Part shown: positions 1 through 64,000 of the stretch, piece after piece
Layout: each line of letters opens with the position of its first letter
Numbering within the stretch: position 1 is the first letter of the stretch
Assembly: GCF_024305175.1 (NCBI RefSeq)
Contig: NZ_JAMWYY010000003.1
Span: forward strand, 52,629-116,628
DNA length: 64,000 nt
Reading direction: 5' to 3'
DNA from: Flavobacterium sp.
GTDB lineage: Bacteria > Bacteroidota > Bacteroidia > Flavobacteriales > Flavobacteriaceae
The notes under the pieces: generated by a model
The model's input: the letters and a program-made list of their open reading frames with translations, nothing else
Told to the model about the DNA's origin: nothing
The model's database searches: none
Program-made: the position numbers and the translations under genes

Positions 1-1
1 T

Positions 2-73
2 AAGCCTTTTGTAAAGAACACCGACCTGCATTACCTGATGCTTCAGGCAGCGGAAGTGGAGAATAAGTTTTAA
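2..73 (+). CDS. C-terminal end of a truncated CDS running in from the left edge (...KPFVKNTDLHYLMLQAAEVENKF*)
   Basis: Open frame from the window edge to TAA at 71-73, followed by a terminator hairpin. Confidence 0.45.
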   Translation, partial: KPFVKNTDLHYLMLQAAEVENKF

Positions 74-97
74 TTTACTGCTTAAATAATACTATCG

Positions 98-148
98 GGC
101 TGTTTCAGATTGTTCTTGTAAAGACTTTTGAAACAGCCTCTTTTTTTA
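98..148 (+). terminator. Rho-independent terminator
   Basis: ggctgtttca ... tgaaacagcc followed by tctttttttat. Confidence 0.75.
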
Positions 149-181
149 TATTTTTAAGGGTAATTTTTCATCATAAAACAT

Positions 182-811
182 ATGAAATTTTTATTGGCTA
201 TCATCAGCATTACATTATTTACATCATGCAAAACAGATACTAACGGTAGTATTACAAGCGATAACATACTTTTACAGGAAGGCGATATTATTTTCCAAAC
301 GTCAGAATCGGAACAAAGTAAAGCAATACAGCTTGCAACAAATTCGCCTTATTCGCATTGTGGTATTATTTTTAAACAAGATACCAGTTACTATGTCTAT
401 GAGGCAATACAACCTGTTACAAAAACTCTACTCAAAGAATGGATTAAAAGGGGAAAAGACAACCATTATGTTATAAAACGACTTATAAACGCCGACAATG
501 TACTTACAGATGAAGCACTTTTAAGAATGAGAGAAACAGGCAAAGCCATGAGTGGCAAAGATTATGACTTGTATTTTGAATGGAATAATGACAAAATATA
601 TTGCAGCGAATTGGTATGGAAAATCTATAAAGAAGGTACAGGACTGGAAATTGGCAAAACACAGCAACTAAAAGATTTCAGCCTTTCAAATAGTATTGTA
701 CAGCAAAAACTAAAAGAACGCTTTGGTGAAAATATACCTTTAAATGAAAAAGTTATTTCACCTGCTGCAATTTTTAATAGTAGTTTGTTATATACCGTCT
801 ATGAAAACTAA
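182..811 (+). CDS. YiiX/YebB-like permuted papain-like (NlpC/P60 superfamily) lipoprotein hydrolase
   Basis: Lipoprotein-like signal with Cys; motifs GDIIFQ, SPYSHCGIIF, YCSELVWKIY typical of the YiiX family. Confidence 0.75.
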   Translation: MKFLLAIISITLFTSCKTDTNGSITSDNILLQEGDIIFQTSESEQSKAIQLATNSPYSHCGIIFKQDTSYYVYEAIQPVTKTLLKEWIKRGKDNHYVIKRLINADNVLTDEALLRMRETGKAMSGKDYDLYFEWNNDKIYCSELVWKIYKEGTGLEIGKTQQLKDFSLSNSIVQQKLKERFGENIPLNEKVISPAAIFNSSLLYTVYEN

Positions 812-1205
812 AGTTATACTCTTTATTGCTGTTTACAGTATAATTTATACAATGGTAGTGCTTTTTATAAGCACTAATGATTTTGCAGTTTCTGTAATAC
901 CTGGATGGCATCAGATGATTATGAGTAATGGTCAATTACTTTTAATATTATCAACCAGCCTGATCTTTATAACCGGGGTTTACAGTTACTTCATTTATAT
1001 AAGAAAAAGGAGAACAATCTCCTTTTATCCTTACTTAGTTTTTTCTATTCCGTTACCTGTAGTAGTTGTATTATCGCTTCTAAATTATATACAGCACACA
1101 AATATTATTTTTTGTGCGATAATTTTTATGATAGGACAAACATACTTTATAATCCTACTTTTCTTCCATTACATTAAGGATTATATACTAAAAAGCCAAA
1201 GCTGA
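801..1205 (+). CDS. Small multi-pass membrane protein, hypothetical
   Basis: Hydrophobic ORF; start chosen at internal ATG 801 (MKTKVILFIAVYS). Confidence 0.55.
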   Translation: MKTKVILFIAVYSIIYTMVVLFISTNDFAVSVIPGWHQMIMSNGQLLLILSTSLIFITGVYSYFIYIRKRRTISFYPYLVFSIPLPVVVVLSLLNYIQHTNIIFCAIIFMIGQTYFIILLFFHYIKDYILKSQS

Positions 1206-2132
1206 AGCCTCTCTTTTGGCCTGTTCAAAATCAGCTATTATTTCCTGTAGTATCTGGGCGGCTGGTTTAATGTCATGTATAAGCCCTGCTATCTGCCCTA
1301 TTTCAAGCTCCCCCTCCTCAAGGTCGCCTTCAAACATGCCTTTTTTAGCGCGTGCGCGGCCTAAAAGTGCTTTAAGGTCATCTACTGTTGGCGACTTGGC
1401 GTAAAGCGCTGTAACATCATTAAAGAACTTATTCTTTATAAGCCTTACGGGTGCAAGCTCTTTCAGGGTTACATGGGTATCGCCGTCTTTAGCCGCTACT
1501 ATGGCGCGTTTAAAATTTTCGTGTGAGGAAGACTCTACCGAAGCGGCAAAGCGGCTGCCAATCTGCACGCCATCGGCTCCCAGTATCATGGCGGCAAGCA
1601 TTCCGCGCCCCGTGGCTATACCCCCTGCGGCTATAAGCGGCACCTGCAACTGTTCTTTTACCATAGGTATCAGCGTAAAGGTGGTGGTTTCCTCACGCCC
1701 GTTATGCCCACCTGCTTCAAAGCCTTCAGCTACAACGGCATCAACACCTGCTTCCTGGGCTTTCAGCGCAAACTTAACGCTGCTTACCACATGCACAACT
1801 GTTATACCTTTTTCTTTAAGGAAAGCTGTCCATGTTTTGGGGTTTCCCGCAGAGGTAAATACTATTTTTACCCCCTCCTCTACTATAATATCCATTATCT
1901 TTTCAATATCCGGGTACAGCATGGGTACATTAACCGCAAAAGGCTTATCAGTAGCTTTTTTGCATTTTTGTATGTGTTCCCTTAAAACTTCGGGGTACAT
2001 AGATCCGGCACCAATAATGCCAAGCCCGCCTGCGTTGCTTACTGCGCTTGCCAGTTTATAACCACTTGCCCAAATCATTCCCGCCTGTATTACAGGATAT
2101 TGTATATTAAAAAGTTCTGTAATTCTGTTCAT
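1188..2132 (-). CDS. Nitronate monooxygenase / FabK-like flavoprotein
   Basis: ITELFNIQYPVIQAGM, VVAEGFEAGGHNG, PLIAAGGIATGRGMLAAMILGADGVQIGSRF motifs. Confidence 0.9.
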   Translation of the reverse strand: MNRITELFNIQYPVIQAGMIWASGYKLASAVSNAGGLGIIGAGSMYPEVLREHIQKCKKATDKPFAVNVPMLYPDIEKIMDIIVEEGVKIVFTSAGNPKTWTAFLKEKGITVVHVVSSVKFALKAQEAGVDAVVAEGFEAGGHNGREETTTFTLIPMVKEQLQVPLIAAGGIATGRGMLAAMILGADGVQIGSRFAASVESSSHENFKRAIVAAKDGDTHVTLKELAPVRLIKNKFFNDVTALYAKSPTVDDLKALLGRARAKKGMFEGDLEEGELEIGQIAGLIHDIKPAAQILQEIIADFEQAKREASALAF

Positions 2133-2140
2133 TCTATTTA

Positions 2141-3769
2141 TTATCGTTTCACTAATTTTCCTGATTGTGTGCTTTTTGCCGACTGTAGTAAAAATGTATA
2201 GATACCGCCCGGCAATGTCTGTACCGAAAAAGCAGGTTTGTTTTTTGTAACTGTGGCTTTATACACCTGCTGCCCAAGCCCGTTATAAATTATAATTTCG
2301 GCATCGCTTTCTAAACCTGACACCATAACATATTCTGTTGCAGGGTTAGGGCTTATTACTAATGATTTTTTCTCAATTTGCTGAGCCGATGCCGTATCAA
2401 GGGCAAGGGCAAAATCGGGTATTCCATAGCCATATTCGTTATCAGGATTATTAAAGCGGTCGGCAGATTGCTTTACAAGCGCTACAATTTCGGCATTGGT
2501 AAGCTCAGGCAGCGCCTGCCAAAGGCATGCCACAAGCCCGCAGGTAATGGGACCAGAAAAGGAGGTGCCACTTGCCGCAACAATTGACCCGGATGTATTA
2601 GACACTGCCGAGGCAACACCCCTTGCCATAACATCGGGCTTTATGCGTCCGTCAAAGGTCGGGCCAATAGAGCTGAAGGGAGAGCGTATCTCCTCTCCGT
2701 TTACAGCACCAACTGCCAGTGTGGTAGTTGCCTCTGCGGGCATTGCTGCATAAGGATCTTCGCTGTTACCTGAGTTTCCTGCAGATGTTACACAAACCAT
2801 TCCGCGCGAAAAGGCAATATTAGCACCGCGCGATATAAAAGAAGTTTGCCCGTTTAAATCTTCATAGGTATAATCATAAGCAGGGTTATCATATTTAAAA
2901 TAACCCAAAGATGTATTGATAATATCAACCCCCAGGCTATCGGCAACCTCGGCCGCCTCCACCCAATAGGATTCTTCAACCGGGTTTTCACTTTCGGCAT
3001 CCTCTGTCCTGAATAAATAGTAAAGTGCATCCGGTGCTGTACCTGCATACTCGCCCTCAAGGTAGCCACCCATAGTAGAAAGTACCAGCGTGCCGTGTGT
3101 ATCGGTAACCGAGTAAACATCTTCCGACTCTGTTACAAAATCATAAGTACCCAGCACCTGCCCATTATCAAACAGCCGCTGAAAGGGTGTTGCTGTATCT
3201 ACCCCGGGAAACCCTGAATCCATAACCGCTATGGTAATGCCTGTGCCTGTATAATCCTGCTGGTGCAGCAGGTGCCCGTTCAGCATAACTATCTGGTTTT
3301 GTGCGGCGCCATAATCAAAATCGGCCTGGGTTTCTAAAAATTTGTTTACGGTTTGCATTTGTTCCGGCTGTAGCAGCCGCCCTGATGTATTAAGCAGCTT
3401 ATTGGCAAAATCTACAGATTCAACAAATTCTAATTCCGTGAGAGCATTTATGGCTTCCTCTGTACCTCGAATGTGCAAAGCATTGAGCCATTTTGATTTT
3501 GCCATTACCGTAATGCCGGGCGCAGTTGTTACCGCAGTTACATATGGTTCATGCAGCGGAACATCGGTAACATCTAAGGCTATACCCTGTACTGCACGCC
3601 TGTTAAGCGCTTTTTGTGATAGCATCTGCAAAGGGTTGGCCAGATAAAAATCCGCATCAGGCTTATCGGTAAAATATATCCAAGCGTCTTCCTGCGCGCG
3701 GGCAACAACTGCGGTAAATAACAGCAGGTATATAATAATTTTTTTCATAGCGTTATAGCAAATAAACAT
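2141..3769 (-). CDS. S8 subtilisin-like serine peptidase with type IX secretion C-terminal sorting domain
   Basis: GITIAVMDSGF (Asp), DTHGTLVLSTMGG (His), ASGTSFSGPITCGL (Ser); C-terminal SPNPATEYVMV...GGIYTFLL..SGKLVKR. Confidence 0.92.
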   Translation of the reverse strand: MFICYNAMKKIIIYLLLFTAVVARAQEDAWIYFTDKPDADFYLANPLQMLSQKALNRRAVQGIALDVTDVPLHEPYVTAVTTAPGITVMAKSKWLNALHIRGTEEAINALTELEFVESVDFANKLLNTSGRLLQPEQMQTVNKFLETQADFDYGAAQNQIVMLNGHLLHQQDYTGTGITIAVMDSGFPGVDTATPFQRLFDNGQVLGTYDFVTESEDVYSVTDTHGTLVLSTMGGYLEGEYAGTAPDALYYLFRTEDAESENPVEESYWVEAAEVADSLGVDIINTSLGYFKYDNPAYDYTYEDLNGQTSFISRGANIAFSRGMVCVTSAGNSGNSEDPYAAMPAEATTTLAVGAVNGEEIRSPFSSIGPTFDGRIKPDVMARGVASAVSNTSGSIVAASGTSFSGPITCGLVACLWQALPELTNAEIVALVKQSADRFNNPDNEYGYGIPDFALALDTASAQQIEKKSLVISPNPATEYVMVSGLESDAEIIIYNGLGQQVYKATVTKNKPAFSVQTLPGGIYTFLLQSAKSTQSGKLVKR

Positions 3770-3881
3770 ACGGATTTCTTACACCTTAACGTGTAAAAAC
3801 CCAAAGATACAAAAGATTACAACGATATAATTGCCGCTGTTACATCAAAACGTGTTATTTTTGCGCGAAATTTTTTAGCCG

Positions 3882-4736
3882 ATGCTATACCTCATACTGA
3901 GCATAATATGCAGTGTTACTGTGGGAATTATCTTTAAAGTGATAAGAAAGTTCCCTGTCTCTGTTATGCAGGTAGTAATGTGGAATTATGTGGCAGCGCT
4001 ATTGCTTTGTTATTTTGTTTTTGAGCCTTCTGTTGCAGAAGCCGGCGGAGATGCGCCCTGGGTTATATATGGCGCGTTGGCTATATTACTACCCTCTATA
4101 TTTCTGTTTCTTGCTGCATCTATAAGGCACATGGGGATAGTGAAAACAGACGCCGCGCAACGGCTTTCTTTAATTATCCCTATACTGGCTTCTTACTTTA
4201 TCTTCAGAGAAGATTTTAATATCTTAAAAATAACGGGGTTAATAATAGGGTTTCCCGCTATATGGCTTATTTTAATGAAAAGTGACGGGGCAAAAAGCAG
4301 GAAATGGATTTTTCCGGCAGTAGTGCTTGTGGGCTTTGGCGTTGTAGATATACTTTTTAAACAAATTGCACTGTATACTACCATAACCTACACAACATCC
4401 TTATTCCTTGTTTTTGCCGGGGCGTTATTTGTGTCGGTACTGCTGGTGGTTAACGATATACTTACCTGCAATACAAAACTTAATTTCAGAAATATTATTT
4501 TCGGAATAATTACAGGGCTTTTTAATTTTGGTAATATCCTTTTTTACCTCAAAGCGCACCGTGCATTTGCAGATAATCCTTCCACTGTTTTTGCAAGTAT
4601 GAATATTGGTGTAATTGTTTTAGGCAGCGTTGCAGGCGTATTTATATTTAAGGAAAAGATGTCAATTTTAAATTATGCAGGTATCTTTCTTGCGCTTGCA
4701 GCAATACTTTTCATAACACTTTCGCAGGTTTATTAA
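3882..4736 (+). CDS. EamA/DMT-family transporter
   Basis: ~10 TM helices; two EamA-like repeats; C-terminal FKEKMSILNYAGIFLALAAILFI. Confidence 0.85.
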   Translation: MLYLILSIICSVTVGIIFKVIRKFPVSVMQVVMWNYVAALLLCYFVFEPSVAEAGGDAPWVIYGALAILLPSIFLFLAASIRHMGIVKTDAAQRLSLIIPILASYFIFREDFNILKITGLIIGFPAIWLILMKSDGAKSRKWIFPAVVLVGFGVVDILFKQIALYTTITYTTSLFLVFAGALFVSVLLVVNDILTCNTKLNFRNIIFGIITGLFNFGNILFYLKAHRAFADNPSTVFASMNIGVIVLGSVAGVFIFKEKMSILNYAGIFLALAAILFITLSQVY

Positions 4737-4841
4737 AAAATAAATACTTGAATTACAGCTTTATATAAATTTTTAAAAATTTTATTTGGAAAATTAAAAG
4801 TTTCTGCTCTAACTTTGCCACAAGTTCTTTTAGAAAATTAT

Positions 4842-4950
4842 TCTTATCCAGAAAGACTGAGGGAGTTGACCCTGTGACGTCTTGGCAACCTGTCCGCATA
4901 CGGCGGATAAGGTGCCACTTTCAACCGCGCACAAGCGTGGAAAGATAAGT
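4842..4950 (+). promoter_or_regulatory. SAM-I (S-box) riboswitch aptamer
   Basis: cttatc...gaaagactgagggagttgaccctgtgacgtcttggcaacc...aaggtgccactttcaacc...gaaagataag; P1 cttatc/gataag; S-box core; located upstream of methionine-pathway genes. Confidence 0.93.
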
Positions 4951-4985
4951 TTAGAAACCAGTAGATAATAGCTCGAGATATTATG

Positions 4986-5020
4986 TGCCTTTCTGACTTA
5001 TCGGAAAGGCATTTTTGTTT
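4986..5020 (+). terminator. Putative terminator of the SAM riboswitch expression platform
   Basis: tgcctttc tgacttatcg gaaaggca followed by tttttgtttt. Confidence 0.75.
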
Positions 5021-5101
5021 TATGCCCTTCCGGTAATGGATTTGGATAGTTTTTTATAAAACTAAACAATGTTTAATTAAATTTTCTAAATCAAAAAGGA
5101 C

Positions 5102-6289
5102 ATGAAAGAGCAAACACAAACACTGCACAGCATACCTGTAGATGCATTAACGGGAAGCATATCGGTGCCCATTTACCAAACCTCAACTTTTGTGCAGGAA
5201 GCGCCCGGCATACATAAGGGCTTTGACTATTCGCGCAGCAACAACCCCACCCGAAAAGCGCTGGAAGATTGTATTGCCCAACTTGAAAACGGCAGTAACG
5301 GCTATGCGTTTGCAAGCGGGCTTGCCGCTATAGATGCTGTTGTAAAGCTGCTTGAAACGGGCGATGAAATTATAGCTGTAGATGATATTTATGGCGGGGC
5401 ATTCAGGCTGTTTACACACGTGTACCAAAAATTTGGCATTACCATTAAGTATGTAGATTCTACCAACAGTGCCAATATTGCAAATGCCATAAGTGCCGCA
5501 ACAAAGCTTATCTGGATAGAATCGCCTACTAACCCTACCCTTAAAGTATCTGACATTGCTGCCATTGCGCAAATAGCAAAAGCATATAATATATTGCTGT
5601 GTGTAGATAATACTTTTGCATCTCCGGCGGCGCAAAAACCCATAAACCTGGGAGCCGATATTGTGGTACACAGCGCCACAAAGTATATTTCCGGCCATAG
5701 CGACCTTATTGCCGGGCTTGTGGTAACGGCAACACAACAGCTTGGCGATAAGATAAAATTTATTCAAAATGCAAGTGGCGCCATACTGGCCCCTTTTGAT
5801 AGCTGGCTGGTTATACGCGGTATAGAAACCCTTTCGCTGCGCATAAGGCAACACTCTGAAAATGCCCAAAAAATAGCCGAATACCTACTGGAAGAAAAAC
5901 TGGTAAAAAATGTGTATTACCCGGGTCTACCTTCGCACCACAACCATGAAATTGCTAAAAAACAGCAAAAATATTTTGGCGGGGTTATAGCTTTTGACCT
6001 GGCTATAGATGACAAAGAACTGGCATCTGCCATTGTTTCGGGGACAAAACTCTTTAAGTTGGCAGAAAGCCTGGGCGGTGTTAAAAGCCTGTGTTGCCTG
6101 CCCTGCGAAATGACACATAAATCTATCCCCGCAGAAAAAAGGTATAGCTCGGGGGTTACAGACAGCCTTATACGCTTATCGGTAGGGCTTGAGGATGCAG
6201 ATGACCTTATTGAAGATTTAAAACAGGCGTTTGCAACAGCTTTACAGCAAAAGAACGCAGTTGAAAACACAGTAGTAACAGCTAATTAA
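5102..6289 (+). CDS. metB: Cystathionine gamma-synthase / O-acyl-homoserine sulfhydrylase family PLP enzyme
   Basis: QTSTFVQ..., YSRSNNPTRKALE, SATKYISGHSDLIAG Cys/Met metabolism PLP family motifs; SAM riboswitch upstream. Confidence 0.85.
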   Translation: MKEQTQTLHSIPVDALTGSISVPIYQTSTFVQEAPGIHKGFDYSRSNNPTRKALEDCIAQLENGSNGYAFASGLAAIDAVVKLLETGDEIIAVDDIYGGAFRLFTHVYQKFGITIKYVDSTNSANIANAISAATKLIWIESPTNPTLKVSDIAAIAQIAKAYNILLCVDNTFASPAAQKPINLGADIVVHSATKYISGHSDLIAGLVVTATQQLGDKIKFIQNASGAILAPFDSWLVIRGIETLSLRIRQHSENAQKIAEYLLEEKLVKNVYYPGLPSHHNHEIAKKQQKYFGGVIAFDLAIDDKELASAIVSGTKLFKLAESLGGVKSLCCLPCEMTHKSIPAEKRYSSGVTDSLIRLSVGLEDADDLIEDLKQAFATALQQKNAVENTVVTAN

Positions 6290-6296
6290 ACCGGAA

Positions 6297-7520
6297 ATGT
6301 CGAGAAAAAATTTAAACATAGGGCTTTTTGGTTTTGGTTGTGTGGGGTATGGCCTTTATGAAGTACTGCAAAAAACACCGGGGCTAAAAGCCAATATCAG
6401 CAGGATATGCGTTAAAGATAAAAACAAGCCTCGTGAAATTGATTCACATCATTTTACGTATGATAAACATGATATATTAAATGATGAGAGCATAAACGTT
6501 GTTGTGGAACTAATAGATGATGCCGATGCAGCATTCGAAATAGTGGCGGCGGCGCTTAAAAAAGGGAAAGCGGTAGTATCGGCCAATAAAAAAATGGTAG
6601 CCGAACATTTTGAAGAACTGCTGCAATTGCAAAAGCAATATAATGTGCCGTTACTGTATGAAGCGGCAGCGTGTGCAAGTATGCCAATAATACGTAACCT
6701 TGAAGAGTATTATGATAACGACCTTTTAGAATCTATAGAAGGGATAGTGAATGGCTCTACCAACTATATACTTACCAAAACCATACAGGAAAACCTGAGT
6801 TATGAAACAGCACTAAAACAGGCGCAGGATAAAGGTTTTGCAGAAAGCAACCCGTTGCTGGATGTAGGCGGGTTTGATGCCAAGTATAAACTGCTGATAC
6901 TACTTGCCCATGCTTTTGGGCATATAGCAAAACCCGATGAAATTATAAATATTGGTATAGATAACATTGGAGCGCTTGAGCTTAAATATGCGCGAGAAAA
7001 AGGGCTTAAAATAAAACTGGTAGCGCAGGCCTATAAAAACCCAAATGGTAAGATAACTGCCTTTGTACTACCAAAATTTGTAGGCGCTGAAAACAGGCTG
7101 TATCATGTAGATGATGTATTTAACGGGGTAATTACCAAAACCGCATTTGCCGATACGCACTTTTTTGTAGGACGCGGCGCAGGCGCGCACCCTACCGCAT
7201 CGGCAGTACTATCAGATATATCTGCGCTTAGCTATGATTATAAATATGAATACAAGAAGATAGAGCGCGGCGAAGGCAGTGGCTTAACTCATGATGTATA
7301 CCTTAAGGTATTGCTAAGGCACAGGCACGAAGATAATAGTATACTTAAAGACCATTTTGTAACTATTGAAGAATCATATACCAATAACCATTCGGCATAT
7401 GTTACAGGAGTTATTTCGTTAACTAACCTGAAACAAATTGGTGAATTGTTTGGCGGAACGTCTTTCATCCTTATAGAAACCGTTACGGCACAACATTACC
7501 AGCCAGAACTTGTAAATTAG
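6297..7520 (+). CDS. Homoserine dehydrogenase
   Basis: N-terminal NAD-binding GLFGFGCVGYGLYEVL; VVSANKKMVAEHFEEL; GIVNGSTNYILTK; immediately downstream of the metB-like gene. Confidence 0.93.
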   Translation: MSRKNLNIGLFGFGCVGYGLYEVLQKTPGLKANISRICVKDKNKPREIDSHHFTYDKHDILNDESINVVVELIDDADAAFEIVAAALKKGKAVVSANKKMVAEHFEELLQLQKQYNVPLLYEAAACASMPIIRNLEEYYDNDLLESIEGIVNGSTNYILTKTIQENLSYETALKQAQDKGFAESNPLLDVGGFDAKYKLLILLAHAFGHIAKPDEIINIGIDNIGALELKYAREKGLKIKLVAQAYKNPNGKITAFVLPKFVGAENRLYHVDDVFNGVITKTAFADTHFFVGRGAGAHPTASAVLSDISALSYDYKYEYKKIERGEGSGLTHDVYLKVLLRHRHEDNSILKDHFVTIEESYTNNHSAYVTGVISLTNLKQIGELFGGTSFILIETVTAQHYQPELVN

Positions 7521-7537
7521 TGTTTTGTTAATAGAGG

Positions 7538-7578
7538 CACCGTTAAAAGGCAGTTATACTTTTTAAGCGGTGCTTTTA
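7538..7578. terminator. Bidirectional terminator between convergent genes
   Basis: gcaccgttaaaa...ttttaagcggtgctttt inverted repeat. Confidence 0.65.
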
Positions 7579-8172
7579 TTTTTTATATTCCTTCACCCCG
7601 GCCTTTACTTCTACCATAAGGTCATTTTGCTGTGGTGGTATTGGGCAGGAATATTGATAATTATAAGCACAGTAAGGGTTATAGGCTGTATTAAAATCGA
7701 TGTAAATTATATCGCCTTCCGGTACTTTAAGGTCAATATACCTGCCACCGCCATAGCTGCCATTGCCCGAAGTAAGATCTGTAAACGGCAGGAAAAGATG
7801 ATCTTTATACTTTTCTTTTTTAGTCAGTTCTACATTGCGGAACACATCCAGTTTGCAATCTTTACCCATTAGCGTAAAATGCAGTTCGCCATACTTAACA
7901 TATATAGGCTTTCGGTCTGTAGTGGTAGGCATCTCAAATGGCTTTTCATCGGGGGTACGCACCAGTTTTGCCTGCACACAATACTGCATATCTACTGGAT
8001 AAAAATCAAGCGATTTAAATTTTTTCAGGTCTTTTTCAGTAAGAGGCGATTCTGCAGGATTGGCATATTCTGCATTAAGCTGCTTTTGGTAAGCAACAGC
8101 AGCTTCTTCATAACATTGTGCCTGTACTGATAGTATCCAGAAAAAGGCTACCAGGGTAAGTATAACTTTCAT
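7576..8172 (-). CDS. DUF1684-family secreted protein
   Basis: YRKP..YVKYGELHFTLMGKDCKLDVFRN...LFLPFTDLTSGNGSYGGGRYIDL...IDFNTAYNPYCAYN. Confidence 0.85.
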   Translation of the reverse strand: MKVILTLVAFFWILSVQAQCYEEAAVAYQKQLNAEYANPAESPLTEKDLKKFKSLDFYPVDMQYCVQAKLVRTPDEKPFEMPTTTDRKPIYVKYGELHFTLMGKDCKLDVFRNVELTKKEKYKDHLFLPFTDLTSGNGSYGGGRYIDLKVPEGDIIYIDFNTAYNPYCAYNYQYSCPIPPQQNDLMVEVKAGVKEYKK

Positions 8173-8271
8173 GCTTTTGTATTAATAATACAAAAATAAC
8201 AATTTGCCCGCTAATAGTCCCGGTTAGGTAGTGTTCAAAATATGTACCTTTGCAGCTATAACCTTTTTAGA

Positions 8272-9489
8272 ATGTTCCGTCTCGCCATAAACCGTTACCT
8301 TAACAACTTCAGGGGCTTTAGCCGCGAAATATGGATACTTGCAGCCATTACCTTTATTAACCGGGCGGGCACAATGGTACTGCCTTTCCTCTCTAAATAC
8401 CTGAAGGAAGACCTGCATTTTGATTATGATGAAGTAGGTACGGTTATGGTGTTTTTTGGCTTAGGCTCTTTAATTGGCTCGTGGCTTGGCGGCAAGCTTT
8501 CAGACAAAATCGGATTTTACAAAATAATGGTCTTCAGCCTGTTTACTACAGGCATTGCTTTTTTTGTTATACAGCACGTTACGAGCTTTGTGGGTATGTG
8601 TGCCGCCATGTTTGGCATTATGGTTATTGCTGATATGTTCCGCCCTGCCATGTTTGTATCGCTTGGCGCTTATGCCAAACCCGAAAACCGCACCCGCGCG
8701 CTTACATTGGTGCGCCTTGCCGTTAACCTGGGGTTTGCTGCCGGCCCTGCACTGGGTGGGCTTATAATACTTGGCATTGGCTATAAAGGACTCTTTTGGG
8801 CAGATGGTGCAAGCTGTATTATATCCATCACCTTGTTCTGGCTTTTGGTTAAAGAAAAAAAGAAACAACCCACAGATACGGCCCATGCGGTTGTAACCAA
8901 TAAATATCACAGCGTTTTGCATGACGGTCCTTATATGCTTTTCCTGCTCAGCAGCTTTTTAACCGCTGTAACATTTTTTCAACTGTTTACCACGCTGCCG
9001 CTATACCATAAAGAGGTTTACGGGCTAACAGAGTTTCATACCGGCTTACTTATGTCTTTAAACGGACTTTTGGTATTCGCGCTAGAAATGCCTTTTGTAG
9101 GCTACTTTGAGCGCAAAAAAGTGGCAAAGCTTAAAATTGTGCTGTGGGGCTCTTTCTTAATGGGATTAAGTTTTTATGTACTTCTTTTAAATGTATGGCT
9201 GGGTGTGCTTATAGTCGGGCTGCTTTTCCTCACTTTCGGCGAAATGTTTTGCTTTCCTTTCTCCAACTCTTTTGCTATGGGCAGGGCGCCACGAGGCCAC
9301 GAAGGCAGATATATGGCATTCTACACCATGACCTTCAGCATGGCACATATAGTAAGCGCAAAAGCTGGTATGGGTATAATAGACGAATGGGGCTATAACA
9401 CCAACTGGGTTGTTATGGGCAGTGCAGGCATGCTTGCCATGTTATGTATTGTGCTGTTACAATATAATTTACGCAGTGAATATAAATAA
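8272..9489 (+). CDS. MFS transporter
   Basis: 12-TM pattern, GSWLGGKLSDKIGFYK motif; start likely at internal Met (MFRLAINRY). Confidence 0.88.
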   Translation: MFRLAINRYLNNFRGFSREIWILAAITFINRAGTMVLPFLSKYLKEDLHFDYDEVGTVMVFFGLGSLIGSWLGGKLSDKIGFYKIMVFSLFTTGIAFFVIQHVTSFVGMCAAMFGIMVIADMFRPAMFVSLGAYAKPENRTRALTLVRLAVNLGFAAGPALGGLIILGIGYKGLFWADGASCIISITLFWLLVKEKKKQPTDTAHAVVTNKYHSVLHDGPYMLFLLSSFLTAVTFFQLFTTLPLYHKEVYGLTEFHTGLLMSLNGLLVFALEMPFVGYFERKKVAKLKIVLWGSFLMGLSFYVLLLNVWLGVLIVGLLFLTFGEMFCFPFSNSFAMGRAPRGHEGRYMAFYTMTFSMAHIVSAKAGMGIIDEWGYNTNWVVMGSAGMLAMLCIVLLQYNLRSEYK

Positions 9490-9596
9490 TTTACCTCTGC
9501 AATACAATATTTAACTAACGATTCAGTTATTTAACTATAAATATAGTTTGAAAACTAAAAAAATAGTTTTAGCTTTGTTTATATAAATACTGAACC

Positions 9597-9956
9597 ATGC
9601 AAAAACTGACAAACAAGGAAGAAGAAATCATGCATATTTTATGGAAGCTGGAAAAAGCTTTTGTAAAAGATGTGCTTGCAGAAATTAAAGACGACAAGCC
9701 TCATTACAACACACTTTCTACCATTATAAGAAACCTGGAAGAAAAAGGTTATGTGGGCCATACGGCTTATGGCAACACACACCAGTATCATCCTGTAATA
9801 ACAAAAGAAGAATACAGGCAGGGGTTCATGAACAACGCAATACAAAACTACTTTAATAACTCTTATAAAAGTATGGTATCCTTTTTTGCGAAGGAAGAGA
9901 AGATAAGTGCAGAAGAATTACGCGAAATACTCGAAATGATCGAAAAAAAGAAATGA
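9597..9956 (+). CDS. BlaI/MecI/CopY family transcriptional repressor
   Basis: LTNKEEEIMHILWKLEKAFVKDVLAEI...YNTLSTIIRNLEEKGYV. Confidence 0.93.
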   Translation: MQKLTNKEEEIMHILWKLEKAFVKDVLAEIKDDKPHYNTLSTIIRNLEEKGYVGHTAYGNTHQYHPVITKEEYRQGFMNNAIQNYFNNSYKSMVSFFAKEEKISAEELREILEMIEKKK

Positions 9957-9957
9957 T

Positions 9958-12006
9958 ATGGAAAACCTTATCATATACCTGCTAAAGGCATCGGGGCTGG
10001 TGGCTGTTTTTTATACAGCTTACTACACCCTGCTGAGAAAAGAAACTTTTTTTACCTCTAACCGCAGCTTTCTGCTGGCCGGGCTGGTAACATCAGCTGT
10101 AATGCCGCTACTGGTACTAACGCATACCGTATGGATAGAAGCTACAGAAAAAGTACAGGTACAACTAACGCCTGAGGAACTGCAACAATACCTGCAAATG
10201 CAACAAATGGCTGCGCTGCAAAGCGAACCGGAACCCATTAACTGGTATAATATAGCAGGTTATATTTATGTTGCAGTGGCAGTGTTCTTTTTGTTCAGGT
10301 TTTTATACCAGCTGTATTTAGTAAGGAAGATGCTAAAAGGTGAAAAAATCATTAAGCAAAATGGCTTTAAATATATTGATTCTGAAACTGTACAGTCGCC
10401 GTTCTCATTTTTCAGCTACATTGTTTATAATTCGAAGTTACTGACAGATAACGAACTCGAAAATGTACTAAGCCATGAAAAAGTACATAGCAGGCAAAAA
10501 CATTCTGCTGATATGATAATCAGTAACCTGTTTTGCATACTGTTGTGGTTTAACCCTTTTATATGGTTCTATAAAAAAGCGGTGGCACAAAACCTTGAAT
10601 TTATTGCCGATGCAGAAGCCATAAAACAAATAGCCGATACCAAAGCTTATCAAAAAACATTATTAAAAATAACAGTACAGCCCGAATGTACTGCAATCAT
10701 CAATCACTTTTATCAATCATTAATCAAAAAACGAATCGTTATGCTTAACAAAAAACAATCTAAAACACGGAACTCCTGGAAGTATGCCGCTGTACTACCG
10801 GTACTTATTGCCTTTATGGTTTTGTTTCAGCTCGAAGTAAGGGCACAACAGACGGAAGCGACTGAGAAATCTGTTTATATTGAAAGCACTAAAGTTGCCC
10901 TTGAAGTGAATAAAGACAGTAAAGACGAGGCGCTTGAAGCAGAGAAAAGTTTCTTTAAGTCGGAATATAATGTTGATGTTAATTTTTCCGCAATTAACCG
11001 TAATGATAAAGGAGAAATAACTGCCATAAAAGTTACCATTAACGATGGTACTGACGAGAGCGTGTACCAGGTTAAAGGCTCTAAGCCCATAAAAGCCTTC
11101 ACGGTTGAACTGACTACAGACAATAACGGTAACGTTAAAACAGGCTTTGGCGTAGCGCAGGGGCTTAAAATCAGTGCAGGCAGTATTGATGTTAATAATA
11201 CTGATGAAGATACCTTATTCCTTAACAGGCAGGATGTACTGAAAGACAGAAATGCAATCAGGAACAGGCAGGGCTTTGGAGAAACGGCTGTGCAGCAACC
11301 TGCAGCCGGTGACGGACACTGGACATTAAGCAGTTGGAAGTTTGGCGATAAAGATGCACTTGTAATTATAAACGGTGTAAAACAGGAGAAAGGTGAGCCT
11401 ATAAAAATTTCGCTTGATGAGGAACTTAGCGAAGTAAAAGTGCTTACCGCAAAAGAAGCCAAAAAGAAATATGGTAAAGAAGGTAAAAACGGTGCTATGG
11501 AGGTTACTACAAAAAAAGAGCAGAGAGGCCGCTTTACTACCCACACATTTACTGAAACATTACCTGCGGGTACGAAGGTATATATTGGAAATGAAGGACT
11601 TGATTATGATGTTATAATGGCAGAAGTTGCCCGAATGCGCGAGCTGGCAAACGTTGATTTTGCAGTTTCTGAATTTGTGCTTGCCGACAGGCTGAAAGCG
11701 TTAGGTGAACTTACTCCCGAAGAGGTAAAAGCAATTAGAGAACAATTGGAGGAGGCTCAGGAAGCTGTCCGCAAACTTGGAAGCGGCAACTACGAGACGT
11801 TACGTTTTAGTACTGAAGAATTTGAAGAGGCAAGGCAGGCCATGGAAGAAGCCCGTGCAGCTTTAGAGGAAAAAAGGAATGAACTGGAAACCAATAGAAG
11901 AATGCTTAATGAAAAGATTCAGGAAGAGCATAAAAAGCAGGCTGAAGAAAAACGTAAAGCTGCAGAAGAAAGAAGAAAGGAAGCAGAAAAACAAAGAAAA
12001 ATTTAA
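9958..12006 (+). CDS. BlaR1/M56-family membrane metallopeptidase with charged coiled-coil C-terminus
   Basis: LSHEKVHSRQKHSAD (HExxH-like) motif; paired with the BlaI-like gene; C-terminal EEKRKAAEERRKEAEKQ. Confidence 0.88.
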   Translation: MENLIIYLLKASGLVAVFYTAYYTLLRKETFFTSNRSFLLAGLVTSAVMPLLVLTHTVWIEATEKVQVQLTPEELQQYLQMQQMAALQSEPEPINWYNIAGYIYVAVAVFFLFRFLYQLYLVRKMLKGEKIIKQNGFKYIDSETVQSPFSFFSYIVYNSKLLTDNELENVLSHEKVHSRQKHSADMIISNLFCILLWFNPFIWFYKKAVAQNLEFIADAEAIKQIADTKAYQKTLLKITVQPECTAIINHFYQSLIKKRIVMLNKKQSKTRNSWKYAAVLPVLIAFMVLFQLEVRAQQTEATEKSVYIESTKVALEVNKDSKDEALEAEKSFFKSEYNVDVNFSAINRNDKGEITAIKVTINDGTDESVYQVKGSKPIKAFTVELTTDNNGNVKTGFGVAQGLKISAGSIDVNNTDEDTLFLNRQDVLKDRNAIRNRQGFGETAVQQPAAGDGHWTLSSWKFGDKDALVIINGVKQEKGEPIKISLDEELSEVKVLTAKEAKKKYGKEGKNGAMEVTTKKEQRGRFTTHTFTETLPAGTKVYIGNEGLDYDVIMAEVARMRELANVDFAVSEFVLADRLKALGELTPEEVKAIREQLEEAQEAVRKLGSGNYETLRFSTEEFEEARQAMEEARAALEEKRNELETNRRMLNEKIQEEHKKQAEEKRKAAEERRKEAEKQRKI

Positions 12007-12044
12007 AAGGTTACTTCATCTTAAATACTTAATTATGAGTTAAG

Positions 12045-12070
12045 GCGGCTTTATGAGAGCCGCTTTTTTT
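12045..12070 (+). terminator. Rho-independent terminator
   Basis: gcggct...agccgcttttttt. Confidence 0.65.
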
Positions 12071-12098
12071 GTAACTTTATAGTATTAATATCTGAGCT

Positions 12099-12239
12099 AT
12101 GTTTAAGATACTCGCAAAAATAAACAAATGGCTGTTACCCAATTATACTAAAGAACAATTGGATTTAGCAAAAGCCACCAAGCTGCAAAAAGCAATAATT
12201 GCCTGGAAATATTATGTTACTACCCGCGCCGTAGATTAA
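12099..12239 (+). CDS. Small (46 aa) conserved-looking protein MFKILAKINKWLLPNYTKEQLDLAKATKLQKAIIAWKYYVTTRAVD
   Basis: Hand-translated smORF missing from the supplied ORF track; resembles a short protein common in Flavobacteria. Confidence 0.7.
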   Translation: MFKILAKINKWLLPNYTKEQLDLAKATKLQKAIIAWKYYVTTRAVD

Positions 12240-12748
12240 TAAAAAAGTGGTGCAGCAATATCATATTGCTTAATTTTCTCGCGCCCGTTAAGAAAAGAAA
12301 GTTCCATCAAAAAGTTACACTGCACAATAGTGCCTCCTAGCCTTTCTATAAGTTCGCACACCGCTTTGGCTGTTCCGCCTGTTGCAAGTACATCATCATG
12401 AATAATAACCCGCTCGCCTTTAGTTATGGCATCGGTATGTATTTCTAAAGTATCAGAGCCATATTCAAGTTCGTAAGACGCCGAAAGAGTTTCATAGGGC
12501 AGCTTCCTGGGCTTGCGCACCGGTACAAAGCCTGCGTTAAGCTTGTAAGCAAGTAACGTAGCAAAAAAGAAGCCCCTGCTCTCTACCCCTACCACTTTAT
12601 CAATCTTTTCATTATGCAGGTTCTCTGCCAGTAAATCAAGGCAGGTTTTTACGGCTTCAGGATTTGCAAGTAAAGGCGTAATGTCTTTAAAAGCAATTCC
12701 CGGTTTCGGAAAATCCTGTATTTCACGTATATACTTTTCTATATTCAT
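12236..12748 (-). CDS. apt: Adenine phosphoribosyltransferase
   Basis: IREIQDFPKPGIAFKDITPLL; VVGVESRGFFF; VIIHDDVLATGGTAKA PRPP loop. Confidence 0.97.
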   Translation of the reverse strand: MNIEKYIREIQDFPKPGIAFKDITPLLANPEAVKTCLDLLAENLHNEKIDKVVGVESRGFFFATLLAYKLNAGFVPVRKPRKLPYETLSASYELEYGSDTLEIHTDAITKGERVIIHDDVLATGGTAKAVCELIERLGGTIVQCNFLMELSFLNGREKIKQYDIAAPLFY

Positions 12749-12863
12749 TTTTTTAGGTTTTTATTAGTTATGCATTTGCAAGTTAATCAATATTATTCTA
12801 TATTTGCACCCGCAAACAACAATACGGAAGTTCGCTAGAAACAACCGATTTTGTTAAGCAAAT

Positions 12864-12937
12864 GGCCTCGTGGCGCAACTGAATAGCGCATCTGATTACG
12901 GCTCAGAAGGTTACAGGTTTGAATCCTGTCGAGGTCA
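12864..12937 (+). tRNA. tRNA-Arg(ACG)
   Basis: Acceptor GGCCTCG/CGAGGTC, anticodon arm TCTGA-TTACGGC-TCAGA, T-arm ACAGG-TTTGAAT-CCTGT. Confidence 0.93.
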
Positions 12938-14453
12938 CTACTCGGGACAAAAGATAAAAATCGTCTTTTGTCCCGTTTTTTTTGACATCTAACTCTTTGT
13001 TTACCAAATAGATACAATTGACTATTTCGTTGACTCGAGCGGTTTGGAAATCGTTTCCGCGAAACGTAAAATTTTCGGGATAAATTAAACCAATCAGGTC
13101 ACGGGCTTCGGTTAACGAGCTTTTCTCAAGCGCCTCACCAAGCTTTAAAAGATTGTCAATCCCTTTATTCATAAGCTGTTCGATACTTCCCCGGTCGTCA
13201 CCGACTTCACTTAGCTGCCGCTCTAATTTTTGGATAATTGTACTGTACTCGTTTTTCATGAGGTTGTAGTCATCCACATCTATCTTTTCGGTAACTAAAA
13301 GGTTCCTTGCAGAAGAAAGCTTTTTCTCGTATTCCGCAATCTGGTCAAGTGCCTTTCTTTTTTCTGATGAGACGAAGCCGGTATGTTCACGATAAGCTTC
13401 CAGCAGCACAGCAGCATAAAGTTTCTTAACCGCGGGAAGTGGCTTGAACCGGTTGAGCTGCTCTGTAAATAAGTGGTTGGCCAAATCGGAATTTATGCGG
13501 TACTTGCAAACCTTATCGCAGTGATAGTAATAATAATGCTTGTGCCGGCCTTTGCACTTGCTTCCTGTCAGCTTGCTCCCGCATTGCGGGCACATGAAGA
13601 AGCCCCTGAGCGGGAAGTTTTCCGTGGTAAGGGCTTTTGGCCTGTAGGTTCTCTTTTTTCCATCCAGGACGTCCTGGACACGGTAAAATAAGCCTTCGCT
13701 TAAAATGGGCTCATGCTGCCCTTCCACCCAAATCTCATCTTCGTCCTTATATTTAGGTACGATGATCTTTCCTGCGTAAAGCGGATTCCTTAGCATTACC
13801 CAAAAATTGCTTTTAGTCATTTTCAGGCCTCTGTCCTTAGCCAAATGATAAATCGACTCGGTGCTGAATGCCTCTTTGGCGACCTGCTCAAAAATCCATA
13901 CGACCATAGCGGCATCCTTTGGAACCGGCGCTATATATTTTTTACCTGTTTCGGTAACCTTATTAGCGAAGCCAAACGGAGCCATTCCCATATACCTGCC
14001 CTCTTTTCTTGCCCTTCGTATTCCGTGGAAAGTATTGAGCGCCCTCCTGTCGTTCTCAACCTCGGGGGCAGCAAGGTAAAATGCCAGCATCATCTTGTTT
14101 TCAGGGACACTGAGATCCAGTGGCTGCTCGATGGCCTGCGGTTCCACACCGAGCTTTCTCAGCAGGTTGATCATCTGATAGGCATCGCCCGCATTTCGGC
14201 TGAACCTGTCCCATTTAAGGAAGAGTACTAAATCAACCTTATTTTTGTTCTTTTTCAGGTTAAGCAATAGTTTCTTCCATTGCGGCCTGTTGAAAGTTTT
14301 GGCAGAATGGTCCTCGTAGATGACATTGCGTATCTGTATCGCATTGATGCTGCAGTATTTGCGGAGCATTTCTTCCTGGTTTCGCTGCGAGTAGCCTTTT
14401 TCAGCCTGCTCATCTGTGCTTACCCTTACATATAAATCGGCTATCTTGCTCAT
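12903..14453 (-). CDS. Large serine recombinase (putative ICE integrase)
   Basis: N-terminal resolvase domain DLYVRVSTDEQAEKGYSQRNQ, DLVLFLKWDRFSRN; recombinase domain; zinc ribbon CPQCGSKLTGSKCKGRHKHYYYYHC; C-terminus antisense to tRNA-Arg. Confidence 0.93.
   Translation of the reverse strand: MSKIADLYVRVSTDEQAEKGYSQRNQEEMLRKYCSINAIQIRNVIYEDHSAKTFNRPQWKKLLLNLKKNKNKVDLVLFLKWDRFSRNAGDAYQMINLLRKLGVEPQAIEQPLDLSVPENKMMLAFYLAAPEVENDRRALNTFHGIRRARKEGRYMGMAPFGFANKVTETGKKYIAPVPKDAAMVVWIFEQVAKEAFSTESIYHLAKDRGLKMTKSNFWVMLRNPLYAGKIIVPKYKDEDEIWVEGQHEPILSEGLFYRVQDVLDGKKRTYRPKALTTENFPLRGFFMCPQCGSKLTGSKCKGRHKHYYYYHCDKVCKYRINSDLANHLFTEQLNRFKPLPAVKKLYAAVLLEAYREHTGFVSSEKRKALDQIAEYEKKLSSARNLLVTEKIDVDDYNLMKNEYSTIIQKLERQLSEVGDDRGSIEQLMNKGIDNLLKLGEALEKSSLTEARDLIGLIYPENFTFRGNDFQTARVNEIVNCIYLVNKELDVKKNGTKDDFYLLSRVVTSTGFKPVTF
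12944..12982. terminator. Terminator-like hairpin just downstream of the tRNA, inside the recombinase CDS
   Basis: gggacaaaaga taaaaatcg tcttttgtccc followed by gttttttttg. Confidence 0.7.
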
Positions 14454-14638
14454 AATCCTGTCCTTAAATGGTTTGACACGGCTATATTAGCCAATTTCCT
14501 CAAGAAAAACAATATTTCCCGCGCCTGTTCAAGGGTGATATCCATACCTTCGGACCGCATTAGGCGATACGCCTTTTCCGGTGTAAGTTTTGTATTGCTA
14601 AAATCCATTTCCCGTTCCATCGTCGTTATATTTAGCAA
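14450..14638 (-). CDS. Small protein translationally coupled to the recombinase
   Basis: ATGA 4-bp overlap with the recombinase start; KLTPEKAYRLMRSEGMDITLEQAREILFFLRKLANIAV. Confidence 0.65.
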   Translation of the reverse strand: MLNITTMEREMDFSNTKLTPEKAYRLMRSEGMDITLEQAREILFFLRKLANIAVSNHLRTGL

Positions 14639-14642
14639 AAAA

Positions 14643-14666
14643 AGCCCCTTCCGGGGCTCCTATTTG
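14643..14666 (-). terminator. Terminator-like hairpin
   Basis: agcccc ttcc ggggct with an A-tract on the left (T-tract in minus orientation: tttttttgct). Confidence 0.6.
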
Positions 14667-14959
14667 ACACTACTCGATTCTATAAATAATATCCTGCTGG
14701 GAACATTCTTTTTCTTAGAAGGGTTATATCGTATATACCCATAACTATCAAGGTCCTTTATACATCTGCAATAAGTCTTCAGCGCTGATATTTTTGCGAT
14801 CTCCATTATATCGCGGCTGTATGCCCTGACCGGATTGCACCCGCCGCTTTTCACGCTATAGTGCAGCACAGCGGCGAATATGCCGATATGCGTTGTACTG
14901 ATACGATGGTCATTGCGGATACGTTCGAAGAAGCCGGTTAGTAAGCCTGATGGCTCCAC
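14660..14959 (-). CDS. ICE-associated protein, possibly winged-helix
   Basis: THIGIFAAVLHYSVKSGG...YSRDIMEIAKISALKTYCRCIKDLDSYGYIRYNPS resembles a replication/transcription HTH. Confidence 0.6.
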   Translation of the reverse strand: MEPSGLLTGFFERIRNDHRISTTHIGIFAAVLHYSVKSGGCNPVRAYSRDIMEIAKISALKTYCRCIKDLDSYGYIRYNPSKKKNVPSRILFIESSSVK

Positions 14960-14961
14960 GG

Positions 14962-15759
14962 TTACAAGGATTGCTTTTTACGGCGCTGCTTCTTTTCCTG
15001 CTGTTCACCCGGACCATCATCTTCCGCTGCAGACTGCGTCTTCTTAGCCTCATGCTTCTGGTCTTTTCCCTGTGCCTGGGACTGCTCTTGTTCTTTGGCC
15101 TGCCTGGTATCGAGGCGCTTATGGTTGGCATCGTAGATGGTGAGCGTCTTAAACTGTGGGCTTGCTTCAATGTACTGCTTTACCTCCTGCCCGTCCTTGA
15201 GAAAGGTGGCCGACTGCCTGTTTCCCTTCTTTAGGGAGTTGAGCAGGTCTTCCTTGTGGGAGGGATTGTCCAGCTCCTTGATGGGATGCTTCGAAATAAC
15301 CGCATCGATATCATAACCGTAATTTTCGTGGTAGTGCTTTTGGCGGAAGTTCCCATTCGCATCGGCATCCTTAAAGTCAAGCTGTACCCAGGCGTTGTAG
15401 GTCTCGCCTTCTCTGTTGGTAAGATCCTTGTTGACTGCCCTGCCCTCCATGAGGTTGTAGGCTTCCTTCAGGGTGATATTGCTTCCCTTATTGATATAGA
15501 AGGTCTGTTCCAGGGATTCAGGTTTGCCTTCTTTTTGTAGATTGACTTTATAAGAGTTAAAGAAATAAAGATCCGTCTGGTCGGATTTCCTGAAATTAAG
15601 TTCAGCGGAGACTTTATCGTCGCCGTAGAAGGCGTCGTGCTTCAGGCTGAAAGTGGCCTGTTGCTGCTCGATATTCTGCCTTAACTCACCCTCAAGGGCT
15701 TCACCGAAGCCCGTATACTTTACCTGGTCTTTCAGGTAGTCAAAATTTTTCTCGTTCAT
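14962..15759 (-). CDS. ICE-conserved hypothetical protein
   Basis: Long ORF in the tra operon: NEKNFDYLKDQVKYTGFGEALEGELRQNIEQ... Confidence 0.7.
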   Translation of the reverse strand: MNEKNFDYLKDQVKYTGFGEALEGELRQNIEQQQATFSLKHDAFYGDDKVSAELNFRKSDQTDLYFFNSYKVNLQKEGKPESLEQTFYINKGSNITLKEAYNLMEGRAVNKDLTNREGETYNAWVQLDFKDADANGNFRQKHYHENYGYDIDAVISKHPIKELDNPSHKEDLLNSLKKGNRQSATFLKDGQEVKQYIEASPQFKTLTIYDANHKRLDTRQAKEQEQSQAQGKDQKHEAKKTQSAAEDDGPGEQQEKKQRRKKQSL

Positions 15760-15770
15760 GATCGTATGTT

Positions 15771-16601
15771 TTAGTTATTGCTGAATGTAGGCAGCGGTTG
15801 TACTTCATCTGCCTTGGAATTCCTTACCTTGATTTGAAGGTGCCTCCCCCCGGATTTTTCTGTCAGCTGCAGGTAGAGGTTTTTCTTGTCGGGTATCGTA
15901 AATTTTGGAAGCACGGCAATAAAGGTTTTCACGCCGCGGGCCGGTATTTTTTCCGGTAGCTGCCAGTAGGCTAATGGGGTTATATCCACTTCCTGTGATG
16001 CGGTTCGCTTGCTCCTTTTTTGGTCTTTGACAAAAAAACGGAGCTGATCGATATCATAACTTATATTGCTTTCATTGGCAATTGTTATGCGGTAGAAGAA
16101 GTAATCATCCACAACGAACATCCCCGTAATGGAAAAGGTGATATCGTAATCGCTTTCCTTAATGATAATGCGGCTGCGATCATGGTACGCTGCTGACGCC
16201 AAAGCATTGATTCGGTCAGCTTTCTCATGTTCTTCAAGAGTGGCCGATCCCGGCTTTTCGTTGCTGCTGAAATCATAAGCAAGCGAACCGGGCTCAGCAT
16301 TATAGCATATTTGGAAATTATACAGCTTGCCGTCTGTGGTGACAACAGTAAGGTTGGACTGCATAAATTGTTCCTGTGCAGCTTTTATCTGCAAAACGTT
16401 CTCAATACCCTTAGGTTTTTGTGCCAGTATATCCTGGCTGCCCCTGTCCACACTTACAATGGGGTACGGAAATAGAAGGCTCGTGGTCTGCTGTTCCGAT
16501 ATATCGATCAGGCGTGTTATGGGTAAGGCTGTTCCTGATTGCGCCAGGATTGGCCATGGCAGGGTCAATAATAGGATTCTGATAATGACTTGGATATTCA
16601 T
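15771..16601 (-). CDS. traN: Conjugative transposon TraN-like (DUF4138) protein
   Basis: Signal peptide; TSLLFPYPIVSVDRGSQDILAQKPKGIENVLQIKAAQ; position next to traM. Confidence 0.85.
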   Translation of the reverse strand: MNIQVIIRILLLTLPWPILAQSGTALPITRLIDISEQQTTSLLFPYPIVSVDRGSQDILAQKPKGIENVLQIKAAQEQFMQSNLTVVTTDGKLYNFQICYNAEPGSLAYDFSSNEKPGSATLEEHEKADRINALASAAYHDRSRIIIKESDYDITFSITGMFVVDDYFFYRITIANESNISYDIDQLRFFVKDQKRSKRTASQEVDITPLAYWQLPEKIPARGVKTFIAVLPKFTIPDKKNLYLQLTEKSGGRHLQIKVRNSKADEVQPLPTFSNN

Positions 16602-16619
16602 GATAGATAGGTTTATGGG

Positions 16620-17867
16620 TTATTCTTTTTGTTTTTCATCTTTCAACAGTATACTGTAGCCGGCTTTTAGCGTGACTTTTATTAGTTTTACCTTTCTGCT
16701 GAATAGGCCTTTTGCTGCTTCGATACCGGCTCCGGCCGCCTGTGCGCCCCAGGAATCGCTAAGGGTGTTCACGCCTAATGTTTGTACCGATCTGTCTGCA
16801 GAGGATTTCGCTACGTCGCGATTAATGGCACCGGGAATATAGATACCGCCCAAACCGTCCAGGTCATATACTGTAAGCTCCACGGGATAAAGGGAATTGC
16901 CATGACGGATATTCGCTATTTCGATAGCGAGGCGCTCCCCTTTCAATGAAGCTGTACCAAATACAAAAGTGTTCTTCGGTACTTTTCTGCCGCTGATATA
17001 AATATCCTGGCGCAATTGCATTTTCACGGTCGAGCCGTTGACTACTACCTGTGTTTCAGCGACTATGGCCTGTATGGCATTTTCGTCCACCTGCTCATTC
17101 ATTTGTTCCAGCGAAAAGAAGCCGTTATGTCGGACCACTGTGCTAAACGATGCTATCCCGGACAGGCTTTTACCACTGATGCTCGACACGACATCTGTGT
17201 CCTGTCGGGTTGCTACCGGAAATACCGTACCTCTTTCTGCACTTGATGCCGCCCTGAGTTTTTGCTCCATTCGCTCAGGATATTGTATATCGAGTATGCT
17301 TTCGAGCATCCCTCCTATTTGCTGGAGCTCTGGATCGCTTTGGGGTTGCTCCCGAAAGGACTGCATCATTTGCTCAAGTTCCGCTGCATGATTAGAGGGA
17401 ACAACATCTTCTTCTTCAGGGGCTGGCACCGCTACGGCTGTTCGGGCGGGCGGTGGTGTAGCTACAGCACGCTGCAGCGCCTCTAACCTTTCATATACTT
17501 TTTTTTCCTGCGGCGTCTGAAAACTGCTGAGGGTCAGGCCTCCGTATCGTCGTGTGCGGACGGAGTCGTTGGCCGGAGGTAGTGAATCGTACCTGTAATT
17601 TGGGTCTTTCTTACGCTGCTCTTCCACTTTACTGGAATCAAGCGCTGCCTGGTCGTAGTAACTAAGCTTGTCCAGCTCGCTATCTTCGCTTACCTGTGCC
17701 GACGGCAGCTTGAGGTTAAAGCCCTTCTTCGCCGGGATCCCTGTCGTTGTCGCGGCACCTCCGCCCATCGCCCAAAAGAACAGGGTAACAAAAGGGAGGA
17801 TTAACAGCGGAAGCAGCCAAAGAACCTTTTTCTTCCTGCCGTTTCCTGATTGGTCATTACTTTTCAT
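16620..17867 (-). CDS. traM: Conjugative transposon TraM-like protein
   Basis: N-terminal TM, Pro-rich linker, C-terminal VNGSTVKMQLRQDIYISGRKVPKNTFVFG (VirB10-like). Confidence 0.87.
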   Translation of the reverse strand: MKSNDQSGNGRKKKVLWLLPLLILPFVTLFFWAMGGGAATTTGIPAKKGFNLKLPSAQVSEDSELDKLSYYDQAALDSSKVEEQRKKDPNYRYDSLPPANDSVRTRRYGGLTLSSFQTPQEKKVYERLEALQRAVATPPPARTAVAVPAPEEEDVVPSNHAAELEQMMQSFREQPQSDPELQQIGGMLESILDIQYPERMEQKLRAASSAERGTVFPVATRQDTDVVSSISGKSLSGIASFSTVVRHNGFFSLEQMNEQVDENAIQAIVAETQVVVNGSTVKMQLRQDIYISGRKVPKNTFVFGTASLKGERLAIEIANIRHGNSLYPVELTVYDLDGLGGIYIPGAINRDVAKSSADRSVQTLGVNTLSDSWGAQAAGAGIEAAKGLFSRKVKLIKVTLKAGYSILLKDEKQKE

Positions 17868-18375
17868 ATGTTCTTGTTTTTCGATTACTATTTATAGTCT
17901 CGGCAATCCTGAGGCTGTCTAATAAGCCCGGTCTTGCATTCAGAATGCTGTCCCTTATAAGCAGGCCTGATGGAGACCTTGCAAGGCTGTCCATATAGTC
18001 CCGGAACTTCTGCACGCGGACTTCCAGCACGGAATCATATACTTCCGGCGGAATCAGTTCCTCATTAGCGGTCCTGACTTTTATTATGGGGGAAGGCTGC
18101 AAATCGACACCGTTGTTCAGGACATTAAGCCTGCCAGATATAAGAAGCAGGCAGCAGGACACGGAGACGGAAACAAAAATTCCGAGCGCGACGTACTGCC
18201 CCCTCCTGTTAAGCTTCAACGATTGTTTTTCCATCCATTCTGCCCACGCCAGTTTCATTCTCAGGTACCGCATACGCATATATTGCCTTAGGGTCGCCTT
18301 TTGTATTCCTCTCATATCTTTCATGGCTAATTCCGGTTTTCTGTGCTGATATCTTTGTTGTCGATGGTCCTCCAT
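17857..18375 (-). CDS. Tra-operon single-TM protein between traK and traM
   Basis: Overlaps both neighbours; one TM; operon context. Confidence 0.65.
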   Translation of the reverse strand: MEDHRQQRYQHRKPELAMKDMRGIQKATLRQYMRMRYLRMKLAWAEWMEKQSLKLNRRGQYVALGIFVSVSVSCCLLLISGRLNVLNNGVDLQPSPIIKVRTANEELIPPEVYDSVLEVRVQKFRDYMDSLARSPSGLLIRDSILNARPGLLDSLRIAETINSNRKTRTYEK

Positions 18376-18947
18376 CGCTCAATTAAGAATCCATGCGGGT
18401 TATTGTCGCTTCTTGATACATTCCGGAGGTTTCCCTCGGTAACCAGTATCCTTGTCATGACGCTGGTCGGCCGGACGATCTGTTGCCTGGCATAGCATCG
18501 GAAATAATACGGGTAGCCGGAGATATTGACCTGCACGCTGTCAATCACCACTTCCTGGCTTATATTGCCCGATATTATCCCTGAGTAATACCCGCTTTCC
18601 TTGAGGTCATCATAAACCCGCTTGGCGGTATTATCTGCCAGGTACAAAGCCTTGGTAATATTTTGGCGAATGACCTTATCGTCGGGATCCAGCGTAAAGA
18701 AGTACTGGTGAAAGTTCCTGACATGGTCGCGCGCCTCAACCTGTATATTGTCCCTGCGGTCGGAAGCGTAGGCTTCGATCGCCTTGCCGTTGGCCAGGAC
18801 ATATATTTTGTCCTGCATACGGTTTACCGTCTTAAAGCTTTGGTACAGGGCATACACGCAAACCAGCGTGCTGGCTACCACCACTACCAGGGTAAAGGCC
18901 CTGACGTGCCTGAAGGCCGTATCGATGTTGTTGAGTTTCTTAAACAT
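18327..18947 (-). CDS. traK: Conjugative transposon TraK-like (VirB8-like) protein
   Basis: MFKKLNNIDTAFRHVRAFTLVVVVASTLVCVYALY... Confidence 0.87.
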   Translation of the reverse strand: MFKKLNNIDTAFRHVRAFTLVVVVASTLVCVYALYQSFKTVNRMQDKIYVLANGKAIEAYASDRRDNIQVEARDHVRNFHQYFFTLDPDDKVIRQNITKALYLADNTAKRVYDDLKESGYYSGIISGNISQEVVIDSVQVNISGYPYYFRCYARQQIVRPTSVMTRILVTEGNLRNVSRSDNNPHGFLIERWRTIDNKDISTENRN

Positions 18948-18951
18948 TGTT

Positions 18952-20142
18952 TCAATTGCCTTTTAATTTATCCTTCATGTACTTGTCTTTATCGTCAAAA
19001 TACTGCGATGCCCCCTGGCGGGAAGCCCCTTGTGTCATTTGCCTGTACATATCGCCGTAGGCATCTGCCACCATACCCGCACCTGAGGCCGCGGATGTTG
19101 TGGCGGATGTTGTAGTGCTGCTGAATATATGGGTTACCTTTTGCCCCAGCGCACCCCCGCCACCGGCGTGGACGATATAGTTGGCAACCGACGGCACAGT
19201 GAAGTAACCCACGATCCCTATGATCATAAATACCAGGTAGGCCATATCGGTCCTGCTGAAAAACGTATCCCCGTATTCATTTACCTGGGCGATATCGACC
19301 TGCAGCATATGTTCCTGTATCTTCCCTATTATGCTTCCGAAGATATTTGCCACCGGAAGCCAAAGGAAAATATTGATATACCTTGCCAGCCAGACCGTAA
19401 GGGTATGCTGGAAGCCGTCAAAGACGGCCAGCCCGAAAACCAACGGGCCTAAGATGGAAAGCACCACCAACTGGAAAGTGCGCAAAGTGTCGATGCAAAG
19501 CGATGCTGCCTCAAAAAGCACACGCAGGACCTCGCTCATCCACTCCTTTACGGAGTTTCTGAAGTTGTAGGAAGCTTTCGCCATGGCAAACTTGATATCG
19601 TTACCAATGCTTTCTATCAGGCCTTCGCCGGAAGCATCCTCTCCTTCATGGGTATACTTGTACCAGCGCTCGCGGTCGCCACTCCCGTCTTCACCGACAT
19701 ACATTTGCCAGGCATCGGTCGTTTTGATGGCTTCCTCCTTTTGGCGGAGCAGTTCTTCGATAGCCGCATTGGAATTCTCAACCATCGTACCGGTCGCTGT
19801 TACGGTGGGCTTCATGATACCATTGATCATGGCAAGCACAAGCGGAAACGAAATGATGCAGAACCCTATGACAAAGGGGCGGAACAACGGATAGAAGTCA
19901 ATCGGCTCTGCATTGGCCAGGTGCCTCCATACCCGTGAGGCTATGTAGAACAGCGCCGCAAAACCGGCGATACCCTGCGAGATGCCAATGAGGTCGCTGC
20001 ACAGGGGCATCATCTCATCATAAAGCTGCTCGAGGATACCATGCAGTCCGCTCATCTCTTCTGCGAGCGACTGGCTATAGCCGGACGCGGGCAAAAGAAT
20101 CCCTATGGCTACGTAAAATGCAGCCTTACAAGTGATTTTCAT
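18952..20142 (-). CDS. traJ: Conjugative transposon TraJ-like multi-pass protein (VirB6-like role)
   Basis: LHGILEQLYDEMMPLCSDLIGISQGIAGFAALFYIASRVWRHLANAEPIDFYPLFRPF. Confidence 0.9.
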   Translation of the reverse strand: MKITCKAAFYVAIGILLPASGYSQSLAEEMSGLHGILEQLYDEMMPLCSDLIGISQGIAGFAALFYIASRVWRHLANAEPIDFYPLFRPFVIGFCIISFPLVLAMINGIMKPTVTATGTMVENSNAAIEELLRQKEEAIKTTDAWQMYVGEDGSGDRERWYKYTHEGEDASGEGLIESIGNDIKFAMAKASYNFRNSVKEWMSEVLRVLFEAASLCIDTLRTFQLVVLSILGPLVFGLAVFDGFQHTLTVWLARYINIFLWLPVANIFGSIIGKIQEHMLQVDIAQVNEYGDTFFSRTDMAYLVFMIIGIVGYFTVPSVANYIVHAGGGGALGQKVTHIFSSTTTSATTSAASGAGMVADAYGDMYRQMTQGASRQGASQYFDDKDKYMKDKLKGN

Positions 20143-20153
20143 TGCAGTTTTTT

Positions 20154-20789
20154 TTAATGGTTAGTTCCCGTGAGGAATCGTATCGCCTCCACATCGCGGG
20201 CTTCTTTTGCCCTCTGCACCGCCAGCAGGGTAGTTCCGGAATTGAAATCCCTGACGAACAGCATCTTTTCCTGCATTGACATATAGATCCTGTCGATAGC
20301 CGCCAGGCGCTCTTCATCCGACATCCGCATCTTGCCTGCCGTCAGGACACCGGTCAGCTCTTCAAGATTCTGAAGGCTTTCTTCGAAAATCGTTTCGTAC
20401 ACACCGGAAAAATAATGGAGTTCTCCAGCGGCGAAGAGCCCGCTTGACTGGAGCTTGTTGCGATGTCGCCCGCAGTCCTGTACGATCTGCACCTGGTAAT
20501 CGATAATATCCCCGACCCTTTTATAATTCCGCACTGCAGGGCTTACCTGCAGCAAAGCGTCCAGAAAAGTTTTGTGCAGGTCGAAATTCCCTTTGGTCAG
20601 GTCCTTAACCGTATTATAGCCCTTGGTCAGCATCTGGTAGCCTTCTTTCATGTCGTTGAGGATAGCCCTGAACTGGGCCAGTTTTTCAATGTTCAGTGCC
20701 AGCTGCTTCAATTCCTGTACCTGAGCGGTGGCTTTAGGGGTAAGCAAAAAAAGAAATAGCGACAGCAACACATATTTTATATTCTTCAT
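20154..20789 (-). CDS. TraI-like / tra-operon helical secreted protein (paralog A)
   Basis: Signal peptide, helical; shares pattern AGELHYFSGVYETIFEESLQNLEEL...MSDEERL with its neighbours. Confidence 0.7.
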   Translation of the reverse strand: MKNIKYVLLSLFLFLLTPKATAQVQELKQLALNIEKLAQFRAILNDMKEGYQMLTKGYNTVKDLTKGNFDLHKTFLDALLQVSPAVRNYKRVGDIIDYQVQIVQDCGRHRNKLQSSGLFAAGELHYFSGVYETIFEESLQNLEELTGVLTAGKMRMSDEERLAAIDRIYMSMQEKMLFVRDFNSGTTLLAVQRAKEARDVEAIRFLTGTNH

Positions 20790-21433
20790 GGCGCTTCATT
20801 TAGATTATGTAATTTTCGTACCTGCCTCACATTGGATAACTCTTGCCCCCTCGAGGCAGCCAATGCCTTGCATTCATTGTAGAAAGCAAGTGTAAAGGAA
20901 AATCGGTCTTCCATGCTGTTATGAAGCGCATCGATCCGTTTTATCCGTTCAGCGTCATCTGCCACGATACCGCTTTCCGACACGATGTCCTGTAACGCCT
21001 CAATATCATCGGCGCACGCTGTCAGCACACGCATCATTACACGGCGTATATAGTCTTTCTCGTCGCCATAGAAAAGGTCATCAGCCGTAAGCTGCTGCGT
21101 AAGCCTGGCCTCCACTTTCTCTATCTTGCCGTTGAGTTCCAGTATTGCTGCGGCCTTTGGATAATTCCGTACAAACGGGCTCACATTCTCCAGCCCTTTA
21201 AAAAAGAGCGCATGCAGGTTCAGCTCACCGTCTTTTATACTGCCGATAAAATCCAGGCCGTCTCTGGCAACACGGTAGCCCTTCTTGATGCAGTTGCCGT
21301 AGGTCTTGAGTGCGGCAATCTGTTGGAGCATGACCCTGTCCTGGCCGGATTGTGCTGAGCTGCCAAGCATCAGCAAGAGGGCTATTGTTGTGATAATAGT
21401 TTTCATAACACATGATTTAATTCCCGATTCCAT
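20786..21433 (-). CDS. Tra-operon helical secreted protein (paralog B)
   Basis: Same architecture: LTADDLFYGDEKDYIRRVMMRVLTACADDIEALQDIV...DDAERIKRID. Confidence 0.7.
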   Translation of the reverse strand: MESGIKSCVMKTIITTIALLLMLGSSAQSGQDRVMLQQIAALKTYGNCIKKGYRVARDGLDFIGSIKDGELNLHALFFKGLENVSPFVRNYPKAAAILELNGKIEKVEARLTQQLTADDLFYGDEKDYIRRVMMRVLTACADDIEALQDIVSESGIVADDAERIKRIDALHNSMEDRFSFTLAFYNECKALAASRGQELSNVRQVRKLHNLNEAP

Positions 21434-22100
21434 AGAGGCGTTTCATCTGGTCCACTTCTTTTTTGCTCTTCGCGCGTTGGAGCGTCAACAATACATTCTC
21501 CCGGTTGAACACCCGCAGGTCGTCATAATTCTGGTCGATCCGGTCGGCAGCTGCGTTGACCAGGTCAAGGCGCTCGGCATCTGTCATACTGGTGGAAAAA
21601 GATGCAATGACATCGAAGATCTGCTCCATATTTTCAAGGCTTTGCTCCAGGATACCGCCGTAGACCTCCTCCATATAGGAAAGTTCATCCGCTGTAAAAT
21701 GGTCGTCCTGCTGAAAAAGCTGCCAGGATCGCTGGTATTCCGATAGCAGCCGGGCCTGCTTTTGGGTTACCTCACGGATACGCTGGTATTGGCTGACAAC
21801 ATTTTTAACCTGTTTGAGCTCGTCATAATACTGCTGGTACAGCTCTTTCTGTTTGTTTGCCCACTCGGAAATCTCATCGAGCTTGACCTTTGACAGCGTG
21901 TTCTCGATTTCCTTCTGTGCATTTTGCAGCCAGATAGTCTTGTTCTGCAGCTTTTGTATTTTCAGGTCCATAGCTTTGATGGCCTTGACAACCGCGGCAC
22001 GGATTAGTCCGAATATCGGTGGTGGGGCCGCTTCCGGCCTCGCCTCGGCACTGCTCAGCAGCATAAAACAGAACAGTACCTTTAGGGCAATTGCTTTCAT
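21417..22100 (-). CDS. Tra-operon helical secreted protein (paralog C)
   Basis: DHFTADELSYMEEVYGGILEQSLENMEQIFDVIASFSTSMTDAERLDLVNAAADRID. Confidence 0.7.
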   Translation of the reverse strand: MKAIALKVLFCFMLLSSAEARPEAAPPPIFGLIRAAVVKAIKAMDLKIQKLQNKTIWLQNAQKEIENTLSKVKLDEISEWANKQKELYQQYYDELKQVKNVVSQYQRIREVTQKQARLLSEYQRSWQLFQQDDHFTADELSYMEEVYGGILEQSLENMEQIFDVIASFSTSMTDAERLDLVNAAADRIDQNYDDLRVFNRENVLLTLQRAKSKKEVDQMKRLYGIGN

Positions 22101-22111
22101 AATTTTGGATT

Positions 22112-24583
22112 TTATTTGTTTTGTTCCCTTATATCCTGGGCCAGGGTCGCTATGCCTTTTCGGACATCGCCTCCGTAACGCGCAGCATATTCCTGGACTT
22201 TGACCTTCTCGCTCTCTTCTGTGGTGTACGCCAAATATTCTTCCAGTGAAACCTCTGTGCGGTATACCTTTGACAGTACCCCGCCGAGTGATATAAACAC
22301 TTCTTTATAGTTCTTCTCGGGGTCGTTCGATTTGTTGACCGACAGCACGAGGGCTTTTTCCTTTTCGGTCAACCCCAAAAGTTCCTGTATCTGGTCAAAT
22401 TTATTTTGGTACTTCCGCTGGTCCAGTAAAATCTTACAGTCGCTGTTATTGATGATGGCCTGCTTGACCACCGGGGAGGAGATGATGTCTTCGACCTCCT
22501 GCGTTACCACTATAGCTTCACCGAAGAACTTGCGTACCGTCTTAAAAAGGTATTTGATATATTCCGCCATCCCTTCCTTGGCAATGGCCTTCCAGGCTTC
22601 CTCAATCAGTATCATTTTGCGGATACCCTTGAGTTTCCGCATTTTGCTTATGAAGACTTCCATAATGATTATCGTTACTACGGGAAACAATATGGGATGG
22701 TCCTTGATGTTATCAAGCTCAAAAACAATGAAGCGCTCCTGCAAAAGCTCCAGGTTTTCAGTTGCATTGAGCAGGTAATCAAATTCCCCTCCCTTGTAGT
22801 AAGGCCTGAGCACGTAGAGGAAATTGCTTACGTCAAAGTCCCTGTCCTTCACCTTGTCGGCCTCGAGCACTTGCGTAAAGTCGTCCCTTAGGAATTCGTA
22901 AAAGCTATCAAAGCCCGGGAATAAGGTTTCATTGTCAGCCAGACTTTCAAAGTACAGCTGCAGGGCATTGGAGAGTGCTACGTACTCGCTACGGCGGAAC
23001 GTTTCATTATCTTTTTTCCACAAAGCCAGGAGCAAGGTTTTGATGCTTTCTTTTTTCTCGGTATCCAGCCGGTCCCCTTCCCCGATGTAGAAAGGGTTGA
23101 AGCGTATAGGGTTGTGTTCTTCGTAAGTGAAATAGTATCCGCTCACCATATCGCAAAGGCCCTTGTAGCTGTGCCCGACATCCACCAGTACCACGTGGGT
23201 GCCCTGTTCATAATAGCTTCGCACCATATGGTTTGTAAAGAATGACTTTCCGCTTCCCGAAGGGCCGAGGATGAACTTATTCCGGTTGGTGCAGATGCCC
23301 ATTTTCATAGGCTCATCGCTGATATCCACATGGACGGGCTTTCCCGTTAGCCGGTCACCCAGCCGGATGCCGATGGGACTTATGGAGCTTCGGTAACCCG
23401 TCTCGAGGTTTAGAAAGCAGGAGGCCTGTTCCGCAAAAGAGTCGAAAGTATCATTCATCGGAAAATCAGCGGCATTCCCGGGAATGCCTGCCCAGTAAAT
23501 CTGCGCAGCCCCGACAGTTTCCTGCTTGGCCGAAGCATCCATTTGCGCCAGCGCCGAGGAAACCATGTTCTTGAGGTCGTTCAGGTCGTCCTTCCTGCCT
23601 GACCATACCAGCACATTGAAATGTCCCTTAACCGGAAGGCGCTGCCTGCTGATGGCCTCATTGAGAAAATCGTTTGTCGCATCCCTTGCGATTAGGTTCT
23701 CCCGGCTGTATGCCGATAATGACTGGAGCCTGAGCCGCTTGCTTTCCATACGCTGGAGTGTCCTGGCAGCATCTTCAACAAAAATGTACTGGCTATAGAT
23801 ATGGTTGCAGGAAAGCAGCTGCCCGAGCGGCGAGGCAAAGCCAACGCTGAAACTGGTACGATCTGTCGAATAGCGGTCATAAGTGATGCGTGGCCCGCAG
23901 AGTGAGGGGAGGTTCGCGGCATCAGCCAGGGTATAAAGTTGGGCATACTTGCCATTTATTAATAGCCCGTCCTCAAAAACAAGGTCACCAAACAAATATT
24001 CCCCCCCTTTCTCACTGAGTGTGCAATAGCGTTCCAACAGGCCTGCTTTTTTCTCTTCGCTATAGATATCAGTATCACCGAGTAAGATCGCCTTTACAAA
24101 GCCACTGTCTTCAAGGATTCTTTGAAACTGGCCTGCGGCATCCCTGAAATCCTGCAGTTCCTGCCTGCCCAATGACTCCTTGTAAAGGAGGGATTGCCGC
24201 GCTAAGCTTGAAAATAATGAAGTCGAACCTTTCCTACCCGATGGCTTCTTGGTCAGGAACAGGTAACAGCTATGGTCCAGGAATGGGCGCTCATTGAAGA
24301 AACGGTCACTGCTGCGGTCAAGGAAGCTGGTAGTATCGTGGCTGTAACCAGGCTGGAAACCTGACTTGATAAACCAGTCCTGCTTATACAATATGGTATG
24401 TTTTGGCAGCACCCTGATGGCCTTTAGCCATGCCTGGTGGAATGCTTCGTATTCCGAATCCGATAGGGTAAAAACCTCCGGCAATTCCAGGCGGAATACA
24501 ATAGTAGCGTCGCCTTGCTTCGATACGATAATCCCCTGCTGCACATCAAGTATGGGCAGCATCTTCTCAAGTGTCTTTTCCAT
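22112..24583 (-). CDS. traG: TraG-like conjugation ATPase (VirB4 family)
   Basis: ILGPSGSGKSFFTNHMVRSYYEQGTHVVLVDVGHSY Walker A; RKMILIEEAWKAIAKEGMAEYIKYLFKTVRKF. Confidence 0.95.
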   Translation of the reverse strand: MEKTLEKMLPILDVQQGIIVSKQGDATIVFRLELPEVFTLSDSEYEAFHQAWLKAIRVLPKHTILYKQDWFIKSGFQPGYSHDTTSFLDRSSDRFFNERPFLDHSCYLFLTKKPSGRKGSTSLFSSLARQSLLYKESLGRQELQDFRDAAGQFQRILEDSGFVKAILLGDTDIYSEEKKAGLLERYCTLSEKGGEYLFGDLVFEDGLLINGKYAQLYTLADAANLPSLCGPRITYDRYSTDRTSFSVGFASPLGQLLSCNHIYSQYIFVEDAARTLQRMESKRLRLQSLSAYSRENLIARDATNDFLNEAISRQRLPVKGHFNVLVWSGRKDDLNDLKNMVSSALAQMDASAKQETVGAAQIYWAGIPGNAADFPMNDTFDSFAEQASCFLNLETGYRSSISPIGIRLGDRLTGKPVHVDISDEPMKMGICTNRNKFILGPSGSGKSFFTNHMVRSYYEQGTHVVLVDVGHSYKGLCDMVSGYYFTYEEHNPIRFNPFYIGEGDRLDTEKKESIKTLLLALWKKDNETFRRSEYVALSNALQLYFESLADNETLFPGFDSFYEFLRDDFTQVLEADKVKDRDFDVSNFLYVLRPYYKGGEFDYLLNATENLELLQERFIVFELDNIKDHPILFPVVTIIIMEVFISKMRKLKGIRKMILIEEAWKAIAKEGMAEYIKYLFKTVRKFFGEAIVVTQEVEDIISSPVVKQAIINNSDCKILLDQRKYQNKFDQIQELLGLTEKEKALVLSVNKSNDPEKNYKEVFISLGGVLSKVYRTEVSLEEYLAYTTEESEKVKVQEYAARYGGDVRKGIATLAQDIREQNK

Positions 24584-24587
24584 AGCA

Positions 24588-24908
24588 TCACCTATTAGTG
24601 TTTCGCATAAATACCTTGCGGCTGTTGCACTTCAGGGCTCTCGGCAATTGTTTCTTGGCGAGGGCTTTCATCATGCCGTGCTCGCCGTATTTGCGGCTCA
24701 ATGCATAAATTTTGATTACCAGTACGGTGCCGAGTACCCCAATGAGGCCCACGCACACCAGCGATGGCAAACCGATTATGAAAAGGGCGGCAAAGAGTAT
24801 CATAAGCAGAATGATTCCGCCGCCCAGGTACCATATGTACTGGGCCTTAAGTCCTTTGAACTCAATACTCTGGTTGATGCCCTTATTGATTTTGTAAATC
24901 GTGCCCAT
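24588..24908 (-). CDS. traF: TraF-like (DUF4133) protein
   Basis: YKINKGINQSIEFKGLKAQYIWYLGGGI; start at ATG ending at 24908. Confidence 0.85.
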   Translation of the reverse strand: MGTIYKINKGINQSIEFKGLKAQYIWYLGGGIILLMILFAALFIIGLPSLVCVGLIGVLGTVLVIKIYALSRKYGEHGMMKALAKKQLPRALKCNSRKVFMRNTNR

Positions 24909-24910
24909 TG

Positions 24911-25225
24911 TTATATGCCGAAAAAGGATTGTATAACTGTCGCTACCACAACAAGGAACACGCAGCTTCCAAACCATGCGGCAGCAACTTTTCCGGTATC
25001 CGGATCGCCGGCATTCCATTTCTGGTACACTTTTACTGCGCCTATCAACCCAAGTATTGCCCCCACCGCATACATCAGGTCGGTCCCTGCATCAAAATAG
25101 CTTCTCACCTGTTGGTTTGCCTCGTTGATTCCTGCAAGCCCGTCCTGGGCGGTGGCGGCCAATGGTAATGCCAGCAGTAGGGCCAATGCGGATTTTCGCA
25201 TAGCTATGCGTATCGTAGTTTTCAT
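24911..25225 (-). CDS. traE: TraE-like (DUF4134) protein
   Basis: GINEANQQVRSYFDAGTDLMYAVGAILGLIGAVKVYQKWNAGDPDTGKVAAAWFGSCVFLVV. Confidence 0.92.
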   Translation of the reverse strand: MKTTIRIAMRKSALALLLALPLAATAQDGLAGINEANQQVRSYFDAGTDLMYAVGAILGLIGAVKVYQKWNAGDPDTGKVAAAWFGSCVFLVVVATVIQSFFGI

Positions 25226-25249
25226 AATGATTGATTTAAGTTAAAAAGA

Positions 25250-25335
25250 AGCGAAGGCCTTCCGCCGTCTCAATCCCCTCTCTTTCTGTCACCATCTTCT
25301 CACTGCTGCGGGATGGACAGGGTGCGGCCTTCGCT
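25250..25335 (-). promoter_or_regulatory. Structured leader candidate upstream of traE
   Basis: 10-bp perfect inverted repeat agcgaaggcc (25250-25259) / ggccttcgct (25326-25335). Confidence 0.4.
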
Positions 25336-25339
25336 GTGG

Positions 25340-25843
25340 TTATACCGTACGCCAAAGCTGCTCTGCTATATCCTCAGTAACAGCAGTGAATCCATGCTGT
25401 TGGCATTCTGTTGCGATGAATTCATTGATTGACGGCCGGAATGATGATTTTGAAAGGACGGGATAGTCATTGACTATCGCCTTTAAATTGGCAAGGAGCA
25501 CATCCGGAGGCAAGTTGCCCTCAGATGCTTCTTTTAGCGCGCCCTTTACCCGCTCTACCATCTCTTCAATGATTTCATAATCATTGTAGCCGGGTTCATT
25601 AAATTCACCTGTAGGTGTAAGGTTGCCTTTTCCCTCCATAATAGCAGTGGCTGCATTTGCCTCCATGGCAAGGTGAGTATGGCTGAAAGCCAGGCTTCCG
25701 TTTGAAAGCGAAGCCCTGATTTGCGGGAAATAAAATTTGAGGAGCAATAGCGTGTAGTAAATGAAAAGTGCGGCGGCCGTAACCCTAAGGTACATGGCCC
25801 AGGTAATTTCAGTAAACATAAGCTTCAATTTTTCGTTCAACAT
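25340..25843 (-). CDS. ICE-associated membrane protein, hypothetical
   Basis: One N-terminal TM; located at the head of the tra operon. Confidence 0.65.
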   Translation of the reverse strand: MLNEKLKLMFTEITWAMYLRVTAAALFIYYTLLLLKFYFPQIRASLSNGSLAFSHTHLAMEANAATAIMEGKGNLTPTGEFNEPGYNDYEIIEEMVERVKGALKEASEGNLPPDVLLANLKAIVNDYPVLSKSSFRPSINEFIATECQQHGFTAVTEDIAEQLWRTV

Positions 25844-25953
25844 TAATCTGCTTCATTGCGGAAAAAACCGCTAAACTCATTTTACATTGACGAAATTACC
25901 GGCTTACTTTCAACCGTAAAAGCACAACTTAAAGTTGTGCCCCAAGTTGTGCC

Positions 25954-26640
25954 TCAATAGCTTTGGATTTTCCTGATGATCGCCTGTAACGCTGCAACAG
26001 CTGCTTCGCGGTCAGTTTCTTCCGGATTGTAGGCCTTGCTCCTGATCGAATCCGCAGAAAGATTTTCCTTATGTTCCGTCGAAAGATAGGGTATGATTGC
26101 TTTAAAAACAGCATTCATCGAACGCGCCTTGAACACTTGCGCTTCGTCGGCGCCGCGAAGGATCAGTGCAATTTGGTCGCCGGATAACATGCAATGTATT
26201 TTATACTTTGGATTGTTAGCCATTGCCCCTTCCTGTTTATCATTCACTTTTTGTTTCGGTTCATTATTTAGAAAGGCGCCATAACGATTCTCAATAAAAT
26301 CAAGCAGTTCCGTAAGGCATCCGGCAATCTTTTGGAGTAACGATTTCAAAGGCGGCGTTCCAAACGAGGCGATACTTTCATAACCTTGGCTCATTGACGA
26401 TAATGCGGTAAGTCCAAGGTGATATTTATGCACGATGTGGCGTACCTGCTCTTCTTTATTGATTGAAAAGATCTTGCCGGTCAGTTCCGATTGTACCTGA
26501 AGGCATTCTAAGGGTAGTTTCTCGGCAAGCAATTCAATGTCCGCAGTCTGTAGCCTTTCCAGATAAGGTCGTTCAGGATTAAGCGTTACGGAAATTAGCG
26601 AATCCAGCCATTCCAGTGAATATGTGCGGAAAGCTCTCAT
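25954..26640 (-). CDS. ICE-associated hypothetical protein
   Basis: Long ORF, 4-bp overlap with the AraC-type gene upstream. Confidence 0.65.
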   Translation of the reverse strand: MRAFRTYSLEWLDSLISVTLNPERPYLERLQTADIELLAEKLPLECLQVQSELTGKIFSINKEEQVRHIVHKYHLGLTALSSMSQGYESIASFGTPPLKSLLQKIAGCLTELLDFIENRYGAFLNNEPKQKVNDKQEGAMANNPKYKIHCMLSGDQIALILRGADEAQVFKARSMNAVFKAIIPYLSTEHKENLSADSIRSKAYNPEETDREAAVAALQAIIRKIQSY

Positions 26641-27497
26641 TTCCCGGGTATATTACGGTTACGATAATCGGCGGGGGTAGTACCGCTATGGCGACGGAAA
26701 AAATTTATAAACGCAGAGGACGATTTGAACCCGAGTTCTTCGGCCAGGGTGTAGATAGTTATAAGGCTCTTGTCTAGCATTTCCTTAGCTGTGTTTATCA
26801 ATGCCTGCTCTATCAGGGTCTTTGGCGTTATACCGGTAACCTCTTTTATGATTTTTGTCAGGTTACCCTGTGTCATGCAGAGGCTGTCGGCATAATAGCG
26901 CACATCGTGGTGCGTCAACACTTTTGCTGATACAAGGTTAAGAAATTTTACTGTGATTGTCTCCTTGCGCGCGTTGCCATGATATGCTGCCGGCTTGATA
27001 ATTTCACTTTCAGCCAGGCAGCTGCACATCAGGTTAAAGGTTAGCTGGCATATCGTAGCCGAGTTGGGCGAGATTGATGGTCCGCTGTTTTTTTCAAGCA
27101 GGAACAGGAGTTTCTTAATGATTTTTTGCGTATCACCATCAATTTGGAAACGATGACAGCCGTTGTCTGCCATCTTTGAGATTACCGGTGGATGTATTGT
27201 GTAGAGGCTGTTTATGATAAAGTGGCGGTTAAAGCTTACCATCCAGAACCTGGCATCCCGATTTCCGTAACTCTTAATAAAGCTATTTTTCTTGGTAAAG
27301 ATTACCTGTGAGGATTGGAGCCTGGTTTTGTGTCCTGCGCAAAGCAATTCAATGACACCCTCAAGCATGATGATTAGCATGTATTCATACTGTTGCACGC
27401 TGGAAAGGAAGGTTACAATGACAGACGAAATCGGCAATTGCAACAGCTTTACGTTCAGGTCCGGCAGCGGTATAAGGGTCATCGTATCCTGTCTCAT
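26637..27497 (-). CDS. AraC-family transcriptional regulator
   Basis: YYADSLCMTQGNLTKIIKEVTGITPKTLIEQALINTAKEMLDKSLITIYTLAEELGFKSSSAFINFFRRHSGTTPADYR. Confidence 0.93.
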   Translation of the reverse strand: MRQDTMTLIPLPDLNVKLLQLPISSVIVTFLSSVQQYEYMLIIMLEGVIELLCAGHKTRLQSSQVIFTKKNSFIKSYGNRDARFWMVSFNRHFIINSLYTIHPPVISKMADNGCHRFQIDGDTQKIIKKLLFLLEKNSGPSISPNSATICQLTFNLMCSCLAESEIIKPAAYHGNARKETITVKFLNLVSAKVLTHHDVRYYADSLCMTQGNLTKIIKEVTGITPKTLIEQALINTAKEMLDKSLITIYTLAEELGFKSSSAFINFFRRHSGTTPADYRNRNIPGK

Positions 27498-27516
27498 TGC
27501 TTTGGTATAATGAAGA

Positions 27517-27541
27517 AATCCTGGAAGATGCTTCCAGGATT
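27517..27541. terminator. Perfect 11-bp stem-loop between two minus-strand genes
   Basis: aatcctggaag atg cttccaggatt. Confidence 0.5.
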
Positions 27542-27546
27542 GCAGG

Positions 27547-28302
27547 TTATTGTTGGTACACGTCGGTCGCGAAGGACATGATTATAGCTTGTGGTTTGGA
27601 TTCCAGTGCTGAGTTGGCGGTGGCAGCGATATTGCCGATCATCCATTCCCAATCCCTATCCCTGCGTTTTCGTTTACCATCGTGGTAGAGCGCATTGCGA
27701 AGGATGGCTGTAGTCGTCAGAAAGCCGGAGAGCTCCTCTTCCCCTATATCAGGATTAGTCATTGCCTGATCCTCATAATAGATAAGGCTTGTATGTACCT
27801 GCGAGTAAGTTGCATCGGATATTTTCAGCGCGTTTAGCTCGCCCACAATACCGGTAAAGAGATTTTGGGTAGCGGTTCCGTAATTGCTTGAAAGCAGGTT
27901 AGCAATCTCTGTTTCCTGGGTTTCAAGGTACGGGGTAATCTCAGATGGGCTGGGTGTCATATAAACTTCGTCGTTAAGCAGCGACAGAAAGCTTGGGTTC
28001 TGTAAAGCCAAAGTCTCGCCTTGTGCAATAATCTGCGATAGGCTCGGCTTATAAAGCGGCGCGTTATAATAAGCGTCCAATAGGCTTTGGTAGACAGTGC
28101 CGATATGGTCATTGGCGTTTTCCGGATTATTGGGTTCCGCACTGCCGTTTTTTCTTGAAAACGTCTGTGTGGATGTTGAGAGTTCCTCTTTAGTGCTATC
28201 GGGACTGCAGGCAGCCATGATGCATAATAAAACGATAAGTGAAGTAATTGCCTTCATAGTTGGATAATGTTTTATGTTACTGAATTGTTTCTTCAGTTCC
28301 AT
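27547..28302 (-). CDS. Hypothetical lipoprotein
   Basis: Lipobox-like LLCIMAACSPDS after signal; internal Met MKAITSLIVLL is a likely start. Confidence 0.6.
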   Translation of the reverse strand: MELKKQFSNIKHYPTMKAITSLIVLLCIMAACSPDSTKEELSTSTQTFSRKNGSAEPNNPENANDHIGTVYQSLLDAYYNAPLYKPSLSQIIAQGETLALQNPSFLSLLNDEVYMTPSPSEITPYLETQETEIANLLSSNYGTATQNLFTGIVGELNALKISDATYSQVHTSLIYYEDQAMTNPDIGEEELSGFLTTTAILRNALYHDGKRKRRDRDWEWMIGNIAATANSALESKPQAIIMSFATDVYQQ

Positions 28303-28576
28303 TCACCCGGGGAGCAGAACAAGGAAATTTTTTCACGATTCCCTGCGTTTTGAATTCAGGGCAAAGCTATCTTTCAACTGTTTGCGGTACAAACCATTAC
28401 CTGTGCCGTTCCGGTATTGCAGCTGTGTAATTCCGGAATTAGCGATGCTAACTTTTAAGGTATCGTTAAGGTTTTATTAACGCTGTTTAACTTATTTTTG
28501 AAATACGCCAGTCTCCCAAATAGTAATCGTGACCGATACCTGAATTGCCATCGGTGATAGCCATACAAAAGCATTT

Positions 28577-30235
28577 ATGAGAGTAAATTTTGCGGGAGCC
28601 ATCCTATTTCTTCTTCTACCTTACTGTCTCTGGGGCCAAAAGCCCCGGGAGCAAAAAATATCGTATGACAGTTTGGTCGAGCATATCGAAATGTACCAGG
28701 GAACACCCAAGGTATGGGTCTACCTGAATGAATACCTTGCAAAGGCAAAAAAGGAAAAGGACTGGCCCCATGTAGTAGCTGCATATCAGGAAATAATGCA
28801 CGAGTGTGATGAAAGCAGGCGCCTGTTGTACGCCGACAGTATGATTATTGCAGCGAAGAAATCTGCAGATAAGGATTTGATCGGTTCAGCGTATCTCTCC
28901 AAAGGTGTAGTGTACTACCAGCATAAATGCCATCGCTCAGCTTTGGATAATTATCTTGTGGCCAACCGTTACCTCCTCCAAACGAAAGATCAATATCTGA
29001 TACACAAAGTAAAATACAGTATCGCGCAGATAAAATACTATTTGGGCTATTATAATGAAGCGATATCTTTATTCAGGCAATGTGTTGAGTACTACCGGGA
29101 CAACGATCCCATCCCCTATCTTATTTCCCTGCACAGCTTAAGCCTGTGCTATACATATACCGGAAATTTGGCTCTGGCAGAAAACACCAGCGAATCCGCC
29201 GTTGCTGAAAGCAAGCGCCTTGGGGTTAAGCTTCTGCTCCCATACATTGAAATGGCCGACGGAATTAATGATTACAAAAGAAACAGGTTTAATGATGCCA
29301 TTACACATCTGGACTATTCACTGCCGGAACTGCGCAAGGCAGACGACTTCGCCAACGAGGCCGTAGCAAATTTTTACCTTGGCAAGGCCTACTACGGAAA
29401 AGGAGAGACAAAAAGAGCTATAGGCTACTTCCTTAAAGTAGACAGTGCGTTTGTTGCCAGGCAATATATCAGGCCAGACCTGCGGGAAAGTTATGAATAC
29501 CTTATCAGGTACTATAACATAAAAAAGGTCCCTGCATTGGAGTTAAAGTATATTGACAGGCTTTTAAGTGCAGATAGCATCTTAAATCTAAGGTTTCGTT
29601 ACTTGGTTTCAAAGGTTCACAAGGAATATGACACCGCACATTTGCTCGCGGAAAAAGAAAGGCTGCAAGCCAGCTTATCAAGGAGCTGTTATTACGGATG
29701 GATGATCAAAGTGCTGTTGATGGTTGTACTTATAGCTGCAATAATCATTGTGAGGCGATACCTCAGGCTGCGTAAGCTCTATAAACAGAGATTTGAAGTC
29801 CTATTAAAAAAAGACCTGTTGCAAGAACCTGAGCCGATAATCAGTGATAATGCGGAGCTGGATATAAATCCTGCCATCGTGCAAAATATAATTACAAAGC
29901 TACAGGATTTCGAGAGAAAGAAAGGCTTTCTTAAAAAGGATCTCACTGCCACAAAGCTTGCCGAAAACTTTGATACCAATTACAAATACCTTTCAAAAGT
30001 GATACGTCATCAAAAGCAAAAGAGCTTTGTCAATTATATCAACGACCTTAGGATCGATTACCTGGTAAATCGATTAAAGGCAGAGCCACTTCTGAAGAGA
30101 TATACAAATGGTGCTTTGGCTGAGGAATCAGGGTTTAGCACGGCGCAGCATTTTGTGACGGCGTTTAAGAAGAGGACGGGGATATCACCAGGATATTTTG
30201 TAGGAGAGTTACAAAAAGAAATCATTCGTAATTAA
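28577..30235 (+). CDS. TPR-containing membrane-anchored AraC-type HTH regulator
   Basis: Signal peptide, TPR-like repeats, TM (WMIKVLLMVVLIAAIIIV), C-terminal AraC HTH (DLTATKLAENFDTNYKYLSKVIRHQKQKSFVNYINDLRIDYL...). Confidence 0.85.
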   Translation: MRVNFAGAILFLLLPYCLWGQKPREQKISYDSLVEHIEMYQGTPKVWVYLNEYLAKAKKEKDWPHVVAAYQEIMHECDESRRLLYADSMIIAAKKSADKDLIGSAYLSKGVVYYQHKCHRSALDNYLVANRYLLQTKDQYLIHKVKYSIAQIKYYLGYYNEAISLFRQCVEYYRDNDPIPYLISLHSLSLCYTYTGNLALAENTSESAVAESKRLGVKLLLPYIEMADGINDYKRNRFNDAITHLDYSLPELRKADDFANEAVANFYLGKAYYGKGETKRAIGYFLKVDSAFVARQYIRPDLRESYEYLIRYYNIKKVPALELKYIDRLLSADSILNLRFRYLVSKVHKEYDTAHLLAEKERLQASLSRSCYYGWMIKVLLMVVLIAAIIIVRRYLRLRKLYKQRFEVLLKKDLLQEPEPIISDNAELDINPAIVQNIITKLQDFERKKGFLKKDLTATKLAENFDTNYKYLSKVIRHQKQKSFVNYINDLRIDYLVNRLKAEPLLKRYTNGALAEESGFSTAQHFVTAFKKRTGISPGYFVGELQKEIIRN

Positions 30236-30346
30236 ACAATACAGCCAAATCAACATCCAATATAGCCCATCAGTAAGTCATTGCTATTGATACATTATTA
30301 TTTTACATTATATTCGCGTATATTTCTTTTTACATATATTTTTTCA

Positions 30347-31729
30347 ATGGATATAACTGCCAAATTGTGGTCTTTTTGTCATATCTTAAGGCAAGATGGC
30401 GTAGACAATGCTGACTATATAGAACAATTAACCTATCTCCTTTTTTTAAAAATGGCTGATGAAAGTGGTATATCTGTCCCTCAAAATTGCCAATGGAGTA
30501 ATCTCATAACGAGAGAGGGAGAAGAATTGAAGAAGTATTATGAACAGCTCCTACTGAATTTAAAAAAAGAGAAGGGAATTTTGGGACAAATTTTCCAAGA
30601 ACCAATTGCTAAAATCAAGAATCCGGTAAGTTTAAAGAAAATTGTAGACGGTATCGAGGCAATTGGGTGGACAGAATTGGAAAAAGATGTACAAGGAGAA
30701 GCATTTGAAGGACTACTGGACAAGATAGCTAATGAGGGGAAAAAGGGTGCCGGACAATTTTTTACTCCAAGACCACTCATCCAAGCAATCGTTGAAGTTG
30801 TGAGGCCTAATCCCTTGGAGAAAAAAGATTTTAAAATTTCTGATGTTGCCTGCGGCACAGCAGGCTTCTTAACCATGGCAGTAGATTGGGCGAAGAAAAA
30901 TACTAATCATAGTGAACTAGCTAAAATCAAAAACAAATCATACTATGGCCAAGAGCTTGTGGTGAGACCATATCGTTTGGCTTTAATGAATTTGTTTCTA
31001 CATGGTATTATTCCAAATCTAACTTTGGGAGATTCGATATACAGCCCCGTCGAACATAAATACAAGTTTGATTGCATAATAACTAATCCACCATTTGGCA
31101 CTCGTGGTGTTTCGGGATCTCCAAAAATAAGAAAGTTCATGGTGGACACTAGTAACATTCAAATAAATTTTATTCAACATATAAATGAAGTGTTGGCAGT
31201 TAATGGACGTGCAGCAATTGTTTTACCGGACAGTAGCCTAACTGATAGTAAAGCTAAAGAAGTATGGAAAAATATTTTACAAGATGGTCATTGCAATTTG
31301 CATACTATTTTAAAACTACCCAAAGGCACCTTTAATCCATATGCCGCTGGAGTAAAAGCTTGTGTAGTCTTTCTTCAAAAAGGTATGCCAACAAAAGAAT
31401 TATGGGTATACGATGCAAGAACTGACGTCCAAGACGTAACGAAAACCTCCCGCCCACTACAATACGATTTACACTTCGCGGACTTTGTGAAATCATATGG
31501 CCAAAAATATGACGGAACAGGCTTCAGAGAAGAATCAAATAGATTTAAAAAATATACTTTTCAGCAAGTCGTGGAAAGAGGTTATGACTTATCGTTTACT
31601 AACATTTTTGAACCTGAAAAACTGGAGGATCCATCATTTTATTTAGAAAAGCTCATAGGAAATTATCAAGAGCAACTCACATCATTACAAGCTTTAAAAG
31701 AACTATTAAATGTGAAAGGTGATGCGTAA
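30347..31729 (+). CDS. hsdM: Type I restriction-modification DNA methyltransferase subunit (HsdM)
   Basis: GKKGAGQFFTPRPLIQAIVEVV, DVACGTAGFLTMA, FDCIITNPPFG (NPPF); start at ATG 30347 (MDITAKLW). Confidence 0.96.
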   Translation: MDITAKLWSFCHILRQDGVDNADYIEQLTYLLFLKMADESGISVPQNCQWSNLITREGEELKKYYEQLLLNLKKEKGILGQIFQEPIAKIKNPVSLKKIVDGIEAIGWTELEKDVQGEAFEGLLDKIANEGKKGAGQFFTPRPLIQAIVEVVRPNPLEKKDFKISDVACGTAGFLTMAVDWAKKNTNHSELAKIKNKSYYGQELVVRPYRLALMNLFLHGIIPNLTLGDSIYSPVEHKYKFDCIITNPPFGTRGVSGSPKIRKFMVDTSNIQINFIQHINEVLAVNGRAAIVLPDSSLTDSKAKEVWKNILQDGHCNLHTILKLPKGTFNPYAAGVKACVVFLQKGMPTKELWVYDARTDVQDVTKTSRPLQYDLHFADFVKSYGQKYDGTGFREESNRFKKYTFQQVVERGYDLSFTNIFEPEKLEDPSFYLEKLIGNYQEQLTSLQALKELLNVKGDA

Positions 31730-33437
31730 TTTTCTGTTTAAAATAGACTTAAGAGATATTTTATTTGTCCAAAAAGGAACAAAACCATCCATACTACGGA
31801 AAAAAAACTTCGATAAAGCCGTTCCTTATCTTGATATCCATGCCCTGGAAAATTTTGAAATTCGTGAATACACATATGCAGAACTCGGCAATATTGCTAA
31901 TAACTCTGATGTTCTTATGGTATGGGATGGTTCTAGATCAGGGTTGTGCTTTTTGGGTCAACATGGTGCTATAGGCTCAACTTTAATGCGACTGACGCCT
32001 ATTGAGTTCAACACAAAATATGTATATTATTTTATCAAAAGTAAGTTTCAATTTATAAATAAAAATACGAAAGGCAACAGTATCCCACATGTCGATCCAG
32101 ACGTACTTCTTGATTTAAAGATACCATATGTTCCGATTACGGAGCAGGTAGATATCGTTAAAGAAATTGAGCTTAAACTTAATAACAGTAAACACATATT
32201 TAATTTTCAGAAGAAGCAATTTATTAATAGCCTGAAATCCAATGTTAGTTATGATTCCAAAAACACGGATATAGATATCGACATTATAAAACATCTACAA
32301 AATTTTAAGCAATCGGTTCTTAGACAAGCTTATTCCGGCGAGTTATCCTCGGAATATAGAAAATCCCTGACTGATGCTTCAAATTTCAGCAGTGAGAGCT
32401 ATGAACAGTATCTGTCCGAATTTAGCGTGCCGGATAGTTGGAAATGGAATAACTTCAAAAATATCTCTCAAATTAGCGTAGGTGCTACGCCGAAACGTAG
32501 TGTTAAAGCCTATTGGGGTGGACACATACCATGGGTTAGCAGTGGAGAAGTAAATAATTCCTTTATAAATGCTAGCAAAGAAAAAATAACAAAATTAGCC
32601 GTTGAAAGTACCAATCTCAAATTGTTAAGTAAAGGTACTATACTGATGGCTATGGTAGGAGAAGGCAAAACGAGGGGACAAGTTGGGCTTCTAAAAATAG
32701 AGGCATGCACAAATCAAAATGTTTGTGCAATAACCTTAAACGATGGTATAGACCCTCTCTTTGTCTTTTACTATTTGCAAATGAAATATTTAGAAATCAG
32801 AAATGAATCCATTAATGCTAGATCAAGTAGCAGTCAATCGGCCTTAAATAGCATTATTGTTGGCAATCTAAACATTTGTTTACCTAGTTATGAAGAGCAG
32901 AAATTTATTTCGCAAAAGATTGAAAAAATTTTAAAGATTGTTGATAAGCTACAAATTGATTTTAATCAGGCACAATTAGAAATGGAAAATCTGGAACTTG
33001 CAATTTTGAGTGAAGCTTACATTGGGAGCTACGATGAGCCTAATTCGGTAAAACATGATTTTGAAAAGTTGCTTAAAGCAATTGAAACGACAAAGACTAG
33101 GATTGAAGAGGATAGAAACAATATTCGAAAAGTCCAGGCAAAATTTAAAAAAGAGCACTTTATGAAAAATATTAAAGAAAATATTATTTCGGAAATTAAG
33201 AAAGAAGCTTATATTACATTACAAGGTAAAGACATTTCAAATGATGACAAGATAAACTTATTTGAAAGTCTAAATTCAAGTATACCGGACATGGATTTTG
33301 ATGATTTTTCAAAAGCTTTCTTAGAACTAGCACAGGAAAAACTATTTAAGAATGATCCTGATCCTTTTTTTATTGCAAAAAGCGTTAATGGCAAACTGGT
33401 TCATACAATAATTAATTATGAAAATTCAGTATCTTAA
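31722..33437 (+). CDS. hsdS: Type I specificity subunit (HsdS) with two target recognition domains plus ~120 aa C-terminal extension
   Basis: Two TRD plus coiled-coil repeats (KQSVLRQAYSGEL; ELAILSEAYIGS); overlaps hsdM. Confidence 0.92.
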   Translation: MRNFLFKIDLRDILFVQKGTKPSILRKKNFDKAVPYLDIHALENFEIREYTYAELGNIANNSDVLMVWDGSRSGLCFLGQHGAIGSTLMRLTPIEFNTKYVYYFIKSKFQFINKNTKGNSIPHVDPDVLLDLKIPYVPITEQVDIVKEIELKLNNSKHIFNFQKKQFINSLKSNVSYDSKNTDIDIDIIKHLQNFKQSVLRQAYSGELSSEYRKSLTDASNFSSESYEQYLSEFSVPDSWKWNNFKNISQISVGATPKRSVKAYWGGHIPWVSSGEVNNSFINASKEKITKLAVESTNLKLLSKGTILMAMVGEGKTRGQVGLLKIEACTNQNVCAITLNDGIDPLFVFYYLQMKYLEIRNESINARSSSSQSALNSIIVGNLNICLPSYEEQKFISQKIEKILKIVDKLQIDFNQAQLEMENLELAILSEAYIGSYDEPNSVKHDFEKLLKAIETTKTRIEEDRNNIRKVQAKFKKEHFMKNIKENIISEIKKEAYITLQGKDISNDDKINLFESLNSSIPDMDFDDFSKAFLELAQEKLFKNDPDPFFIAKSVNGKLVHTIINYENSVS

Positions 33438-35088
33438 ACTTTTAAATAAATATCGAAGCCTAGAGCCATTCGAGTATCAATTTTTAAAGCATCCTTTATT
33501 GCTAGATAAGATTGATCCTATCTGTTTGGTTGGCTTGAATGGAAGTGGAAAATCGAACTTCTTAGAACTACTATCTGATATATTCTATGAGATTGAGGTA
33601 TACTTTCTCTATACACACAAGTTATACTTAAATAACAGCCCCAAATACTTTCCATATTCAGATAACAAATCAAAAACCAGTATTCTGTTTCATATAGAAT
33701 ATGAAATTACTGTAAAACAGAAGCGTGAGACCATAAGGATAATTCGTACTCGTGAGAGAGATGAAATTAAGTTTTATAGAAAGAGCATTAAAAAAAATTC
33801 ATTACAAAAAGATGATTTTGTCAAAGTCAATGCCCTTAACGCCAGAGATTATATTCCCTTAACCGTTGCTTATACTTCCGGATTAAATGATTTACTTACT
33901 CTACCTTATGTAGATTTGCAAGACTATTATGCGGAACAAGTAGCTAATGAAGCCATTTCTAGTGTAAATCCTGCACAAAAAATTCTATCACCGAATCTTT
34001 TATTACTTAATTACGATTCAAATGCCGCAATTGTCGTGTCAAATTTCATTCTTGCTGAAACAAATAAGCAGGAAATTTTCACTAACAATCTTAGGGTGTC
34101 CGGAATGAATACTTTTCGTATAGTAATTAGATTACATAAGCTTTATGGAAACAAAAAAGTACAAATAACCCAAGAACTTAACACTTACATTGAACAGTTG
34201 AAAGATTGCGCAACGCTCGCAAACATCAGTATTGATGACGTAAAAGGCAATGAATATGTATTTGACTTTCTCGTGAACAAAATAACGATAAATTTATTTA
34301 AAGATAAGTTTGGCAATGTCCAAAATTTATTTGAGGCATTAACCAAACTAAATTTGTTAAATACACTATGTATTCAAAAAAAATATAAAGACTTACTAAG
34401 AAAAAAGAGGGAGAAAGGACAACTTATCAAATTTCCACAGATTGCCTCTCTTGATAAAATCTTTAGTATTGAGAACATCGAACTAGTTCTCAAGCACCCT
34501 GAGGTGAGAACAGAGTATGAAAAAATAAGTGATGGCGAGCATCAATTTATTCATATCTTGGGCGGAATCCTACTTTTTGATACTAAGAAGGCAGATAGAG
34601 ATATTCTATATCTTTTAGATGAACCTGATACTCATTTTAATCCTTTATGGCGGAGTGACTTCTTTTATCAGATGGACAAAGTATTAGCGAATAAAAATGT
34701 AGAGTTCGTCGTGACTACTCATTCGCCGTTCATATTGTCTGACTGTCACGGCTATAATGTCTTTAAATTTAAAAGAACCGAGGGTAAAGTAACCTTTTCA
34801 AGGGTTGAAAAAGAAACATATGGAGCGACTTATGAAAACGTTACGGAAAGCTTATTTGATCCCAACGATGATGATTACAAGCACTTTGATAGTCGAATCG
34901 CAAAACTGGCATTTTTAGATATTGAAAAACTCCACAGCGAAATTGCTGAAATTGATAGCCATCAGCAATGGATCGAAAAGAGAGAGAATTTTTTAAGTAG
35001 AATTCGTATGCTCGGCGAATCAGTTGACAGATTATATCTTCTCGATGAGTTTTCAAAGTGTGACCAGAAATTTAAAGAAGAGGTCTAG
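33418..35088 (+). CDS. AAA/ABC-type (SMC/PtuA-like) ATPase associated with the restriction operon
   Basis: Walker A GLNGSGKSNFLELL; signature-like ISDGEHQFIHILGG; Walker B ILYLLDEPDTHFNP; VVTTHSPFILSD H-loop. Confidence 0.9.
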   Translation: MKIQYLKLLNKYRSLEPFEYQFLKHPLLLDKIDPICLVGLNGSGKSNFLELLSDIFYEIEVYFLYTHKLYLNNSPKYFPYSDNKSKTSILFHIEYEITVKQKRETIRIIRTRERDEIKFYRKSIKKNSLQKDDFVKVNALNARDYIPLTVAYTSGLNDLLTLPYVDLQDYYAEQVANEAISSVNPAQKILSPNLLLLNYDSNAAIVVSNFILAETNKQEIFTNNLRVSGMNTFRIVIRLHKLYGNKKVQITQELNTYIEQLKDCATLANISIDDVKGNEYVFDFLVNKITINLFKDKFGNVQNLFEALTKLNLLNTLCIQKKYKDLLRKKREKGQLIKFPQIASLDKIFSIENIELVLKHPEVRTEYEKISDGEHQFIHILGGILLFDTKKADRDILYLLDEPDTHFNPLWRSDFFYQMDKVLANKNVEFVVTTHSPFILSDCHGYNVFKFKRTEGKVTFSRVEKETYGATYENVTESLFDPNDDDYKHFDSRIAKLAFLDIEKLHSEIAEIDSHQQWIEKRENFLSRIRMLGESVDRLYLLDEFSKCDQKFKEEV

Positions 35089-35090
35089 CT

Positions 35091-36278
35091 ATGTTATTTT
35101 ACTTACAATTTAAAAATCACGATATTGAAAAATTACAAGATCTGATTAAATTTTTTTTTGATAAAGTCCAGTCATCTAATCCTACATCCTTTAGTAGTAA
35201 GATATTATTTCCGCAATGGTATAGTGATCCGCCGGTACATAGGATGACAGTATTGGAAAAGCTGCTTAAAGAATTTCTAACTTTTGACGATGCCACTAAA
35301 AATAGAATTATAGATGCTTTCAACCGAAGTTTAGATATAAAAAGACTATTCGATGATACTACACTGAGTATTGATACAGCTAAAGATTTTAATAACATCG
35401 TTTGGAAAACTATAAATGATAAAAAAGGTAATACAAAACAACTCTCAATTGCCGATTTCTTATCTGAACTTTTCAATCATCTATATAGTAGTCAACTTGG
35501 AAAAAAGGACAGTTCATTTTGCAAAAAAATTAAATCGGATTTAGGTGAATTCTACAGGTTATTTGTCCAGGAAAATTCAATAAATTATGTGGAATACATG
35601 GTTTGCCCGTATTGTGGTCTTGAAAAAATGCGGGATGAAATGAGCATTCGGAAACCTGATCACGATCACCTTTTGCCAAAGGGGAACGACTTGTTTGTAT
35701 TTGCTGCAATAAATTCTAAAAATCTTTTTCCTTCAGGTACCGACTGTAATCTAGTAAAAGATACTAAACAATTACTTTACTCTGATGATTTCAAGACTAG
35801 ATGTACAGCATTCTATCCCTATAACTCGCAGCCACATCCATTTGAAGAGATGGTCTTTTCGTTAAATTGCTTAGAATTACCAAATATAAATAATAGCTAT
35901 AAGGGAAATTGGTCGGTCGAAATAGAACCCAAAAATGCAGCAGACACAATTATCAGAGATAAAATTGAGTCTTGGGATAGAGTATTTAATATTAAGGCCA
36001 GGTATAAGAGGATAATTAGTATAGGAAATAAAGCATTGATAGACAAAGAACTTCAGCTAACTAGACTTACCAATACTGAAGAATTAAAAAAGAAGTTGGA
36101 ATCCCAAATAGAGCGATTGCCTATTAACTATTTTATGCTAAGCACCGAATTAGAAGTCATTACAAGAAGAATCTTTTTCCAATGGGCAATAGAGGAAATA
36201 AGTTATTTGCAGGAGCTAATTGATTTAAACATCAAAAACAATTTTGCTACTCAAGTAGATCTCAGCTTTGTGGCTTAG
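35091..36278 (+). CDS. HNH-type nuclease (PtuB-like)
   Basis: CPYCGLEKMRDEMSIRKPDHDHLLPKG...NLFPSGTDCNLVKDTK reads as an HNH fold; 2-nt gap from the ATPase gene. Confidence 0.78.
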   Translation: MLFYLQFKNHDIEKLQDLIKFFFDKVQSSNPTSFSSKILFPQWYSDPPVHRMTVLEKLLKEFLTFDDATKNRIIDAFNRSLDIKRLFDDTTLSIDTAKDFNNIVWKTINDKKGNTKQLSIADFLSELFNHLYSSQLGKKDSSFCKKIKSDLGEFYRLFVQENSINYVEYMVCPYCGLEKMRDEMSIRKPDHDHLLPKGNDLFVFAAINSKNLFPSGTDCNLVKDTKQLLYSDDFKTRCTAFYPYNSQPHPFEEMVFSLNCLELPNINNSYKGNWSVEIEPKNAADTIIRDKIESWDRVFNIKARYKRIISIGNKALIDKELQLTRLTNTEELKKKLESQIERLPINYFMLSTELEVITRRIFFQWAIEEISYLQELIDLNIKNNFATQVDLSFVA

Positions 36279-36279
36279 A

Positions 36280-36501
36280 TTAAATTCCTAATGATTTAAA
36301 AAACTCAAAAAGTTTGATTTCTCTTGCTTCACAAATCTTCATTAGTGTTATCAGACTTATTTGATAATCTTTATCATTTTTAATCCTTCTTACCGTCTTT
36401 TCATCTATATTGTGCTCAGTTGCAAAATAATTTTGCGATTCAGCTTTATCCACCCATTCCCGGGCAATATATTCAACAATTAAACGATTTTTATCCTTCA
36501 T
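36280..36501 (-). CDS. Small HTH (Cro/CI-like) DNA-binding protein
   Basis: SQNYFATEHNIDEKTVRRIKNDKDYQISLITLMKICEAREIKLFEFF. Confidence 0.75.
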   Translation of the reverse strand: MKDKNRLIVEYIAREWVDKAESQNYFATEHNIDEKTVRRIKNDKDYQISLITLMKICEAREIKLFEFFKSLGI

Positions 36502-36585
36502 ATTAACAAAGGAACCTGTTAAAAATTAAATTTATTCGGACTGAAATCCGAATTATTAAATATTTTGCTATATTTGCTATAGATA

Positions 36586-36765
36586 ATATATTTGCGATAC
36601 TTCAAATAATATGAAGCATTCGCTTTGAACCCCGGACGGAAAACTGGTAATTTTTAGCAACGGGATGATAAGTGTAAATGCTCACGCCATATATGGCGTG
36701 GGCTCACTTATTGTTGCAGGGTATACCAGTACCTCCGTTCGATAAGTTGAGTTTAAACCCACGCC
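36586..36765 (+). ncRNA. Candidate structured RNA with mutually exclusive stems
   Basis: Bacteroidota-type -7 TATATTTG near 36588; nested stems acgga/tccgt, actggta/taccagt, gcaac/gttgc, ataagtg/cacttat and palindrome cacgccatatatggcgtg; alternative 3' arm ataagttgag..cccacgcc. Confidence 0.5.
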
Positions 36766-36840
36766 TCCTTTTTAAGGATGGCCTCTTCTACTCTACTTAT
36801 TTCTTAGCAATGTTTTTGTGTCGCGTGGTAGTAATACTTC

Positions 36841-36996
36841 ATGATGGACGCGTATAAGAAAAATCATTTTTCTATCCTTTCAGGTTCATATTCTTTGGAC
36901 CCTGCGCACCATGCCGCAATACCCGGAGCAGACTTCGGCCGTATTGGTAAAATAATAGCTAAACCATTATTAACCAGTAAATACGTGTGCCCATGA
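36841..36996 (+). CDS. Possible 51-aa smORF (MMDAYKKNHFSILSGSYSLDPAHHAAIPGADFGRIGKIIAKPLLTSKYVCP)
   Basis: Hand translation; ORF bounded by upstream stop; lies between RNA candidate and susC. Confidence 0.3.
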   Translation: MMDAYKKNHFSILSGSYSLDPAHHAAIPGADFGRIGKIIAKPLLTSKYVCP

Positions 36997-37108
36997 GAAA
37001 CTGACCAAACTAGCCAAACACAAATAAAAAACCTTCTGCTGCTACTTGGCGGTGCGGGCAGAAGGCTCGAGAAAACAAAACTTTCGTTTCATTTAACAAT
37101 TCAAAATT

Positions 37109-40100
37109 ATGAAAATAATTTCATTGGATAAGGGCTGCTTTGCCTTTATTTTAGGGCTTTTGCTGTGGTGCAGCCACATGCATGCCAACTATATTGACCG
37201 TAGTGTAATTATATCCTTTTGGCAGTCAACTATCACCGGGACTGTAACCGACAGTGGAGGTCCGCTGCCCGGAGTGAACATTTATCTAAAAGATGGCACC
37301 TCCGCTACCGTATCGGACGAAAAAGGGAACTTCAGCATTACTGCTTCAATCGGCGATACACTCGTATTCTCCTTTATGGGTATGAAAAACGTAGAGCAGG
37401 TTATTACCTCACAGTCCATCGATGTCGTGATGCAGGAAGATGCCGCACAACTGGCAGAGGTAGTGATCAATGCAGGATATTACAGCGTAAAGGACAAGGA
37501 GCGAACCGGAAGCATTTCGCGTATTACCGCAAAGGACATTGAAAAGCAGCCCGTCGCAAATCCCCTTGCAACGCTCCAGGGCCGCATGCCGGGTGTGGAT
37601 GTTGTGCAGAATACCGGCGTGCCGGGCGGAGGATTTAGCATAAAGATCCGGGGAAGGAACAGCCTCCGTACAGGCGGTAATGACCCACTGTACATTGTGG
37701 ACGGAATGCCGTTCACTGCGGACAATGTAAGCTCAGAATCGGCTTATCAGGGCATCCTGCCATTTGGCGGCTCAAGCCCGCTGAACGGGCTAAGCCCCAA
37801 CGATATCGAAAGCATAGAGATACTCAAGGATGCAGATGCCACAGCCATTTATGGCTCTCGCGGAGCCAATGGAGTGGTACTGATAACTACTAAAAAAGGG
37901 CGTGCTGAAAAAACGACTTTTTCAGTCAATGCCTATACGGGTGTTTCAAGCGTCTCCCGGTTTATGAAGCTCATGAATACAACGCAGTATCTGGATATGC
38001 GCAGGCAGGCGTTCATCAACGACGGTTTCACGGAAATCCCTGAATGGGCTTACGATGTCAATGGCACATGGGATCAAAATCGCAATACTGATTGGCAGGA
38101 AGAGCTTATTGGCGGGACAGCGGTCACACAAAACATCGAGGCAGGTATTTCAGGGGGCAGTGAGTCGACACGTTACCTGGTGCGCGGGACTACTTACAAA
38201 GAGGGAACCGTTTTTCCCGGAGACTTCAGTTTTCGGAAATCCGCATTGCACCTAAACGTTAATCATCGTTCAGCAGATCAGCGTTTCGGCCTTAACCTGT
38301 CTGCCAATTATGTAGCCTCCAAAAGCGACCTGCCGGGCACCGACCTTACCTATAAAGCCAGTATCCTTTCTCCCAACGCACCGGAATTGTATAACGCTGA
38401 AGGCGGTTTGAACTGGGAAAACTCCACTTGGGAAAATCCTCTGGCGGCATTAAATCAGGATTACCTCGCAAGCAATAACAGCCTGACGGCGGGTGCAAGT
38501 CTAAGCTATAGGCTTATCGATGGCCTGGAAGCTAAGGCGCTGATGGGATATGCGGACAATCGGTTGGAAGAGAAACGCCTTTCGCCAAATACTTATATAT
38601 GACCCTGCATGGGGATATACAACTGCGGTTTCCAATGCCTTCAGGAGCCTGGTCAGCCAGCGCTCTTGGAACTTCGAGCCACAGCTGGAATTCACCAGGC
38701 GCTTAGGGCCCGGTGACTTGCAGGTCCTTGGCGGTCTGACTTTTCAGGAACGTACCGCACATGCGCTGCAATTAAGCGGGACAGGATTCGCGAACAATAA
38801 TTTGATCGATAACCTGTCCGCCGCAACAACTGTTTATATATTGGCCGACAGCGAAGTGCTCTACCGCTATAATGCGATATTCGGGAGGCTAAACTACAAT
38901 ATTGATGGGAAATACATCCTTAACCTGACAGGTCGCAGGGACGGTTCCAGCAGGTTCGGCCCAGGGAAAAGATTTGCAAATTTTGGCGCTGTAGGGGGAG
39001 CCTGGATCTTTAGCAAAGAGAAAATATTTGCAGATATGCAAACGGCGCTGAGTTTTGGAAAGCTTCGGGGAAGTTACGGTACTACCGGAAGTGATCAGAT
39101 AGGCGACTATCAGTATCTCAGCACTTATCAGGCTACAGGAGTACCTTATCAGGGGGTTGTTGGGCTTCAGCCGGTACGCCTGTTTAATCCCGATTTCAGC
39201 TGGGAGACAAATAAGAAACTTGAATTTGCAGTAGAACTCGGCTTCCTGAAAGACCGCCTGTATTTGACCGCTGCCCATTACAGGAACCGCTCTTCCAGTC
39301 AGTTGGTCGGTATTCCATTACCGACGATGACAGGATTTCCTTCCATCCAGGCTAACCTTGATGCCACGGTCCAGAATACAGGATGGGAATTTGATTTTAG
39401 AACTATAATTCTTGATACCGGGAAATGGAACTGGACGGCATCGGCAAATGTTACTTTCGCCCGCAACAAGCTTTTGCGATATGATGGGCTGGAAAGCTCG
39501 ACCTACGCAGAGCAGTATATAATTGGCCAGCCGCTGGATATTGTAAAAGTGTACCATAACACAGGGGTCGACCAGCAAACGGGTCTATACACGTTCCAGG
39601 ACTATAATGGAGATGGGCAGATCACCTGGCCCGAAGACAGCCAGAAAATCGTAAGCCTGACACCGGACTATTATGGAGGTTTACAAAACAGCCTGTCTTA
39701 TAAGAACTGGAGCCTTGATTTTCTTTTGCAGTTCGTAAAACAGCAGGGGTATAATCATTTTAATACTGGTGCGATTCCGGGGCTTCCTGATAACCAGCCG
39801 GCAGCGGTAGTTTCCGCTTGGCAATCTGGGTCACCTTCGGATATCCAGCTTTACACGGCAGGGTACAATAATGAGGCGCTTGACGCATTTTACAACTTCA
39901 TTGGAAGTGATGGTGTCATATCCGATGCCTCTTTCCTGCGCCTTAAAAATCTATCGATCTCCTATACCCTGCCAAAAGAATGGTTACCCTCCACCTCTTG
40001 CAGGTTATATTTTCAGGGACAAAACCTGCTGACACTGACAAAGTTTAAAGGTGCGGATCCTGAGAACCAGACCCGCGGAAGCCTTCCTCCCCTGAGGACG

Positions 40101-40136
40101 CTGAGTTTTGGCGTTCAAATCGATTTCCAACCTTAA
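37109..40136 (+). pseudogene. susC: SusC/RagA-family TonB-dependent receptor, interrupted by a frameshift near 38593-38600
   Basis: ITGTVTDSGGPLPGVNIYLKDG carboxypeptidase-like domain, plug GRMPGVDVVQNTGVPGGGFSIKIRGRNSL; ORFs 37109-38602 and 38550-40136 are collinear halves in different frames. Confidence 0.88.
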
Positions 40137-40147
40137 TTTAAACAATA

Positions 40148-41554
40148 ATGAAAAGATATAATCTATTGGGGCTTGTAACACAAATACGCTACACTCTTTA
40201 CGGAGCGGCTGTTATCGTTGCTTGTACCGCATGTGAAAATTTCGTGGACATTCCGGGGCCCGCTGCAGAATTACCTGCGAATGTCGTTTATGAGGATGTG
40301 GCAACAGCCGATGCTGCCCTTGCGCATATCTACTCCTCGCTGCAAAGTAAGGCCTTAGTCACTGGCAGTGGTTCGGGAATGGGCATACTGATGGGCGCTT
40401 ACAGCGATGAGCTTATCAGCTATAGTAATTACGGCCTGCCGGAAGAGAAGTTCTTTACAAATAACCTTCAGGCAAACGATGCGACTGTCGCCTCCATTTG
40501 GGCCGATTCATACAACCTGGTCTATGCTTCGAATGCGATACTGGAAGGTACTCAGGCATCGCAAACACTACAGCAGGATGATAAGGACCGCTTGCAGGGC
40601 GAAGCGCTCTTCCTAAGGTCTTATATCTACAGTTATCTGGTGCAGCTCTTTGGTGATATCCCCTATGTGACCACTACCGATTATACCGTAAATATGTCTC
40701 TTGCCAAACTACCGGTTGCCGTAATCTATAGCCGGCTAATTGATGATTTGGCAGCAGCAGAAGGATTGCTGGGCGAAAGTTATACCGGTAACGGGCGCGT
40801 TCGCCCTAATAAGTACACAGCTGCAGCGCTTCTGGCAAGGGTGTGCTTAAACGCTGGTGAATATGAGCTTGCATCGGAAAAAGCCTCCCAGGTCATTAAC
40901 AATACCGCGCTCTTCAGTCTTAGTGCCGACCTCAACGAGGTATTTCTGATTGATAGCCCAGGCACGATCTGGCAACTGATGCCGGCGGCTGCCAATCTTA
41001 ATACGCTGGAAGGCCAGAATTATATATTCAGTAGCGGGCCTCCGAGCACGCGCGCGCTGAGCCAGTCTCTCATTGATTCTTTTGAGCCCGGCGATCTGAG
41101 GCTGGTGCATTGGGTAGGGTCTGTAACAGAAGGTGGGGAACAATGGTATTATCCCTTTAAGTATAAGCAGAGCGAGCCGACAGAGGCTTCCCTGGAATAT
41201 TCGGTACAGCTCAGGCTGGAAGAAATGTATCTGGTACGCGCTGAAGCACGTATACGGACCGGTGACCTTATAGGGGCGAAAGAAGATCTCAATGCCATAC
41301 GCGAACGTGCGGGACTCGACCCTACTGATGCAGACGGCACGACAAGTCTGCTGGATGCCATCTTGCAGGAGCGACGGGTAGAGCTTTTCAGTGAGCTGGG
41401 ACACAGGTTTTTTGACCTTAAGCGCCTGGGCGCCGCCAATGCAGTATTGTCGATGCAGAAACCGGGCTGGAATGAATTTGATATAAGTCTCCCCTTGCCG
41501 GAAAGGGAGCTACGGCTTAATCCAAATCTTTTGCCTCAAAACACAGGTTATTAA
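40148..41554 (+). CDS. susD: SusD/RagB-family lipoprotein
   Basis: ACTACENFVDIP lipobox; RLQGEALFLRSYIYSYLVQLFGDIPYVT; C-terminal EERRVELFSELGHRFFDLKRLG-like. Confidence 0.95.
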   Translation: MKRYNLLGLVTQIRYTLYGAAVIVACTACENFVDIPGPAAELPANVVYEDVATADAALAHIYSSLQSKALVTGSGSGMGILMGAYSDELISYSNYGLPEEKFFTNNLQANDATVASIWADSYNLVYASNAILEGTQASQTLQQDDKDRLQGEALFLRSYIYSYLVQLFGDIPYVTTTDYTVNMSLAKLPVAVIYSRLIDDLAAAEGLLGESYTGNGRVRPNKYTAAALLARVCLNAGEYELASEKASQVINNTALFSLSADLNEVFLIDSPGTIWQLMPAAANLNTLEGQNYIFSSGPPSTRALSQSLIDSFEPGDLRLVHWVGSVTEGGEQWYYPFKYKQSEPTEASLEYSVQLRLEEMYLVRAEARIRTGDLIGAKEDLNAIRERAGLDPTDADGTTSLLDAILQERRVELFSELGHRFFDLKRLGAANAVLSMQKPGWNEFDISLPLPERELRLNPNLLPQNTGY

Positions 41555-41615
41555 TAGCTGGCCCCGGGCTATTTGAGTTAGTATGGTCCGGGGCTTTACC
41601 AAAAGAAAATGATAC

Positions 41616-44168
41616 ATGAGACTTATATTTATTTTTTTATGCTTTTTTATGCTTTTTATGGAAGCCCATGCGCAAAAGCGTGTGATTGTGGAAGAAGATT
41701 ATCGGCAATGGGAAACTTTGTCTTTAGCAGGAGTATCTCATGATGGACAGTGGGTGGCCTACAGGAAGGGCAAAGTTGCCGGGGATACGCTATTTATCTG
41801 TAATACCAAAACAGCATCCCTTAAGGCATATCCGGAAGCGTATAGGGCAGTCTTCTCGGGCAATGACCGATATGTGTCAATTATTAGTAGTACTAATGTA
41901 CTATTATTGGAATTAGGCACAGGCAGGGAGATGACTATTGAAAAGGTAAATTTCTTAGGATTTTCAAATAGCAGTGGCACTGCAGTGCTGCATGATCAGG
42001 CAAAGAGCTCGCTTATTATCGTTAATACGAATACACTGTCCGTAAAAGACATTAAAAATGTAACGGCTGCCGCCCTAAGCCCAAAAAGAGATTTTGCAGC
42101 TCTTGTCAAAAAAGAAAAAGACCATCAGAGCGTCGTGATACAGAATCTGGATAATTTTTCGGTCACCACCATAGTTGCTGAAGGAGCCAGATATAGCCAG
42201 CTGAAGTGGAATACTCCGGGAAGGGCAATAGCATTTTACGCTATAGGAAATGATAGTAAAAATCAATACGAAATTATAGCTGTTACACGACATGGAAAAA
42301 ACTGGAAGACCAGGAACTTAAAGGACGTCGGGCCTGAGAATGGGCAGATGCTCATAAGGCCTTCACAATTAGCCATAAGCGATGATGGCAACACTGTATT
42401 TCATTATATGCAAAGGGAAGCGGGGGATAATGCAATTCCGGTGCTGCAAAATAAACCGTCGGTGCTTAATAGCCCTTCGGAAAAACTGCGGAAGACGGGT
42501 GCCTCCAACAGCACTTCGAACACCTTTTGGTTCGCCTGGGATCTTTCAAAAGGAAAAAATACCGCTGTTGAAACGGAAGATTATCCTAATGCAGTACTTA
42601 CCGGCGATAAAAGCCATGCGCTTGTTTTTAAGGAAGACAACTATCTTCCCCAACATAAGTATATTGATGAGTACATAGATATTAAATTGCTTTGTATCAG
42701 GACTGGGGAAATAAAAACATTCCTGGATAAGCAGGTGTACCACCCCGAACAAACATTGGTCTCCCCTGCCGGTGGCTATATTGCTTATTTTAGGGATCGT
42801 CAATGGTATGTTTATGACATTAAAAAGGATAAGCACAAATGTATTAGCAATGGTATTCCTTACCCCGTTTATAAAACCGAATACGACCTGCCCGGCTCCT
42901 TACCGCCATACGGTTGCGGCGGGTGGTCAGAAGATGATAGCGAATTTTACATTTATGACTGTTACGATATATGGACGGTTAATCCGGTCACGGGTAAAAC
43001 CTTCAGGATGACAACCGGCAGGGAGGCGGGCATCCAGAACCGTATATATGATGATGGGCTTATATCCAGCAGTTCCGGAAGGATATTCGGGTTTGCTGCA
43101 AAGATTGTGGATACTCCCCTTCTGATAAAAACCATTAATACACAAAACCTTGATGAGGGATTAGAAATTTGGGATAATCCAAATGGCCTGCGAAAGCTCA
43201 TTAATACGGACAGGCATCTTTTTAGCATCAAGGGATTTGATGATGCCTCCGGTTGGCTTTTTTTTGAATCTGATTTTGATCAGCCGCCGGTTCTTAAGGT
43301 GTTGTACAGAAATGGTAAGACAGCTGTTCTCGCAACATCTAACCCACAACAGGAAAATTTCTTATGGGGCAAATCGGAACTCATTCATTATAAAGCTAAC
43401 GGAAAGGAATTAAAAGGCGCGCTGTTTTTTCCTGCTGATTACGATCCGGACAGAAAATACCCGATGGTGGTGAATATTTATGAGCGGTTAAGCCACACGC
43501 TGAATTTATACATACCGCCTGATAGGGGTTCCGACAATGGCATAAACATTACGCATCTCACAGCTAAGGGATATTTTGTGCTCTGCCCTGATATCTACTA
43601 TACTTTAAATGAGGTAGGCCGGTCGTCTTTGGAATGCGTGACGGCCAGCGTTGAAGCTGCAACACAAAAATATAATATCGATTCGGCTAACATAGCATTG
43701 AACGGTCATTCTTTTGGCGGCTACCAGGCATCATACATAATGGGAAAAACCGATATATTCAGCACCGCAATTATCGGGGCAGCCATAACTGACCTGCGAA
43801 GCTTTTATCTGTCTTTTAATGGGTCAGGATACCCTAATATGGATTTGTTTTATAGCTACCAGTTCAGGTTTTCCGAAGCTTTTGATTCCGAAGGCCTCCT
43901 GGAAAATTCTCCCCTTGAGCATATCAGGAATGTCAAAGCACCACTCTTGCTTTGGACTTCCGATACTGACCCTGTTGTTGACTATAGCCAAACCATCATG
44001 TTTTATAATGCATTATGGAAACTTGGCAAGCCATGTTCTTTGTTAGTGTATCCCGGAGAGGAACACTCACTCATGGAGCGCACAAATCAGGTAGACCTTA
44101 GCCAACGGATGTTAGAGTGGCTTGATTACAAGCTAAAAGGAAGTCCTAAACCTAAATGGGCTAATTGA
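41616..44168 (+). CDS. S9-family (prolyl oligopeptidase/DPP-like) serine peptidase
   Basis: Beta-propeller N-terminus; IALNGHSFGGYQASYIMGKTDIF (GxSxGG); Asp and His: SDTDPVV, GEEHSL. Confidence 0.93.
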   Translation: MRLIFIFLCFFMLFMEAHAQKRVIVEEDYRQWETLSLAGVSHDGQWVAYRKGKVAGDTLFICNTKTASLKAYPEAYRAVFSGNDRYVSIISSTNVLLLELGTGREMTIEKVNFLGFSNSSGTAVLHDQAKSSLIIVNTNTLSVKDIKNVTAAALSPKRDFAALVKKEKDHQSVVIQNLDNFSVTTIVAEGARYSQLKWNTPGRAIAFYAIGNDSKNQYEIIAVTRHGKNWKTRNLKDVGPENGQMLIRPSQLAISDDGNTVFHYMQREAGDNAIPVLQNKPSVLNSPSEKLRKTGASNSTSNTFWFAWDLSKGKNTAVETEDYPNAVLTGDKSHALVFKEDNYLPQHKYIDEYIDIKLLCIRTGEIKTFLDKQVYHPEQTLVSPAGGYIAYFRDRQWYVYDIKKDKHKCISNGIPYPVYKTEYDLPGSLPPYGCGGWSEDDSEFYIYDCYDIWTVNPVTGKTFRMTTGREAGIQNRIYDDGLISSSSGRIFGFAAKIVDTPLLIKTINTQNLDEGLEIWDNPNGLRKLINTDRHLFSIKGFDDASGWLFFESDFDQPPVLKVLYRNGKTAVLATSNPQQENFLWGKSELIHYKANGKELKGALFFPADYDPDRKYPMVVNIYERLSHTLNLYIPPDRGSDNGINITHLTAKGYFVLCPDIYYTLNEVGRSSLECVTASVEAATQKYNIDSANIALNGHSFGGYQASYIMGKTDIFSTAIIGAAITDLRSFYLSFNGSGYPNMDLFYSYQFRFSEAFDSEGLLENSPLEHIRNVKAPLLLWTSDTDPVVDYSQTIMFYNALWKLGKPCSLLVYPGEEHSLMERTNQVDLSQRMLEWLDYKLKGSPKPKWAN

Positions 44169-44180
44169 GTTAATAAATAG

Positions 44181-44210
44181 GAAAGGTGCCTTTCGGCACC
44201 TTTCAACTTT
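44181..44210. terminator. Bidirectional terminator
   Basis: gaaaggtgcc tttc ggcacctttc. Confidence 0.75.
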
Positions 44211-44490
44211 AATTTAAAGGCATTCGTAATGTCTTATCGCAGATGTTCACTGCAGGATTACTTTTGCCTTTCGCTACATGTGAAGTACCTTCGTACGTCG
44301 CGGTACACAACGGGCCTGACGGCCTGAAATCGCATTGTACCGGCACCTCACATGGCTCGCCCGGAAGGTTTATCCATCCGGTCTCAGGAACCATTGCAGT
44401 GGCTTCTGCTCTTTCAAAGGCAAAAGCGCCCATAACTGCTGCCATTACCGCAAAAGCCGGCATGACCCTTTTTGCAAAAATTGTTTTCAT
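44209..44490 (-). CDS. Small secreted Cys-containing protein (DUF6520-like)
   Basis: Signal MKTIFAKRVMPAFAVMAAVMGAFAFERAEA; four downstream Cys plus C-terminal CDKTLRM. Confidence 0.65.
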   Translation of the reverse strand: MKTIFAKRVMPAFAVMAAVMGAFAFERAEATAMVPETGWINLPGEPCEVPVQCDFRPSGPLCTATYEGTSHVAKGKSNPAVNICDKTLRMPLN

Positions 44491-44564
44491 AAAATAAAAA
44501 TTTAAAAGTTGGATCTACTCTGTTACAGGTTTTCGATCATCCCCTGATGCGGCCGTATTTCATT

Positions 44565-46073
44565 CTAATCCAGCAATTGGAATCTTTCCTTGTCAAGTTT
44601 ATAAAAGACTATATGGTGTTCTGTAAGGCCTACAAGAATATTTTGATATACCCTGAATGAGCGTATCTTTTCGTCCTTGTAATTATATAGGTAAAAGCTA
44701 AATTCGTAGGTCTGGTGCTTAAGGTCATACACGTCAATTATAGAGGCATCATCAAGCATATTTCCTTTTTCATAACGCCCCAATCTTTCGGATTTGACAA
44801 AGAGGTAACCGGCCGAACTGCAGCTATAATTGTTTATGATTAATGGCGGAGAGGCAATTGTCCTTACCCTGCCGCTATTTTCCCTTGCAATTGGGATTAC
44901 TGCCTGTGATATGGTATCTATCGTTTTACCCTTCACGGCATTTTTTAGCGTAAGATCGCAGCTCGAAAATTCATTGCGATAATAATATAAATACAATATC
45001 CTGTCTGATGCGGGATTGTAATGCAGCATTCCGTCAGTATCAAAAATTTCTCCTGACTGCCCCCTTAATAGCCCTTTGGCTATTTTTACAGAGCCTGTTT
45101 CTGCATCCAATACACCGACTGTGTGCTGATTGAGGGAATCAGCAATCACACTGAAAGCAAATTTTGTATCCCGGCAAGGCTCAAGTTGCTGAAAGGGATG
45201 TGTACCCTCCCAATACAGGTATGCCTGCCAGTCATCAAGGCTGCCTTTGAATATGGCTGGTTTGCCTGCATCTACCAGATAAAAATTTGATCCGTCAATC
45301 CTTACTTTTGGAGCGGTCAGGCGAAGCCTTGACGCATTCGGTAACTCTATTTTTGCAACGGAAAGCTGATCAGTATTTGTGTTGACCTCCAGGACATGGG
45401 ACGGTGCCGTGGTATTCCCCAAATAAATTTTACCATCACGTTCTCCGGCTATATAATAGGAATTATATTCTATCTCAAATCCCTTCCATAAACTTGTCGG
45501 GTCATGGGGATATCGTCTTATGAACGCATTATTACGATGGGTCTCTTGTTCCGAAAAATAATATAGCGAAATTACTGTCATTGTAGCTGCTATCCCTATT
45601 ATTGCCATAACAGAAAAAACTTTCCTCGGGTTATTGAGATATGCTGGCAACTGCACTTTAGGATATAAGAAGACTGCACCGATTGCCAGTAACAGGAATG
45701 CAAGATTAAAAACCAAATGCTCCCACCAACCCAGTTTTGAAAGTATGCCGCCACAGGAGCAGGGAATAAAAGAACTCCAGTTCAGTATTATGATTATATA
45801 TACAGTGAAGCTGCACATAAGGGCAAAAGCTATCAGCAATCCGTAAAACCTGAAGCTGTAGTGAAGCAAGCAGGCTGAGGCAACTATTTCAGTACCGATT
45901 ACAGCGATTGGGACTATTTCTGCAAATGCACTTAAAAGTGGTGATTTTGCTATTTCAATTATGAAATGTTCGTAATCCAGAAGTTTACTTACCGCAGCAT
46001 ATACAAAAAGCAGGATGTAAAGCCAACAGACCGTATCCACTATTAACCCCTTTACTTTTGGTGATGGTTTCAT
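44565..46073 (-). CDS. MauE/DoxX-like redox-associated membrane domain fused to a beta-propeller-like periplasmic domain
   Basis: VDTVCWLYILLFVYAAVSKLLDYEHFIIEIAKSPLL...WSSFIPCSCGGILSKLGWWEHLVFNLAFLLLA; C-terminal repeats; start chosen at MKPSPKVKG. Confidence 0.75.
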   Translation of the reverse strand: MKPSPKVKGLIVDTVCWLYILLFVYAAVSKLLDYEHFIIEIAKSPLLSAFAEIVPIAVIGTEIVASACLLHYSFRFYGLLIAFALMCSFTVYIIIILNWSSFIPCSCGGILSKLGWWEHLVFNLAFLLLAIGAVFLYPKVQLPAYLNNPRKVFSVMAIIGIAATMTVISLYYFSEQETHRNNAFIRRYPHDPTSLWKGFEIEYNSYYIAGERDGKIYLGNTTAPSHVLEVNTNTDQLSVAKIELPNASRLRLTAPKVRIDGSNFYLVDAGKPAIFKGSLDDWQAYLYWEGTHPFQQLEPCRDTKFAFSVIADSLNQHTVGVLDAETGSVKIAKGLLRGQSGEIFDTDGMLHYNPASDRILYLYYYRNEFSSCDLTLKNAVKGKTIDTISQAVIPIARENSGRVRTIASPPLIINNYSCSSAGYLFVKSERLGRYEKGNMLDDASIIDVYDLKHQTYEFSFYLYNYKDEKIRSFRVYQNILVGLTEHHIVFYKLDKERFQLLD

Positions 46074-46181
46074 TTGCTTCCATATAGTATATCCATTGGC
46101 TAAATTAATCTTGCTTGCGCCTTTCGCTGGTGCAAAAAAGTGCCTGAAAATTTCAAGAAACAATCCATTCCATAAATAAAA

Positions 46182-46210
46182 AAGGAAGTTACTTCGAACT
46201 TCCTTTTATC
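46182..46210 (-). terminator. Terminator-like hairpin
   Basis: aaggaagtt acttcg aacttcctt with flanking A/T tracts. Confidence 0.65.
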
Positions 46211-46214
46211 ATTG

Positions 46215-46532
46215 TCATTTCTTATTAGGATTGCTGAGCTGCAATAATTTTTCACTCAGCTCTACAAGGCCTGCCCGCTGTAGGCAATCGGTCCCCAATC
46301 CTTTCAATTCCGTTAGGGTTTCCTCAGACGCACTTGCAAATAGGAACAACTCCCCCTCGCCTTTTTTTGAAACCCCATGCTCTATAACCTGGTGCAGTAA
46401 AAGCACCGTTTTTCGCGAAATACGCAGGTCAATCTTAACGGCTTCATTCATCCCCGGGCTGCTCAAGATCGTATCGAACACCTGGGCCACTTCATTTGTT
46501 GTCAGCATACTTTTCAGATTAAAATTAGACAT
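46215..46532 (-). CDS. Hypothetical ICE-associated protein
   Basis: 105-aa ORF with own terminator. Confidence 0.6.
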   Translation of the reverse strand: MSNFNLKSMLTTNEVAQVFDTILSSPGMNEAVKIDLRISRKTVLLLHQVIEHGVSKKGEGELFLFASASEETLTELKGLGTDCLQRAGLVELSEKLLQLSNPNKK

Positions 46533-46620
46533 TCGTTTAGGTAAAAATACTACGTCTTTCCTAAATAAGCTTAATCATAATTTACCCTGAAAATCCCATC
46601 ATCAAATGAATTTTTTACAT

Positions 46621-46899
46621 AGTGGAACACCTTTGTACGAAACAGAAAGATCGAAGCGCAAAACCTTCGCGCTGCTCCAGGATTTGCCCTGGTATCGGTG
46701 AAAACGGATACCTCCGTAACACTGCGCCATCCACTTTCACAAGCTTATATCAACATTGAAAACTGCTGAAAATTCGGGTTGCTTCCAAAGATTGCCCTCC
46801 TTTGGTGCAATCGGCAAGATGAACGGTTGTATCACAACCGGATCTTGCCGCCCTTTCCTCGGGACTCGGGGGGCGGTTGCTCCCTGCATAATTTGCAGG
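46621..46899. other. Hairpin-dense intergenic region
   Basis: At least six consecutive stem-loops incl. cggcaagat-gaa-cggttgt-atc-acaaccg-g-atcttgccg (46812-46850). Confidence 0.6.
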
Positions 46900-46903
46900 A
46901 TAT

Positions 46904-49900
46904 TTAAAGCAATTCAGCTATACTATCAATTATCTTTTCTATTTCTATGGAGTCGATTCCTTCCGTAGGGCTTTCCGTCGTCGTAAACAATGTTTGATTT
47001 ATAACTAAACCATTTTGCTGATAGAAAAGCCTCTTTTTTTCCCAATCTTGTTTATAGGTGGGTATGGACATCATTCCCAAGTGCTCGAGTATTATAATAT
47101 CTCCCGCCGCGTCCATAAATGTAAAATCAGGTATCCTTTTTTGACCGTCAGCACTTTCATATTCCCTTTCATACTCGAAATCAAGGCCCTTTTCAATGAG
47201 CATATTTGCAATAATCACCTCTGATTTGCTGCGTACAATCAGGCCTTCTTTCTTCGTCTTGTGAATAAGTCCTGATGCATATGGCACACTATTTCTCTCG
47301 TCTCGTACCGATGCCTGAAATAGGTTACTGTTGCGTTTTGAGGTTACGGAATATTGTGGTTTTGACAAGTTTAGTATCCAATGCGGAGAATCACCTTCGA
47401 CCAGCAATATTAACTTCTTCTTGGCCCTTGTTAATGCAGTATATATCAACTCCCTTGATATTAATTTTCCCGTCTTTGGCAGGATAAGAAAGACATAATC
47501 AAAATCACTTCCCTGGCTCTTATGGATTGTTATGGCGTAAGCTAATTCAAGATTTGCTTTATCGGTGTCATTATTGCCTTGGCCTTTATAACCATAGGTA
47601 TCGTTGTTGTCAATCCCGGAAAAAACAACATTGGCATAACCTTTATTCAGACCTTTTACCACACCCAATTGACCGTTTGAAATCTGTTGTTCCATACCTG
47701 AAGGATAACCATCTATCTTTTCGTTTGCAGTCTGTATGACCTTATCGAATAGACCTATTTTGTAATCCCCGATATTGACGGTCAATCTTTTACCGGATTT
47801 GAATTGCTGCTGGAATTTACGGTTAAGGTTGAACGCTCCCCAAAAGGGTGCCTTTACGGGAGTCAGTAACTGAAAAGCCTCCACTTTTTTGGTATCGATT
47901 CCGTCTGGAGAGATGCCTATAAAAGTATTTAAGGAATGGTAATCACTATCGTCACTGAGATTCAGGACCTGCACAACTGAAGTATTTAGCAGTCTATATA
48001 AGTCCTGCTCATCTTTCCAGCAGTGGAGCTGTAGGTCGTTGAGTCTGGTATTATCACCCAAACGTGAGAAAATATCATCAGCATTTTTGGTGGGCTTAAT
48101 GCCGGAATACCATGAGGCAAGGGTAAGTGTGTCTGAATCATTGCCGGAAACCGTCCTGACAACCTCTTGCAATCTCGCCAATGCATTGCTTGCCTCATAA
48201 TCCATATCAACTGCCTTAAGGGATTCCAAATAAGAACATATATCTGCAAAGGGACGGCCTGCTCCTATAGGAGGCAGTTGGAACGGATCACCTACTAAAA
48301 TTATACGTTTTACATGTGCGGGGTCTAACGCTTGTAAAACAGCATATAGATCGTCCACAGTGAGCATGGAACATTCATCAATCACAATGTTTTGCTCGGC
48401 CTTATATTTATCCTGACCCGTAAACTTAGGCTTAAGCCGAACCCAGTCAAAGCGCTTCTGCTTAGATAAAAATTGCGCAATGGTTAATGCCTGGCTTCCC
48501 TTTCCTGCCATTTTTTCTAATTTAACCCTTGCCTTGCCTGTCGGGGCGAGTAAAAGTACACCTTCACTTTTTAAGCTTTGGCTGCCAAACAAAGCGCCCA
48601 TGACTGTTGTTTTCCCTGTACCGGCAGGACCATGAAGGATGGATAATTTCCTCCCTGTAATTTTTTGCAGCGCCGCCACCTGGTCCTTAAGCGCTGCTAT
48701 ATGCCGGTCATTATTTTGGTCAAACAGAATATCGTTAGCATGGATCGTTTTCTTTACCAGACTCTCCCAATCTTCATTCAAATCAGGCAACACTTTTTTA
48801 GCCCGGGCCAGTAACGTTTTTCGTAAATAGGCCTCTGCTTCAAAATAATGCTTGAGTTGGAAAGCATCAAGAGTATCAGAAACTATATAAGGCAGGCGCT
48901 CTTTGAAAAACTCAAGATTAGCATGCAGGTAATTTTGCGGAAGGGTAATAACCCTTTGCATGTTAAGCGTATTCACCATGGCTGTAATCTCCGTAAGGGA
49001 TTGGATAGTATCACCATTAATAGCCGCATCTTTAAGAAGGCTCGTGACGATAGCCCTTATTCTTCTCTGATCGATGGAAGATTCCACAAGTTGCGGGCTT
49101 ACGGGTGAATAGTCCCCTTGTATCGCCCTGTCTTCAAATAAACCATTATCAAGGGTTTCAACTGCGATGGGATAATGATCATTATCTCCTAAATCCTCTT
49201 CCGCTATAATATATGGATTCAGTAAAATTTCAGCATCAGAAAACATGTGCCCGCATTTTTTTCGTTGCAGGGGATCAAACCAGTTTTTAATCTGCCTGTC
49301 ACTAAGTTCAAACCGTGATAATAGATATAATAATTCTTTCCGTTCATTTGATTCGGCAAGCCACACATCGCGAAACTGAGGCAAGTCGCCGCGATACGAA
49401 GTATTACCTGTTGTCAAGTGTCCAAAAATAATATCCTCCCAGACATCCCAGGGATTATCTTTTGTCCCTAAATGATTGCCTTTGCGCAGGTCATCCTCAA
49501 GAGAATGCCCATATTGGAACCCTAAAGCTATCAGGGCATTGCCAAAAGACGGGAATGGGCCCATACTCTCCTTAACTTTACCAATCTGCTTATCGATCCA
49601 TAGCAGGTTATTGTCCCAGTATCCCGACACTATGCCATGATCCTTAATTCGGCTAACAATAGAGCGTAGTTTTCCCAGTAGAGACAGCATTATACTGTCG
49701 TCGATCCATGAACTTCCATAAGTGAATTTTGATATGGCCTCTTGGCTACCTGCTGTCTCCTGTAAGGTTAGTTTTATTTCATTTATTAAATCGGTCTTGG
49801 TCTTTACACCATCTATAGTATTGAGTTTAAAATCCTCTGGTAGCTGAAGGTACTCATGGTAGGGCAAAAGAACTCCCTCACTTTGTGCGTCATCAGGCCT

Positions 49901-50566
49901 GATTCCGTGGGTTATCAATCTATCCCATAACGGATAGGTATACTCCTTTTTGGAATCGTATTTTAAAATACATGATTTCTTTTTAACTGTCCCTATTCCG
50001 GCAATGAGCCTTTTGGAATCCTCATCTATGGGGTTGGCTCCCTTAAGATAGAAAATAGCAAGCGACGTTTCTTCTTTTATGGGATCGAAAAAAGTGTTGA
50101 GCAGTCCCTCCTGGGTCGTATTGCTATATACCCAAGCTGAGTCAAAGGGAGGATTAGCATCTTTTTGTATGCCAGGGTAGTTTGATAATATGTCTTTTTG
50201 GTTGGATCGGAGCATCCACCAGAAAGGAACTGCAAATGTTGTAAACGGAGGAATTGTTATCTCTGTTGGTTTTAATGCCAGATGAGGTATGTTCTTCCTG
50301 TTCGGCTGGTTATAAGGATGATTGAACAGCCGGCGATACGCATTCTTGTTCATAAATGCGCCACCTTCACTCTGACAGGGAGGAAGCCTGTCGTTTTGGA
50401 GACTATCCCAGCTTATTCCGGAATGCTCCTCTTCAAACGTTTCGTTCTTATTATCATTTATCCTGGGCAGGTGGATACAATACGTATTTTTTCCAGGATG
50501 GCTGCAAATACTGCCATTCCATTTATTATCATGCCATGCGATTCTTATTGCTATATGCTTACTCAT
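46904..50566 (-). CDS. RecD2-like superfamily 1 helicase with C-terminal PD-(D/E)XK-like nuclease domain
   Basis: LHGPAGTGKTTVMGALFGS; VIDECSMLTVDDLYAVL; YAITIHKSQGSDFDYVFLILP...LIYTALTRAKKKLILL; C-terminal SKSEVIIANMLIEKGLDFEYEREYE..RIPDFTF...IILEHLGM. Confidence 0.85.
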   Translation of the reverse strand: MSKHIAIRIAWHDNKWNGSICSHPGKNTYCIHLPRINDNKNETFEEEHSGISWDSLQNDRLPPCQSEGGAFMNKNAYRRLFNHPYNQPNRKNIPHLALKPTEITIPPFTTFAVPFWWMLRSNQKDILSNYPGIQKDANPPFDSAWVYSNTTQEGLLNTFFDPIKEETSLAIFYLKGANPIDEDSKRLIAGIGTVKKKSCILKYDSKKEYTYPLWDRLITHGIRPDDAQSEGVLLPYHEYLQLPEDFKLNTIDGVKTKTDLINEIKLTLQETAGSQEAISKFTYGSSWIDDSIMLSLLGKLRSIVSRIKDHGIVSGYWDNNLLWIDKQIGKVKESMGPFPSFGNALIALGFQYGHSLEDDLRKGNHLGTKDNPWDVWEDIIFGHLTTGNTSYRGDLPQFRDVWLAESNERKELLYLLSRFELSDRQIKNWFDPLQRKKCGHMFSDAEILLNPYIIAEEDLGDNDHYPIAVETLDNGLFEDRAIQGDYSPVSPQLVESSIDQRRIRAIVTSLLKDAAINGDTIQSLTEITAMVNTLNMQRVITLPQNYLHANLEFFKERLPYIVSDTLDAFQLKHYFEAEAYLRKTLLARAKKVLPDLNEDWESLVKKTIHANDILFDQNNDRHIAALKDQVAALQKITGRKLSILHGPAGTGKTTVMGALFGSQSLKSEGVLLLAPTGKARVKLEKMAGKGSQALTIAQFLSKQKRFDWVRLKPKFTGQDKYKAEQNIVIDECSMLTVDDLYAVLQALDPAHVKRIILVGDPFQLPPIGAGRPFADICSYLESLKAVDMDYEASNALARLQEVVRTVSGNDSDTLTLASWYSGIKPTKNADDIFSRLGDNTRLNDLQLHCWKDEQDLYRLLNTSVVQVLNLSDDSDYHSLNTFIGISPDGIDTKKVEAFQLLTPVKAPFWGAFNLNRKFQQQFKSGKRLTVNIGDYKIGLFDKVIQTANEKIDGYPSGMEQQISNGQLGVVKGLNKGYANVVFSGIDNNDTYGYKGQGNNDTDKANLELAYAITIHKSQGSDFDYVFLILPKTGKLISRELIYTALTRAKKKLILLVEGDSPHWILNLSKPQYSVTSKRNSNLFQASVRDERNSVPYASGLIHKTKKEGLIVRSKSEVIIANMLIEKGLDFEYEREYESADGQKRIPDFTFMDAAGDIIILEHLGMMSIPTYKQDWEKKRLFYQQNGLVINQTLFTTTESPTEGIDSIEIEKIIDSIAELL

Positions 50567-50792
50567 AATTTCTAAACTATTAAGCTCTAAAAATAGCGAA
50601 CTTTTTAACATTCGCGGCTATAATATGTAAGGCTTTCCTGTTATTTATAAAAAACTCTACAGATAGTAAATGATTTTTTTATGCTCTTAATTGTTCAAAA
50701 CTACTCAGGTCATGTGCATAATTTACCCATGATTGTTTCTTTATCTGATGTTGCATAATTTCGGGTATTACTGTGAGATGACAAAGGATAAT

Positions 50793-51182
50793 GGAATGGG
50801 AACAGATCAAAATAACAGGACAAAATGGATACATTTAAGACTCTCCCCATCGGAATATCGAGCCATACAAAGCAGGTACCAAAAGACCACATGCCGTAAT
50901 TTCAGCCAGTATGCCCGTGCCGCTTTGTTGGATCGGCCAATAGTCACTACCTATCGAAATGTTTCACAGGACGATCTGTTGCAGGAGATGGTAGTATTCA
51001 ACCGGGAACTGAATGCCATAGGGAATAATGTCAATCAATCGGTCAAAAGGCTGCATACGCTTCAGGAACATGAAACCTCCTCATGGGCGGTACAATATTC
51101 CGTTACCTCTGCCAGGCTCGAGGAAAAAATACTGGAAGCCAAAACACTGTTGAATGTGATTGCCGAGCGATGGTTGCGGTAA
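50793..51182 (+). CDS. Relaxosome accessory / RHH-type mobilization protein (MobC/BmgB-like)
   Basis: KWIHLRLSPSEYRAIQSRYQKTTCRNFSQYARAALLDRP...ELNAIGNNVNQSVKRLH. Confidence 0.85.
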   Translation, partial: GMGTDQNNRTKWIHLRLSPSEYRAIQSRYQKTTCRNFSQYARAALLDRPIVTTYRNVSQDDLLQEMVVFNRELNAIGNNVNQSVKRLHTLQEHETSSWAVQYSVTSARLEEKILEAKTLLNVIAERWLR

Positions 51183-52435
51183 TAAAGGTAAGCAGTTCCA
51201 TACACCGGATACTGAACTATAATGAGAATAAGGTAAGCGAGAAAAAAGCAGTGTGCCTGACAGGTGAAAACTTTCCGGGGGAAGCGTCGAAGCTGTCCTT
51301 TAATGCGAAGCTGAATTACTTTCTCAGGCGTATGGAACTTAACACTAATGCCCGTCGCAACAGCATCCACATCTCGCTGAATTTCGATCCTTCTGAGAAA
51401 AACCTTCAATCAGAAAAGCTTACCGCGATTGCGGCGGAGTACATGAAAGATATCGGTTTTGGTAACCAGCCGTATCTGGTCTACCGGCACTTTGACGCGG
51501 GGCATCCGCACCTGCACCTGGTCAGCACGAATATCCAGCCAAATGGCAGCAGGATTGACCTGCATCATTTGGGAATCCGCAAATCAGAGCCGGCGCGAAA
51601 AAGGATTGAGGAAGTTTTCGAACTGGTTAAGGCGCAGGATAAAAACAGGCCCCGCCTCAACGTGGAAAAAGCAGGCACTAAGGCGGTAACATACGGCAAA
51701 TCAGATACCCGTTCAGCCATACAGAATGTTCTGGAGGCTGTATTGGACCGGTATAAATATACCAGCCTTCATGAGTTGAATGCCGTACTGGGACTTTACA
51801 ATATCAGGGCGGAATGCGGCGCAAAAGGCTCGCGGATGGAGAAGCACAAAGGGCTATACTACCGTATTCTCGATGGGCAGGGCAAGCCGGTGGGCATACC
51901 GGTTAAGGCAAGCTTATTTTACAGCAGCCCGACACTGGCCAGGCTTGAAGCCAAATTCGCGCGCAACAGGATTAACGGGAGCACGAATATGGCAAGGATC
52001 AGAAACCTTATTGACTTTCAGGCCGCTGCAAAGCCAAAGCCGGACTTAAAAGGTTTAGAAGGACAACTAGCGAAAGAAGGTATTGCAATAGTACACCGTC
52101 AGAATAGCGAAGGTTTCCTTTACGGCTTAACTTATGTAGACCACAAGCCAGGTGCAGTGTTTAACGGCAGCGCACTCGGTAAACCCTACAGCGCAAAGGT
52201 GATGCAGGAGCGGTTTACGGTAACACCACAGGCGGTGGATAAAAACAGGACTGCTACCGGGAAGCAACTGGAACATATAGCTGCCAGCCTTTCGGAAAGC
52301 AATCCTCTGGAAGCTGGAATATTAAAGGAAATTGCAGGGTTGCTCGGTTCGCTGACAAGCGTTGAGCATACCGCTGACTATGTATCCAAGCACTACAAAA
52401 GAAAGAAGAAAAGAAGAAAGAGAGGAACTTCATAA
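51170..52435 (+). CDS. Relaxase / mobilization nuclease (MobB-like, MOBP-type)
   Basis: LVYRHFDAGHPHLHLVSTNIQPNGSRIDLHHLG (HxDxxHPHxH motif); start at ATG 51170 (MVAVIKVSSSIHRILNYNENKV). Confidence 0.93.
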   Translation: MVAVIKVSSSIHRILNYNENKVSEKKAVCLTGENFPGEASKLSFNAKLNYFLRRMELNTNARRNSIHISLNFDPSEKNLQSEKLTAIAAEYMKDIGFGNQPYLVYRHFDAGHPHLHLVSTNIQPNGSRIDLHHLGIRKSEPARKRIEEVFELVKAQDKNRPRLNVEKAGTKAVTYGKSDTRSAIQNVLEAVLDRYKYTSLHELNAVLGLYNIRAECGAKGSRMEKHKGLYYRILDGQGKPVGIPVKASLFYSSPTLARLEAKFARNRINGSTNMARIRNLIDFQAAAKPKPDLKGLEGQLAKEGIAIVHRQNSEGFLYGLTYVDHKPGAVFNGSALGKPYSAKVMQERFTVTPQAVDKNRTATGKQLEHIAASLSESNPLEAGILKEIAGLLGSLTSVEHTADYVSKHYKRKKKRRKRGTS

Positions 52436-52450
52436 TACAGGAACAATGTT

Positions 52451-54433
52451 ATGAATACAGGTGAAAATGAACAGGCGTTGCGGAAGATACTGGATATGAC
52501 AAGGCTGATAAGCCTGCTTATGCTCTTTCTGCATTTCTACTATGAATGTTACGCTTTTTTTAGGTATTTGGGACTAACTACAGGTTTTACCGACAAGATA
52601 GTATCAAACATTATCGCGACGGGATTATACACAGCTTTTTACAAGCCAAAGCTTATTGCTTTAGGTTTTTTAATTATCTCATTGCTGGGTGCAAGGGGAC
52701 GAAAAGACGAAACCCTTACAACCGGGCATGCTGTTCGCAGTATAGGCGCCGGTCTTGCTTTATACGTCGGCTCTGCTGCAATTATGTATGCTGGCTTTAC
52801 GATGTTAGCCACGACATCACTGTATATGGCAAGCTGTACATCCGGCTATTTGCTGATGCTCTCAGGCGGTACAAAACTTTCCCGTATTATACGTAAAAAA
52901 CTGGATGATAAGGATATTTTCAACGCCCTTAATGAGACGTTTCCCCAAGAAGAGCGATTGCTTGAAAATGAATATTCTATCAACCTTCCTGCCAAGTACC
53001 GGCTAAAGGATAAGCAAAGGGCGAGTTGGATAAACATCATCAATCCTTTCAGGGCATTGATGGTACTGGGAACACCCGGGGCTGGCAAGTCCTATTTCGT
53101 AATCAGGCATGTAATCACTCAACATATCGCCAAGGGGTTTACCATGTTTGTCTATGATTTTAAATTTGATGACTTGTCCCGTATTGCCTATAATTCATGG
53201 TTAAGGCACAAGGATAAATATGCTGTGCCGACGAAATTCTATATAATCAACTTCGATGACCTCAGCCGTTCACACCGTTGCAATCCGCTTGAGCCTACCG
53301 CGATGACAGACATAACCGATGCAGCGGAATCAGCACGTACTATCCTAATGGGCCTTAACCGTGAGTGGATTAAGAAGCAGGGTGATTTTTTTGTTGAGTC
53401 TCCCATCAATTTCCTTACCGCGGTGATATGGTACCTTAGGAAATACAAAGACGGTGAGTTCTGCACTCTGCCCCATGTGCTTGAACTGATGCAGGTGGAA
53501 TACGACAACCTGTTCACGCTGTTGCGCACCGAAAAGGAAATTGAGGTGCTAATCAACCCTTTTGTGAATGCCTACCTCAACGATGTGATGGAACAGCTTG
53601 AGGGGCAGATTGCATCGGCGAAGATTGCAATGGCAAGGCTCTCGTCACCACAACTCTACTATGTGCTTTCGGGGAATGACTTTACACTGGATATCAACAA
53701 CCCCGATGACCCTAAGATTGTCTGCATGGGCAACAACCCGCAAAAGATACAGATATATGGTGCAGTATTGTCATTGTATGTGACCCGGCTGGTCAAGCAG
53801 GTGAACAAAAAAGGGAAACTCAAAAGCAGCCTTGTCTTTGATGAGTTCCCGACCATTTATCTCAACAACATGGACAGCCTCATCGCTACGGCCCGGAGCA
53901 ATAAAGTTGCTACATGCTTGGGCATACAGGACTTCAGCCAGCTTCGGAAGGACTATGGCAGGGAACAGGCGGATGTCATTATGAACATTACAGGAAACAT
54001 TATCGCTGGCCAGGTAACCGGTGATACTGCCAAGCAGCTTTCCGAGCGTTTTGGCAAAATCATGCAGGATCGGGAAAGTCTCTCTATCAACAGCAATGAT
54101 ACTTCCATTAGCCGCTCAAAACAGCTGGAGTCGGCCATCCCTCCTTCCAAGATTGCATCCCTAAGCTCGGGTGAATTTGTAGGCATGGTCGCGGACGACC
54201 CGCTGTGCAGGATTGACCTGAAGACCTTCCATGGCGAGATACTGAATGACCATGAAGCCATTAAAAAAGAGGAAGCGGCTTATCGTGAAATAGAGCCAGT
54301 GCGGAAAATAGACCAACAGGCCGTGCAGCGGAATTATGAGCAGGTGAAGCAGGATATCCAGGAAATCATTCAGTCTGAAATGGAGCGCTTGTTGGGGGAT
54401 CCCGCGCTGGCGCATCTGGTAGTACGCAAGTAA
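52451..54433 (+). CDS. Type IV coupling protein (VirD4/TraG-type ATPase; MobC in ICE nomenclature)
   Basis: VLGTPGAGKSYFVIRHVITQH; LVFDEFPTIYLNNMDSLIATARSNKVATCLGIQDFSQL. Confidence 0.94.
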   Translation: MNTGENEQALRKILDMTRLISLLMLFLHFYYECYAFFRYLGLTTGFTDKIVSNIIATGLYTAFYKPKLIALGFLIISLLGARGRKDETLTTGHAVRSIGAGLALYVGSAAIMYAGFTMLATTSLYMASCTSGYLLMLSGGTKLSRIIRKKLDDKDIFNALNETFPQEERLLENEYSINLPAKYRLKDKQRASWINIINPFRALMVLGTPGAGKSYFVIRHVITQHIAKGFTMFVYDFKFDDLSRIAYNSWLRHKDKYAVPTKFYIINFDDLSRSHRCNPLEPTAMTDITDAAESARTILMGLNREWIKKQGDFFVESPINFLTAVIWYLRKYKDGEFCTLPHVLELMQVEYDNLFTLLRTEKEIEVLINPFVNAYLNDVMEQLEGQIASAKIAMARLSSPQLYYVLSGNDFTLDINNPDDPKIVCMGNNPQKIQIYGAVLSLYVTRLVKQVNKKGKLKSSLVFDEFPTIYLNNMDSLIATARSNKVATCLGIQDFSQLRKDYGREQADVIMNITGNIIAGQVTGDTAKQLSERFGKIMQDRESLSINSNDTSISRSKQLESAIPPSKIASLSSGEFVGMVADDPLCRIDLKTFHGEILNDHEAIKKEEAAYREIEPVRKIDQQAVQRNYEQVKQDIQEIIQSEMERLLGDPALAHLVVRK

Positions 54434-54448
54434 GAATAGTAAATATTA

Positions 54449-55438
54449 TTGATCATGATACAAAAACAATTTGAAGAAGTTGCCCAACTGATAACGGCTG
54501 CACGCAATCAGGCTGTTAAGGCTGTCAACAGGTCGATGATTGACCTTTATTGGAATATTGGGCAGTATATCGATATCAGGATCGAAAGCGCCGATTGGGG
54601 GCAGTCCGTAGTAGAGGATTTAGCTGCCTGGCTGCAGCTCACCCACCCCGGCCTGAAAGGATTTTCAGGTTCGAACCTTTGGAGGATGAGGCAGTTTTTC
54701 ACGACATACAGGGATTTTCCAAATCTCGCACCCTTGGTGCGAGAAATTAGCTGGACACATAACCTTGCCATATTCTCACGCTGTAAAACTCCTGAAGAGC
54801 GCGAATTTTATGCACGCCTTTCGAAAGAGGAGCGATATAGTAAGCGTGAGCTGGAAAGACAGATATCTTCAGGGCTTTTTGAAAGGACGATGTTAGGGAA
54901 TGTAAAACTCGCACCGGTGGTGCGAGAATCTCACCCTGACATTATCAATGCCTTTCGTGACAGTTATATATTTGATTTTCTGAACCTGAAGGAGAATTTT
55001 GATGAGAGCGACCTGCAACAGGGATTAGTCCGCCAAATGAAGGAATTTATCTTAGAATTAGGCAAGGACTTCTTATTTTTTGGGGAGCAATACAAACTGC
55101 AGGTCGGCGTTAGCGATTTCTTTATTGATCTGCTTTTCTACCACAGGAGCCTGCAGTGCCTTGTAGCTTTTGAGCTCAAAGCTGACAAGTTCAGGCCCGA
55201 ACATTTAGGCCAGCTTAATTTTTACCTTGAGGCCCTGGACAGGGATGTAAAGAAGGAGCATGAGAATCCCAGTATTGGTATCCTGCTCTGTAAAGACAAA
55301 GACAATGAAGTGGTTGAATACTCACTCAGCCGAAGCCTCTCTCCTACCATGGTTGCAGAATACAGGACAAAGCTGCCTGATAAGAAATTATTGCAGGAGA
55401 AGATGCAGCAGATATTCAGTGCTGATGATATCAGCTAA
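54449..55438 (+). CDS. YhcG/DUF1016-family PDDEXK nuclease
   Basis: RSMIDLYWNIGQYI; GFSGSNLWRMRQFF; ISWTHNLAIFSRCKTPEEREFYARLS; FIDLLFYHRSLQCLVAFELKADKFRPEHLGQLNFYL. Confidence 0.95.
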   Translation: MIMIQKQFEEVAQLITAARNQAVKAVNRSMIDLYWNIGQYIDIRIESADWGQSVVEDLAAWLQLTHPGLKGFSGSNLWRMRQFFTTYRDFPNLAPLVREISWTHNLAIFSRCKTPEEREFYARLSKEERYSKRELERQISSGLFERTMLGNVKLAPVVRESHPDIINAFRDSYIFDFLNLKENFDESDLQQGLVRQMKEFILELGKDFLFFGEQYKLQVGVSDFFIDLLFYHRSLQCLVAFELKADKFRPEHLGQLNFYLEALDRDVKKEHENPSIGILLCKDKDNEVVEYSLSRSLSPTMVAEYRTKLPDKKLLQEKMQQIFSADDIS

Positions 55439-55442
55439 CAGC

Positions 55443-56210
55443 TCATGGCCTGATTTGCTTTAATGCCTTCACGTCTTTTTGAATATTTACAAGCAGGTCA
55501 CGGATGCTTTGCGGCTCCAGGTCGTCCGGTTCATATTCCTTTGTAGCAATACTGCAGGTATACTCCCAAATTTCCAAAACATCGGAAGCCTTGACCTTAT
55601 AAGGGTCATAAAAGGCATTATCTGAAATGAGCGTCAGGCTGTTCCTGCCATTTTTATTAAGGCGCTTATAGACGATGCCTTCGTTTTTGGTCAGCAGGAT
55701 ATACGTCTTTCCGTCCCGTACCTCGCCCAGGCTTTCTACATAGCGGCCGATAATAAAAGACCCTTCCTTATGAGGAGGCATAGAGTCTCCAGATACGGGG
55801 AATGCACGGAATTTTCCATTCCTTAAGAACGGCAGGGCGATATGCTGCAGGCCTTCAATGAACTCAGGGTCGCTATAACCGGTGAGGTAGCCGGCCCTTG
55901 CCTTATGCGGGATGATCTCAATGGTATTTTCCCCCTTCGCATCTACCGTGATGGGCAGCAGTATGCGGTTCTCCTCAAGCCTGATCACGCCATCCATGTC
56001 AATTTTTCGTAGGTCAACCCCCAGTAGCAGGTCAATGCTGACATGGAAATAATGCGCTATGCGCTTCAGGATGTCATACGGGGCTTCCGAAGTCCCGGAC
56101 TCATACTTAACATACCTCGCACGCGTAATTAGAAGCTCATCTGCGAGTTTTTCCTGAGAAATGGCTTTTTGAAGCCTTAAGTACCTAATGTTGTCGGAAA
56201 AGAGAGACAT
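55443..56210 (-). CDS. XRE-HTH plus S24 (LexA/CI-like) repressor
   Basis: N-terminal HTH SQEKLADELLITRARYVKYESGTSEAPYDILKRIAHYF; FPVSGDSMPPHKEGSFIIGRYV (Ser) and EGIVYKRL (Lys); candidate cleavage site ARAG-YLTGY. Confidence 0.92.
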   Translation of the reverse strand: MSLFSDNIRYLRLQKAISQEKLADELLITRARYVKYESGTSEAPYDILKRIAHYFHVSIDLLLGVDLRKIDMDGVIRLEENRILLPITVDAKGENTIEIIPHKARAGYLTGYSDPEFIEGLQHIALPFLRNGKFRAFPVSGDSMPPHKEGSFIIGRYVESLGEVRDGKTYILLTKNEGIVYKRLNKNGRNSLTLISDNAFYDPYKVKASDVLEIWEYTCSIATKEYEPDDLEPQSIRDLLVNIQKDVKALKQIRP

Positions 56211-56318
56211 AAGCGAAATTGTTACTATTTAGAACAGCAAATATATCTTTTTTTGTTACAATCTGGTCTAATTTTGTTATTTCATATTATCGTCATCACG
56301 ATATTTCAAATCTAAAAG
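56211..56318. promoter_or_regulatory. Divergent operator/promoter region between S24 repressor and imuA-like gene
   Basis: TTGTTA(C/T) at 56219, 56253, 56274; dyad tgtt-actatttag-aaca; TAATTTTG at 56269. Confidence 0.5.
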
Positions 56319-57052
56319 TGAAAACCGCAGCTGAAAAAATAGAGATAGCAAAGCAACTTCAGGCTGAAATCAATGCGTTACAGGGCTTAGGGAAAGTTAC
56401 CCTTGAGCCGGTAAACATTGGCCTCGCCCCTTTTGCTGCTGCCTTTCCGGGAAACTCATTCCCAACGGGCACTGTCCATGAATTCGTCAGCTATGAGGCG
56501 CCTGATGCAGCCTCTACAAATGGCTTCATTACTGCCATCATCGGTAATTTGATCAGGGATGGCGGCCTTTGCCTTTGGATTACAGGTGATAAAAAGATAT
56601 TCCCTTATGGTTTAAAGCATTTCGGTCTGAAGCCGGACCAGATAGTATTTATTAATGCCTCAAGTCCAAAAGAAGCGCTCTGGATTATTGAGGAAGCACT
56701 CAAATGCGAGGCGCTGACCGCTGTGATAGGTGAAGTAAAAGAATTAGGGTTTACAGATTCCAGGCGGCTGCAGCTGGCAGTAGAGCGAAGCGGCGTCACC
56801 GGATTTATACATCGCCATTGCCCGCGCTCGGAAAATGCCGTAGCCTGTACCACGCGTTGGAAGATAAGCCCGTTACCTGGCTGTACGGAAAGTGACCTGC
56901 CCGGTGTTGGACATACCAGTTGGGATATCCAACTGCTGAAAGTCCGCAACGGCAGGCCATATACGTGGCAGATGGGCTGGCTGGGTAACAGTTTTACCCC
57001 GCTTGCAGTAAAAGAGATAATTGCACTACACAACGAGCGCCATACAGGATAA
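56319..57052 (+). CDS. imuA: ImuA-like protein
   Basis: GSFPTGTVHEFVSYEAPDAAST...GGLCLWITGDKKIFPYGLKHFGLKPDQIVFI...ALWIIEEALKCEALTAVIGEV; start uncertain (GTG 56319 or upstream ATG 56219). Confidence 0.85.
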
Positions 57053-58542
57053 TGCCGCGGTTTGCTTCCATATCGTTTCCTTTTCTGCTCACGGAATTCG
57101 CAATCCGAAAGCAGCCCGGATTAACTGGGCAGCCTTTCGTTTTAGCCTCACGCCAGCGTGGAAAGATGGTCATTGACGCAGTCAGTGAAACAGCTGCAAA
57201 AAAAGGGATACACCCCGGGATGGTACTGGCGGATTGCAAAGCGATCTTCCCGGAACTGGAAATGCTGGAAACGGAACCGGGCAAGGGTGAAAAGCTTTTG
57301 CAGGCCTTGGCAGAATGGAGCATCATGTATACGCCATGCGTTTCCGTTGACCTGCCTGATGGGCTGATCTTAGATAGTACCGGCTGTACGCACCTTTGGG
57401 GTGGCGAACAGGCATACCTCGAGCATATAAGGACTAAGCTTGGAGATTACGGCTACACTGTGCAGGTAGCTATTGCAGATACCATCGCTTCAGCATGGGC
57501 AGTGGCACGATTCGGTAATACTGCTATCATACCCCCTGGAGGGCAATGTAATGCTATCCGGGGTTTACCCCCTGCAGCACTCCGGCTGGAGACGACAACC
57601 TTAGCAAGGCTAAAAAAATTAGGCATGCGGCAGATCGGCACTTTTATGGATATGCCCCCTTCGGTATTGCGAAGGCGCTTTGGCCCCGAACTGCCTAAGA
57701 GGATTGCTCAGGCATCCGGACAGGAAATAGAATGGATAAACCCGGTAAGGCCGGTCGAACCCTATCAGGAAAGGCTTTCGAGCATGGAGCCTATTGCCTC
57801 GGCTACAGGAATAGTTATTGCCTTACAGCGGCTACTGGAAACACTTTGCCTGAGGCTGGAAACCGAAGGGATGGGATTGCGCCGCGCTGTCTTTAAGGCG
57901 TTGCGTGTGGACGGTGTATTACAGCAGATAGAAATCGGTACTGGGCATCCATCCCGGAATACCCATCACCTATTCAGGCTTTTTGAGCATAAGATTGCTA
58001 CGCTGGAGCCCGCGCTTGGCTTTGAAGTGTTTGTACTGGAAGCCCAAAAAGCTGAAAAAGTTACCGATGAGCAGGCGGCCATTTGGAATGCAGCTTCACA
58101 AAATGACCTCAAGGTAGCCGAACTGCTTGACCGTGTAACCGCAAAAATGGGCCAAAATGCCGTGAACCGCTATTTGCCAGCTGAGCACCATTGGCCGGAG
58201 AGGTCCGTAAAACAGGCTTTACCATTATGGGAAAAGCCCACTGCTGAATGGCGCACTGACCTGCCCCGCCCCGTTCATCTGTTATTACGCCCGGAGGCTA
58301 TCGAAGTGACTGCCGTAATGCCTGATTACCCGCCGATGCTATTTCGTCACAAAGGGAAATTGTACAAAGTAGGCAAAGCGGACGGGCCGGAACGTATCGA
58401 GCAGGAATGGTGGCTCTCGGATGGGCTCTATAGGGATTATTACATTGTTGAAGATGAACATGGGGCAAGATACTGGCTGTTCCGGTCAGGCCCTTATGAC
58501 GGGGAACAGCCTAAATGGTTTATACACGGATTTTTTGCATGA
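57052..58542 (+). CDS. imuB: ImuB-like Y-family polymerase homolog
   Basis: RFASISFPFLLTEFAIRKQP; SWAVARFGNTAIIPPGG; PSVLRRRFGPELPKRIAQASGQ; follows imuA, precedes dnaE2. Confidence 0.92.
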   Translation: MPRFASISFPFLLTEFAIRKQPGLTGQPFVLASRQRGKMVIDAVSETAAKKGIHPGMVLADCKAIFPELEMLETEPGKGEKLLQALAEWSIMYTPCVSVDLPDGLILDSTGCTHLWGGEQAYLEHIRTKLGDYGYTVQVAIADTIASAWAVARFGNTAIIPPGGQCNAIRGLPPAALRLETTTLARLKKLGMRQIGTFMDMPPSVLRRRFGPELPKRIAQASGQEIEWINPVRPVEPYQERLSSMEPIASATGIVIALQRLLETLCLRLETEGMGLRRAVFKALRVDGVLQQIEIGTGHPSRNTHHLFRLFEHKIATLEPALGFEVFVLEAQKAEKVTDEQAAIWNAASQNDLKVAELLDRVTAKMGQNAVNRYLPAEHHWPERSVKQALPLWEKPTAEWRTDLPRPVHLLLRPEAIEVTAVMPDYPPMLFRHKGKLYKVGKADGPERIEQEWWLSDGLYRDYYIVEDEHGARYWLFRSGPYDGEQPKWFIHGFFA

Positions 58543-61500
58543 GTTACACTGAATTACATATCACGAGCAATTTCAGCTTCCTGCGCGGGGGCTCGCATCC
58601 CCATGAGCTTGTGGAGCAGGCTGCTGCACTGGGATATACCGACATTGCCATTACTGACCATAATACCCTGGCCGGCATAGTGCGTGCCCATGTAGCGGCT
58701 AAGAAGGCCGGCATACGGCTGATTATCGGCTGCAGGCTTGACTTGCTCGACGGGCCGCCGCTGCTTGCCTATCCGACGGACAAAGAGGCGTATGCAAGGC
58801 TTTCCGGCTTGCTTTCCACTGGTAATTTGCGCACGGAAAAAGGCCAGTGCCTTCTTTACAAGGCAGATGTATATGCCTCTTCTAAAGGGATAAAATTTAT
58901 CGCAATACCACCGCTGTCATTAAATGAAGCGTTTGATTTTGACGATGGTTATAAAGCAGCTCTTAGGGAATACCGCACTGAATTGGGAACATCGCTTTAC
59001 CTGGGCATCAGCCGCTCTTACCAGGCCAATGACAATAAGCGCATGTATCGCCTTAACCAATTGTCTGGTACGCTGGGGATTAAGCTTACAGCCACCAACG
59101 ATGTGCATTACCATATTCCCGAGCGAAGGCAATTGCAGGATGTACTGACCTGTATCCGGGAAAAGTGCACGATACACGATGCAGGATTCCGCCTGTACCA
59201 AAACGCCGAGCGTTACCTTAAGCCCGCCGATGAGATGCAGCGTCTCTTCCGCCAATACCCTGAAGCTTTAGTTGCTGCCCGGGAAATAGCTGATGCGTGC
59301 CAATTCTCCCTTGATAGCCTCACTTATATCTATCCCGAAGAAATAACTTCCGGGGGAAGGACACCGCAGGAAGAGCTTGTGATGCTTACTTGGGAGGGTG
59401 CCAATGAAAAGTTTGGCGGGAATATCCCTGAAAAGATTGCCGAGACCATCCGCTACGAGCTGGAGTTCATGGAGCGGAAAAACTATGCTTCCTACTTCCT
59501 GACAGTATACGACTTTGTACGCTTTGCCAGGAGCCGTGACATTTTATGCCAGGGCCGCGGGTCGGCAGCCAACTCTGTAGTATGCTACTGCCTTGGCATC
59601 ACTTCGGTTGACCCCTCCAAATTCAAGGTGCTTTTTGCCCGCTTTATGTCGGATGCCCGGAATGAGCCGCCGGATATTGATGTCGACTTCGAGCACGAGC
59701 GCCGTGAGGAAGTCATCCAGTATATCTACGACAAGTATGGGCGTGACCGTGCTGCAATCGTGGCTACAGTGACCCAGGTACACTGGCGGGGCGCTATCCG
59801 TGATGTAGCCAAGGCAATGGGATTATCGACTGATGCCGTTGACAGGCTTGCGGCATCAATACAGGAATTCCGCGATGAGCTTGACCAGGGGCGCATCACC
59901 TCTGAAGGCTTTAACCTTGCCGATCCGCACCTGTTGAAGACCTTGGAGCTCACACGGGAGTTTGTCGGGTTTCCGAGGCAGCTCGGCCAGCATACCGGCG
60001 GATTTGTGATAACCAGGGATAAGCTTTCAGATTTATGCCCGATACTCAACGCACGTATGGAGGACCGGATCAACATCGAGTGGAACAAGGATGATATCGA
60101 AGCGCTTGGTTTTTTGAAGGTCGATGTACTGGCATTGGGTATGCTGACCTGCATCCGCAAGGCATTCGACCTGTGCAGGCAGCACTATGGAAAAGCCTAT
60201 ACCCTGGCTAACATCCCACAGGATGACCCTGCGGTTTACGAGATGATAAGCCATGCCGATACGTTGGGTGTCTTCCAGATCGAAAGCCGCGCACAGATGT
60301 CCATGCTTCCCAGGCTTAAGCCAAAATGCTTTTACGATTTGGTCATAGAAGTGGCTATCGTTAGGCCGGGACCGATCCAGGGTGATATGGTGCACCCGTA
60401 CCTGAGGCGGCGTAACGGGATTGACCCTGTAGAATATCCTTCAGAAGAGCTTCGGGAAATCTTAGGGCGTACCCTTGGCGTACCGCTGTTCCAGGAACAG
60501 GCCATGGAGATTGCCATTGTAGCGGCAGGCTTCACTCCCGCTGAAGCGGATGGGTTAAGACGCAGCATGGCTACCTTCAAGGCCAAAGGGAAAGTAAGTG
60601 ATTGGGAAATAAAGCTTGTGGCCGGTATGGTGGCTAAAGGCTACCGGGAAGATTTTGCCAAAAGGGTATTCCGGCAGCTGGAAGGTTTCGGCTCGTATGG
60701 GTTTCCGGAAAGCCATGCGGCTAGTTTTGCCCTGCTGGTATATGTATCATCATATATCAAGTGTTATTATCCGGATGTATTTGCCGCGGCATTGCTCAAC
60801 AGCATGCCGATGGGCTTTTACCAGCCTGCCCAAATCGTCATTGATGCACAGAAGCATGGCGTGAAAGTGAAACCTGTAGATATCAACCATTCCCATTGGG
60901 ATAACACACTTGAGAAAAGATCAGGAAGCTACTTTGCACTGCGGCTTGGTTTTCGTCAGATAAAAGGATTGCCTGTTGATGATGTACAGTTATTGATGGC
61001 GGCGCGGCATAAGGCATTTCCCTATGTGCATTCGCTGCTGGATGCGGGAGTGTCGATGCCAGCCTTGGAAAAACTTGCCGATGCGGATGCCTTCCGCTCA
61101 ATTGGGTTGGACCGAAGGCAGGCACTTTGGGAGGTATCCTCCCTGTCGGATAGCCCTGTCGGCATGTTTGAAGGCCAGCCTTCCGAAAGTGTTGGTGAGG
61201 TGCAGCTTGAACTGCCGCTATTGACGGATGCTGAGCATGTCGTTGAGGATTATGCTTCTTTAGGCTTATCCTTAAAAGCCCACCCGGTGAGCTTTGTGCG
61301 TCCGCAACTCCACAGTCTACGCGTAGTCCCCACGGCCCATTTGGCTAAGATGACTAACGGGGATTCGGTGGCTGTAGCCGGCCTGATTACCGTAAGGCAA
61401 AGGCCGGGGACCGCGAAAGGCGTGATTTTTGTTACGATTGAGGATGAAACCGGATTTGCAAACCTTGTGGTATGGGGTACTGTATTCGAGAAATACCGCA

Positions 61501-61715
61501 GGGATATCGTACAGGCCCGCTTGCTTATGGTACAGGGCAAAGTGCAGATAGAAGGCGAGGTCATCCACGTGATTGCCAATTCCTGTTACAATCTTTCTTC
61601 TCTGCTCAAGAATATGACCGATGTCCCCCATACGGAATCGGCTCTGTCTATCCTATCGCGCTCGGATGAGAAGGATCCTGAAGAAGTGTTCCATAAGGGA
61701 CGGAATTTCAGGTAA
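58539..61715 (+). CDS. dnaE2: Error-prone DNA polymerase III alpha DnaE2 (ImuC)
   Basis: PHP domain YTELHITSNFSFLRGGSHPHELVEQAAALGYTDIAITDHNTL; CQGRGSAANSVVCYCLGITSVDP; PPDIDVDFEHERREEVIQYIY. Confidence 0.97.
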   Translation: MSYTELHITSNFSFLRGGSHPHELVEQAAALGYTDIAITDHNTLAGIVRAHVAAKKAGIRLIIGCRLDLLDGPPLLAYPTDKEAYARLSGLLSTGNLRTEKGQCLLYKADVYASSKGIKFIAIPPLSLNEAFDFDDGYKAALREYRTELGTSLYLGISRSYQANDNKRMYRLNQLSGTLGIKLTATNDVHYHIPERRQLQDVLTCIREKCTIHDAGFRLYQNAERYLKPADEMQRLFRQYPEALVAAREIADACQFSLDSLTYIYPEEITSGGRTPQEELVMLTWEGANEKFGGNIPEKIAETIRYELEFMERKNYASYFLTVYDFVRFARSRDILCQGRGSAANSVVCYCLGITSVDPSKFKVLFARFMSDARNEPPDIDVDFEHERREEVIQYIYDKYGRDRAAIVATVTQVHWRGAIRDVAKAMGLSTDAVDRLAASIQEFRDELDQGRITSEGFNLADPHLLKTLELTREFVGFPRQLGQHTGGFVITRDKLSDLCPILNARMEDRINIEWNKDDIEALGFLKVDVLALGMLTCIRKAFDLCRQHYGKAYTLANIPQDDPAVYEMISHADTLGVFQIESRAQMSMLPRLKPKCFYDLVIEVAIVRPGPIQGDMVHPYLRRRNGIDPVEYPSEELREILGRTLGVPLFQEQAMEIAIVAAGFTPAEADGLRRSMATFKAKGKVSDWEIKLVAGMVAKGYREDFAKRVFRQLEGFGSYGFPESHAASFALLVYVSSYIKCYYPDVFAAALLNSMPMGFYQPAQIVIDAQKHGVKVKPVDINHSHWDNTLEKRSGSYFALRLGFRQIKGLPVDDVQLLMAARHKAFPYVHSLLDAGVSMPALEKLADADAFRSIGLDRRQALWEVSSLSDSPVGMFEGQPSESVGEVQLELPLLTDAEHVVEDYASLGLSLKAHPVSFVRPQLHSLRVVPTAHLAKMTNGDSVAVAGLITVRQRPGTAKGVIFVTIEDETGFANLVVWGTVFEKYRRDIVQARLLMVQGKVQIEGEVIHVIANSCYNLSSLLKNMTDVPHTESALSILSRSDEKDPEEVFHKGRNFR

Positions 61716-61766
61716 ATACCAGCTTTAAATTTGCTGTTATAATTGTAAAATGCTTAATGAAGAAAT

Positions 61767-62420
61767 ATGTTGCTATTTGATGAAAGTGATCTGTTTACCT
61801 CAGGCCATAGGACACACAAGAGTTTTGATCTGCCGGATTTAGGGCTGATGCTACATGAAGGCTTTATACCTAAAGACGAAGCAGATCAGTACTATGAGCG
61901 TTTGCTTCGAACAACGCCCTGGCGGGAGTACCAAATGCCTATGTATGATAAGGTAGTCACTGCCCCCCGTATGGTCGCCTGGTATGGAGCTGCTGAAGAG
62001 GCTGGTGAAAGCGCCCTGACCTGGACACCTGACCTGTTGGAGTTAAGGCGCAGGGTTGAAAGGGAGACAGGGCTGGAATTTAATGCCGTACTACTAAATC
62101 TATACCGAAACGGTAATGACAGTGTCGCATGGCACTCTGATAGAGAACACCTGATCGGGCAAAACCCTAATATCGCTTCGGTAACTTTTGGGCAGACAAG
62201 GCCTTTCCGATTACGGCATAAAGTGGATAAGTCACTACAGCAACTGGAAATCCCGTTGCATCACGGCACATTGCTGCTGATGCATGGTACGACAAATACC
62301 TATTGGGAGCACCATATTCCAAAGTCTGCGAAACAAATGCTGCCCAGGATCAATCTTACTTTCAGGCGAATTATAACATCGATCAGCGATGCCTTTAACT
62401 ATTCCCTGATAATGTTTTGA
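61767..62420 (+). CDS. alkB: AlkB-family 2OG-Fe(II) DNA dioxygenase
   Basis: FNAVLLNLYRNGNDSVAWHSDREHLIGQNPNIASVTFGQTRPFRLRHK...HGTLLLMHGTTNTYWEHHIPKS...RINLTFR. Confidence 0.95.
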   Translation: MLLFDESDLFTSGHRTHKSFDLPDLGLMLHEGFIPKDEADQYYERLLRTTPWREYQMPMYDKVVTAPRMVAWYGAAEEAGESALTWTPDLLELRRRVERETGLEFNAVLLNLYRNGNDSVAWHSDREHLIGQNPNIASVTFGQTRPFRLRHKVDKSLQQLEIPLHHGTLLLMHGTTNTYWEHHIPKSAKQMLPRINLTFRRIITSISDAFNYSLIMF

Positions 62421-62432
62421 GTGCAAAACCAG

Positions 62433-63485
62433 CTAACTCTTGTTAGCTAAAGTCAGGTTATATTGCAGAAACGGTCCTAAGCCAATCTGATTTTCATTTA
62501 CCGAAGAATATTTCTTTATAGGCACACCGATCCTGAACTGGTTCGACGGAGTAATTTTTACATCAAGAAAAGGTGTGATAATATACTGTTCTTCTATATC
62601 ATTTTCAAAAAAAGCCTCCTCACCATCCGCTTTGGTATACTCAAATGAAACACCTACAATAATTGAAGGAATAAAAAAACTTTTAATATAGTCGGCATTG
62701 TTAAGTAAGCTCTCATCGCTTTGAAGATAAAAAGCCCTATAGCTCAAAGAAGCGTTGCATCCATAATAATTTACTAGTTTCTGGTCTTCGACAGCAGATT
62801 TGCGCTTGTGCTGATAAGCCAGGCCTGCTGAAAACATCCAGTCCTGATTGGCTGAATATAATGCATCTGCAGATATGCTATGGCCCTTAAGTGAATATTT
62901 ATTGGTCACTAACCCGTTCTCGTCTTTGACTTCATCTCCTCCCAGAATACCAAATAAGGAAATATTATAGCCTACAGAAAAAGAGAATGCATTTTTTGCA
63001 AGCGATTTGAAATAATTCACCCGGTCGTTATTGCTTTCCCTTAATTTACCTTCGAGATAAATTTTATACTCCGAATCGGTTTCTCCATCATTCTGCTCCC
63101 GGATTGCTACCCTTTTCGGCATAGCTGCAAATGCATCTGATACACGGGTAGTCCATTTGTTATATGGATTGGTATTGTCAAAGCCGTAAGCAGCACCGAA
63201 TGTTGAGATCTCATCTTTTTGGGTCAGATTGATCCTGATATCGCTGACATAATTTGCCTTCGGAATCAATTTGAACGGGGAGAATACTACCTTTTGGAGG
63301 CTGTTATCTTTCGAATATTTCAAATTAGCTGAAATAAGATCAAATCCTCCAAAACTAATATCATCAAACAATTCAGGTTTCGGCGTTATACCCGACATAG
63401 TACTGAACGATGAGGAGGGCGTTTGTGCCAACCCGTGAAGGCTAGTGGCTGCTATAAGAAAGAAATAGAGTTTTTTCATAATCAT
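62433..63485 (-). CDS. Hypothetical secreted / outer-membrane protein
   Basis: Signal peptide; alternating beta-strand-like C-terminus. Confidence 0.65.
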   Translation of the reverse strand: MIMKKLYFFLIAATSLHGLAQTPSSSFSTMSGITPKPELFDDISFGGFDLISANLKYSKDNSLQKVVFSPFKLIPKANYVSDIRINLTQKDEISTFGAAYGFDNTNPYNKWTTRVSDAFAAMPKRVAIREQNDGETDSEYKIYLEGKLRESNNDRVNYFKSLAKNAFSFSVGYNISLFGILGGDEVKDENGLVTNKYSLKGHSISADALYSANQDWMFSAGLAYQHKRKSAVEDQKLVNYYGCNASLSYRAFYLQSDESLLNNADYIKSFFIPSIIVGVSFEYTKADGEEAFFENDIEEQYIITPFLDVKITPSNQFRIGVPIKKYSSVNENQIGLGPFLQYNLTLANKS

Positions 63486-63486
63486 C

Positions 63487-63930
63487 TTACTTTATAGTTA
63501 CGTTCATTAGAATTTTCCACCTTTCCCCATTAGTTAATGCCTTGAGACCGGATAAAGGATCACGCATCAGGACAGTGCCTGGGTTATTTTGTACTAACAT
63601 AGCAACAGCCTGCGGTATATCGTAAAAAGCTTCGATTTCACAACTTACAGATATAGAAGTTCCTGGATCAAAGTTACCAATTGGAAAAAGTTCATTTCCT
63701 GATGTGCTGTTGAAAGTATGTGTAATTGCACTATTCCATGTACCTCCTTTGACCTTCCAATTGATTTTATGGAATTTGATAGGCCCGCCCTGGCTCCATT
63801 TAACGGAAAAGGCTACGGCCCTTTTATTTAGAGCTTCAAGCAACTCATCTTCAAAAGCTTCCGATGCTACGTTGATACGATGAAAATAATTGTTTAACAT
63901 AAGATTCAGGTTAAAGATTAATAAATACAC
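63487..63930 (-). CDS. Hypothetical protein
   Basis: Long ORF, 1-nt gap from downstream gene, internal Met at MLNNYFHRI is a possible start. Confidence 0.6.
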   Translation of the reverse strand: MYLLIFNLNLMLNNYFHRINVASEAFEDELLEALNKRAVAFSVKWSQGGPIKFHKINWKVKGGTWNSAITHTFNSTSGNELFPIGNFDPGTSISVSCEIEAFYDIPQAVAMLVQNNPGTVLMRDPLSGLKALTNGERWKILMNVTIK

Positions 63931-63964
63931 ATAATTTACTTTACTAAATTAAAGTACATTGCCA

Positions 63965-63999
63965 TCAAAAAAATCCCCATTAATGGGGATTTTTTTATT
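63965..63999. terminator. Bidirectional terminator
   Basis: aaaaaaatcccc attaat ggggattttttt. Confidence 0.75.
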
Positions 64000-64000
64000 C

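Follow-up and report, generated by a model that had tools for sequence, protein, structure and literature searches.

The locus and its gene products

The locus lies within the 64,000-nt stretch of DNA analysed here (the window), where the list of open reading frames (ORFs) places four genes on the forward strand between positions 30347 and 36278 in the order HsdM, HsdS, ATPase and HNH (Table 1). HsdM overlaps HsdS by 11 nt, HsdS overlaps the ATPase gene by 20 nt, and the ATPase and HNH genes are separated by 2 nt. This spacing is as given in a preliminary description of the locus, and its proposal that the four genes form one operon holds. A small ORF of the Cro/C1 type converges on the HNH gene from the other strand and is a possible regulator of the cassette. 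Around the cassette we found no phase-variable hsdS duplicates or flanking repeats of note, and no RNA families.

Table 1. Positions in the window of the cassette genes, their main motifs and the surrounding features discussed in the text
Feature	Position	Strand	Description
HsdM	30347..31729	+	Type I N6-adenine methyltransferase subunit, 460 aa, ATG start; alternative upstream start, TTG at 30281
HsdM motif IV	about 31085-31096		NPPF
HsdS	31719..33437	+	Specificity subunit, 572 aa, GTG start; two Methylase_S stretches and a C-terminal extension
HsdS C-terminal tail	33084..33434	+	About residues 456-572; shared with L015
ATPase	33418..35088	+	PtuA-like, ABC/SMC-type, TIGR04435 restrict_AAA_1, 556 aa
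ATPase Walker A	about 33532-33555		GLNGSGKS
ATPase Walker B/D-loop	about 34606-34644		LLDEPDTHFNP
HNH-type nuclease partner	35091..36278	+	395 aa
HNH signature	about 35604-35759		CxxC...DH...N...CN...K
Cro/C1-type HTH ORF	36280..36501	-	HTH_26, 73 aa
Serine recombinase	12864-14453		Next to tRNA-Arg
TraM, TraJ, TraG genes	16620-24583		CTnDOT-type
Large helicase	46904-50611		SF1 AAA_30/UvrD, PADLOC family PDC-S68
Relaxase	51083-52435
Coupling protein	52451-54433

Judged by Pfam profiles, the locus has both the HsdM and the HsdS gene by which a type I restriction-modification (RM) locus is recognised. HsdM matches N6_Mtase (8e-59) and HsdM_N (3e-12), with motif I (DVACGTAGFL) and motif IV both intact, and the two stretches of HsdS match Methylase_S at 1e-22. 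The third product is a member of TIGR04435, the NCBIfam family of "restriction system-associated" AAA family ATPases, which it enters narrowly with 311.4 bits against a curated cut-off of 300; the family name confirms the earlier suspicion that this ATPase was partly known from restriction-associated annotation. It resembles the ATPase of Septu in matching the PADLOC PtuA1 profile (PDLC00293) over most of its length (residues 1-459, 137 bits, 3e-40), reaches only 47 bits against the NCBIfam retron PtuA profile (cut-off 500), and has PtuA of Septu and PtuA of retron Ec78 as its nearest solved structures.

As in Septu, the gene downstream of the ATPase encodes an HNH partner, although the window protein is larger (395 aa) and has no Pfam or NCBIfam match, no TOPRIM profile match and only weak PADLOC matches, the best being PDC-M01B (6e-7), with PtuB1 at 1.5e-5. 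Its HNH signature is nevertheless invariant in an alignment of 29 relatives, in which C172, C175, G176, D192, H193, C219, N220 and K223 never vary and N211 is near-invariant; the window protein lacks C216, a zinc-ribbon cysteine that is near-invariant among the relatives. The earlier description of a Septu-type ATPase paired with an HNH protein is supported, with a PtuB match that is weak.

Co-conservation of the four genes and their mobile setting

The same four genes in fixed order were found at about 30 loci in Bacteroidota, Pseudomonadota, Bacillota and Cyanobacteriota. Initial wide scans with a single ATPase or HNH sequence as query returned zero matches, and the wide relatives were recovered using an alignment as query. 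In two overlapping surveys, covering 396 genomes of the phylum and 398 of the order, an above-cut-off ATPase was present in 12 genomes, with HsdM and HsdS directly upstream in 12 of 12 and an HNH gene in 11 of 12. A search of 250 genomes of the genus with HNH only gave 10 other matches, all in such operons, one of which is frameshifted (L094). Such consistent pairing goes far beyond chance, and the four genes of the preliminary description are indeed co-conserved. One further locus (L085) was considered as a cassette without HNH and rejected: the 150-aa ORF downstream is a PtuB1-type protein reduced to its C-terminal half, so the locus is probably damaged.

These counts bear on whether the operon could be shared by chance between a solitary epigenetic methyltransferase and an autonomous Septu-like system. 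As Septu, PtuAB does function without partners, and islands of clustered defence genes are common. We nonetheless consider such chance sharing very improbable: every above-cut-off TIGR04435 ATPase that we found has HsdM and HsdS directly upstream, unlike the two-gene, stand-alone Septu, and the gene order is conserved across phyla.

The cassette is carried by a CTnDOT-like conjugative element. At 33.5%, the GC content of the cassette is much lower than the roughly 46% of the flanking 10 kb, and the window also holds a recombinase gene beside a tRNA, CTnDOT-type transfer genes, a relaxase and a coupling protein (Table 1). Downstream of the cassette, the small HTH ORF is followed by a SusC-like gene. 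The regulator flanking the cassette belongs to a large paralogous family and is uninformative as a probe for an empty insertion site. Relatives of the cassette are found on plasmids of Hymenobacter (mobilizable), Priestia, Sphingobium and Kovacikia, and on two contigs of a viral collection (L051, L052).

hsdR is absent here and optional in relatives

Type I restriction has a textbook requirement for HsdR. The preliminary description reported no hsdR in the window, and the ORFs and profile searches agree: HsdR is not among the window ORFs, and the one large helicase belongs to another family (Table 1). It had also named an hsdR just outside the window as a finding that would count against it. 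No hsdR lies in the 16.6 kb of the contig that precede the window (L096), and no HsdR passes the Pfam cut-off in the assembly (3.2 Mb), where HSDR_N gave one sub-cut-off match, to a 162-aa ORF, and a cassette-type HsdR query gave zero matches. The Methylase_S gene of the cassette is the only HsdS of the assembly. Since the assembly is in 112 contigs and has no detectable 16S gene, an hsdR may have been missed in its gaps.

For 28 TIGR04435 loci the upstream side was clear enough to score: hsdR lies directly upstream in 17 (for example in L086-L089, L092 and L093) and is absent from 11. On the ATPase tree the presence of hsdR switches at least 5 times, compared with about 9 times when the labels are shuffled, so the hsdR state is inherited in blocks, yet has switched repeatedly. 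Cassettes without hsdR fall into several separate ATPase lineages, and the sister of the window cassette, on the Hymenobacter plasmid, also lacks it. No substitute gene is common to the neighbourhoods of the hsdR-less cassettes. Several hsdR-less genomes, including the closed genome G191, have an hsdR gene of a different type at another site, and in these HsdR may help in trans. The earlier suggestion that the ATPase–HNH pair replaces HsdR does not hold in that form: 17 of 28 relatives keep hsdR beside the same genes. Because of these relatives and the repeated switches on the tree, the pair appears to be a portable second effector, and in the window the sole one.

A further explanation is that the window locus is a degenerate type I RM system whose hsdR has been lost, with the remaining genes inactive or served by an HsdR in trans. 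The relatives that keep hsdR, the location on a mobile element, the fragmented assembly and the missing HNH cysteine are all compatible with decay of this kind. We regard it as improbable, however, given that the four ORFs are intact with their catalytic motifs present, that HSDR_N stays below cut-off throughout the assembly, and that hsdR-less cassettes recur in several lineages, the Hymenobacter sister among them. The Walker motifs of the ATPase and the conserved HNH residues are also retained in cassettes without hsdR.

One methylase lineage with two effector pairs

The window HsdM falls in an EcoKI-like lineage, whereas most TIGR04435 loci have an HsdM of a different lineage (the window protein has 29% identity to that of L088). 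It is closest to two proteins, the HsdM encoded by the Hymenobacter plasmid cassette, with 58.7% identity, and that of L030, a locus in a different species of the genus, with 51% full-length identity. At L030 the ATPase is of the PtuA1 type (33% identity over 89 aa to the window ATPase), the HNH protein is PtuB1 and HsdS has a PtuAB-type tail, with no hsdR within 17 kb upstream. Comparing L030 with the window therefore reveals one methylase lineage combined with two different ATPase–HNH pairs.

The C-terminal tail of HsdS follows the effector

Cassette HsdS proteins are 459-623 aa long, compared with about 372-446 aa for most ordinary HsdS of the same genus, a few of which reach 470-588 aa without a detectable cassette. 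In an AF2 model of the window tail, about residues 508-565 form helices and a beta hairpin in a winged-helix-like arrangement, with a pLDDT of 63-74 in that region. Because fold searches with the tail and with the HNH protein gave no significant match (nothing at E<=0.001 for either), we make no fold claim for them.

A profile built from TIGR04435-cassette tails was tested by leaving whole clusters out. For several of these clusters it recovers the tails at the very end of the protein (best 3e-10), and it has zero matches among the ordinary HsdS tested. Cassettes of the PtuA1/PtuB1 type carry a different tail, which was recovered in 13 of 13 cases when left out (1e-22 to 5e-4) and was not found in any TIGR04435 cassette or ordinary HsdS. 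By these profiles, the type of tail appears to follow the type of effector, with such tails missing from the ordinary HsdS tested, and this match is a further point against a chance association of methylase and effector. Distances between tails correlate with distances between ATPases at r 0.82 (partial given HsdM, 0.71) and with those between HsdM proteins at 0.58; the correlation between HNH and ATPase is 0.81 (partial given HsdM, 0.64), and the tail thus tracks the ATPase equally closely. The second target-recognition part of HsdS has no correlation with the ATPase beyond that with HsdM (partial -0.05), and the correlation climbs in a gradient toward the 3' end. As the tail abuts the ATPase gene, physical linkage could contribute part of it.

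Homology between the window tail and other cassette tails is not significant by profile, and the tail of the window and L015 is tied to the others solely by position, size and the modest-confidence model of helices and a beta hairpin. At three loci (L028, L039 and L142) a PtuA-like ATPase adjoins a tail-less HsdS, and the tail is therefore not universal among type I loci linked to an ATPase–HNH pair. We tentatively suggest, as a possibility somewhat short of probable, that the tail is an effector-specific docking module. The type I methylase would then be a platform with exchangeable cutters (HsdR, TIGR04435–HNH, PtuA1–PtuB1, or two at once), and the window locus would represent a class of type I restriction that is independent of HsdR and uses a Septu-type cutter.

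A proposed model of methylation-guided restriction

From the gene content and order, the intact motifs, the conservation, the mobility, the repeated gain or loss of hsdR and the co-inheritance of tail and effector, all read from sequence, we propose that the locus is a mobile anti-phage cassette in which an HsdS-tethered ATPase–HNH complex performs methylation-guided restriction; we give this proposal as a whole close to an even chance. HsdM and HsdS would act together as a type I-style methylase, marking the host at a sequence chosen by HsdS. The PtuA-like ATPase and the HNH protein would assemble into a Septu-type effector complex held on the methylase, probably via the extra C-terminal tail of HsdS. 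At an unmethylated target site HsdMS would license the ATPase–HNH complex, which would then cut nucleic acid, most likely invading DNA. In relatives with an adjacent HsdR the complex would serve as a second effector, and here as the only one. Physical docking, triggering that depends on methylation and DNA as the target are the parts of this model that we infer. DNA was chosen because of the HNH signature and because phage DNA is the reported target of Septu PtuAB (PMC11555353, PMC12198126); RNA is a possible target, since PtuAB of retron Ec78 depletes tRNA-Tyr and not DNA (PMC11555353).

The tRNA depletion by the retron also fits the main rival of this proposal, a less likely model in which the ATPase–HNH pair would be an abortive-infection toxin silenced by intact HsdMS, as PrrC is by EcoprrI, and set free by a phage anti-restriction protein that disturbs the methylase, with tRNA or host DNA as its possible target. 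PrrC is an ABC-motif nuclease in physical association with a linked type I RM enzyme, which keeps it silent until T4 Stp activates it (PMC2610378), and it is this precedent, together with the retron PtuAB, that keeps such a guard model alive. PARIS, which also consists of an OLD-type ATPase and a nuclease, senses Ocr and cuts tRNA (PMC12839542). In most loci hsdR does lie beside the pair, as expected of a backup. Against a guard, HNH folds are typically DNases, and profile searches of the cassette proteins gave no PrrC-like anticodon-nuclease domain match. Moreover, the hsdR-less loci have no restriction to guard, yet they keep the catalytic motifs of HsdM, and methylation-guided restriction is therefore favoured over a pure guard.

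Recurrence across phyla with and without HsdR points to an anti-phage weapon that can be exchanged on a common recognition platform. If the proposal is true, a mobile and widespread methylase platform that carries Septu-type effectors, next to HsdR or in its place, would connect two classes of defence and offer a modular route toward sequence-guided nucleases. It would also suggest a trigger for PtuAB-like effectors, which is listed as unclear (PMC12198126), and the HsdS tail makes the coupling of methylase and effector directly testable.

Relation to known systems

The association of such ATPases with restriction genes is already known at the annotation level, from the name of TIGR04435 and from PADLOC candidate families, and PMC12839542, citing Krishnan et al. 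2020, reports that OLD-ABC ATPases are coupled with nucleases in RM-like systems. Our literature search found no experimental study of TIGR04435 or of HsdMS–PtuAB operons. The earlier view that the architecture could be uncharacterised thus stands for its mechanism but not for its annotation. New here are the counts of cassettes with and without hsdR, the occurrence of two effector pairs on a single HsdM lineage, and an HsdS tail specific to the effector.

The window shares with other TIGR04435 loci the ATPase family and, in the named records, the same gene order, and differs from them in its near-cut-off score, the lack of hsdR and an HsdM of another lineage than most. Its HsdM and HsdS are homologous to those of EcoKI-like type I RM systems, from which it differs by having no HsdR and an extra C-terminal tail on HsdS. 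Like the PrrC/EcoprrI locus, it places an ABC-motif ATPase effector inside a type I RM locus; PrrC, however, is a single protein with an anticodon nuclease domain beside a complete type I RM system, whereas the window nuclease is a separate HNH protein. The nuclease partner in PARIS is the TOPRIM protein AriB, in contrast to the HNH-signature partner found here. The cassette also has matches to MADS (methylation-associated defence) and to the PADLOC candidates PDC-M01/PDC-M62, with HsdM and HsdS matching mad2 and mad5 and the HNH protein scoring best against PDC-M01B, but the MADS matches are far under the equivalog cut-offs, with 85 versus 720 bits for MAD2, 53 versus 400 for MAD5 and 14 versus 420 for MAD3. 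In type I-A retrons (Septu II) PtuAB lies beside a reverse transcriptase, whereas its counterpart in the window is flanked by HsdM and HsdS, the HTH ORF and the SusC-like gene.

Genomic setting of the cassette

The HsdM-HsdS-ATPase-HNH cassette is positioned between the tra block and the mob block of a CTnDOT-like conjugative element, parts of which make up two intervals of the window (see table). The same element also carries the SF1 helicase that matches PDC-S68, a PADLOC candidate defence family, and the tandem polymerase genes further along the window resemble an inducible mutagenesis cassette.

Features of the window and of related loci (locus-internal coordinates after the colon)
Feature	Location	Strand	Remark
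Serine recombinase; TraM, TraJ, TraG	within 12864-24583		CTnDOT-like element; recombinase adjoins tRNA-Arg
Cro/C1-type HTH ORF, 73 aa	36280-36501	-	convergent with HNH gene
SF1 helicase, 1235 aa	46904-50611	-	PDC-S68, 1283 bits
Relaxase, coupling protein	51083-54433		CTnDOT-like element
YhcG/DUF1016 PDDEXK nuclease protein	54449-55438	+	adjoins coupling gene
ImuB-like Y-family polymerase, DnaE-type polymerase III alpha subunit	57052-61715	+	tandem
Inserted genes, Sphingobium	L017:8608-10325		
ATPase and PtuB1-type remnant	L085:9548-12136		
124-aa ORF	L086:3792-4166		
124-aa ORF	L087:3762-4136		
124-aa ORF	L092:15041-15418		

Variation among related loci

Locus L085, whose HsdS is without the extra C-terminal tail, has an ATPase of the cassette family (TIGR04435) followed downstream by a truncated remnant of the PtuB1 type, and is probably a decaying or hybrid cassette. 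In the Sphingobium cassette (L017), HsdM and HsdS are separated by two inserted genes, one for an 8xMP membrane protein, the other for a GIY-YIG nuclease that carries DUF4357. Three cassettes conserve mutually related copies of a 124-aa ORF between hsdR and hsdM. Gene order is rearranged to HsdS-PtuA-PtuB-HsdM in five loci from other lineages (L057, L058, L038, L046 and L054), some of which have HsdR upstream.
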